Part shown: piece by piece, positions 1-64,000 of the stretch
Numbering within the stretch: position 1 is the first letter of the stretch
Layout: each line of letters starts with the position of its first letter
Assembly (NCBI RefSeq): GCF_020520425.1
Contig: NC_079489.1
Coordinates: forward strand, 20,484,001 to 20,548,000
Length of the DNA stretch: 64,000 nucleotides
Origin: Spinacia oleracea
Lineage: Eukaryota; Streptophyta; Magnoliopsida; Caryophyllales; Amaranthaceae
Direction of reading: 5' to 3'
Position numbers and translations under genes: made by a program
Notes under the pieces: generated by a model
What the model was told of the DNA's origin: nothing
Database searches by the model: none
What the model saw: only the letters and a program-made list of their open reading frames with translations

Positions 1-87
1 ATTACAATATTCAAAATTAAAATCCAAGAAAATAATTTAAATTATTAATTTTAAAATTAATTAAAATTACGTAAACTGAAAATCTCA

Positions 88-760
88 AATTAAAATTTCA
101 AAACGATGTAATCGCAACGCAACAACCCCACGCAACGCACGCCCATGGGCCACACGCACACAGCCATCGCTGGCCATGTGCGCGCAGCCCATGCGCTGCG
201 TCGCATCGCTGCTGCTCACCATCGCAAGGCATCAATCGAACACGCGAGCTGGTGCTCGCTGCGCGCGCCAGCGCTCGATGCACGCGAGCCATCGCTCGCT
301 GCGCTCGCTTGCCAGCGCTCGATCCATGCGAGCCATCGCTCGCTGCGCGCCTGCCTTTCCCGCACGCGAGCTTGCGCTCATCGCACGAGGCAGCAGTATG
401 CGAGCTGGCGCTCGCTGCGCGCGAGCCATCGACGCTGTGCGTAGCGCTCGTGGCACGCGAGCTTGCGCTCGCTGCGCGCGAGGCAGTGCGCGCTGTGGCG
501 CAGCACGCTTGCTGCCCACACGCGACTGCTCGTGCCTTGCTCTCGCCCCTGCCCACACGCCCATTGCTCACAGCCCACGACACAAGGCAGGGCTGCTGCC
601 TTGTGCTCGTGCACCATGCCCTTGCTCGCTGCATTCGTACCGCATGGGCGACGAGCTCCCTTGCTCGTCGTCGCATGCCCGCACTATACAACACCCCTTA
701 AGGGTAACACGTAGCGTCCATTGCTTTGTGCGTGCAAGTTATATGAGCGAGTCGCATAAA
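88..760. repeat. GC-rich block of short imperfect repeats, probable retroelement leader
   Basis: About 600 bases of very GC-rich sequence sit in otherwise strongly AT-rich DNA. Variants of CACGCGAGC, GCTCGCTGCGC and GCGCTCG recur with no fixed period. All six frames stay open for long stretches and give Arg/Ala/Ser/Cys-rich proteins, as expected from composition, so I do not call a gene. The same motifs return in the GC block of the neighbouring LTR (2005-2265). With the primer-binding site at 1466-1478, this places the block in the untranslated leader or early internal part of a minus-strand retroelement whose body lies off the left edge. Confidence 0.55.
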
Positions 761-1465
761 AATTAAAAATTTATATTCAAAATTAATGACAAATTAATAA
801 ATAATATTAATTTCATAATTTTAGGGCGAAAAAATCGAAAATTTATTATTTAACTGATTTCCGATTAACATGGATTCAAGTCTAGGTCATAAAAATTTAA
901 AATTTAACATAAATTTACAATTTTTATGGTGGTTTTTAATCATAAGTATCTAATTAAATTATAACTAATTATGAAAATCAAATTAATTCTAAATTATTCC
1001 AATTTTCAACAAATTAATCATAATTACAAATTAGATTGCATAATTAACAAGGCTAGGCATTCAAACTTGTTAAACATATACAGTAGGTCAATCAAAAATT
1101 CAAGATTTATCAACAAGAATCGCAAATATTTAATTTAACATCTTAAATTTACGAAATTTTGCATTCGAAAAACTAAAACCTCCGAAAAGTCATAGTTAGG
1201 CTTCGAATTTGAGAATTCTGGGTTCGGCCGAAAATTATTATTTTTGTCAAAATTTTAGAATGCCTTTTACATGCGGAATTGACACAAAAATCACTCGATT
1301 TGGATGAGTAACGAAGAAACTGCCGAAAAACTGCGTACGTATAATTAAATAAACGCAATTTGCAATTAATTAACAATTACGAAAACTAATCACCCCTTTT
1401 TAATTCTTGCAAATTTGTAATATTTAACCATGTTTATGCAATTTAGATTATGAAAATAATAAGAG
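761..1465 (-). mobile_element. AT-rich internal region of the minus-strand Copia element
   Basis: This AT-rich sequence lies between the GC-rich block and the primer-binding site. I found no convincing open frame or domain; the 67-codon frame at 1173-1376 is not recognisable. Position alone suggests it is the leader of the element whose LTR is at 1480-2911. Confidence 0.4.
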
Positions 1466-1478
1466 GCTCGTGATACCA
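1466..1478 (-). promoter_or_regulatory. Retrotransposon primer-binding site
   Basis: On the minus strand this reads TGGTATCACGAGCC, close to the initiator-Met-tRNA site TGGTATCAGAGC used by many plant Copia elements. It is one base from the CA end of the LTR, the expected spacing, and shows that the element body runs left. Confidence 0.65.
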
Positions 1479-1479
1479 C

Positions 1480-2911
1480 TGTAAGGTTATGATTCATATG
1501 ACAAAACATAAATCATGCGGAAAAACCATAAAGCCAGGAAAGCATATTATTTACACATAATCATTTAGCATAGTTTAGATGCATACACTTTGTTGCGTGC
1601 CCTCCCTAGCTGCGCCCGAACCGAACAAGAACAAGTCTTTAGGACTCCAAGTGTCGTCCCTCCGTAGATAGTCCACAGCACGTCCGGATCCGCCTTAAGC
1701 TTGACCAACTAGAATCGCCCTTAAGGTACTTAGAATTTTCGGCTATTGTAGGCAATTATATGACTGAATTTTTGCTCTCAAAAATCACTTTGAATACTTG
1801 AATACTCGATATAAATTATGAGCCCTTAACTCATATTTATAGACCATGGAATAAGTAATCGAATCCTACTAGGATACGAATTAATTAAATTAGAATCCTA
1901 GTAGAATTCTTATTTAATTAATTTATCTTTTAGGATTAGGAATTTTAATCATTAAACAAATCCTATACTCTTTAGGTTTCGTATGTGAAAACAAACTCTA
2001 CACGAGCATGACCCGCAAGCGTGCAGGCCATGCCCGCGCACAGCCAACACGGCCGCTCGGCCCACGCGAGCTACAAGCCCACGCGAGCTGCAGCAATGCT
2101 CGCAGCCCACTGCTCGCAGCTGCGCGCGCTACCACGGCCAGCTGGGCCTGGCCTTGCGCTGGGTCTGGCGTGGCCTTGGCTGTTCGTGTGGCGCGCTTGG
2201 CTTGCTGGGCGATGGCCCGGCTTCGTGCTGGGCCTTCGTCTGGCAGGCCTCGTCCGATGCTAATTCGTACGATACGCTTCCGATTAAATTCCCGATTCCG
2301 GAATTTATTTCCGATACGAACAATATTTAATATTTTCGATTCCGGAATTAATTTCTGTTTCGAACAAATATTTAATATTTTCGTTTTCGGAATTATTTTC
2401 CGATTCTGATAATATTTCCGATTCTGACAATATTTCCGTTTCCGGCAATATTTTCGATTCCGGCAATATTTCCATTTCCGATAATATTTTCCGATACGTA
2501 CCATGTTTCCGTTTCCGGCAACATCTACGACTTGGATAATATTTATATTTCCGATACGATCCATATTTCCGTTTCCGGCAATATCATCGTTTCCGGAGTA
2601 TTCATTTCTTGCCTGTGACGATCTCAGCTCCCACTGAAACCAAGATCCGTCGATTCCGAATATCCATAGATGGAGTATTTAATGCCATTAAATACTTGAT
2701 CCGTTTACGTACTATTTGTGTGACCCTACGGGTTCAGTCAAGAGTAAACTGTGGATTAATATAATTAATTCCACTTGAACTGAAGCGGCCTCTAGTCAGG
2801 CATTCAGCTCACTTGATCTCACTGAATTATTAACTTGTTAATTAATACTGAACCGCATTTATTAGACTTAATATTATATGCATACTTGGACCAAGGGCAC
2901 TATTTCCTTCA
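1480..2911 (-). mobile_element. Copia-type LTR, 1.43 kb, 5' LTR of a minus-strand element
   Basis: On the plus strand the block starts TGTAAGGTT and ends CCTTCA, so on the minus strand it runs TGAAGG...CCTTACA with the usual TG/CA ends. A primer-binding site follows directly. Bases outside the two ends (ACCAC and ATCCC) do not match as a target duplication, which fits one LTR of a longer element better than a solo LTR. Inside are a GC-rich block at 2005-2265 and an array of TTCCG/GGAATATT units at 2270-2600. The long minus-strand frame at 1998-2564 is Lys/Arg/Tyr-Cys repeats produced by that array and is not a gene. I recognise the general type as common in Amaranthaceae, from memory only. 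Confidence 0.75.
2270..2600. repeat. Short tandem array of TTTCCG/GGCAATATT units within the LTR
   Basis: Units such as TTTCCGTTTCCGGCAATA recur at about 15-30 bases with drift between copies. The array is internal to the LTR and includes the palindrome TTCCGGAA several times. Confidence 0.75.
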
Positions 2912-3559
2912 ATCCCAAGAGTAGAGCAACACATCTGCTGGTCGGAGAGCTCCATCGTTCCCTCCAGAATCCAGATAGACCAATATCAACCTCTTTCCGC
3001 GCCGAGATCCCGGACCGATAACAAACATCAACAAGGCTATCTCGAACCACATTATGCCGATGTTTAATACCCACAATGCCAACACATGACAACGCATGAT
3101 CACCAAAGATGTCTCCCGCAAAGACAAATGTATTTCTTAGGGTTCGAACATGGGACCATCAAGAAGTAATGTAGAAAGTTTACCATCTCATCTAAGTATT
3201 AGTTATATTGCATTTTGTTATTATTATTATTATTATTATTTTTATTAAATATAATAATAAAAATTATTACATAATAATTAATAAATATAAAAATATAATT
3301 ATTAATTCGAGTTTACTGATTTTTTTTAGTATATAACGTTGGTATGCAAAAACGGGTACGAGGTCCCAAAAGGTGAAAAAAATATTCGGGTCCTAAACGG
3401 TGAAAAAATTAAAAAATCGGACCTTAACCTTTGTCTTAATTTAGTATTTGAGTGATAGTATGATTAACGGTGGGTTAAACTATGGTTAACTGGGCGGAAA
3501 ATGAATATGAGTCCCCAAAAGGTGAAAAAAAAAGTTGAGGTCCCAAAGGGTGAAAAAAC
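2912..3559. other. Intergenic DNA with a degenerate repeat family
   Basis: No gene is seen. A (TTA)n run sits near 3218-3240. From 3350 to 3559 the phrase GGTCC-(C/T)-AAA-(A/C)-GGTGAAAAAA recurs about four times, probably the terminus of an older element into which the Mutator-like element at 3560 inserted. Confidence 0.5.
3550..3559. repeat. Target site duplication, left copy
   Basis: GTGAAAAAAC here is repeated exactly at 5466-5475, immediately outside the inverted termini of the element between them. Confidence 0.85.
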
Positions 3560-5465
3560 GAGTAAACTGTTATGAAGGTCCCTGAACTTTGCCAAAAGGA
3601 GCAGTTTAGTCCCTCAAGTTTCAAAAGGAGCAGTTTAGTCCCTCAAAATGGATGGAAACCGCTACTTTTGTTAACACCGTTTGACTTTCCGTTAAATTGA
3701 ATAAAATAATAATAAAACTGCTTAAAAAAAAGAGAAATTAAATTACATGTGTATTAATGATTAAAAACAGCTGCTTTTGATTATTTGTTAGCCTTTTCAA
3801 CTTACTTGGCTTTTTCACATGCCTTTTTCTCCATGTACATGTTTTAACTTTTCATCTTCCCCCTCCCTGATTTCTTCCACTAATTTTTTTTGGCACAAAA
3901 TTCTCCTTGAGTCATTTTCATTTTATCTCTCCCCTCCCCTGTTTTCCTCTCATCTTAAACCCCCAATTATTAATTCTCTCAACTCTAATCAAAACTAGCG
4001 TTTTGATTTTCGTTCTCAATGTCTCAGTTAATACACCCCCAAACTCCTCCACTGTTGATAAAAACCCCTGTTTTAAAAGTTTTTTCTTCCCGTCAATGGC
4101 GAAGTTTTGCTTTACTCGACGACTTTGCACCGTAATCTAATTTCTTTTCACAGAATTTGAATCTATTCCACCAAATTCACATAATTCAGTCCATAAAATT
4201 TTTCTAAACAGACAAAAGAGAAGAAAAAACATAGGCTATTTTTATTAATTACTGTATTAAGATTGTGGACAACTTACAAGAATTGATTCTCAATTTGTGC
4301 GGAAGAGCTCAGATCAGTTGATGTTCTTGTAAGTTCTCATTGACCCACTTCATTAAATCATATTTCTCAATTACTCTTTTCGATTTTTCTTCTCATTTTA
4401 ACAAAATCCTGTTTTTACTTCTAATTTTTATAGCGTATTCAATCATCAACTAAAAACTCAAAACAAAATTCAGAACCCAGAACGAAGATTACACTTCACT
4501 ATAAAACAAAAATTGCAGGAAAAAAAAAACTGCAAAAATACACATTTCCCATTTTCTAAATAAACAATTAAAAAAAATTCCCCAATTTCCTTTAGAAACA
4601 AACAATTCAGAGCTTCCCAATTCACAACACTAAAAACCCACTTTAGAATTGCAACTTACAGAGCAGAAGATTAGAACGAAAAAAGGTGGAAGATGAAGAA
4701 GGTTGCAGAATTGTATGAGAGAGAGAGACGACAAAGGAGTTATAAAAAGAAAACACCTTAACTATTTCCAATTCCCAATTCCCAATTCCCAAAAGCACAA
4801 AGGAGAGACTGCCGCACAAATTTGATCGCTTTCTAGTTAATTGCGATTTTGCGCCTTGAACATTGTCTTTACTTTGTTTTATTTCTAGTAACATTGCTTA
4901 ATTATTGGTGAACTAGTCAATTCTATTATTAGAAGACCATCCCAAAAATTAAAAATTAAGAACCAACATATTAAGCAACAATGAAAAACAAGCTTCATGT
5001 GATTTCTTCGATTTGACAAGGAAAGCGATACCAGGGCGGTTGAATTGGCCTCTCTAAGAAGGTTCTCTAAGGAGTTGAATTGACGAGAAAGAGAAAGGTA
5101 TTTTAGAATAGAGTGGTAAGAAATGGAGGAGTGAGAAAAGTTGGGCTGCTGGGATTCCCAGTTGAAGAAACGTGATGAGTGGAGGAGAAGAAGGAACATA
5201 GAGATGATTATGTAGAAAAGCTAACTTAAATGCACTTGCTTTTATTTTTTAAATGATTTATAGGTAAAAGTAACTGTTATTTTGTCCTTTTCTGCCTTTT
5301 ATATTAAATTTCCTTTATTTTTAATTCATTTAACAGACGTTAGTAACAGAAGCCAAAAAACAACGATTTCCATCCATTTTGAGGGACTAAACTGCTCCTT
5401 TTGAAACTTGAGGGACTAAACTGTTCCTTTTGGCAAAGTTTAGGGGCCTTCAGGCCTATTTACTC
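3560..5465. mobile_element. Non-autonomous Mutator-like element, 1.9 kb, with gene-like cargo
   Basis: The left end reads GAGTAAACTGTTATGAAGG and the right end, read inward, GAGTAAATAGGCCTGAAGG. Both continue through ACTTTGCCAAAAGGA, CAGTTTAGTCCCTCAAGTTT and AAAATGGATGGAAA, giving inverted termini of at least 100 bases that remain similar further in. A perfect 10-bp direct repeat flanks it. Long termini with a 9-11-bp duplication are the mark of Mutator-like elements. No transposase is seen. The interior holds pyrimidine-rich, 5'-UTR-like sequence (3840-4020), a 38-codon frame from 4019, and a minus-strand PPR-like fragment, so it looks like a Pack-MULE. Superfamily is inferred from ends, not from protein. 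Confidence 0.8.
4885..5199 (-). pseudogene. PPR-protein gene fragment inside the Mutator-like element
   Basis: The 104-codon minus-strand frame opens with a stretch ending SSRFFNWESQQPNFSHSS, followed by SYHSILK and NSLENLLREA. This matches the usual start of plant pentatricopeptide-repeat proteins, where an A-L-x-F-F-x-W-x-x-x-Q-P-x-F phrase leads into the first repeat. Similarity stops after about 65 residues and the frame continues into hydrophobic, intron-like sequence. No second complete repeat follows. PPR proteins bind organellar RNA, but this piece is too short to work. I infer capture by the surrounding element. Identification is by eye. Confidence 0.55.
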
Positions 5466-5475
5466 GTGAAAAAAC
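5466..5475. repeat. Target site duplication, right copy
   Basis: Exact second copy of GTGAAAAAAC, directly after the TTTACTC terminus of the Mutator-like element. Confidence 0.85.
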
Positions 5476-5850
5476 CAAAAGGTTGGACCCCCAACCTTTA
5501 GCTTAACTCAGTGGAAAATGTAAGAGATTAGAGTGAAAAATGGCATTCCCCCTAGAAAAAGTTTGGCTTTCCCCCAAAAAAAATTATTTTCCAACTTTAA
5601 AAAAAAAAAAAAATTTATACCCTTAACAACACAAACAAAGAAAAATAATTTAAAAAATATTTTCCATTAAAACAAAAACAGGCTTAATCTAAACGAGTCG
5701 GTCCACCAAAATTGGAGAAATAAACCAACTTAAAATAGACTATTGGTAGAATGGTAGTAGGTGGCAACTCTTTTTAAAAAAAAATCAAAATAAGATTTGC
5801 TTTCAGCCTCATGCTCTCACTCTCACTCTCACCCACCCTCTCTCCTCTCC

Positions 5851-5858
5851 TATATTAA
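5851..5858 (+). promoter_or_regulatory. Possible TATA element of MTHFR
   Basis: TATATTAA lies 93 bases before the MTHFR start codon. CT-rich sequence on both sides fits a plant promoter and 5' leader. No transcript evidence is available. Confidence 0.45.
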
Positions 5859-5943
5859 CCCCCCTATTCTCCTCTCCACTCCTTGCCACACTCCTCTCTT
5901 CCTCCCTCCATTGCCAGATTCAATCTTCTTCTCCAGGAAAAAT

Positions 5944-8900
5944 ATGAAGGTAATCGACAAAATCAAAGCGTCGGAATCCTCAAACCAAATCCTCTTCTCT
6001 TTTGAATACTTCCCCCCTAAAACCGACGATGGAGTCGAAAATCTTTTCGATAGAATGGAACGAATGGTTTCACACTCCCCTTCCTTTTGCGACATTACTT
6101 GGGGTGCTGGTGGATCTACTGCCGATCTTACCCTAGAAATCGCAAATCGTATGCAGAACACTGTTTGTGTTGAGACTATGATGCACTTGACTTGTACTAA
6201 TATGCCTGTTGAGAAGATCGATCATGCTCTTGATACTATCAAGGCAAATGGGTTGCAAAACGTTCTTGCTCTTCGTGGGGATCCACCCCATGGACAGGAC
6301 AAGTTTGTTCAGGTTGAAGGCGGATTCGCTTGCGCGCTTGATCTTGTGAGTTTTACTCTGTATTTGTTGTTATGATTTGCGAACTGTTCAATTGCGATGT
6401 TGTTGTTGGTTCCATGTTAGATCTAATTTTCGGATATTCAATTTTTTGATTTCAGGTTAATCATATGAGGAGCAAGTATGGGGATTACTTTGGGATTACT
6501 GTTGCTGGTTATCCAGGTGAGCTGGGATAATACTCGTATAATTTTGCATAATTTTGTACTCCGTATTTAGTAATAAAATTGTGGATTGGCAAGTGTTTTT
6601 TATAATTGCGATTGTAAAAGTATGGTAAATTAGCAGTATGAATTAGTCATTAGCTTTGGTTTCTGCTTTAATTGGTTGCTTTAGCGGACTATAATTGATA
6701 ATTTAAGTGGTAAATAGCATTATGAATTAGTCATTAGCTAAGATTTTTGCTTTAAATGGTTTCTTAAGCTGAATATAATTGATAATTTAAGTGTTAATTG
6801 CGTGTTTAGTCATCAAAGTGGTTCTTTTATTAGCATATATTGAGGATCTGAATTTAGTCTGGTAATGTAATATTTACATTTTACTCCGTAGAAAATAATG
6901 TGCTTTATCACACTTTATCAAAATGTAGTTTTTCTAATTAATTCTACTATTGGTGGGTTTAATCTGTTTTTACCAAAGACTATCAAGTTCTTTACAGTAA
7001 TGTTTATTAAGTATCGAACCCATGGAAAGTTGTGTCGTTCACTTACAGGAGAAAACTTTGGGTTGTAATAGAAGTTTCAAAGTTTTTCCCATCTATTACA
7101 GATGAAATGCACATGATTTTGTTTGGGTAAAAACTAATCGAGTCATTTCCTGGTGGCTTACGGTTATTCTGTTTCATAATGTTTTGATGTAGCAAGTTTC
7201 ATATTTCTAGTACTGAGTTAATGAAGTGGTGGTTTCTCACTTTGATTAGTATCTGATATGCTGTCGTATTTTGAAATAATTTAGAGGCACATCCTGATGC
7301 TATTGAAGAGAATGGTTTGGCTACTCCAGAATCATATGCTAGTGATCTGGCTTACTTAAAGAAAAAGGTAATATATCTTTTTCTCTGAAGTAATGCCATT
7401 ACATTTGTGTATGTGTATGATCGCAATGCATTAGGTATATGATGACTTGATCTTGCGCTGCATTTATGCTTGCGCTTACACTGTTTCTTTTGCTAATGGC
7501 ATAGGTTGATGCTGGTGCTGATCTTATCGTCACTCAGCTGTTTTATGATACCGATGTTTTTCTGAAGTTTGTTAATGATTGCCGCCAAATTGGAATTAAT
7601 TGTCCAATTGTTCCTGGCATCATGCCCATAAATAACTACAAAGGATTTATACGTATGACTGGTTTCTGTAAAACAAAGGTAAGATCTTTTTACTTTATAG
7701 ATACTACTATATCTAATTGACATTTAAATGTGATTCTGGGATTTGAGTTTTCTATTATTCTGACTTTTGCTTCATGCCCTGAACTAACTTGCATGTTTTT
7801 GGCTGGAAAAATGTTGTAGATTCCTCAAGAGGTCACTGATGCATTGGAGCCAATTAAGGACAATGACGAAGCAGTGAAAGCCTATGGTATTCATCTTGGA
7901 ACTGAAATGTGCAAGAAGATTTTGGCTAGTGGAATCAAGCAGTTGCATCTTTATACCTTGAACATGGACAAATCTGCACTAGGAATACTCCTGGTAGCTT
8001 CTCACATCCTCTTTCATATAATGACCTTCTTGCTTGTAGTATGTTGATTTATATTTTATACAACTGCCGCAGAATCTTGGATTGATTGAAGAGTCCAAAA
8101 TTCAAAGGCCATTACCTTGGAAACGGCCAGCAAATGTTAACCGTACTAAGGAAGATGTTAGACCCATATTTTGGTATGTGCAATTCTTAATTTAATGAGT
8201 TTTAAATGCACAATCCTACTAATCTATGTCTGAAGATATTAATTTGTTTGGCATTCTCGATGATGGTTACAGGGCTAACCGTCCAAAAAGCTACATCTCT
8301 CGAACAATGGGATGGGATCAATACCCACAAGGGCGATGGGGTGATGCTCGTAATGCTTCTTATGGAGCATTAAGTGACCATCAGGTAACTTGAAGCCTTT
8401 TTCTGAAACTGGTTTATTGAAAATATCTTTTGTAATGTTGCTGAATTTAGTATACATGAGCAAACTTGAATATGTACTGTTTAAGTCCGGTTACTTGAAA
8501 AATAATCCCATGTACTATAAAGCTGAAGAGTACCCTCCTCTGTTGACACCCATATCAGTTTCTGGTTACAAAAGTGAAAAAGTAGGGCACTGACTACTCT
8601 TGAATTTTCATAACTAATCTCGAAACCATGTACTATGGTTTGTTGAAGGTGGAGTGTCGACAAAATTGGAAAAAGAGCCTTGAACTATGGCTAGTCATAT
8701 ACTCCCTAACATAGGTTCTGCAGGGCTTGAATGTATCAAGAAGAAATAAGAAACCTTCACTTCATTTTGCCAGACTGTCTATCTCATGCCCAGAGAATCA
8801 GAGATATGTTAGCGTATTCTCATGTACTATGTGCTCATCTTTGCTTTGACTTGTGCTCTCCCCTTTATCCCCTGCCTTTTGCTTGTCTTTTGCTTGCTCT

Positions 8901-10804
8901 GATCATTAATCTTATTCTTAATTCTATTGAGTGTAATTACCTTTGCCAGTCACATCTGTATTCTTGTTCTGTAAGTTTTGGATGAAGCTTCCGTTTGGCT
9001 TGAATGATGCACATTTGCCTAGCTTTTGTAGAATTTCTGTTTCAGTTGAGACTGAGATATTTCTCTGAAGTCTGGACATGTTATTTTATGTTTGTTACTC
9101 AAAAACTAATGGTAACATAATGCTTCTCTGTCTCGTGACAGTTTATGAGACCTCGTGCACGTGACAAGAAGCTGCAAGAAGAGTGGGCTGTCCCGCTGCA
9201 AAACATTGAAGATATATACGAGGTAGACTTCTATTTCTGCCTACATGCTGCAATCATTGGTAGAATGTTGATACCAGTTTTGTGGTGCCTGATGCTTTCT
9301 TTGTTATTTCAGATGTTCAAGAACTTTTGCCTTGGTAAGCTGAGAAGCAATCCTTGGTCTGAACTAGATGGGCTTCAGCCAGAAACTAAAATCATAGATG
9401 AACAACTTGGCAACATTAATAAGAAGGGTTTCCTCACCATCAACAGCCAACCGGCAGTTAATGGAGAAAGATCAGACTCCCCTACTGTTGGTAAGTCCTA
9501 AAATATCCACAGATATTATTTTAGTGTTTTCCCTTGTGCAGTTATATACCTTATTCTTTGTTCAACTCCAAGATGTATTTTGTTAAATGGTGATATTTTT
9601 AATTTAGTGGTTTTAATTCGAAACGAATTTAATCTGCGATATTGTGTTGATGGAAAGTTGGTATCAACTAAAAAGAATCTAAAAGCAATTTTACGTCGTG
9701 TAGTAGTGGAGCCTTGTGTGTGTGTCCCCTGATTTGATATCTTAGGATGCATAATTTTTTCCAACCGTTGGTGTGTACAAGTTTTCTATATAGAGTTATG
9801 TACTGCATTTCCAAGAAGAGGTACTTGGTCTATCCTTTTACTGGTTGTCTGCACATGTCTACTGGTATTTCTATTTTATGTTGTTGTCTGTGTTTCTGAT
9901 CAGGACTTCAGGTCAGAATTAGTTATATTATCTGCTATTTTTCAAGTGCTACATTCCCTTGATGTCTTGTTGCAGTTTTTGAATGATGTTTTCCAATAGC
10001 ACATAATATCATTGTTCCTAGGCTAAAAAGACAAGTGTGTTGGTGACTGTTGCTTTTTACACTACTTCGTTGATTAGTTAAAAGGAATAACGAATGAGGA
10101 TCACATCTCTTGTCGGAGTTGATTTTAGTCGGGCTTCTATTGCAAATTGGCTAAAAATTTATGTTCTACCTTTTTTCTGTAATATATGCTTTTTTCAGGA
10201 ACCTCAGATTGAATTTTCATCATTACTAAGATATAATAAACTTTAACCAAATGCTAATTTTCTTCAGGATGGGGTGGGCCTGGTGGATATGTATACCAGA
10301 AGGCATATGTAGAATTCTTTTGCTCGAAGGAGAAGTTGAACGCGCTTGTTGAAAAATGCAAAGCTCTCAAACACATAACCTACATGGCAGTAAACAAAGG
10401 AGGAGATTGGATCTCAAATGTAGCTCAAACTGGTGTGAACGCCGTGACATGGGGAGTGCTCCCTGCAAAGGAGGTTATACAACCAACTGTCGTGGATCCT
10501 GCCAGCTTTATGATCTGGAAAGACGAGGCATTTGAGATCTGGTCAAGATCGTGGGCTAAATTGTACCCAGAGGGTGACTCGTCCAAGACACTGCTCGAAC
10601 AGGTTTGTGCCTTTGACAACTTTCTTTCTCCAATTGTTGAGTTAGCTTGATTGCTTATTATCATCTTCTATACTATAGTGTTTGCACTTTTGTCTGATGA
10701 CATATATGTTACTTATACAGGTGCAAAACAACTACTACTTGGTCAGCTTGGTTGACAATGATTACATCAATGGTGATCTGTTTTCTGTTTTCACCGATCT
10801 TTGA
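5944..10804 (+). CDS. MTHFR: Methylenetetrahydrofolate reductase, 11 exons, 594 aa
   Basis: Reduces 5,10-methylene-THF to 5-methyl-THF for methionine synthesis; the plant enzyme is cytosolic, FAD-dependent and known to prefer NADH. Coding exons: 5944-6345, 6456-6516, 7285-7367, 7505-7678, 7820-7993, 8073-8173, 8273-8384, 9142-9222, 9313-9490, 10268-10602, 10721-10804. All introns are GT-AG and phases join exactly, giving 1785 bases. Length equals the family norm (about 590). The N-terminal barrel (residues 1 to about 300) carries [10 protein letters not shown] with the proton-donor Glu21, DITWGAGGS, and LRGDPP with Asp113 near the flavin. The C-terminal half has the plant-type [13 protein letters not shown] and ends [11 protein letters not shown]. 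The ATG at 5944 is chosen because MKVIDKIK matches the plant N-terminus; the frame is open to 5797 upstream, but that stretch is leader-like. No break seen. Confidence 0.97.
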
Positions 10805-11404
10805 GATGATAATATGTTACTGCTACGTTATTTGCTCTATTCGTTTAGTGATGTATTGTATACCATTGGCCAAAAACCTTGTCCACTGTTCCCTCTATTA
10901 TTATTAGATTTAGTTGAGTTTGTAATGCCATAACCTTGTGGGATTTTGCGATCCTCCAAGCCTCCCAATGCAAATTGCATGGTGAGTTCTTCTTCTGCTT
11001 AATGTTGTATTTTATTCGAGTTATATTATATAAGCATCTGGTTCTGGCTTTTTGGCGATATTTGTTTGTCATTTATTTATTTATCAGGGTAAATTTTGTT
11101 GCGAGTAATTTGAATGCACAACTTATTGTACCTTATGCTTTGGCGTCTTTCCATTAAAATAATATAAAATCCTAACAGTGAAGGAGGCCTTAGTTAATCA
11201 CAACTAAGATACTACGCTGCATCTGTTGTACTCTGTGTGAGCTAATACAGGCTATACAGCCCAAGCAGATTATATGCACTGACTAATTCTGGAAAAAAAA
11301 ACTCTAATTTCAATGCGGAACATCTACAACACTATAACCAGTAGTCAGTAGCAGTTGTCAAAGCTTCAAGAATTGTTACAAGTTGAATAAAAAACACAAT
11401 CTGG
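10805..11404. other. MTHFR 3' flank
   Basis: Probable 3' UTR followed by AT-rich spacer. Short frames here are not conserved-looking. No gene seen. Confidence 0.5.
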
Positions 11405-11561
11405 CTTCTCATGCATGAAGTTATTTGCACTGCCACTCTTTAGGATATGGAAATCATGCTCATGTTAATGCACTAATGTCCATCAAGTATTGCAGTAGCA
11501 ATTAGCATAGCCTTGAAATGGGGCTGAACTGAACTGATTTCCAAGTCTTTTTCTTCTGAAT
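11405..11561 (-). pseudogene. Decayed duplicate of the last exon of the OB-fold gene
   Basis: Read on the minus strand it begins after TTGCAG with ATTCAGAAGAAAAAG, the same start as the functional exon at 12609, and aligns along its length including CTTGATGGACAT and ATTTCCATATCCTAAAGAG. A 5-base direct duplication (TTCAG) shifts the frame after about 11 codons, and a stop follows the LDGH-equivalent. The match continues past the coding end into 3' flank (CATGC..). It lies about 1 kb downstream of the real exon on the same strand, so it looks like a tandem 3'-exon duplication, not a retrocopy. Confidence 0.8.
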
Positions 11562-11929
11562 CTGCAATTAGTCGCTGTTATATAGAGAGTAAATCCCAGA
11601 TGTAGATACTTTTGCAAAAGGGTTGAGGGATCTTGGGTGTGTTGCAGTCGTTTCTTTAATATGATCGATCCTGATACACTCTCTCCATACGTATATCTTT
11701 CTTCGGGATCCTGACTCTTGAGCATATATACGGCTGTTAACAAAATACATAGGGCTGTTGGTCTTTGCTGGGAAACAGGATGGAGAATTTGCTTCGAAAT
11801 TAATCTACAGCCTTTAAGAAAGATAGAGAAGCTCGCAAGATTGCAGCTTGTTGCTCAGATTTCAAAAGCTGCTTTGGTGATCGCCTTCACAGCCTAGGTG
11901 CACACAGATGCATATTAGTACTCTAGGTG

Positions 11930-12022
11930 TTGACCATCATGTGTGATGTGTTCCACACTTTACTTGTTTTCCTTCCATTTGTTTCCTTTACTTGACCATC
12001 ATGTGTGATGTGTTCCACACTT
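11930..12022. repeat. Short direct repeat, two copies about 62 bp apart
   Basis: The phrase TTGACCATCATGTGTGATG followed by TGTTCCACACTT occurs at about 11930 and 11992. It lies in the spacer between the duplicated exons. Confidence 0.8.
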
Positions 12023-12465
12023 TTCTCTCTCCTCCCTAAGATATGAGTATGGACAGGGGAGAGAGACAAACTAATCTGGGGACTACTTTACTGTGGACAA
12101 ATATGTTAACTACTTCACTGGAGAAAGCTAATTTTACCAGTAGAAACTTTAAAGATACCAACATCAGCACCAACAATTTAAATAAGCACATTTTGGTTTC
12201 TCACGCATGTAATGTACAGTACATGAAGTATAAGATACAAGAACAACGAGGATCGTATTAGCAAAATTCAACTTATACTTCGTATGTATTAGATCTGTAC
12301 ATTACATGTTGACTAAGTGTCCTCTATATTGCGCTACCAGTTTCTACTTGAAAAGGGAAGCACAATAGGGATAGGGAAACTGTTGTGCTTTGTGCAAAAG
12401 TTTGACATGCTTAAATGAACTGAATTGAAAGAATAAGATACCCAAAAACAGCCGCATGCTTCCAA

Positions 12466-15400
12466 TTAAGATATATTTGCATTCTTTAGGGATTTGGAAA
12501 TCACGGGACCTGCAGAAGTCCTCATGAAATGTCCATCAAGCACTGCAATTCCAGCAGCATCAGTCTTGAGATGAGGCTGGACTGCTTCCCATATCTTTTT
12601 CTTCTGAATCTGCAATTTGTCCAGAAAAAAAAAAGACGGTGGTCAAATGCAAGGAATACAACACCAGGTTGGTTTTTACAGAGCACTTCCGCTAATAGTT
12701 ATATCTTCTATTCTTCTTTAAGTTCAAAAATAAAATATATACGGTATTACTCTCCAAGCCTAAAATATTTCGGAGCCACCTTAGAACCTACTTCAGCTTC
12801 CAATCTCCTTAGACTGACAGATTGGTGTATGATTAGCAAAGAGTTCATTCAAAGGCCATGAACCATTATCTAACATATAGAATAACCTCTGTGACATGCA
12901 GATACAGACATACAGTTATCTCCCATCCCAGAAAGACTGAAAGCAACAAAATATTCTAGGGTGGAAACAGTTCTCTTAGAGTGGGAACGTTTTAGAAACT
13001 TGTACGCATTTCCTTGTAGGAATTTTATACTCCCTCCGTCCCTGAATAGTTGTTACACTTTCAGGGGCACACAGTTTAATGCGATAAGTAGTAGTGTGGT
13101 TATCAATTATTATTTTATTGAAAAAGTAGATGTGATAGGAGTTAGTGGGGTATTCTTTTAATTGAATGAGAGAGCGTGTGGGGACAAAAAAAAATTAGTG
13201 GGAAGAGAGAGACAATATAATAATTGTGGGCTCATTCCTAATTTAGAAGTGTAACAACTAATCTGGGACGGACGAAAAAGGAAAGTGTAACAACTAATCT
13301 GGGACGGAGGGAGTAGAATATTCTAGGGTGTAAAAATATTCTGACTTAGGCTCTCTTCACCTAGTCTTGTCTGGTCTAATCTGATTCTTCCTGGTTTTGT
13401 CTGGTCTTAAGGTTTTCTATTTGTGCTTTTTGCCTTTTCTGGTGTGATGTGGTCTGATTTTCTTTCGTCCGTTTAAAAATAATAAGAATAAGGTGAAGAG
13501 AAGATAGCCCTAGAGGATGGTGGCTTATTAATAGGCACCAAGGCTCATTTATACATTCAAGTTGAGAGTTCAATACGAGAAAATTCCTTTTTTTTTTGGG
13601 TAGAAAAGAAAGAATATCTTCCTTTTTGGCAATACAGGAAAGAAGAAGCCAGACTGTCAGAGGACAAGATGTTCCCAAAACAGAACAAGATCCTATAGGA
13701 AAAACCATTCGACCGATAAGGGCAGAAAAAGGTGAGATGAATATCAAGAATTGAAATTTGGCACCATTTATCATAATTCTAAAGACCACTACTACCCTTC
13801 TGAATATTGGGCAGTTTGAAGATGACTAGAAGATGGCAGTGATGGGGCTAGTCGAAACAATTACTTCCTTAGATGACAAATTCTTGTAATTGGTTATACT
13901 CCATAACTCTTATTGGCATTACTTCCTTACTGACAAATTCTACTCCGTAATTCTACCAACTAACATAAAGTTGGAGTTGAAACGTGGAGGGAAAACCCAG
14001 GGACCAGGACACAGGAAAAGTTTCACTGTCAACAATCACAGTCTCCAATCCCAGACTAGAAGCATGCAGATACTGCCTAATTAATTGTACTTTTTTTTTA
14101 TTTTTTAAAGTCACATTTCATAGTTATTCTTCCCCATTGGCTCCTGGAGCACTAATTGATGCAGATGGCAATATAAGAAAACAAACCAATTACGTAACTT
14201 TCATACCTGATTAGAAGTTGCAGCAGCAGGTTGATTTTCCTTTTCCTCTTCCGTGCCAAACCAGATTCTTTCACCAGGGACTGAATCCCCAGGCGGTACA
14301 AGGAGCTCTACATTCTCATGTGACGCATCGGAAGCAGCCATAAGCATACCATACGACTTGATGCCACGCATGTTTCTTGGTTTTAGATTGGCAAGGACAA
14401 TCACCTTTTTGTCCTGCATTTATGTGTATATTAAGCATGATACTATCTCAAAGCTTTAAACCTTTGACAATTGAGAAAGTTGAAATAGCCCAATATAAAA
14501 AAGTTGGTGAAGTGAAGTAATAAATTCCTTCAACTAAATATAATATAAATTTTTTCATGGTTGGAATGACATCAATCAACAAATCGAGCAGATAACTTCA
14601 TTAGAACAATAAATTCATTTCTTTCTAGCCAAATCCAACTAACAATATTCACAAAAGTATGTTCCTAATCAATTAGATAAAAATATTCGAGTAAGTGAAT
14701 AACAACTATAGATTTTACTTACGTGAGAAAGGGATTATGTGTGTGAGAAAGTGAGAACTAAAGATATCACAGAATGTTATTCCCACATAGATTTTTTTTT
14801 ACCGAAAACGCAAATACATTTTTTATGGTAAATGATTTGGAGCCATGGAAGGAGAAAAGCGGATGAATTTAATGGCAAGAGTAAAAAGTTCAGTGTGCTC
14901 TTATCTTTTAATTTGTCTCACAACCACCATATTTCACCTGGAGATATTCCAATACCCAAAATGCTCTCCTACCTTAAGTCCTAATCATAAAATGACCAAT
15001 TATATTTGCCTTTTTATCTCCAACCTCTTGTCAAATTAAAGCTTCTCCTAATCTCAACTAACTGAACTTTTAGTTAAGGATAGTTGAGGATGGTCATTCT
15101 CTATAATGTGAGAAAAGAAGCTAGACAAACATAGATTCAATGAGAACAAAATAAATTTATAATTTGTAGATTTTGTAAAAAAAGGCAAATCGGAAATGGT
15201 TAAACTTAAATTTACAGAAGGGTTTTTTATTGGAATTGCTTTATTATATATATTCGTCCGTTTCAAAACAATCCAAAAAACCTTTTACTATATTTTAGTA
15301 TACGCGACTTCTTTGTTGTTTTGTAAATACGTTTCACTAGAGATCAAAATTTCATCATTGAAGTACACCTTGAATGTCAATCTGTGACAGAACAAAGCTG

Positions 15401-18253
15401 AGCTCAGTAACACTAATTTATAGGACACCAATTCCAACCCCAGTCTACAACAACAACAACAACCAAGACTTAGTCCCAAAATAATTGGGGTCGGTTGAAC
15501 CGTTATAAGGAACCGTCTGCGGAACGTGAAGTAAGAGAAATAAAAGAAAAATAAGAGGTTGTGGTAAAGAGAGTAGACACGGGGCACGAAAAAAGAGGGA
15601 ACACGAAAACAAGATAGGCAGGTTTAGTAAAGATATGTTTTGAAAAAAATAATAAAATAAAAATAGGGATATGAGCAAAGTTTGCAAAGAAAATAGAAAA
15701 AAAGAGAAAGCGATGGAAAAGAAGTCATGTTGGGTCGTAGGCATGTATTTTCTCCCTCCACGGCGCCCTATCTAACGCCATATTTTCCTCAATCCCCAAT
15801 AAACTCATATCACTCTTAATCACCCTCTTCCATGTTTGCTTTGTTCTTCCCCTACCCCTTACAATTCCACCTTAGTCGATTCTCCCTCATCTTATTCTCA
15901 ATCGGTGTATCCCTCACTTTCTTCCTAATCATCTCATTCCTCGATTCTTTCTTGTATGGCCACACATCCAAAGCAACATACGCATCTCCGCTTCATTCAT
16001 CTTATGAATATGACATTGTTTCATAGCCCAACATTATGTACAATATAATAGTGCATATCTAATTTTCGTAAGGTAGAATTTCCCCTTCAATATATGGGGC
16101 ATGCTTGGATCACATAGGAATCTTGAAACACTCTTCCACTTCATCCAACCCGATTTAATTCTATGGGCGACATCTCCATCCAACTCCCATCCTTTTGGAT
16201 TATAGATCCTATGTACCGAAAGAAATCTGAACCTTCTACCGTCCTCCCATCTCTGCTTCTATCGTCGCTAAAATTACACTCCAAGTATCATATCTTACTT
16301 CTACTCAACTTAAAGCAACGAGATTCCAAAGCATGTCTCCATAATTCGAACTTACTTTACCCACCTTATTTAGTTTTGTCGATAAACACAATAGCATCTG
16401 AGAAAAACATGCTCCATAGTAATACCCTCTTTAGTTGAAATCGTCAACTCGTCCATTACTATGGCAAAGAGAAAAGGGCCTAAGTGTGAAACCTTGATGT
16501 ACTGCGATCGTGATAGGGAACTCCTTAGTCTTTCCAACACTGATCCGCACACTCGTACTAGCTCCCTCATACATGTCTTAAAGACGGGAATATATTTTTG
16601 CGAAATATCGTTCCTGTTAAAACCCACCAAAGTACTTCCCTCGGTACCTTATCATATGTCTTCTCCAAATCAATGAAAACCATATGAAGGAGGAGGGTGC
16701 GCTAGGTTTGCGGTGGCCAGCGTACAATATAGTCCTATCTTATGGGCATGAACCGATATTCCAACCCCATTCTCCCTCAATTTTTTAGCACTTAGAAGCC
16801 CTACTTGGATAGTCATGCTACATAATCAGAATTAACTATGAAGAAAACTTTGTATGAAAGGTCATGAAAATTAGCCAACTAACTCGTTTGCTTATAACAA
16901 TATTTTGTTATTTCTAGTTTATCATACATTCCTTAAGCCAAAAATTTACTTTGGCTGTTATAATTCAATTCGAACCCCAAGTACCTTCAAATCTTCCATG
17001 TTCTGTATGAAAGGCTACTTCACACAAAGTAAAACTTTTACCTTAACCAAGACGTCAAGGGGCAAATACCATGGAAATGTGGTATCCCACCCAAAAAAGG
17101 ATCACAAACCTTATCTTAAATCAGCAAAAGCATGGACCCAAAACAGCATTAACAACAACAACAACAAAAAAGCCTTAGTCCCAAAATGATTTGGGGTCGG
17201 CTAACATGAATCGTCAGCATTAACAAATACTTTTATTCCTCGGCCAAACTTGGGCATAATAGCCGAGCAAACACAAAGGCAAGGCTCGTCATGTTATCAA
17301 TATGTTTTACAGGCTTGCTAGAGTGATTGTAGAAACTTGGGAGCACAAACAATTTCATCTTAAATGCATTGCTTTTTTTCCATTACATTCGAGAACTCTA
17401 AATTGGCTAGTTGTTAACGGCACCCGTATGTGAATGAAACACATTGTTATCGCAGATTCGCAGCCCTATCCCTTGAACAAAATAGCTTGAACAAAATGAC
17501 CAATTCTAATAATCAAAGCAAGCTCCTTCGTTCGAATTGATAGAATAAACTGTCATAGCCCTACCCTACGTTTTGTTTCATGTCTAGTTCAACAATTACT
17601 AACACATAGTAATTCTACTATTACTACTAGCAACCAACAAAAACAATATCATCAAAGCAAAACACGAATTATCAACACCACAACTTAAATCCTAACCCGA
17701 AACACACGAAAAAAATCAATTTTATCAATGTCTAAAGAACGGAAAATGACGATACCTGAAGATCATCAATAGGAACAAATTTAACAAGACCGCTGCAAAT
17801 AGTTCTAGGCTCATCCTCCCCAATATCAACCTCCTCCACATACAACGAATCAGCATCAGGATGTCTCCATGCCTTCAACACCTTCCCAACCCTAACATCC
17901 AACAAACTCGCTGCTTCCTTCACTGCCGCCACGTCTGGAACCTCCGTCGCAGGCGGCGCCGATTGAGGTGGCGAATCAACAACACTCGAAGAAGGTGCAT
18001 CGACGGCGACGGTTGAATTGGAAGTATCTGGTGTCGTACACAGGAAGCGGAAATGGCGGGGATTGGTGGCCGGAATTGAAGGTGAAGGAGTGAAGGGGAG
18101 TTGAGAGATTGAGGAGAGAGAAAGGAAGGGAAATGTGGGAGAAGGGAGGAGAGAGAATGGGAGAAAACGAGGGGTGATGTTACGGTGGTTATGGCGGCAG
18201 AGTAGAAAAGTTCCTCTTGCTTTCAAGAGATGATTTGCATTTGCAGCTGCCAT
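12466..18253 (-). CDS. Plastid-type tRNA-binding OB-fold protein, 3 exons, 282 aa
   Basis: Carries the EMAPII/Arc1p/MetRS-beta tRNA-binding fold, which holds tRNA for or alongside aminoacyl-tRNA synthetases. Exons on the minus strand: 18253-17756, 14413-14207, 12609-12466; 849 bases, phases 0, GT-AG. Residues 1 to about 90 are Ser/Pro/Thr-rich with few acids, like a chloroplast transit peptide. The domain begins [20 protein letters not shown], then [29 protein letters not shown] and [17 protein letters not shown], all diagnostic of the fold. The last exon encodes a C-terminal tail ending [11 protein letters not shown]. It resembles the short Arabidopsis OB-fold proteins of about 270 aa. The frame is open 46 codons upstream (to 18391); I take MAAANANH as start because it gives a normal transit peptide. 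Intron 1 (3.3 kb) holds a LINE. Confidence 0.92.
13030..13313. mobile_element. Stowaway-type MITE, 284 bp
   Basis: Ends CTCCCTCCGTCCC and GGGACGGAGGGAG in inverted orientation, flanked by TA on each side. Lies in intron 2 of the OB-fold gene. Same family as 23965-24250. Confidence 0.92.
13349..13508. mobile_element. Small Tourist/Harbinger-like MITE
   Basis: Starts GGCTCTCTTCACCT and ends AGGTGAAGAGAAGATAGCC, which are inverted to each other; flanks TTA and CTA suggest a 3-bp duplication with one change. The interior is TCTGGTCT-rich. Confidence 0.55.
15437..16690 (-). mobile_element. Degenerate LINE (non-LTR retrotransposon), 3' part
   Basis: On the minus strand, remnants appear in order. 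[15 protein letters not shown] (about 16690-16630) is the reverse-transcriptase A block, then [14 protein letters not shown] (about 16490-16450). [20 protein letters not shown] (about 16010-15950) is the conserved C-terminal segment of plant LINEs, with a [12 protein letters not shown] phrase near 15840. Several stops and frameshifts separate them. The 3' end is a GACCCCAATTATTTTGGGAC motif followed by a (TTG)n tail at 15437-15455. Dead copy within intron 1 of the OB-fold gene. Confidence 0.8.
17146..17215 (-). mobile_element. Second LINE 3' tail, heavily 5'-truncated
   Basis: CCTTAGTCCCAAAATGATTT followed by GGGGTCGGCTAACATG, with (AAC)n on its left, matches the tail motif at 15437-15500 in the same orientation. 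Only the terminal 70 or so bases are present. Confidence 0.7.
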
Positions 18254-18629
18254 TTTTGTATTTCTTTGTTTCTGATAAATCTTACCCTTCTTCTTCTTTG
18301 TACTTCCAACTAGTAAATGGTAGTACTCCCGAGTCCCGACTCCCGATAGCACCCTTCTGCCCGTGCTCTCGAATCGTAAGACCATCTGCATCCGGTCAGA
18401 TGAAAAACAATTTAGGCACCGTTTATTTCACCTTATTTCTCATGATATGATGTGATCTGATCTGATTTGAACTTATTTTTTCTGATATGATCTGATCTGA
18501 TCTAATTTTTCAAAGTTAAGTTTAAACAAAAATCTACATTTATTAATATTAAACGACTTACGTGTAAAATAAATGTTACACAAATTTATAATATTGTTAT
18601 TATTTATTTGACATTGCTCATGATTTAAC

Positions 18630-19350
18630 TATTCCTTATATTAGATAGACCTATACATGATCTAGATAGATCGGTTATGATCTGTATATGATCTGTACAG
18701 ATCGGTTCTAATCTGGACATGATTTGTACATATCAGTTTTGATCTGGACATGATTGTACAAATCAGTTTTGATTTGGACATGATCTGTACATATCAGTTT
18801 TGATCTGGACATGATCTGTACAGTTCAGTTCTGATTTGGACATGATTTGTACAGATCAGTTTTGATCTGGACTGATCAGTTATGATCTATACATGATCTG
18901 TACAGATTAGTTCTGACCTGGACATGATCTGGTCATGATCTATACAGACCAGTTCTGATCTGGTCGTAATCTGTAAAAATCAATTCTGATATGGTCATGA
19001 TCTTTCCAGATCAATTCTGATTTGAATATAATCTGTAAAGAGTCGATATCTAGACCAGCTATAATTCGGACAAATCGATTCTGATCTGGACATGATCTGT
19101 ACAAATCGGTTTTGATTTGAACATATTGGTTCTGTAAGGATCGGTTCTGATGTAGACAAGATCTTTGCAGATTTGAACTTATCTGAACATGATCTGTACA
19201 GATCAGTTATGGTCTGGATATTATCTGATCCTATCAGTTCTGGTCTGGATATATAATGGTTCTGATCTATAAAAATCAGTTCTAATATGGACATGACCTG
19301 ATCATATCGTTTCTGATCTGGACTTAATGGTTTTAATTTGGACATGATGA
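18630..19350. repeat. GATCTG-based minisatellite
   Basis: Imperfect units of roughly 30 bases, of the kind TCTGGACATGATCTGTACA followed by GATCAGTT, repeat some 20 times with drift. Frames across it, such as that at 18995-19345, merely reflect the repeat. Confidence 0.85.
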
Positions 19351-19392
19351 ATTTGAATGTTTTGTTAATGTTTTTTTATGCCTTAAATAATA

Positions 19393-19651
19393 CTTCCTCC
19401 GTCTTTTAATACTCGCAACGTTTGGACTTTTGCCACTATTCATATAATCTACTTTGACTATTCTTAGTGTTTTTTATATAAGATAAAACATAGTCATGTG
19501 GGATCTTGTTAGATTCGTCTCAATGTGTATTTTCAAAATATCAACTTTTTATAATTTTTGCATAAAGAGAATTTAAGATATAAATGATCAAAGTTGTGCA
19601 TTGGCCTGCGTGAAACTAAGAAACGTTGCGAGTATTAAAAGACGGAGGAAA
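19393..19651. mobile_element. Stowaway-like MITE nested in the Harbinger-like element
   Basis: CTTCCTCCGTCTTTTAATAC and, inverted, GTATTAAAAGACGGAGGAA form the ends; TA flanks both sides. Confidence 0.9.
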
Positions 19652-19746
19652 TAGATTTTAATTGCACCGAAAACAACATTATTTTTTATTAAAGCAATAA
19701 TAGTAATAAAATATTAAATATAATAACAATGATATAAACATATATC

Positions 19747-19747
<1 letters not shown>

Positions 19748-19829
<82 letters not shown>
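19748..19829. repeat. (AAT)n microsatellite
   Basis: About 27 AAT units with one AAC interruption. A longer array of the same unit lies at 20050-20139. Confidence 0.98.
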
Positions 19830-19830
<1 letters not shown>

Positions 19831-19837
19831 TGATATG

Positions 19838-20035
19838 GTTTTATCGCTTTTGCTTTCTCCACTCTTGGAGAACCGGGGAGTGATGCCCTCGAGTTCATGG
19901 CTAGGGTCGCACGGGTTGCTCAGAGTAACACGGCTACTGCTAACATTCGTTCTTTCCTTTTTCATCGGTTGTGTTTTGCTTTGAATAAGGGTGTCGGAGC
20001 CCAATTAGTGGCTAGGCTCCCATCCAACTTTGTGT
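19838..20035 (+). pseudogene. Unidentified coding-like fragment, about 65 codons
   Basis: One plus-strand frame reads without interruption through TLGEPGSDALEFMARVARVA and RSFLFHRLCFALNKGVGAQL to a stop at about 20034. Balanced amino-acid use and higher GC than the flanking AAT arrays suggest old coding sequence. I do not recognise the family; it may be a retroelement C-terminus or a captured host exon. No start or upstream exon is visible because AAT arrays bracket it. Confidence 0.4.
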
Positions 20036-20049
20036 AATTGCTTCTTTTT

Positions 20050-20139
<90 letters not shown>
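20050..20139. repeat. (AAT)n microsatellite
   Basis: About 30 uninterrupted AAT units ending just before a TCTGATCTGG stretch. Confidence 0.98.
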
Positions 20140-20411
20140 CTGATCTGGTCTGATATGAACTTATTTTTTTTTCTGATTTGAACTTATTTTTTCTGATTTG
20201 ATTTGATTTGATCTGATCTAGTCTTGTCTGATCTGATCTAATCTGATTAAATCTGAAATAAGTAATAAGGTCCTGAAATAAGGTAAACTAAACAGGGCCT
20301 TACTCCGTATCTGTCATCCTTTCCCCTATTTCACCTTATTTCAGCTAACTTGACTAACCTTTTATTAATCACTTCTTTTTCTTATACAAACTTATCTTTT
20401 TTCGGGTAGAA

Positions 20412-20940
20412 TCTATACTATTATTTATGCATTTTAACTTTATTCAAATATATTTAAGTATAATAGGTTTAGTGTACGTGTATTTACACTATTTTTTCAC
20501 ATGGTTTATGTTATTAATTTTCTAATTTCACCACATAGTGATTGCAAAAAATTTAATTTTGTTACCATTATTGAAAATGATTTTGAATAATGACTGCATT
20601 TTTAATTTGTCCATTTTCTATATATAATAGAACACGTTTTTTCATTAATTAGTCAACAATTGGGTTAGCATATGTGGATCATAACATATACACAAATCAT
20701 TTATTAGCTATTGAACATGATTTACAAATACTAATTAATAACCCAAAAAGGGATGACAACTATTACTGAAAAATTGATACGTACTACATACAATACATCA
20801 CATCCAAATAAAATAAATGATCTCCGAATAGTTATTAAAAAAAGGTCAAACTCGCATACGCAACACATGTAAACAATGCATAAATTTTTTATATATTATC
20901 CAACATTGTAATCGGGGGCATCACCCGGGACACACACTAG
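20412..20940 (+). mobile_element. Non-autonomous Helitron, 529 bp
   Basis: Begins TCTATACTATTATTTATGC after an A and ends in a CGGGGGCATCACCCGG hairpin, a short spacer and CTAG, followed by T. These are the three marks of Helitrons: 5' TC, 3' hairpin with CTRR, and insertion between A and T. The interior is AT-rich without a gene. Confidence 0.75.
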
Positions 20941-21853
20941 TTTGCTCCTATAATCTTAATTTAAGGTTATTAATTTCCCTCGCCTCCTTTTTACCTATGC
21001 ACAAAAAATTCACTTTCCAACATAATTATTAATTTTAACAAATTGAAAATTTTGAAATTAAATTATCATGCGCACAAAATAGAAATATAAAAAATGACCT
21101 TATAGATATACAAAGACTAAAATTATAATGAAGTTAAAATTGATACATAACTAATTACTTCTAAATTTTGCTTAAGTTGTTCCCCTCAGTTGAAAATTTC
21201 GCAAGAAGGTACTCAACATGATAATTAATACGAAGTACCACAACATTGTAGCGTGCCACATTTATTACTTTTATTGTAAAATAAAATAAAATAAAATAAA
21301 ATAAACACATACTTTTACTTGCCCAACATGTCAAGAAGTTGAAATGAGTCTGTTTGGGTTAAAGCAAAATGAGCATGTCAAGTTGCATTTGACAGATATC
21401 GAAGGTCAAGTTACATCATCTTCAAAACGAGCAAATTAGTTTTTTTCACTTACAAGAAGTAATTCCGTCAAAATAAAAATAAAAGTCAAAGATTTAAAGA
21501 TATACAATCAGAGGAATAAAGGAATATATATACTTCCTCCGTTTCAATATCATTGCATCTTTTGTCTTTTAAAAAAGTTTCACAAATATTGCACCATATA
21601 CATTTTAGAAAATAAAATTGCTTTCACATTACAATATACCTTTGCATGTTACTCTTGTTAATTATTTAATGTTCCAATCATATGGGCAAGTTTATATTTT
21701 TGCACTTTTCACTTTTACTTTTTCCCTCAACCAAAAATCTATGCCCAACCCTTATCCTTCTTCATAGAATGAGAATCCTATGAATCCAACGAATAAAGTA
21801 AAGATGATCAATATAATCAGAGGAAATATCATAGTATTATTCATAAGGATATA
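20941..21853. other. AT-rich spacer
   Basis: No gene seen. (AAAAT)n at about 21276-21304. A TACTTCCTCCGTTTCAATAT at 21530 looks like one end of a further MITE, but I could not locate its partner. Confidence 0.5.
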
Positions 21854-22129
21854 CTCCCTCCGTCCCAAAATTATTGTCCAATTTTCTAAATCGGGCGTCC
21901 CAAAATTATAGTCCTGTTTCTAATTTTGTCTACTAAGGTCCCCACTTTCTCATGTACTTTATTAATTAAAAATGTATTGAAAACCCCACCCATGTACTAT
22001 ATTCCACTTTCCTATGTACTACATTCTTTTTCACATGTACTTTATTCCACTTTTTCATGTACTATAATCTATTTTTCTTAAAATCCGTGTTTTTGGTCAA
22101 ACGGGACTATAATTATGGGACGGAGGGAG
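21854..22129. mobile_element. Stowaway-type MITE, 276 bp
   Basis: CTCCCTCCGTCCCAAAATTA at the left and TAATTATGGGACGGAGGGAG at the right; TA on both sides. The same family occurs at 57486-57799 in the opposite direction. Confidence 0.92.
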
Positions 22130-22568
22130 TAATGAAATATTCTTATTTTCAAAATAAGTAATAGTAATACAAGATCGCGGCAATTTTGTTATCTTTAAAT
22201 TGATTTCATATGATTTTTTTCGAAAAACAAGAAGCCCTTTCTTTATATTCATTGTTAATGAGGTAAATAATTTTTTGATTAATCTTTTTCATATTTTTTG
22301 CCCCATAAAGGTATGGAATAAAAAGAACTACTTTTTTCACTGTAATTTTTTTTTTTAAAAAAGTTTGGTACAATAAATTTGGAAGGGAGAAAGTTTTTTT
22401 CTTTTTTAATTTTTTTTTTCACATTGATATCTATTTCAACATTGATATCTAGTTTAAAAAACAAAAATAGTTAGAATATTAAAAGTAAATTTTCAATTAT
22501 ATCATTATAGAAAAGGTCGAATCTTATATATTCAAAATACACGTAATATTGTGGATTGTCCAATTATA

Positions 22569-22784
22569 CTTCCTCCATTTCTATACAGTTGCAACACTTC
22601 CCTAAAATGGAAATGTCACAATAGTTGCAACACACCTAAAATGAAAACATTTTTTACCCAAAGTTACAATTTACACCTAAGATGAAGTAAGTAATGTGAC
22701 TAAAGTGGTTGTGGCTCCACTCAAGTACCACTTTCTTAAATACCGTATACAGGGTATCTTGCAACAATAAAGAATTGGAGGAAA
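22569..22784. mobile_element. Stowaway-like MITE, 216 bp
   Basis: Left end CTTCCTCCATTTCTATACAG; right end AAGAATTGGAGGAA; TA outside each. The inner inverted match (GTTGCAAC / GTATCTTGCAAC) is weaker, so the copy is old. Confidence 0.7.
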
Positions 22785-23533
22785 TACTTTAGAAGTGATT
22801 TAATGGGCTCTTTAATAAAATATTACTCAGTATCTTGCATCACCACCCAAGCTAAATAACATGTTCCCCTTTACTAAGTAAAGATGGTTGTGTGCCTGCC
22901 CGTCCAACACAGACACAAAGTCAGGTCTGTTTGAAAACACACGACATGAAAAAAAACACGCTAAATTTAGTAAAAATTAGACTTGAGCATGAGGGCAAAT
23001 GGGCCTAAGCCGCTTTTTTGAAAATTTTCAACCCAATTCATTACAAGTGGGTTCGGAGTAGACCAGCCCATTTAAGCCCACATCATATGGGCTCGGCCAA
23101 AGCCCGACTCAGCACACAACCATCTTTACTACTAACCACACTTCCACTCCTGAGAAATGGAAGCCCTTTTCTTTAGGCTTCTAAAGTTGTATATGTAGCA
23201 GGTGTTGGAATTACCAGCTCTGGAGATATGATAGGTTGAGATAAATTTAGGTTCTCATCAGTGAGCTCCTTTTGCCTCTCCCTATCAAATGAATATCAAA
23301 TCCAAACTCATCCAATTTGTATTACAAGACGACGGAAAGGTAACTCAACCATACCCAAAAATTCAGAGGCATAATATATTCCACTAGTAAACTATAACAT
23401 CAAAGTGGTTGTGGAAATATGTATCAACAAGGAACAAATCAGGAATATAACTAACAGGTGGGGATTATGAAGTCGATAAAATCTGAAAGACAAGTTATAT
23501 AACCAGCATCTAGCTCCAACACGCGTTGTGTTG
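22785..23533. other. Spacer downstream of MAP2
   Basis: Contains a GC-richer segment (about 22890-23110) with the repeated phrase GGGC..GCCC that looks like an old element end, then probable 3' UTR of MAP2. No gene seen. Confidence 0.4.
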
Positions 23534-33930
<10,397 letters not shown>

Positions 33931-33947
33931 TTCTTAGAAAACCTAAA

Positions 33948-34290
33948 TTTACATTGCAAATATCCATTGAAACCAACAGCAAGCAATCTATCAACTGGAA
34001 TAATCATAAATTCACAATAACATGCTCTAATTCTGGGGACGTATATGACATTTTTTTTTCATTTGTAAACAATGTTGAGCTCAATAGAAACCACAAGTGA
34101 ATTTGTAGAGAGAGAAATATACCTGATGTGACAGAAACGAGCACTGGTTGTGGTGGTGGTGGTGATGGTGGCGAACCGCGCAGCAGTGGAGAAGCGGCGG
34201 AGCGCAGAAGAAAGTGGGTATGTGAGAGAGGAAGGTATCGAAGGTGGAGGGAGTAGTCGGGAAAGAGACAAGTGCCTTTTCTTTTGCAAG
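33948..34290 (-). promoter_or_regulatory. MAP2 5' UTR with probable leader intron
   Basis: On the minus strand CATCAG/GTATAT near 34123 and AAATTTAG/GTTTTC near 33948 form a credible intron in the 5' UTR. Upstream is a CT-rich leader containing a (CAC)n run. The open frames at 34059-34341 have no recognisable product and are treated as leader. Confidence 0.5.
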
Positions 34291-34739
34291 TTTTTTTTCT
34301 TTTCTAAAGGTTTTTGGTAACAAAAGGTCTCGTGCGCACAAGTTTATTGTACACCAAAATAACTTTTATGCAGTTTTTTTTTTGTAACTTTAATTTATTT
34401 TTTTATAATTTTTATATTATAAAAATAAAAAGTCGATAGATAAACATTTTAAAGGATTAAATGATTAGTTTATACGTAAATAGTGATTTTGAAAAAATAA
34501 TTTGTATTCAAATGAAAAAAATTATCATTAAAAAATATAACTTTTACATATATAAATATAACTTTTAAGTATTTTGAGTCAACTTTTACTTTGGTGTACA
34601 ATATTTATTGTACACCCATTATAAATAAGAATTTGTGTTTTGGTAGACTAGTAAAACTGACCTATTTAAACTCAATCTTAACTTCTTCTTTTTTCTTTTT
34701 TCTTTGTAAGTAAATAGATTAGAAAAAAGAAAATGAAGA

Positions 34740-35142
34740 GAAAAATAAAACAACTAGAACTAAAGTTTCTCAAGGATACATTGGAAGAGTAGAGGCAGCC
34801 AGTTACAGAAAAATGTGTTATATGCTGTTGTAAATGCCACAGTTATGCAATTTGGAGGGCTAGAAATGAGGCTCTTTGGAATCAGAAGGGTCGCGCAGTT
34901 CAACACACATTTAAATTCATACCAAAAAGTACACCGTATTATTGATAAAATGCAATGTATATGTACAAAACAGATTAGTACTAGTGTGCAAAGTTGGTGG
35001 CAGGAAAGAATACTTGTATAGTTTGTTTTGTTTTTCGTGGTTGTTTAGCTCTGACTAGAAGGTTTTCGAATTTGAAGCAGTTGCTCTAGGTTGTAAATTG
35101 TGTGTTTTTTGGCAAATGAATGTTTGACTTATAAAAAAAAGC
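34740..35142 (+). mobile_element. LINE 3' fragment
   Basis: In one frame YAIWRARNEALWNQ appears at about 34840-34880, the phrase found near the C-terminus of plant LINE polyproteins. It is followed by non-coding sequence ending in a short A-run at about 35131-35140. Stops and a frameshift are present. Confidence 0.6.
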
Positions 35143-36330
35143 TTCTCAAGGAAGCCAAAGAAACATAGCTTCTCTAGGAAGCTAATACAAAGGAGGTGTC
35201 AAAGTAACTCAAGAGTTCAACTCAGCCTGTGGCGATCTGATCGACATCAAATAGAAGATCTTCAAGCACAAACAAATAGAATTCATGGCGGATCATTCAA
35301 GTGTTGGAGCGAAGGCATGAAGGGATGAGCGCATTCAGCATCAGGCACCTTTGGTGATTGGGTCCACTTTTTCAATCAAGGGCCTACACTGATTATAGGT
35401 CCGCTTTTTTGTAGAGAGAGGTGCCTAAGCGAAGCTTTCGGATTCTGCTTAATAATTGAAATTAAGGGAGGTTCCTCTTCATTCATCGAGTCCATGAATC
35501 CTCGATTCACCCCCATTTCATAGCGCCTGGAGAACGCAAGTTTGATCGAGGATTGGAGAGGAAAGGTTCCTGAGCTTGCTAAAGGGTCAAGTTCAAAAAG
35601 GTGTCGGAGATATAAAGCGAGTACACCGGAAAAGAACGGGAACTGACATACCTAAACTAAAAGATGGCTCGATCCCACACGCATAGAGAGAATATATCCC
35701 ACTCCATGCTTTTGGATTGCTTGGTTTAAAATTGTCTCAACAAGTAGAGTTTTCTTTTTTTTAAGAGCTTAACGATCAAACGGCTGTTCATCTTTCTCTT
35801 TGGAGGCTCAAGCAGAGGTAGTTGACTCGCTAAAGCTCTTCGAGCTTTTGAGCTTAAGCGAAGCTTTCCCGATAGCTCTTGTTGAGTCGACTGGAGGGCT
35901 GATCTCCTAGTTCGGGTATGAATTCTCATTCGAGAAGTAAGTGAATTGCATTACCTGCAATTGCGGTCAGTCTCGCTACAAAAATCCAAGAATTTCTAGG
36001 GGCACTAGCACAAGCAAAAATGGTAGAAAAGTCTACTGTTTGAAAGAGAGTAAAACAACCCGAAATCCCAAGAGCCCGACAGGGTCCCCCCACTGACTTG
36101 GCTCGGGCCTAAGCGAAAGTGAAGTGGTGGGCCTACCCATCCCAACCAGGCCCCTTCTTACCCAGCCCTACCTACCCTACTCAACAAGGACCTTTCTTTT
36201 TTTAGTAAAAGGTTGCTTGTTTCCACTCATTGAAGATTCTATCTACAAAAGAAGCGAATTTTCAAGTGGATGAGATCGGTCGAGCATGTTGCTCAGCAAA
36301 AAGAATTGCAAAGATTCTGGTGGCACCATG
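35143..36330. other. Probable mitochondrial DNA insert (NUMT)
   Basis: Base composition jumps to near-balanced compared with the AT-rich surroundings. The texture (AAGCGAAGCTTTC, GCGAAAGTGAAGTGG, many AAAG/CTTT hexamers) is that of plant mitochondrial spacer DNA. I could not identify any mitochondrial gene in it; the minus-strand frame at 35726-35929 is unremarkable. The call rests on compositional impression only. Confidence 0.45.
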
Positions 36331-36467
36331 GACTAGCACAATTCACGTGACCTGAAAAAAACGTGTGGCCCAATATTCAAAACCTTAATATCAAAATTTA
36401 TGTATTTTCTCTCTCCTCCTGCAACTCAGCAACTTCTCTCTCCACATGCATCTCAGAGCTTACAATA

Positions 36468-36718
36468 ATGAAGGTCGATCTAATCAATTTGAATATCTAT
36501 TTAAATCGTGCAATTGAAGAAGAATTATATAATCATGGCAATAACTATGAAGGTAATATTTTAATGCTAATAACTACGATGAATTAAAGTATGAACTATA
36601 CTGATTACTGAATTTTATTTTCTAGAAAATTTAGAGAATCATCCAAACTTATATGTCATAGAATATGATACTAGATCTCAGCAAGTCATAGTTGCAGATC
36701 ATTCATGTGAAGAAGGTA
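36468..36718 (+). pseudogene. Fragment of a FAR1-related or Mutator-derived gene, two short exons
   Basis: A start at 36468 gives MKVDLINLNIYLNRAIEEEL and ends at a GTAATA donor near 36551. A second piece after TTTCTAG (about 36626-36717) reads NLENHPNLYVIEYDTRSQQV and ends at a GTATGA donor. The style is that of FAR1-like N-termini, Asp/Asn/Glu-rich before the zinc domain, but that domain is absent. Confidence 0.35.
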
Positions 36719-36989
36719 TGATATAATTCCTTTAATAAGTATATAGTACCCTTCCTATGCAATTTAAATTCACATTGCTTAAATGATTTAATATATTACA
36801 CCCAGTGTCATCATTACTTAAGTTATAACAATAAAAGAGTAATTACAACGTAAAAGAGAGTAACTATAATAATTACTTAAATTTAATAAGCAAATCGTAC
36901 TTGTAGATCATTACAGTTATTATTTTAATTATATAGTTACTCTAATATGTTTATAGTAACCTTTCTATAAATAGTTTATTTTACGGATT

Positions 36990-37220
36990 TTTCATGAAAT
37001 GCCCTTGAGGTTTGCCTTAATGCACCAAATACCCCTAAACTTTACAGAATGCACCAAACGCCCCTGACGTATGCAATAATATCTCAAAATACCCTTTTGT
37101 CAGATGGTTGTTAACTCTCCGTTAGTCAGTTAATTAGTTAAAACATATTGCACCAAATACCCGTGAGGTTTGATATAATGCATGAAATACCCCTGTTTTA
37201 TAATTTAATATTTTTTTAAC
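36990..37220. repeat. Repeated ATGCACCAAATACCCCTGAGG units, likely element terminus
   Basis: The phrase AAATACCCCTxA(A/G)(A/G)(C/T)TT recurs about five times, with a GTTAACTCTCCGTTAGTCAG segment. Such phrases mark the ends of Mutator-like elements in many plants. No matching opposite end was found. Confidence 0.5.
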
Positions 37221-37459
37221 AAAACTAGATGTTGGATTTGAATAATATAGTTGTTGCAATCCCTGATTTCCCTTACATATACCCCATACCACCCTGAACC
37301 CTTCCCCCCTTGCACAACAGCAACATCAGCCACCACGCAGCCCTATACCCCCATCCCCCAACTGCACAAACAATCTGCCCCCATCCCCCACCTGCACAAA
37401 CAGTCCATTATATTTATGTTCCTCTCCAAACCTTCATCCCCACACAAAAGATCACCGGT

Positions 37460-38505
37460 AAAATGCAAGGCTTAGAGTTGGGTTTGAGTGACATTGATAG
37501 GGAGGTATGGCGGACTGTGTGGAACATCGGAGGCCCTCCTAAACTGGGACATTTTATGTGGCAAGCGTGCAAGGGTAGTATGGCGGTGAAGGAGGAGCTT
37601 TATAGACGTTACATTACTTCTAATGAGCTATGTGGTGGTCGTGGTATAAATGTAGAGTCTATCAATCATGTACTTTTTTTATTGTAATGTGGCGAATGAA
37701 GTTTGGAGTAGTAGTACTTCGCTAATATAATTGCAGAGTCTCCTAATTCATCTTTCTCATCAAAATTACTGTGGTTTCCAAGCAAGTTGGACAAATCGGA
37801 GCTACGTATGTTACTTGCAATAGCATGGTCTATATGGTTTTGTCGAAATAAGTATGTCCACGATAATGTAACTCTCAATGGGGCGTTCATAGCTTCTGGT
37901 TTCTCCAAGCTTGTGGTGGATTATTATACGTATGCAAGCAAGGTTTATGCCAAGACGAACCCGTGTAACTACCTGTCAGCATGTTCTTGGTCCTGCCCAC
38001 CTAATGGAGTTGTGAAAATCAATATTGACGCCCACATTGAAGGCTCATACATTGGGCTTGGGGCTGCAGCAAGAGGGAGTGATGGGCAGCTATTGTGTGT
38101 GGCTACGAGGAGGATTGGTGCGGGGTGGGATGTGGAAGTAGTTGAGGCTGTTGTTGTACGGTATGGGCTATAACTTGCGAACAGGTGGGGGTATGATAAG
38201 GTGTGGATGGAAGACGATGCTTTGAATGTGTCGAAGAACGTTGATGAGGGTAATAGCGGCTTCTCACCTAAATGGTTGATATACGATGATATAAGCAGTT
38301 TGTCAAAATCTTTTGATGTTTTTATTATGTCTCATGTGAAAAGAGCAGGTAATACGGTAGCCCAACTCGTGGCAAGGAGGGATACTTATGATAGTACGAA
38401 AATTATTTGTATGAACTCGTTCCCCCAAAGTATTATTACTTTGGTGGACCTTGATTTGATATAATATGTCTGCTTAACTTTTCCCTCAAAAAAAAAAAAA
38501 AAACT
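37460..38505 (+). mobile_element. 5'-truncated LINE with zinc-finger and RNase H domains and poly-A tail
   Basis: WRTVWNIGGPPKLGHFMWQA (about 37512-37570) is the zf-RVT linker of plant LINEs. An RNase H-like domain follows: VVKINIDAHIEGS (about 38010-38050), GWDVEVVEAVVVRYGL, DKVWMEDDALNV, and VKRAGNTVAQLVARR (about 38340-38380), ending at 38464. A 17-base A-run at about 38489 closes it. The frame breaks at 37684 and a stop lies at 38171, so it is dead. Confidence 0.82.
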
Positions 38506-38607
38506 AATGAGCTACTTTAATTTACAAGGAATGAATGTTACAAGAAAGTAATGTAGAATTGTAAGATTTAAGGTGGTTCACTCTTCAATGAGCTACATCC
38601 ACCACGC

Positions 38608-38629
38608 GGGGGGGGGGGGGGGGGGGGGG
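38608..38629. repeat. Homopolymer G tract of about 21 bases
   Basis: Uninterrupted G run following CACCACGC. Tracts of this length are prone to sequencing and assembly error. Confidence 0.95.
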
Positions 38630-38859
38630 TTGGAGCTTGTATTACTCTTCAATGGAGAAAGGATTACAAAGAGGAATTGTCAAAGGTGAAGAAGAGAGAA
38701 TTCTATGTATGCTTAGATCTAGGGTTTCAACCTCACTTATGTTTCTCTCTCTTAATTCTGACAATCTCATTACATTTGGTATATATAGTGTTAGACATCA
38801 AACCAATCTAAGGACAAGAAAAGACCACGTCGATTGAACCTTGCGGAGAAGAAAACAGT

Positions 38860-40090
38860 TTACCCGCAGAGTTCGGACGAACCTTTAAAGGGTTCGGCCG
38901 AACCAAGGTCATGTTCGGCCGAACTTACCCAAAGTTCGGGCGAACCTCCAAAATCTCAAAGTTCCTGATTCTCTTCAGGTTCGGTCGAACCATCTAAGAG
39001 CAGGGGCGGATCCAGGATTTATAATTTGGGGGTCCAAAAATTACCAGATCTTTGTTACAAAAAAAAATTCGTAACAATTCGTTCCTAATGTTAACTATAC
39101 AGAGTACCTTGTATAACCTTTGTTTTGAAATAATATAGATATCTTACCTTTTTATGCTAGTCAATGTAAATTTTAGACAATAATATCTACTTTTATATTC
39201 GTAAAATTTTAAAAGGTTTATATTCTGAAAGTACATATCGATACAAATCAAATACGACCTCACACGACTATATTTTTCATTACCCATGAATCACAAAATG
39301 ATAGTCAAAATGAAATTTTTGAATAGCTTCAAAACTCAAAGCGTCCTCTGTTATTTTGAAACAGAGGGAATACAAATTAGCATATAAAAAATTATAAAGT
39401 TGTCCTCGTAATTGACTTGGGAAAGAGGTCTCGCGCAGTAACTTTGAGGCTAGTTGGTAATCTGGTATGCAGCCACGGTGTTTGGATATTGGACGCCGAC
39501 GTTTAAATTGAAAGAGAGAAATGACCTTAATACGAAATTGTATTTTTTGGGGGATAGAAATACGAAATTAATTGTTACCTTAATACGAGTAGTGTTTAGT
39601 GAGTACCTTTTTGTATTTTTAATTCACGAGCTGTTGATTGGCATTATAAAAATTACTCCATAAAAAAAGAAGGTGATCATAGCACTCATAGGCTATACTA
39701 TAGCTGCTATAGCATATAGGGCCATAGTATACAGCTAGTAGCTATATAACTGTTGCAATCTGAAAATGTGCAGACCTTCTCTAATGTTGCCTTTGTTTCT
39801 TTTTATATTTTAATATAATGAGGTCCCCAAGTTTCAACATTCCTTTCTCTTCCTTCCACCTGTTATGAGGTTCTTAATTTTATTTCAAAAAAATGGGGGT
39901 CCAACGGGACCCTATGAAGTATATATACGTCCGCCCCTGTTTAAGAGTTCGGCCAAACTTCCAGCAGGTTCGGCCGAACTTACCCAAAGTTCGGGCGAAC
40001 CTCCAAAATCTCAAAGTTATTAACTCTCTTCAGGTTCGGCCGAACTATCTAAGAGTTCGGCCGAACGTCCAGCAGGCTCGGCCAAACTTG
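38860..40090. repeat. GTTCGGCCGAAC palindrome array, split by a hAT insertion
   Basis: Near copies of GTTCGGCCGAAC spaced about 20-35 bases run at 38865-39000 and resume at 39948-40090, with the shared phrase ACTTACCCAAAGTTCGGGCG on both sides. The two halves join if 39001-39939 is removed. AT-balanced sequence to about 40370 may belong to the same old LTR or other element. Confidence 0.75.
39001..39939. mobile_element. Non-autonomous hAT element, 939 bp
   Basis: Ends CAGGGGCGGATCC and, inverted, CAGGGGCGGACG are classic hAT termini. Flanking octamers TCTAAGAG and TTTAAGAG match at seven of eight. No transposase is encoded; the 69-codon frame at 39454 is not recognisable. Confidence 0.85.
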
Positions 40091-40377
40091 CTGCATGACA
40101 ATTTCTCGTAAAATAGTCATAACTCCCTTATTTCTCATCCAAAATGAGCTTATGACCAGGCGTTGGAAAACTATTGAGCCAAGCTTTCACCTCCAACTTG
40201 AATCAACTCAATCTAATGAGTAGATCATGAGATATGTCCATTTGAAGTCAGACCTTTCACTATAACACCCTAACATCCTTCAAGGAAGATTCAAGGCACA
40301 CATAAATCCGACCATATCATGATTCGAGATCCTGAACCCGACTCGACCTTTTTGATGCGCGTATTGTTTTGAGCTAT

Positions 40378-40777
40378 GGGCGTGTTCGGCGGTAGCGTTT
40401 GAGGTAGCGGGTAGCGTTTTGACCTAGTCAAGACGCTACTTGTAAAATTTGTAAGTGTTTGGTAAAGTAGCGATTTAGGTAGCGGTTAACGGTTAAGGTA
40501 GCGGTTGGGTAGCTTTTGTCAAACGTTAAAATTAGTAGCGGTTAAGGTAGCGGGTAGCGTTTGACAAATTTATAATAAAGTTTTAAATATTATTCTTGCT
40601 TTTATTTTTATTTTTATAATATCAACCGCTACTTTTACCGAACACTCATATTAGTTACCGCTACTTCGACAGTTAACTGTTACCCGCTACTATTCACCGC
40701 TACTCGCTACTTTAACCGTTACCCGCTACTTAACCGCTAACCGCTACCCGCTACTGCTAATTTTGCCGAACATGGCC
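40378..40777. mobile_element. Hairpin MITE built of GTAGCGGTTA units, 400 bp
   Basis: Ends GGGCGTGTTCGGCGG and, inverted, GGCCATGTTCGGCAA, with TAT on each side. The left half repeats GGTAGCGGTTA/GGTAGCGGGTAGCG and the right half the reverse complement TACCCGCTACTTTAACCGC, so the whole folds into one long hairpin around an AT-rich centre. It lies just upstream of the RCC1 gene. Confidence 0.7.
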
Positions 40778-41601
40778 TATGTCGTGTTTTATGTAACGGT
40801 TGCATAACATTCGCACTTTAATCTCTCTTCGGTTACGATTTGTCTTTTGCTTAAAGCGTTATTTGGGGTTGATGTTCAATACAGAGAAAATTCCTCCATA
40901 GTTCTTGGAATGATTACAAAATCGAAAAACCCCATGGGGTATTGAATTTGTTCGTGTCACTTAGCTTGACAAACTGGGAAAATTAGAAATTCGGAGTCCA
41001 TTCATTAGCAATTCAGCAGCCGAGGTATTGTATCTCTCCACCTGTTCTTCTGTTAATGTCTGGTTTCTTTTTTCCTTAATCTTGTGGATTTGAACACTGT
41101 CTGGGTAACTTTTGCTGACTCCTAAGTTTGTTGATCCACCGTTTAATGCTTCTAAATTGGAAATTGAAAATTGGAAATTGAAAATTTTCTACAATTAATT
41201 GATCTATGGGTGGAAGGAAGAAGGAACTATACTGTTATGGGTGACTAGAAATGTTTGGTAACCTAAGGTTCTTGTTGTTATTATACGAAGTATTTAGTAT
41301 TTACAATACTTGCCAAATTGGAATATCAGATGTACATTTAAACAATTTACATAGGTATAGGTACGAGTGCTGAGGCTTGATTAATGAAGCATCATTTTCT
41401 CAATTTGATGATTGAGATATGATTCGAAATACTAAAAATGGCTATTGTTGAATTTGGCACAGGTTGTGATGTTGGTGAGTTTGAAATATACGAAGGCGCC
41501 CTACTATATCAACAAAAGGGAATAAATCATAAAAATACCAAACGTTTTGACAATGGCATTGTCCTGCTGCTAATTTACTCTAGTTATAGTACTTAGGTTA
41601 T

Positions 41602-44600
41602 ATGTTTACTGAGATGTTGCAGTTTCTTTACAAGAGGAGTGGTGCTACTGCTTTCATTTCGAGATGCAGAAGCTTCAGTAGCGGAGTAGCTTGTGAGAAT
41701 GGTAGCTCATCATTTGCTGTTATGAGCTTTGGGGATGGCAGCCAGGGAGCTTTGGGCTTGCCAGCCTCCCTGATTGGTGTCGGGGCTGATGCTTATGAAC
41801 CAACTGTAGTACCTGGGCTCCCGGATGATGTTGTCAGTGTTAGCGCTGGTCACTACCATTCTCTTGCCGTGAGTGCTAAAGGGGAGTTGTGGGCTTGGGG
41901 TAGAAATGACGAGGGTCAGCTTGGTAGAGGTCTACTCGAACCCAGGTTTATAACCCTTTCTCTTCCCTATGTACTACATATATATTTTCAGATGCATCCA
42001 TGTTCAAATATTGTGCTTCAATTTTTTTAAATAGCGGTTAGGCAGAATCCAACAATCGCTGTCATGAAAGATTTCTGTTAAGCAGTTTACCATCTGCTGG
42101 ACAGCTTAGTTATTCTTGTCTCACTCTGCCTTTTCTGTTCAAGTTCATTTTGAATGGATTGTTTTAATTTTGTTGTTTAATTTGTGATACATTGGTTCCT
42201 TTGCTGCGTCTTGCTTAACCATCTTGTTTATACCTGCATGTTCTGGCATAAATATTTTTGATGCACTTGGTTGATTGAGATTGACAGTATCTGTAAAATT
42301 GGACAGACATAGGAGATCCATTTATATTGGAATAAAAGTTTAATACTATTGCACCTAATCACCAACAGCCTAGATGCATAGTTTTACTCACGTACTAAGA
42401 TAGCCGTGTTATGTGTGCATCTGTATTGGTTGACCTTTTTCAGTGAGCAACTGAGCAAGGGTATGAGGCTAACACTGATGTGTAGTGAGCAAGGGTATGA
42501 GGCAAATTGTTGAGTTAGGAAACAGGTGAATAAAGTTAGGCACCTAGAATAGCAGCAAGTAGATAGCTAGAAATTACTTCTCAAATAGCAGTTTCTCTGA
42601 CAGCTGCCCTGGTTCTAGTAAAATGGGGTTTTTTTAGAAATCAGTTGCAACCTAATTTCCAGCTTTCCAAACACTTTTTTCTTTCTACTTTCTTTCTCAA
42701 CAATCTTCAGTTCCTTGATAGAATTGGAGATTACATGATTTCATTTTCGGTTCTTGACTTTTTGTGTATCTGTTTTAGGCTTTCAGCTGCTTCTCAGGTT
42801 AGCATAGCTGGAGATTCTTAATCTTTCGATTTTAGTTCCTCTTGTCAGTTACAGATTTAGATTAAGACCACAGGAACTTGTTCATTTTCTTTTTGCCTTT
42901 GATATATTGTTCATTAAATTATGTTTTTTTTTACTTCAAATGTTTTTGTGTCTTGCTCATCTTCTTTGGTGGGTAGAGTAGGGTTAGAGCATGCGTACAA
43001 CTTAAAGGGTTGAATGAATTGATTTTGACAAGATGGAAAATAATTGACTCTTTTCAGTTTTCTAGATCATCATGGGGAGTTTATCCATAGTCAGCACTTA
43101 ATTCTCTAGAGTCTAGACTACCAACATTCGTTTAATGTCTACATTATGAGCTGATGTTTGCTTAATTTGATTAATGTATGTCCCCTCAGCCAAACATTTT
43201 TCGGATAAATTGTTTGAAGGACTGGCCTTATGGTGTATTAGTTCTTGTTGGTTTACTTCACTTGATCAAGGTAGTGCCTAAAATCTAGCACATTTAGGAT
43301 GAAGAACGTAGTTGGGAAGGCAGGTCACAATGTAATGTAATTCAGATGTGATCCTCACATTTGGCGGTTGAAACAAAGTGATTTCAATTGCTATGTATAT
43401 ATATGACGATTAAGAATATGAGAGAAACCTTACATCGTCATTTTTTTTCTGACGCTGTTCCTTGAAAAAAAAAGGGAAGACCGTGGTGGTTTGGCGCTAA
43501 TGTGCAACCTAATCACAATTATAGGCTTCTCGAGTGCTGTAGGTCTACCGGTTGCAGTTGGGGTTCTTGTGGATGATGCCTGACATGCCTCCAAATCTGG
43601 TACTAAACTACTAATGACTCTGATATTGAGGTTCTTAACAAGTTTTGGTTGCTGCTTTTAAAATGACCTAGGTACGTACCAGCTTGTATTCAATTCAACA
43701 TGAAAACTCAACATTTTTTAGCAAAATGATTATTAGAACACCCGCAACTGTACAGTGTGAGGATTAGACTGTTCTGCAATGTAAATGTAGTATTTTGGCA
43801 AGGTGGCTTGGGAGGGTTGTTGATGATGGGAAAGTGCTGTAAAATAATGTAATCAAGATAAAATGTGGTGTTGAGAGGTAAAAAACGGAGTCTTTGTCTA
43901 AAGAAATGCGTTGAGAAAGGGCAGGTAAACTGGAAGAAGAAGATTGCATCGGCTCATGGAGTAATAGTTTAGAAGCCCATCTTGTTGGGTTTTTAGTTTT
44001 CCATGTTGTTGTGGGTTTTGAGGTGGAGTGGGTGTTCATGAGTAATAGTTTAGAAACCCATCTTGTTGGGTTTTTAGTTTTCCATGTTGTTGTGGGTTTT
44101 GAAGTGGAGTGGACGTGATGGTGCTGTTTTGGTTTGATATGTAGAGTGGGAATCTGCAAAGAATAAGAAAGAGGAATGGAAGTAGAGGGAATATTCTCCA
44201 TAGTGCAGTTATGAGGAATTAAAGGGGGTAGGCAACATATTGGGCGTATTGGGATTTTAGTTTTCCATGTTGTTGTGGGTTTTGAGGTGGAGTGGGTGTT
44301 AGGTGCTGTTTTGGTTTGATATGTAGAGTGGGAATCTGCAAAGAATAAGAAAGAGGAATGGAAGTAGAGGGAATATTCTCCACAGTGCAGTTATGAGGAA
44401 TTAAAGGGGGTAGGCAACATATTGGGCGTATTGGGTTTTTAGTTTTCCACGTTGTTGTGGGTTTTGAGGTGGAGTGGGTGTTAGGTGCTGTTTTGGTTTG
44501 ATATGTAGAGTGGGAATCTGCAAAGAATAAGAAAGAGGAATGGAAGTAAAGGGAATATTCTCCATAGTGCAGTTATGAGGAATTAAAGGGGGTAGGCAAC

Positions 44601-47600
44601 ATATTAGGCGTATTGGGAAATGTTGAGAGATGCATTTTTACTTGAAAGAGCACCAACCTCTAGAAAGTTGGCTAGGTTGTAATTGGTGGTTTCCAGTCAT
44701 TCTACCTTAATTATCAATACAATCATATTTTACTAGTTTCCTCTTAACATGAGTAGATTTAATTATTAGTTCTTCTTAAGCTTCTTCTTCATTCCCTAAA
44801 ATCTTCTGTTCTAGTGAGAGAATAGCTAATGATCATCTTGATTCTAGCAGAATCCATCTCTAATATTCTAAATAACGCTTCTACCTAAATTTGCCTCTTT
44901 TAAGGATGCTACAATATTTGGAATAGTTACAAGAGGCGCTGACATGTATTCTTCCTCGACTTCTTAATTATTGGAGAGAAGATTCAGTTTTAAGTTTTCA
45001 GGATGGAGGTTGAACCTAAGCAGAGGAGTGAGGAGGAAATATTAGTGAAGCCTTCTAAAAAACAATGCCCATGCTGGTAGAGGTCAACTGTCAAAGAGAC
45101 AAGACGTCATCAGAACATACTATAAAAAAAGAAAAAAAAAAATTAAATTTCAGCAGTTCGCTATGGCCTATGGTTATGTCACGAGTGAGAAGAATCAGTA
45201 GCCTCCATTTTCTGTGGCTCGGCATCCATCTCTTTGCTAATCCATCTCCAACGATTAGTTTGGTTAATCCTTGTGAGGCTAAAGATGTGTTTGTTGTTTC
45301 GAAAAGAGGATATATTCTGGAATATGAAGACTCTGATTGCTGAAGTGTGCAGTTCCAATTTGCAATTTTGGTGCTTCATGTGGAAGAAAATTAACTAGTG
45401 TGTTTTCATTGTTGAGGGCAGAAATATCTGATGTATGACCATGCTTTTAAAGTGTCCTTAGCGTTCCTCTAATACATTCTTTGCAGAGAAATAAGAAAAA
45501 GTATACTAGTATAGTATCTACATCACAGAATCGTCTTTTAACTTTTTAAGTCAGGACTTGTTCTTTCCTTAGTCTGAGGTGTGTGGTTTAAAGTTGTAGA
45601 ATGCAAGTAATGAAAAAGTCAATGTTTTTTGGGTACTATAAGTTAAGTTACGGAATACGTCAAAAAGGGGTTTTTGAGTGTTATCAGTAACCAAAATTCT
45701 CTGTCCTTGGTAAACACTTTTCTTCTCCGTGGTTCTTTCAACTGAAGTCATTCAACCTTTTTCTCATTCTTGCTTCTTACTTTTTTTTGGTGATTTCTTG
45801 TTCTTCTCTCTTTGGTCATAGTTTTAGAAGTCCCCAACTCTCCATTGGCAATGCAAAGGAGAGCCTAAATGCTGCAAAAGTAAAACATAAGAAATGTAGG
45901 ATGAAAAAGACATCAATGTAACTTTATGTCTTGAACCAAAGTCAAGTGTGGAAATATCCCTTGCTCCATCAGTTAGTCAAGACTAATTGGTGTGCTAAAC
46001 ATTAAACCAGCCCCCACAGCATCCTAACCTCCTAAGCAAGGGGTGCCACCTCTTAAAGGGCCCAAAGTTTGAAAAAATCAGTCTCATCCTTCTAAATAAT
46101 AAATCAAACCTCTGCCACTTCACCTTTTTCCTTATTTTTCTAATTTCAAGCTCTCTAAATTTGTCAAAATAATACCATGGCAACGGGAAAGAAATTCAAC
46201 AAGTTAAATAGCAGCGTATATCACCAATTCTTCAATTCTCATCTCTTTTTCCTGGTTGTTTATTATTGACCTTAGAGTGGCTGCTCTTTTCTCCATAAAC
46301 GACAACTCCTTTAGCCTCCAGCCTTCCATTGCGAACTATACAGAGGTAACTGTTAAAATTCACACTTACTATATATAGCTATGCTATTAATTGAATGATT
46401 GATATACAAAATAATTGTAACCCATTAGTTAAATAGATAATGAGTTACTATATAATGTAACATTATGTTTTGTAAATATAGATAAAATAACAAAAACACA
46501 TTTTCTTATATCATTATTATTCCTTGTTTAATCATTTCCCACAATAAAACCATCAGGTGGTATCAAGAGCTATCTTGATCTTTCGGGCCACTTTTTTGTT
46601 AGCCTAAAAAAATACAAAAAAAGAAAGAAAATTACTAATAATAATAATTTGAAGCATGGCTTCATCTAGTTCAGCAATTCCTTCTGCACCACTTAATTAC
46701 GATTTTTGGTGCATCAAAATGAAGGCTTTGTTGACTGCTCTAGACTTATGGGAAATAGTTGAACAAGGATATATTCTTCCTCAACCATTAACTGGACAAA
46801 CAATTAACTACTGAACAACAAAGTTTAGTAAAAGAGAAAACCACGAAGAATGCAAAAGCAAATGCATATCTTCATTCTTCTATTGGAGAGACGATTTTTC
46901 CACGAATCATAAACACTACTTCGGCAAAGGAGTTGTGGGATACTCTCCAAGAAGATTTTCATGGCTCGGAAAAGGTAAGAGCTATTAAACTAGAAAATTT
47001 TCGAAGAGACTTTGAGAACTTAAAAATGAAGCAATCTGAATCAATGAAGGATTACACATCTAGAATCATAGATCTAGTAAACCAAATGAAAATCTATGGT
47101 GATGATATTTCCGATAAAAGGATTGTTAACAAAGTTCTTTGTACTCTTGATAGTAAATTCAATTTTAATGTAACTGCTATAGAAGAGTCCAAAGATCTCG
47201 ATAAATTGTCTCCTCAAGTGTTACTTGGGTCTTTACAAGCACATGAACAAAAGATCTCCGGTAGAAATGAAGGTTCATCGGAGGGTGCTTTTCAGGCAAA
47301 GAATAAACAAAGATCACAAAACTTCAAAACTTATAAGAATTAGTCAATGTCCAAAGTGAAAGTTGGTACAGGAAGAAAAGGAAAATTTTCACCTTGTGGA
47401 ATATGCAATAAAACAAACCACATGGAAAAAAATTGCTGGAATAAAGACAAAATACCGTGTAATATTTGCAAAAAGTCTGGCCATGAACAAAAAAGATTGT
47501 TGGTTTAAAGACCAGCAGGCCAAAGCAAATGTTTCTGAAAGTGGAATATTTGAAGATCAACTATTTGTTGCATGTCAATCCTCAATAGGAACCAACAAAG

Positions 47601-50600
47601 ACGTGTGGCTAATTGATAGTGGTTGCACAAATCACATGGCAAACAATGAATGCATGTTCATTGACATTAATACTTACATGTACACTCCTGTTAGAATGGG
47701 TGATGACTCCATTATAGAGGCAAAAGGCAAAGGAACAATTGCGGTACAAACAAAGAAGGGAGCACGTTATATTAAAAATGTCTTGTTTGTTCCTAATCTT
47801 GCTTCAAATTTGTTGAGTATTCCCCAGATGATGCAAAATAGATACTCCATTAATTTTGAGGGGAATTCATGCAACATCTATGATCAACAAGGGAAAGACA
47901 AATGAAAAATAAGAGTTCTCCTCTTTTATGGAAAAACCCAAAAGAAGAGGTAAATAGAATGGAACTTGCTGACTCTTGGTTATGGCACAAAAGGCTAGGC
48001 CACTATAACTTTCATGCTTTACAACTTCTTCATAGAAAGAATATGCTTAGAGATCTGCCACTCATGACCTTAGAAAAACAGGTTTGTGAAGGATGTCAGC
48101 GGGGGAAGATGCATAGAGAATCATTCCCACATAATCAAGCATGGTGGGCAAACGAGAAACTTGAGTTGGTACATACCGATGTATGTGGTCCTACGAGGAC
48201 ACCCACTGACGAGAACAACAAATATTTCATCCTATTTATAGATGATTTCACAAAGATGCAATGGGTATATTTTCTCAAAGAACGTTCTGAAGTACCAACT
48301 ATTTTCAAGAAATTTAAAGCCATGGTTGAAAATTAAAGTGCATGTAGAATGAAAAAAATTCGATTCGATAGAGGTAAGGAATACACATCAAATGTGTTTG
48401 ATAACTTTTGTGACGATGAAGGCATTACACATCAGCTTACGGTTGGGTACACACCACAACAAAATGGTGTACCTGAATGAAGAATGGAACAGTTATGGAA
48501 ATGGCACGATGTATGCTTTTTGAGAAGAAAATGCCAAAAAGATTTTGGGCGGAGGCTGTATTAACAGTCGTATATCTGCTGAATAGATGTCCAACTAAGG
48601 CAGTGAGGGATAAAACACCATGTGAAGTGTGGACAGGCGAGAAACCTACTGCAAAACACCTTAGGGTATTTGGCTCTTTATGCTACATACAGTTCCTGCA
48701 GAAAAGAGACACAAATTACAAGAGAAGGCAAAACGTGGCATCTTTCTAGGATAATGCTCGCAATCCAAAGGTTATCGTCTTTTAAATTGAAGACACGAAA
48801 ATTGGCGATCAGTAGAGACGTGGAAGTGGATGAGAACTCCTACTGGAACTGGGATGAAGAAAAAGTGGAAGGGCAACCTGCAATAACTGGGAATGTTTTC
48901 GAGAACAATGAAACACAAGGGCAAAATAACAATAATGAAATTCCACGGGATATGTCACCACCGAATTCTCCTAGAACACCACATGGATCTCCTAGAACTC
49001 CAAATAATGGCGAATCTTCTCCGGATTCTGTAAAATTGTAAATGCTACAGGACCAAGAGGTAAACGACTTGTAGCTGACTATAAAGATAATGCATCAGCT
49101 CAAGTCACCAAAGTTCAATTTGAATCATGTTATCTTGTTGTTTATGAACCTAACAACTATATTGAAGCTTCAAAACATCAAGAGTGGAGAAATGCGATGA
49201 AGGAGGAGCTAAAAATGATTGAGAAAAATCATACTTGGGATCTCATAGAGAGACCAAAACATAAAGATGTAGTTGAGTCAAGTGGGTCTATAGAACCAAA
49301 CATAGCAAGGCTCGTTGTAAAAGGATACTCTCAACAATATGGTACTGATTACACCGAGACATTTTCTCCTGTCGCGAGACATGATACAATAAGAATCTTA
49401 ATTGCCTTAGCTGCTCAACATAAATGGAATATTTTCCAGATGGATGTAAAGTTCGCATTCTTAAATGGCTATCTCCAAGAAGAGATATATGTCGAACAAC
49501 CAGAAGGGTTCGTTATTGAAGGAAAAGAAAATCAAGTTTATAAGCTTAAAAAAACGCTATACGGGTTGAAACAAGCTCCACGAGCTTGGTACAGCAGAAT
49601 TGATGAATACTTGCTGAAGTTTGGATTTGAAAGAAGTCCAAGTGAACCCACTTTGTAGGTAAAGCATACAACATCAGATTTGATGATTTTATCCCTATAT
49701 GTTGATGATTTAATCATTAGGGGAAATAATGAAGCAATGATTGCAGACTTCAAGAAGCATATGAAACAAGAATTTTAAATGACAGATCTAGGCTTAATGA
49801 ACTTCTTTCTTGGTTTAGAAGTAAAGCAAACAAATGAAGGCATCTTTATAACACAGAGAAAGTATGCAGAAGCTATCCTAAAGAAATTAAAGATGGATAA
49901 GTGCAAAGTTATGTCGACACCACTAGCTATAAATGAAAAACTTTCTAAAGAAGATGGAGCTGAAAAGACTAATCCTAGCATTTACAGGGGTATCGTTGGA
50001 TGCTTGTTATATCTCACAGCTTCAAGACCTGATCTAAAAACCCCAGTCAACTTCACTATTCCACTGCAAAGAGAGTTTTAAGGCACTAAAGAATTGGGTA
50101 TCTGGTACAAACCAACTAAAAGTTCGGAATTAGTTGGGTACTCTGATAGTGATTGGGGTGGATCTATTGATGATATGAAAAGTACATCAAGTTATGCATT
50201 TACTCTAGGAAGTGGAATATTCTCATGGCAATCACAAAAACAAGATAATGTTGCTCAATCAACAGCTGAAGCGGAGTACATAGCTGCGTGTGCAGTTGTG
50301 AATCAAGCCAATTTGGTTAAAGAAAGTGCTCAAACACATGGGGAAAGAACAATGTACTCCGACAAAATTACTCTGTGACAACATGTAAGCAATTGGTATT
50401 GCAAGGAAGCCTGTATGTCACAAAAGAACTAAACACTTCAAAATCAAGTATCACTTTGTGAGAGAGTCCCGAAGAGAAGGTGAAATAAATTTAACAAGCA
50501 AATACCTCTTTACATATTGAAAGTAACTAGAGTAACCATTATTAATTTGTAAGATTACTTAGATATTGAAATACCTCTTTACACTTTGTATAATTTATGA

Positions 50601-53600
50601 ATCCACTAATTGAGTGGTAATATGTGTGTTATTTTATAAACTTACCATGGTCTAATTTATTTATTCTTAATTGTTAACAGATTGTCATATAGTTGTATTT
50701 TGGGTTTTGGAATTGTGGAAATTTGGGATATCGCCAATAACAAATGTTCAATTTGAATTTTACGATTCTACTTCTTCATTGTTCTTTGATTTGCTACTTA
50801 GTATTTGATTTAGTTTTAGATCTTGCCTGGACAAAAATAAATTCGGTGGTGAAAGATGAAAAAAGGAGAAAACCAATTGAAGAGCTAATAAAATCAGAAC
50901 AAGGAGCTTTTGATAAATTTGTTTTTAGGAAGGTAGATACTCATGAAATTTTGGATCACTCAAATGAAGTGAAAAATTGGATCATGGAATGAAAATGATG
51001 AAGTTAATGATTCAAGAATTCCTATTGATGTGTCAATTGCGTTTAATATTAATAATCTTGGTGTTGATGTCATACTTGATGATGGACAAGAAACTCCTCA
51101 TCTTGATATTTATGATCCAAGAAATTGGGAGAACTTGATAACAAATGGAAAGATATTCTAGTAATTTTCTAGTATGCCCTTTGTCAACTAGAATGTCCTT
51201 CAATTAGGTATCAAGATCCTCCTGATTCTTGGATCATAAATATAGAAATGTGGAATTTCTTATTCATCATCAACACCAAGATTATCAATATTCTATGCAT
51301 TTGACACATCATTAGGAACACTTGAATCGTTAACTTCATCACTTTACGTTTTCATGATCTAACTTTTCATTTGACTAATCCAAATGTTCATTGCCATTGC
51401 TATCTTAATTTTCATTTGACGTGTCCAAATTTTCATGTTCTTAAAACAAATTTATCAAGAGATCCTTGTTGTGATTTTATTGGTTCTTTTGTTAGATCTT
51501 TTCCCGTTTCACACCACGAGATAATTTTTTTAGGCAACATCTTAATATAAACGAAATACTCAAATAATAAATCAAAGAACCATTACACCTAGAAGATGTA
51601 AATTGGAGAACTAGAATCATATAATTCGAATTGAACATTTGCTATTGGTGTAATCACAAATTTCGACAATTCCGAAATCCAAAGTTCATTTTGACAATCA
51701 ACATAAACAAATTAGAAGATGACAAAATTAATAACCAACATACAGTTAGTGAATTAATCAACTATACGAAAAATAAATAGGTATTTATCATCTATAATAA
51801 TGTGACAAATTAATAAGTCGTGAGAAAAGAAAAGAGGAAGCCTAGGAAGGAAGAACGGAAGGGTTACCTCGGAGAAAAGAGCAGCTAACAACAATATTCA
51901 CCACCATGATAAAGGTGAAGTGGCAGAGATTTGATTTATTATTGGACATTTGAAAACATGGAATCTGGCAAATTTGGGAACCGAAAAAGTTGAAGAGGCT
52001 GTAAAATAATGATTTTCGCCTTGACAACACCTTGTGAGAAGAAAGTAAAGAATGCATTTGACTTTTAGTTTTCCCAATTCCCCGCAATGTATTGCAGTAG
52101 CGGAGAAGCAACTCAAGCAACAGGCTGCAAGCCCAATTATAGGGCTTCTTTTCTAAAATATAAAACATTGGGCCTCCGGGCCTAGGCGGTTGCACCCCCG
52201 CCCCCCACTTAGCCTCATGATCGGGCCTGCATTTAACCTGGTATCGACTTCAGAAATTTTAAGAAATAGATAAGCTTTGTATTGTCTTTATCAGGCTTAT
52301 TTTAACTTATGTGGTAGCCATCTCATATAAGCCACTTGCGTCATTGCTTGAGAAGGATGCTAAATGTAATTACTCTATGCTCAAATACCGCCTTTAGGTT
52401 GTGCATTAATTTCTCAATCTTGCCACATCCATAGTTTTTAATAAGGATTACAATTTCAAGCTTGATTTTTGGAATTTCTTAATCCGCCCCTATCGTAGTA
52501 ATATTGCTACTTTCTCTGCAGACATTTATGGAATGAACCAAAGCTAGTGAAAGGATTAGCCAATATGAAAGTTCAATCTGCATTTGCATCCGGTGTAATT
52601 TCTGCTGCTATTGGTGATGATGGCTCTCTATGGACATGGGGAAGGTCCAAGCGTGGGCAGCTTGGACATGGGAAAGGAATAACAGATGCTCTTATGCCAT
52701 CCAAAGTGGAAGCACTCACTGGAGAAGATATAACCAAGGTGGTCACTATCTAATGCCTTTAAGGTAGAATTATAGTTTATCAACTGCTAGTCTTTTCAGC
52801 TATTTTTTTCCTTTAAAAAAAATACTTTTCACTATACGGAGTATATTCTATTCTGCTTTGTAATCCCTACCGCTGATGCTTTTCTTATTATTGTCAATTT
52901 GTACCACATTCCATTCCTCCTGAGGATTTCCCCTGATTTTAGCATACTATTTCAGGTGTCACTTGGTTGGGGACATGTGCTTGCACAAACAGTTGATAGA
53001 AAGTTATTTGGCTGGGGCTATTCAGCTGATGGAAGACTGGGACGGTTGGGAGAGAAAGTCAAAGCCTCACCATTAGATTCAAAAGCAGAATTACCTGGAA
53101 CACATGAGATGACACGCTCTGAAGCGTTAGATATTGCTGAGAAACATGTCTTGGAAAGTATGGAGAAAGAAAAAGACATGCCAATTGTGTGGGAACCACA
53201 TTTAATAGAAGAACTTCATTCCGTTCCCGTGACTGATATCTCTTGTGGTCTTGATCACTCCTTAGTCATTTGCGGTAAGTCATAGATTTATCTCATTTCT
53301 ACTATTTTTGGTGATTACTGCTTCAGAATTTGCCTAAGGGTATATCATATAAATTCCAACAGGGGATAGCACAATGCTAAGTGGGGGCAGTAACATCTAT
53401 GGTCAATTGGGGAGAGAAAACCAAGGCCTAGGGTTTTTTCCAGTTGACATGAGCTTTCGTCCGCTGTCAGTTGCTTGTGGGCTGGGACATTCCCTTGCAA
53501 TCTGTGCAACGGGGGAAGGCAATGATATCAGAAAAGCCTTATTTTCATGGGGATGGAACGGGAGTTCACAGCTTGGAAGGCCAGGCCTTGGCCTTGAGAG

Positions 53601-53835
53601 CAAACCATTGGTGGTGGAAAGTTTAGCTCCTGTAGCTGTTTCCTGTGGGCGTGTGCATTCAGTTGCTGTCACTGACGACGGACAATTATGGGTTTGGGGT
53701 TGTGGTAAAAATGGGAGACTTGGCTTAGGCAGCTCATTTGATGAATCGGAACCAACTTTAGTTGAGATTGAGGATTACAAAGTTGTCCAAGCTGTAGCAG
53801 GGTTTGATCACACACTGCTTTTGGTTGCTGAATAA
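41602..53835 (+). CDS. RCC1-repeat protein, probably mitochondrial, 4 exons, 450 aa
   Basis: Seven-bladed beta-propeller protein of the RCC1/UVR8 class. Exons 41602-41945, 52522-52738, 52956-53274, 53363-53835 join in phase to 1353 bases. Blade signatures in order: WGRNDEGQLGRG, WGRSKRGQLGHG, WGYSADGRLGR, GGSNIYGQLGRE, WGWNGSSQLGRP, WGCGKNGRLGLG, each preceded by a G-H/D-S/T-L/V-A strand. The first 25 residues (MLQFLYKRSGATAFISRCRS..) are basic and acid-free, like a mitochondrial presequence; the ATG at 41614 fits this better than 41602 (446 against 450 aa). Plant relatives of this size include the RUG proteins, one of which aids mitochondrial nad2 splicing; which one this is I cannot say. 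Intron 1 is 10,576 bases and transposon-filled. A leader exon ending near 41029 (GAG/GTATTG) is possible. Confidence 0.93.
42030..43960 (+). other. RCC1-gene intron 1, left part
   Basis: T-rich intronic sequence. No gene, repeat or element end was recognised. Confidence 0.5.
43961..44625. repeat. Compound tandem repeat: 81-bp unit twice, then 182-bp unit three times
   Basis: GTAATAGTTTAGAA at 43961 and 44042 sets the 81-base spacing. GGTTTGATATGTAGAGTGGG at 44131, 44313 and 44495 sets the 182-base spacing. The larger unit includes the TTTTCCATGTTGTTGTGGG core of the smaller, so it arose from it. Copies are near-identical, implying recent expansion. The minus-strand frame here (43764-44201) is a by-product. 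Confidence 0.95.
44626..46340 (+). other. RCC1-gene intron 1, stretch before the Copia element
   Basis: Unique-looking intronic sequence; the frame at 45065-45343 is not recognisable. No feature supported. Confidence 0.5.
46558..50515 (+). mobile_element. Broken Copia retrotransposon inside RCC1 intron 1
   Basis: A primer-binding site TGGTATCAAGAGC at 46558 follows a CA that should end the left LTR. Domains then come in Copia order: gag from 46655 (UBN2-type, best part 46933-47343), two CCHC knuckles (47395-47510), protease with D-S-G (about 47614), integrase-leading H-x-x-x-H region (about 47980-48110), integrase core (48170-48500), reverse transcriptase with the YVDD box (about 49695) and RNase H (50110-50490). 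At least seven frameshifts or stops break the polyprotein. Sequence stops being recognisable just after the RNase H segment and no right LTR was found. Dead, 3'-truncated copy in the same orientation as the host gene. Confidence 0.9.
50680..51699. repeat. Inverted repeat of hAT transposase-derived sequence
   Basis: The left arm (about 50680-51163) and the reverse complement of the right arm (about 51187-51699) share the same order of matches: GGAATTGT-GAAATTTG, CAAATGTTCAATT, GTTCTTTGATTT, AATAAAATCA-AACAAGGA, CTTGATAAATTTGTTTT, AATCTTGGTGTTGATG, ATATTTATGATCCAAGAA, ATTCTAGT. The centre is only about 25 bases. The left arm in one frame shows IKSEQGAFDKFV and later DIYDPRNWENL, phrases from the N-terminus of plant TTF-type zinc-finger/hAT transposase proteins. 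Both arms have stops and indels; by eye they agree at roughly 70 percent. It lies in RCC1 intron 1 directly after the Copia remnant. Confidence 0.8.
51700..52521 (+). other. RCC1-gene intron 1, right end
   Basis: The minus-strand frame 51842-52195 has no recognisable product. The GC-rich phrase GGCCTCCGGGCCTAGGCGG at about 52171 may be an old element edge. Confidence 0.4.
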
Positions 53836-54799
53836 TCATAGAGCTAATTTGCAGGTTTTGGCATTTTGTTTTTGTTCGTCAACATTCAACAACTACTATT
53901 CTAATTTGCTTCTCCAAGTAACTATTCTTATTTGTTGGAGTTAGCAAGATCAACCGAGCCACACTTTTCTTAATTGGTACTACTACCCCCTTACGTGCTT
54001 ATATTGGAGCCAATAGATACAAATATACAATGATACAATCATTAATACCTATGGAGTGCTACGCATATATCTTGAAGGTTTTACTCAACTGAAACTTGAG
54101 GGTTCTTTTCATTTATACTCCATTGTAGAAGCTTTAACTCTGTTTTTTTTGTTGTTGTTGTTGTCAATGAGAACAGGTTTCTGTAATAAAAATCATTAGA
54201 ATTAGGGTTGTCAACTTGTTACTGACTTGGTGACCGGTATTTTCCGCTTTCTAGTGGAATGAAATTTGTTTACGTCAACACAAAATTACAACACCAAATC
54301 GCTTCTTGATTTTCCCCTAATATGATACGAAACTGTTGCTTGATTTTTCTACGACATAAAATCATAGTACATTAGTGCTACAACGAGGTGTTTTCTAGAA
54401 ATTTAGTTAAACAGACTCTAAATTCTTATTTATAAAAAAAGAAAAAAAAAGGCGTCGTTTTTTATCCTATATGACATTAACGTTTGAGGTTGATTAGGAG
54501 GAATGTCAGTGGGGCGGGTTTTATGGGAGACCCGGCCCGCATATGTCCCAAGTAGGCGGAGATGGAGAAAAGTTTGGCGGGTGATGGAGCATGGTTAGGT
54601 ATAACAATCATACCCGTCATGGATTATGAGGCGGGTGTGGATTTTGTGTTGGACCCGTCCCATCCCCTCCCGCCCCGCATGATACTCGTCATCCTACCCG
54701 ACTATCACTTTCTACGTGAATTGAAAAATTTAAAGAAAATAAAAGATTAAACATTTTTTTTATGCATTTGGATTTGTTTTTAGTATGTGATAATATGAA
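53836..54799. other. RCC1 3' flank and old element end
   Basis: Probable 3' UTR to about 54200. At 54500-54710 GC-rich GGCGGG/CCCGCC sequence, echoed at 55880-56090, looks like paired subterminal regions of a decayed hAT-type element that later received the Helitron between them. Confidence 0.45.
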
Positions 54800-54872
54800 C
54801 TAGATTTTACGTGCGATGTACGGTTTCTATAAAATTGTTACGTTAAAATAAAACTCCTAAATATATCAACTA

Positions 54873-55212
54873 CTCCCTCCATTTTTTTTGATCTTCCTGT
54901 TTCTATAAATGTCGTTCCTATTTGATCTTCCTGTTTCTATTTTGGGACATGACTTTTTACCATAAATTTCTCCACCATCCCTTATTTAATTCATTCACAT
55001 TTCCCTATTCACCCACCCAACCCCACTTTTTTGATTTTTTATTACTTTCATAAAAATATCTCCTCTCTCCTTCATTTCTTTTTTACTTTCTTCATTTATT
55101 TATTATTTTCTCTTACACCCAATCATTACTCTTACACCCAATCATTAAAAGATTTCAGTTTCTTAATTTCCACCCAAAACTCCAAACAGGAAGATCAAAA
55201 AGAAACAGATAC
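54873..55212. mobile_element. Stowaway-like MITE nested in the Helitron
   Basis: CTCCCTCCATTTTTTTTGAT followed by CTTCCTGTTT at the left; AAACAGGAAGATCAAAAAGA at the right. The very last bases are altered, but TA flanks remain. Confidence 0.7.
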
Positions 55213-55319
55213 TATATTTTAAATATTAGATTAAATTAATTTTCTTTATTATGTATTGAATTTCATTTTAGATTTTTTTTTTTAAATTATTATAGTGTTT
55301 GGTTTTGGATGAAATTGTA

Positions 55320-55745
55320 TATAAGAAATATTAATAATTATGTAATAAAAATATTTACGTGGCACCTAATTATTTATCTATGTGGCATTCGACTTTTTAA
55401 TTCAAAAATAATTTTGAAGTCTTATTTTCATTGGCTGAAACCATTAGATTTCCTACGTGGCGCTCTAATATTGGATTAATGTTTGATTTTGGATTGAATT
55501 TTATTTTAGATTAGTGTTTGATTTTGTATGAATTTTATTTTAGATTTATTTTTTAATTATTAGAGCGTTTGATTTTGGATGGAATTGTATATATTAGTAA
55601 TTAATTAATTAATTTAAATATCTACGTGGCACCTAATTAATTATCCACGTGGCACTCGATTTTTTTAATTCAAAAATAAATTAGAAATCTTATTTTTCAA
55701 TGGCCGAAACCATTAGTAATCGTAGGTGGCGCTCTAATAGTTCAG
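55320..55745. repeat. Diverged two-copy tandem duplication inside the Helitron
   Basis: The order TTTGATTTTGGATGGAATTGT, ACGTGGCACCTAATTA, GTGGCA(T/C)TCGA, ATGGCCGAAACCATTAG, GGCGCTCTAATA appears twice, about 267 bases apart. Confidence 0.75.
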
Positions 55746-56104
55746 CAAATATGCCTCCTTTATATAAGTATATTAGATTAAAGCGAGACTTATTTTGTTT
55801 GTTTGATTTTTTTTGTTATGGAGTTACTTTTTTCCATAATGTTTGCTAAATAAGAAAAACTAGGAGGGTGTTGGCGCGGATATGGGGCGGGGATGGACAC
55901 CCAGGCGGGTGGTGGGATGGGGATGGGATCTTATACCCGACATGGGTGAATGGGGCGGTGATGATTTGTACCCACTATGGGTGATGGGGCGGGGATGGAG
56001 ATGAAAATTTTAGGTGGGATGACGGGGATGGAAATTTTAGGTGGGGATGAGGATGGATGGACCTATATCCTCATCCACGCCGCTCCAGAAACACATTGAC
56101 TTAT

Positions 56105-57136
56105 TAGACAAAATGTCTATAATTTGTTGCACTTGGTCGCTCGAAACTCCCGCAATCCCCTGCAAATTTGTTGTTCTTGCGCTACCATGCTGCTGGCAGG
56201 AGCTATTATTATAGCGTTGGCTCGTGCAAGAGGCCCAACATTACCTCCATGGTTTCCAACTCTGCCGCCCCTTCTAGGCCCTCGTTCGCCACTTTTCTTT
56301 TCATCCCACCAATCAAGAATCCCAATTAGTTGATAACAACTCCCCTCATTGTGCCCTCTCGATTACAGTGATTCAGAATTTGTCGTGTGTCCGGAACTTG
56401 ATCGATCCTTGGTTTCCACTTTGAACGCCATCACACTCTCCTTCCCCTTATATTTCTAGTATTAATTACAGTTTGGTACGCCTCATCAACATAAGGAAGA
56501 GGTGATTTAGCCAACTGTTGGGCTCGGATAGCTTCATAGTGATCCTCAAGGCCTATCAAAAAATAGTGCAAGCGATCTTCCTCAGGTATATAGCTGGCCT
56601 GCTTTGCTATATTGCACGTACAACCGGCACACAAGCACCGCGACACCATTGCGTACTGCACATATTCCTTCCATATTTTCGACATCCGGTCAAAATCGTT
56701 GTGACGCCCTTTGTGATCGCCTGTTTACAGCCACTCAACGCCATCTTGATATGGCAGCGTTCCGGTCACCACACAAAATCTCTTCCTCAAATGACACCAT
56801 AACTCAAAAGCATTATCAAAGTCTTTAATGAAAGAACGCAAATTCTCGTCAATAGTGTTCGTAATCCACGATCCCACCATCGAATTACAGCATATCAATG
56901 ATTCATCTTGTTTGCGTATGTCGTAAGTTTAGTAATGGAACCATCCACAAACCTAAATTTAAATTTCAAAATCATTGAACGCCTCACAGCCTTAGCCCAC
57001 TCGTCATAATTCAATGCTCTGCAAAGTTTAACCGGCGTAATAATGATCCTTGGCCCATCACCGGACCCGAGATAGTAACCAAGATCAACCGGATGCTCCA
57101 CCTTCGGTGGTGGTTCTTATCCATCCTTTCCCATAC
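56105..57136 (-). pseudogene. Copia gag remnant
   Basis: Minus-strand pieces follow Copia gag order. A start near 57136 leads to a segment with YDEWAKAVRRSM and FRFVDGSITKL (about 57040-56940), the N-terminal gag_3 motif. RLHYFLIGLEDHYEAIRAQ (about 56590-56530) is the mid-gag motif. VSSDQVQQIIDIL near 56110-56150 is the typical segment before protease. A PBS-like ATATCAAGAGC at about 57223-57235 lies upstream. Stops and gaps between the pieces make it non-functional. No pol follows. Confidence 0.7.
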
Positions 57137-57419
57137 TAATATGAACAAATTACGTGTTGTGTATGATTTGGTGGCTCACACACGGTCCTCTCAATCTCTA
57201 CGGAAAAAATAGGGTTTTTAGCCTAAGCTCTTGATATATTCTCATTAATTCTCAACGTATATATAGTACATAGGAAGGGTACTTAGGTAACTTCGTATAT
57301 CTAAGGTATTACAAATATTATCAATATTCACATAATATACGTCTATCGTAACACACATCTATTATTTCATTCTAACTAACATTTACTTTGTAGTTTGTAC
57401 TAGTACTACTTAGGTACCG

Positions 57420-57985
57420 TTCTCCTCACTCGAATTTCACTTATATTATCTTATCTTATCTTATTGGTGTTGAACTTATCTTATACTCCCTCCGTCCCAA
57501 ATTATAGTCCCGTTTGACTAAAAACACGATTTTTAAGAAAAATGGAATATAGTACATGGAAAAATGGAATAAAGTTCAAATGATGATTGAGTTGCATAGA
57601 AAATTGGAGTAGAGTACATGTGAAAAAGAATAAAGTACATAGAAAAATGGAATATAGTACATTGGTGGGGTTTTCAATGCATTTTTAATTAATATAGTAC
57701 ACTAGAAAGTGGAGACCTTAATAGCCAAAATTAGAAACAAGACTATAATTTTGGGACGCTCGATTTAGAAAACAGAACAATAATTTTGGGACGGAGGGGT
57801 ATTATCTTATCTTATCTTATCTTATCTTATTGACCCTTATGGAAGTTATAAAAATGTGTCCATTGAACTTATTGACCCTTATATTATCTTATCTTATCTT
57901 ATCTGAACTTATTGACCCTTATTTTATCTTATCTTATCATATCTTATTAAACCTAAATAAGTGAAAATAAGGTAACAAAAACAGA
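57420..57985. mobile_element. TTATC-repeat MITE interrupted by a Stowaway element
   Basis: GGTACCGTTCTCCTCACTCG with CACTTAT at the left and, inverted, GTTACCTTATTTTCACTTAT at the right suggest one Tourist-like element. Its (TTATC)n core resumes after the nested MITE at 57486-57799. Outer boundaries are approximate. Confidence 0.5.
57486..57799. mobile_element. Stowaway-type MITE, about 314 bp
   Basis: CTCCCTCCGTCCCAAATTAT at the left, ATTTTGGGACGGAGGGG at the right, TA flanks. Its interior is the reverse complement of the family at 21854-22129. Confidence 0.9.
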
Positions 57986-58226
57986 TATTAGATTTGTTTA
58001 TTTATTTTAGCTTTAGTAAATAAACATTCAGGTAATATTTTTTTTAATAAATATATGATAAATATGTTTTAATTGATAAACGTATTGCGCGAATGTTGTG
58101 TTGATCTAGCAGGCACTTGTCCTATGCTGCTAGAACGGTAGAACCATGTTGGTTAATGTAGTCCTCATGAGTCTACGCACATATTGGGCTCACGTATTCC
58201 TTATTCCTCGGAGTGTTCTGTTGAGT

Positions 58227-58647
58227 AGGGGTGAGCACAACAGGGTACCCTGTTGAAATTCCAGGAATCGAAATCGGAACCTGTTGCAACAGGTTCCTTA
58301 AAATGGGAACCGAAATCGGAACCTGTTGCAACAGGTTCCTGAAAATGAGAACCGGAACCGGAACCTGTTGCAACAGGTTCCGATTCAGGGTACCCTGTAA
58401 AATATTTATATTTTATTGAAAATTTGAGTAAAATATTTATATTTTATTGAAAAACTATCTACTTTATGGTTTGGTCTTTGATTATTTTATAGTTTGGGCT
58501 TAAGTCGCAATTCTATATTTATATTTTCCAAAAATTAGCTTGGATTGTATTATATTTTAGGCATATGAAGCATTTTCATATGGCCCAGTTCCTTATTTTG
58601 GGTACTCCACGTTAAAATTAGTGTGTACAGGGTACCCAACAGGGTAC
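58227..58647. mobile_element. Palindrome-rich element, interrupted at 58648
   Basis: Starts TAGGGGTGAGCACAACAGGG. Three copies of the 22-base perfect palindrome beginning GGAACCTGTTG sit at 58276, 58318 and 58360, exactly 42 bases apart, bracketed by ACAGGGTACCCTGT. GGTACCC motifs recur at 58630-58647, immediately before the CACTA-like end. The beginning resembles hAT termini, but no confirmed duplication was found. Confidence 0.6.
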
Positions 58648-59310
58648 CACTCGTAGAAAAAACCCCTGTTGCAGCCCTCTTGTTGCTGCGTACATGCATT
58701 AATACGCTTCAACAACCAGTCGGTCAACGCGGGTCAAACCATTTAAATGGTTGTTGCAGCGTACAATTTAATTGTTCCCTGCAAAAGTGTTTGTTGCAGC
58801 GTACATTTTAAAAGCCCCTGCAATAGCCCGTTTTTAGCGCAGCGTACATTTAAAAGCCCCCGCAATAACCCGGATAAAAAAAATCGTTGCAATATTGGTT
58901 GAATACTACGGAGTACTTCAGAACAAATTAAGCTCTCAGAATTTCATCTCTCGCGCTCAACTCCCTTCTTCTTCCCTTAGCTTTCCCTGCGTCGCCCCCT
59001 CAAAAAAACCCATTCATGCGTCATCAATCTAGCATCCTCGTCGAGTCGTCGGTGGTTCTGGCCTCCTCGCCAGTCGCCGGTGGGTCTCTTTTCTCGCCTC
59101 CTCTCCAGGTGCCGTTTTGTTCAATTCGTTTTTTGAGTTCTGTGCTTCGTTTTAGGTTTTGTTCAATTTGTTTGTTCAATTCGTTTTAGGGTTTGTTCAA
59201 TTCGTTTGTTCAATTCGTTTTTAGGGTTCAATTTGTTTGTTCAATTCGTTTGTTCAATTCGTTTTTAGGGTTTGTTCAATTCGTTTGTTCAATTCGTTTT
59301 TAGGGTTTGT
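58648..59310 (+). mobile_element. CACTA-like element, left terminus and leader
   Basis: CACTCGTAGAAAAAACCCC resembles the plant CACTA terminus CACTACAAGAAAAA. Subterminal repeats follow: TTGCAGCGTACA in several copies between 58670 and 58860. After these come leader-like, CT-rich sequence (58940-59110) and a minisatellite of GTTCAATTCGTTT units at 59155-59305. The other end is not identified and may lie beyond the window. CACTA elements can carry host gene pieces, as seems the case just downstream. Confidence 0.55.
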
Positions 59311-59587
59311 TTATAGATAAAGATGGGGTGGTGTTGGAATTAGAGAATGGTGGTGGTGGTGGTGGCGGTCATGGTGGGGATTTGAAAATTTCGGGATTTT
59401 TTTTATGATTGGGGTTTCTTTGGTTTTTCGTGTTAAATGCGACTAAGGGTTTGATGAATTAGTGTTTTTAGATGTTAATTTTTTTGAACGAAAGGAGTTT
59501 AATTATTGAGGCATTTGGATTATGTTGTTTAATTATCATCTAATGATTATTGTAAAGTTTGATTATGTTGCTTTGAACGCATTTCAG

Positions 59588-59748
59588 ATTTGTATGTGTC
59601 CTACTCAAGCAGCAATGATTTCTACACTTTGCAAGAGTGGAGGTTCGGCTTATGCGACGAAGACGAGATTTAGCACAAAACGCTACGCTTCTGACAGGCG
59701 CAGCTGAAGAATGATAGGGAAGATATTAAAGAGCTTCTTCAAACTAAG
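59588..59748 (+). pseudogene. Ascorbate peroxidase exon fragment
   Basis: Between TTTCAG and AG/GTATGT, the last 48 bases read QLKNDREDIKELLQTK in phase, the segment just before the catalytic CHP-RLGWHDAGTYN exon of plant, especially chloroplast, ascorbate peroxidases. The preceding part has a Ser/Thr-rich, transit-like stretch ending YASDR, which fits the mature start but is out of frame with the QLK segment. No catalytic exon follows. Fragment, likely captured. Confidence 0.65.
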
Positions 59749-60620
59749 GTATGTCATACTATTATGGTGATTTTCTTCTGTCCTTGTTGATTCAGTGTTA
59801 TTCGTTTGATTTTCTGCTTTTGTGATTTTGAGGTTTAGGTTTTATGTTGTAGATTGTCAAACTTGTGTTATAACTAGGCTTTCATTGATTTTCGATTTTT
59901 TCTTTACTATTTTCATTTGCAACTTACGGCTCATGATTCTGCTTTGTTAGTGTTTGTTGAATTTTCTCCTTAATTTTGCAAACTTGTAAGGATTTTAACA
60001 CATACGTTGAATTATTCTGGTATTCATGTCAATTTTTTTCTTCTAGAGGTAGCTATTATTCTGGTATCCATGTCAATTTTTTTTCTTGCACATAGGCAAG
60101 AGGGTCTGATCCTGCCTCTGTACGATGTTATTTTGCTAAAGAATATTGCATGAACTATATGCTTATACGTGCGTGTGTGTGTGTTTATGTGTTTGTTTGA
60201 GGGTGGGAGTGAGACTGTGTGTGCATGTACTTTCTGTCTTTACTTCATTGGACTGGGGGTCTTCATTTTGTATCTCTAACTATTTCTTTGAGGCAGAATA
60301 AAAAGTTGTAATGATAAAAGTGAATCATTAATACGAGGTTGAGTATACATGCTGCCTAGATTATTAGAGTTTGCATTGAATAAGTTGAAGTTTGAGGGAG
60401 GATGTAAATTGTGAATTTTGTCTCCATCTAATTTGACAACTGCAAGAACATATAACCAGATGTCTTATTATCACTAGACTTGACAACTCGAATATACTTG
60501 TTACACATTTAGTTCTATCCACTTGTCCTGAATTATTTACTCCATTGGTTTAGCTAAGGTTTCTCAACCTATTTACATGACTGTTTGTTATTGTCTTGTC
60601 CCATCTACATCAATTTGCAG

Positions 60621-60776
60621 AAAAATCATTGAGGTAAGGTCTTAAGGAATAATAAATTAACCAAAGAGATCACGGAACTTCAGGAGGAGGCCAAACTGAC
60701 TCGAGAAATTCCTCAAATGCTCTGACTCAGTGACAACCTGTGAAAACATATACAAGGATGTCTATCTGTTATGCAG
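60621..60776 (+). pseudogene. Unidentified coiled-coil gene fragment
   Basis: Bounded by TTGCAG and ATGCAG/GTATAC. Reads NKLTKEITELQEEAKLTREI and, after a frame change near 60724, SVTTCENIYKDVY. Charged heptad-like spacing suggests a coiled coil. I do not recognise the parent gene with confidence. Confidence 0.4.
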
Positions 60777-61020
60777 GTATACTAAGATCACAATGCTCTA
60801 CATCTACAAATTTATGTGTGAAGTTATACCATCTGGTTTTTTCTCTTTTTTCTCCTTTTCTTGGCACTATTTGGTTAAAACATATACAGTGCCGTAATTT
60901 TTTCCTTTTTTGCAACTTATTCTTTTTAATACCAACATAGTCCTTTTCGAATAAGGGTTTGCACGCAGCTACCATCTCTCTTCTCATTCCAAATTTTTTT
61001 TGTTCTAACTACTTATGCAG

Positions 61021-61668
61021 GCGCTATCTGAGCTTCATGATCAAATCCCTCCTTTCCCTAGAGCTATTGCAATGAAGATCATCGAGGATGAATTAGGATG
61101 AATTAGTTTCTCTAAAGGAGTCTAAATTTCAATATTTTAGGTTATTTCAGCTGGGCATTTTGAAAAAGATTACCAAGAGGAAATGATATCCGCTTGTATG
61201 CCGATGAACTTGGAAGAGGCTTAATGGGAGAGTTAGACTACAGATTGGAAGCTGCAAATGCATCCCGTTTCTTGGTATGCTTCTTTCTCATTCTGTTTCA
61301 AGTTTTCGGCTTTTCTCAATGTCTCTAGATGTTACAAGACATTTAAGGATAGTTCTGGTGAATAAGAAAGTATCTTAAACTTGGGGTATTACATTCAAAC
61401 CCCTCACCTTAAAGGATTTATATTGTGATGAATATTAATTTAACATTTTCTTCTACGAATCTTGACTGTTACTGATACTTTCAGGAGGCGCATTCATCCT
61501 TTCCATTCATTCGCGTTCCAAAAGCTTTTCCACAACTCACAAGAAAAAGGTGCTGACCATGGAATGGGTGGCTGGCGAAAATCCAAATGATTTTGTAATG
61601 GATCTAAATATGATAGTTCTGCATACTCCGAGAAACAGACAGTTAAAGCGAAGCAACACATTGATTTG
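61021..61668 (+). pseudogene. ABC1-like kinase gene fragment (ABC1K3/ABC1K5-like)
   Basis: Three exon-like pieces in order. ALSELHDQIPPFPRAIAMKI (61021-61098) is the start of the ABC1 domain. KRK..LYADELGRGLMGELDYRL to NASRFL (about 61150-61274) follows, ending at a GTATGC donor. EAHSSFPFIRVPKAFPQLTR then TMEWVAGENPNDF (61485-61668) comes after TTTCAG. The section that should hold the Ala-rich loop and invariant VAVK lysine, about 55 residues, is missing between the first two. Two small deletions (near 61178 and 61551) and early stops break the frame. Plastid ABC1K proteins regulate prenylquinone metabolism; this copy cannot. Confidence 0.75.
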
Positions 61669-61802
61669 GTGAGATATACTTGATTTTTTAGACCATTCAC
61701 TTTCTTGTAGGGATTTATTCTTTGACCTCAGTCATTTGCGGGGTAGGAGTTGGTGTTGTGTGATTTCTGGTGATATGATACATTGAAGTATGTGGACTGA
61801 AG

Positions 61803-62100
61803 ATTATTATTATTATTATTATGCAATTAATTTTCTGCTTAGCTGAAAGTAGTGGTTGATCTGCTGCTACTAACTGATTTGCTACTACACTGCTGCTGAC
61901 TGATATGCTGCTACTGACTGATCTGCTGCTACACTGCTGACTTATCTGCTGCTACGCTGCTGCTGCACTAGTGCAATGTTGCTGCTGCTGGATTATAGTT
62001 GTTGCTGCTGCTTGATTTATGTTTTTCTGTAGCTTGATTATTGTTGTTGCTGCTGCTTGATTATTGTTGTTGTTGTTGCTGTATTTTTTGTTTCTGGTTA
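61803..62100. repeat. CTG/TTG-rich minisatellite
   Basis: (ATT)6 is followed by irregular units like ACTGATCTGCTGCTAC and then GATTATTGTTGTTGCTGCTG. All are on the same strand, giving long CUG-rich RNA if transcribed. Confidence 0.8.
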
Positions 62101-62170
62101 CTGCACTTGTGTGAATGTTCTAACCACCACATTTTGTATGTTTTACTTGATTCAGGAACACCCTAGGCAC

Positions 62171-62263
62171 CATGAAGAATAACCAAAATGTTGCTGGGCA
62201 TGAATCAGAAGGTGGCAGTGATCGAGTTATTACTCCCACAACAGGTGACGAATCACGAGGTAT
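62171..62263 (+). CDS. Short exon-like frame of unknown origin
   Basis: From an ATG at 62171 it reads MKNNQNVAGHESEGGSD and ends at a GAG/GTATTA donor near 62261. Low-complexity Asn/Ser/Gly start with a credible donor; it might be the first exon of an element-encoded gene. Very uncertain. Confidence 0.25.
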
Positions 62264-62279
62264 TAGTACGATTACAAAA

Positions 62280-62915
62280 CTAGAAATGTGTTTTTGTTTT
62301 TACTTTCATATTTTTATAAAACCAATTTAATTTAAATAAAATAATAAAAGAAAAATGATTAACTTTTATGCCCGTGTAAACGAAATATAAGACCAAAAAT
62401 ATATGTATAACTTATATCATGCCTGTAATTTCACATTTTATTTTATTGCGTACGCAAAAATATATGTATAACTAATACCTGATATTATAACCCACAACTC
62501 GAGCACTGAATTTGTAAAGTTACCATCATGGAATCAGTATAGAGAGAGAATCTGACAGTAAAAGAGGAGGCAAGTACTTCACCAAAAGGCAAATTGTACC
62601 ACCACTCTAAAGTTCTTTTCATCTTTTTCTCTTACACAATTCTACATTTCTGCTCAAACTAAAAAACAACCAATTAAATTTATGTTCCCATTATGTTTTA
62701 TATGGTTGAATCTAGTAGTTTTGATGATTGAATTAAAATTGTTAAGATGGCAATAATTGAATTCAGCTGAATTATTGTGAGTGTTATAATGAGGGAACAA
62801 AAACATGATCAGGAATCTATATTTACTTTTACACCAGCAGGAACTTCAGATTGCTAGAATTACGTCACATTTTCATTGAAAATTTTGTATAGCAGGGACT
62901 TTTGGAAGTCCTTCA
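62280..62915. other. AT-rich spacer
   Basis: No gene or repeat was recognised. Confidence 0.4.
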
Positions 62916-63122
62916 CTAATTGTGAATTGTAGATGTTCTGACAGAAGTTGTGAGTGCTACCATTTTCCAGTAGTAGTGTTGCATATCCCTTTTCCCATGA
63001 TGTCTTGTTACCCTCATGGTTGGTAACTTGCCTTCTAGGTTTAAAGCAGCTAGCTTTACCCTTTGGACATCAAATAACTCATCAAGCTCAAAAACCTGAT
63101 TGTAACACTCACAACTATACAA
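62916..63122 (-). pseudogene. Possible Gypsy gag fragment
   Basis: The 68-codon minus-strand frame contains FDVQRVKLAALNLEGK and later KRDMQHYYWKMVALTTS, which resemble the E-x-x-K-V-x-L-A-x-x-x-L-x-G-x-A-x-x-W core of Gypsy gag. The central Trp is missing and the piece stands alone. Confidence 0.4.
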
Positions 63123-63149
63123 CCAAGATTTAAGATTTGTCCCATCAAA

Positions 63150-64000
63150 CCTAGGAAACTATAGGGACTTCTTTTAAACCTTTTACATGATTAATATGCT
63201 TAGTTTTAAGTTTTCAAGACACATTCCAATTTATTTTTGCACATTTAAGGCTCATTGGGTCGTTATAGGTCATATTTAGGCTAAAATGACATTTTTGCTT
63301 CCAACTTTGAACTAACAAACTTAAGAACTCATTTCAAACTTATTACATGATTCATATGATTAGTTTTAAATTTCCAAGACTCAATCCAATCTATTTATGC
63401 ACATTTGAGACTTGTTAGGTTGTTATAGGTCATATTTAGGCTAAATGAGACATTTTCGCTCCCAACTTTGAACTAAAGAACCTAAAGACTCATTTTAAAC
63501 CCTTTACATGATTAATATGATTAGTTTTAAGTTTCCAAGATTCCTTCCGGACTTGTTTGGCCGTTATAGGTCATATTTAGGCTAAAATGACATTTTTGCT
63601 CCCAACTTTGAACTAACGAACGTAAGGACTCACTTCCAACTTATTACATGATTAATATGATTAGTTTTAAATTTCTAAGACTCAATACGATCGATTTATG
63701 CACATTTTAGACTTGTTTGGTGGTTATAGGTCATATTTAGGCTAAAATAAGGCATTTTCGCTCCCAACTTTGAACTAAAGAACCTAAAGACTCAGTTTAA
63801 AACCTTTACATGATTAACATGCTTAGTTTTAAGTTTCAAAGACTCCTTACAATCTATTTACGCACATTTAAGGCTCATTGGGTCGTTATAGGTCATATTT
63901 AGACTAAAATGACATTTTCGTTTCCAACTTTGAACTAAAGAACTTAAGGACTCAATTCAAACTTATTACATAATTAATATGATTAGTTTTAAAGTTTTCA
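63150..64000. repeat. Tandem repeat of about 161 bp, running off the right edge
   Basis: TTTACATGATTAATATG-type starts occur at about 63184, 63344, 63505, 63645, 63807 and 63967, that is every 160-162 bases apart from one 140-base unit with an internal deletion. Each unit contains GGTCATATTTAGGCTAAAAT and CCAACTTTGAACTAA. Successive copies differ by a few bases, and alternate copies share some variants, hinting at a two-unit higher order. Confidence 0.93.

Follow-up and report, generated by a model that had tools for sequence, protein, structure and literature searches.

A probable fossil hAT counterpart of maize Mu killer in the first intron of a spinach RCC1-type gene

The best known transposon to have been rearranged into its own silencer is Mu killer of maize. 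Both of its terminal inverted repeats come from the mudrA-side end, and it carries two incomplete copies of mudrA that end in an inverted duplication (PMC3440606). In the available part of the same account, read-through from a flanking gene was proposed, with a hairpin of about 4 kb, and effective silencing was tied to short antisense transcripts (PMC3440606). Ac/Ds elements make an 8-bp target duplication and have short terminal repeats; the accessible text of that study describes no 5'-5' element and reports no double Ds in B73 (PMC3260210). Foldback and Galileo elements are marked by very long terminal inverted repeats (PMC3688188). In the literature that we searched we found no hAT counterpart of Mu killer, which is not proof of absence, and a spinach repeat survey with 397 hAT sequences uses no word beginning with "palindrom" in the available portion of its main text (PMC6337768).

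Here we describe a palindrome at 46008-52229 of a 64,000-nucleotide stretch of spinach DNA (the window), measuring 2036 bp once a Copia insert is subtracted. In the reading that we favour, with a probability of roughly three in four, it would be a palindromic hAT derivative with two 5' ends face to face, lodged in an RCC1 intron, split by Copia, neutrally decayed and inert today. It is thus a probable fossil counterpart of Mu killer within the hAT superfamily. An earlier note on this DNA had drawn the Mu killer comparison, and for structure it is more apt than that note could know: like Mu killer, the palindrome contains an inverted duplication of part of the transposase, in two opposed partial copies, and both of its termini are of the transposase-side type, nearer the hAT 5' end, clearly so on the right and weakly on the left. 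Unlike Mu killer, which derives from MuDR, it derives from a hAT, is intronic and Copia-split, and is 2.0 kb long. Its arms are worn to 82%, and it shows no near-identity to the hAT loci compared: the longest exact arm match among 24 of 31 loci (L008 to L031, several overlapping) is 17 nt, though the genome searches give lower bounds and a closer living copy may exist. The likeness is one of shape, and the sequence shows no sign of present function.

The other systems offer partial parallels. With Ac/Ds the palindrome shares the 8-bp target duplication and short terminal repeats, but it is 5'-5', whereas Ac/Ds-type derivatives are internally deleted. With Foldback and Galileo it shares very long terminal inverted repeats, but it is hAT-derived, and no mobile family of copies was seen among the 14 or more matches of one search or the 40 scored of 259 candidates of another. 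It is most likely a fossil whose architecture, known but seldom reported, occurs here in a different transposon superfamily. An intronic, decayed hAT counterpart suggests that two-headed derivatives arise more widely, while a single copy proves no silencing. It also provides a search recipe for younger cases: same-end termini, one target duplication and an inverted duplication of part of the transposase.

The earlier note had placed the repeat in intron 1 of an RCC1-type gene that it took to be intact, and this proved correct. The four exons listed in Table 1, separated by GT-AG introns, join to an unbroken frame of 447 codons including the stop, or 446 residues. For a 148-residue piece of this RCC1-type protein, the best solved relatives are UVR8 chains.

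Table 1. Coordinates, in the window, of the palindrome, its Copia insert and the host gene
Feature	Position	Strand	Basis
RCC1-type gene exon 1, first ATG assumed	41614..41945	+	
RCC1 intron 1, 10,576 bp, contains palindrome	41946..52521	+	
Left target-site duplication CATTAAAC	46000..46007	.	7/8 versus 52230-52237
Outer piece of left arm, with hAT 5' terminus and leader	46008..46350	+	End versus L008 5' end; 34/36 block; leader matches L008, L010, L011
Copia retrotransposon remnant	about 46351..50536	+	Pfam domains; boundaries approximate
Inner left arm, hAT non-coding stretch and transposase N-terminal region	50537..51162	+	Inverted repeat, relatives
Loop / inversion junction, 24 nt	51163..51186	.	
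Right arm, hAT N-terminal region to 5'-type terminus, opposite orientation	51187..52229	-	Repeat and L008 end scores
Right target-site duplication CATTTAAC	52230..52237	.	Pairs with 46000-46007
RCC1 exon 2	52522..52738	+	Pfam RCC1
RCC1 exon 3	52956..53274	+	Pfam RCC1
RCC1 exon 4	53363..53835	+	Pfam RCC1

The inner repeat, 50680-51699, had been recognized in the earlier note as two arms facing each other across some 25 bases. We confirmed this by self-BLAST: the alignment of the stretch with its reverse complement spans 1101 columns, 162 gap positions included, at 68.0% identity (E 1.06e-106), and the loop is 24 nt long. Against the whole window the match extended to 50539-51816 (1385 columns, 67.4%, E 3e-121), stronger than any other of the window's 15 listed inverted pairs at E<=1e-5. 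The repeat is real, but it is only the core of the larger palindrome, whose outer arms and termini had been missed. A computational fold, which the note had suggested, gave a predicted -485.4 kcal/mol for 50537-51838, with 468 of 494 pairs running from arm to arm and a longest unbroken helix of 21 bp.

Beyond the Copia insert the arms appear to continue. When intron 1 was compared with itself, 46095-46130 paired with 51943-51908 at 34 of 36 positions (E 3e-7) and 46245-46294 with 51914-51871 at 72% (E 0.34), the latter weak alone; both pairings are ordered as a continued arm would require. Aligned on their own, the outer arm pieces gave a score that was reached by 12 of 300 dinucleotide shuffles. 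With other gap costs and a slightly different stretch, they scored 126 against a maximum of 120.4 and beat 100 of 100 simple shuffles. The alignment of the outer arms by themselves is not secure, and this test alone is not strong; what argues for them is the 36-bp block together with the termini. In addition, the left outer arm resembles the leader regions of three relatives elsewhere in the genome, L008, L010 and L011 (64.8-65.6%, E 4e-8 to 2e-6); on the right, the last 400 bp of the arm gave no leader-region match at E<=1e-4, the terminus itself excepted.

The remnant that interrupts the left arm has broken frames and matches Retrotran_gag_2 (2.8e-27), RVT_2 (7.5e-45), Pol_BBD (5.7e-26) and gag_pre-integrs (1.1e-15) in Pfam. 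It separates the outer piece of the left arm from the inner one and has no counterpart in the right arm. Copia thus split the left arm at a later stage than the formation of the palindrome. The limits of the insert are approximate, because a few tens of right-arm bases have no partner there. GTAAC is found at each edge. No 3' LTR was detected, the insert ends sharing no long direct repeat (best local score 24), and so both the edges and the GTAAC repeat are tentative.

We picked the ends of the palindrome, 46008 and 52229, by eye and scanned for them afterwards; the junctions read CATTAAAC/CAGCCCCC...GGGCCTG/CATTTAAC. Among 228,310 end pairs (45700-46094 by 51944-52521), 141 had a flanking match of at least 7/8, six of these being 8/8. 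CA...TG ends occurred in exactly one of the 141, the pair 46008/52229; about 0.01 such pairs are expected at equal base frequencies, given 24 CAG/CTG pairs in the scanned ranges. Since CATTAAAC and CATTTAAC match at seven of eight positions, one site has changed in the 8-bp duplication. The two ends (73 and 75 nt) aligned with each other at a score of 14 against a background maximum of 10, which none of 2000 shuffles and none of 2976 random stretches of the window equalled.

The terminal inverted repeats are CAGGCCCG on the right, read inward, and CAGCCCCC on the left, as compared with CAGGCCCGGCCC in L008. The right end scored z 6.2 against the L008 5' end (0/1000 shuffles) and z 2.3 against its 3' end (14/1000); for the left end the values were 3.8 (0/1000) and 2.6 (8/1000). 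As a control, the 5' and 3' ends of L008 itself gave z 5.4 (0/1000). Because these two ends resemble each other, the call of 5' versus 3' is a matter of degree and the yardsticks are not independent. On these scores we assign the right terminus firmly, and the left terminus weakly, to a hAT 5' end. A separate candidate, CAGTAGCGG near 52097, was considered as the start of a small hAT and was dropped on inspection by eye.

That the arms come from the N-terminal part of a hAT transposase, as the earlier note had it, is borne out by relatives in the same genome, of which 894,210,420 bases in 242 contigs were searched. With the inner repeat as query there were at least 14 matches, two to itself and 12 at five places, which among the matches listed are C6:120.51 Mb, C6:92.13 Mb, C1:30.81 Mb and two neighbouring positions at C1:122.54 Mb. 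Both query arms match the same single copies. L008 is a full-length hAT of 3972 bp with TTCTCTAT on both sides (8/8); L010 is a hAT with TTAGCTCC on both sides (8/8) and a tandem second 5' end. The arm peptide matches an N-terminal stretch of the genomic copies (tblastn 3.75e-23 in L008). Three of five frames from L008, L010 and L011 match PF14291 (DUF4371) and/or PF05699 (Dimer_Tnp_hAT, hAT dimerisation), and the two N-terminal frames among the same five match no Pfam model. Of the two arm frames themselves, one had no match and the other matched only bPH_7 (0.0083, 16.1 bits against a cutoff of 25); joined into one peptide, the arms matched only SMP_LBD at 0.11. The hAT identity thus rests on the genomic relatives, because no Pfam model covers the arms. 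A scan of viral contigs found no relative.

The C-terminal dimerisation domain of the transposase is present in L008 and L010 and absent from the palindrome. With only the N-terminal region present, the palindrome can be at most a non-autonomous derivative and, to judge by its termini and target duplication, it is one within the hAT superfamily.

Some of the relatives are rearranged themselves. Within the hAT copy of L010 (1481-7421), about 1.9 kb is duplicated in tandem at 95% identity, repeating the 5' end; the 8-bp target duplication of this copy is intact. The locus of another relative, L009, is part of a palindrome exceeding 8 kb (529-9001), with hAT fragments near the centre; its pairs are 529-1642/9001-7875 (70%), 2185-3480/7330-6025 (75%) and 4067-4337/5385-5113 (88%).

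The two arms of the spinach palindrome agree at 82.3% of 560 aligned sites, with 139 gap columns and a K2P distance of 0.203. Their differences fall on codon positions at 14/87, 16/88 and 12/89, on non-coding sites at 54/281 and on unassigned sites at 3/15. Both arms have decayed without coding constraint, the pattern of dead copies. Substitution rates of 1.3e-8 and 7e-9 per site per year would turn this distance, very roughly, into an age of 8-15 million years. In a tree of six sequences (the two arms, L008, two copies in L010, and L011; L009 was left out as too short), the arms pair with a support of 1.000. They are 75% identical to each other in that alignment and 56-59% to the four others.

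The favoured reading can be put as a sequence of events. A TTF/DUF4371-type hAT would have given rise to a palindromic derivative with two opposed copies of its 5' end, each made up of terminus, leader, non-coding stretch and about 100 codons of the transposase N-terminus; the likely route is a repair error, or a transposition gone wrong, at a hAT. The derivative lies inside the RCC1-type first intron, bounded by hAT-like termini and enclosed as a unit in a single 8-bp near-duplication. Copia later broke the left arm, and both arms then decayed. Lacking most of the transposase, the derivative cannot move by itself.

A variant of this reading, possible though somewhat short of an even chance, is that the palindrome never moved: a full-length hAT would already have been in the intron, and repair there would have put the 5' half, copied in inverted orientation, in place of the 3' half. 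The same target duplication would remain, and no second palindrome was found in our lower-bound searches. The 14 inner-repeat matches, a lower bound, include no further palindrome of this kind. A census with the L008 5' end gave 48 matches, with no opposite-strand pair within 10 kb, by eye, among the 40 scored of 259 candidates. That census did not list the palindrome at 46008-52229 either, and other old ones would escape it too. Nothing specific speaks against formation in place; it and movement as a unit both predict the observed anatomy. Like-ended palindromes could result from aberrant repair following excision, or from an atypical transposition that takes an inverted repeat with it, as described for an Arabidopsis Ds with a 598-bp inverted repeat (PMC1978519).

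It is unlikely that the arms were never one element, that is, that two hAT copies of one lost subfamily landed separately head to head and were each truncated. Some asymmetries would suit two insertions: a 45-nt unit is tandem in the right arm and single in the left, and the right arm has about 200 bp near its end that are absent from the left. Against this, the two copies break off within one and the same region of codons on either side of the 24-nt loop, and the only duplication found with CA...TG ends encloses both arms.

The remaining question is silencing, since the earlier note had proposed that the locus could feed small RNAs against related hATs. Under the favoured palindromic-derivative reading, the host pre-mRNA would carry a long, imperfectly paired hairpin that would probably be lost together with the intron, and any small RNAs would act mostly on the locus itself and not on the hATs that remain in the genome. 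The note had counted the divergence of the arms, which it put at roughly 70 percent identity, as a weakness. The objection is weak when taken alone, because mismatched hairpins can still silence: in tobacco, a transgenic hairpin mismatched at one position in four silenced 33 of 33 lines, ten of them strongly, though its antisense arm matched the target perfectly (PMC9263138). On these comparisons, the weak point of the silencing idea is the match to the target, not the mismatch between arms. Exact 21-mers of the inner arms occur in four hAT loci in 0/619 cases for the left and 0/656 for the right, and 21-mers of every arm piece gave no exact match in those loci. Within two mismatches there were at most 10/619 (left inner) and 10/656 (right inner). 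Five of the 619 left-arm 21-mers lie at one mismatch from L008 and from L010, beside the 17-nt exact core near 51106-51122.

We regard it as improbable that the palindrome, when young, acted as a natural killer of hATs, a dominant silencer of the Mu killer kind that arose from one hAT, was expressed from the RCC1 intron and helped to extinguish its own subfamily. If true, this would account for the lack of a close relative of the arms in our searches and for the persistence of a diverged, recently active hAT family that such a killer could hardly recognise today. That it still acts is very unlikely. An active natural silencer of this kind would work as proposed for Mu killer: read-through pre-mRNA would fold, Dicer-like enzymes would cut it, and the small RNAs would repress related hATs. 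Its Mu killer-like layout, the strong predicted fold, the tolerance of mismatched hairpins in plants (PMC9263138) and the patch around the 17-nt core are what one would expect of such a locus. The lack of an exact 21-mer in four hAT loci, the 17-nt limit on exact matches, the low identity to the four relatives over the aligned region and the decay of both arms all argue against it. A present silencing role is not supported by the sequence matches, and in its present state the palindrome appears too degraded to silence those related elements that we compared with it. Least probable of all is a young microRNA precursor born of an inverted transposase duplication: an imperfect long foldback in an intron would fit, but arm identity is even (79-89% per 100-bp bin) with no short stem preserved, and Rfam gave no match over the window at gathering thresholds, where a new microRNA would not show.

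Elsewhere in the same intron, a 182-bp unit is repeated three times in tandem (96% matches) at 44066-44618 and adjoins an overlapping 81-bp repeat at 43954-44112. At a larger scale, 21843-22131 and 57484-57810 form a distant inverted pair in the window, 79% identical over 329 columns.
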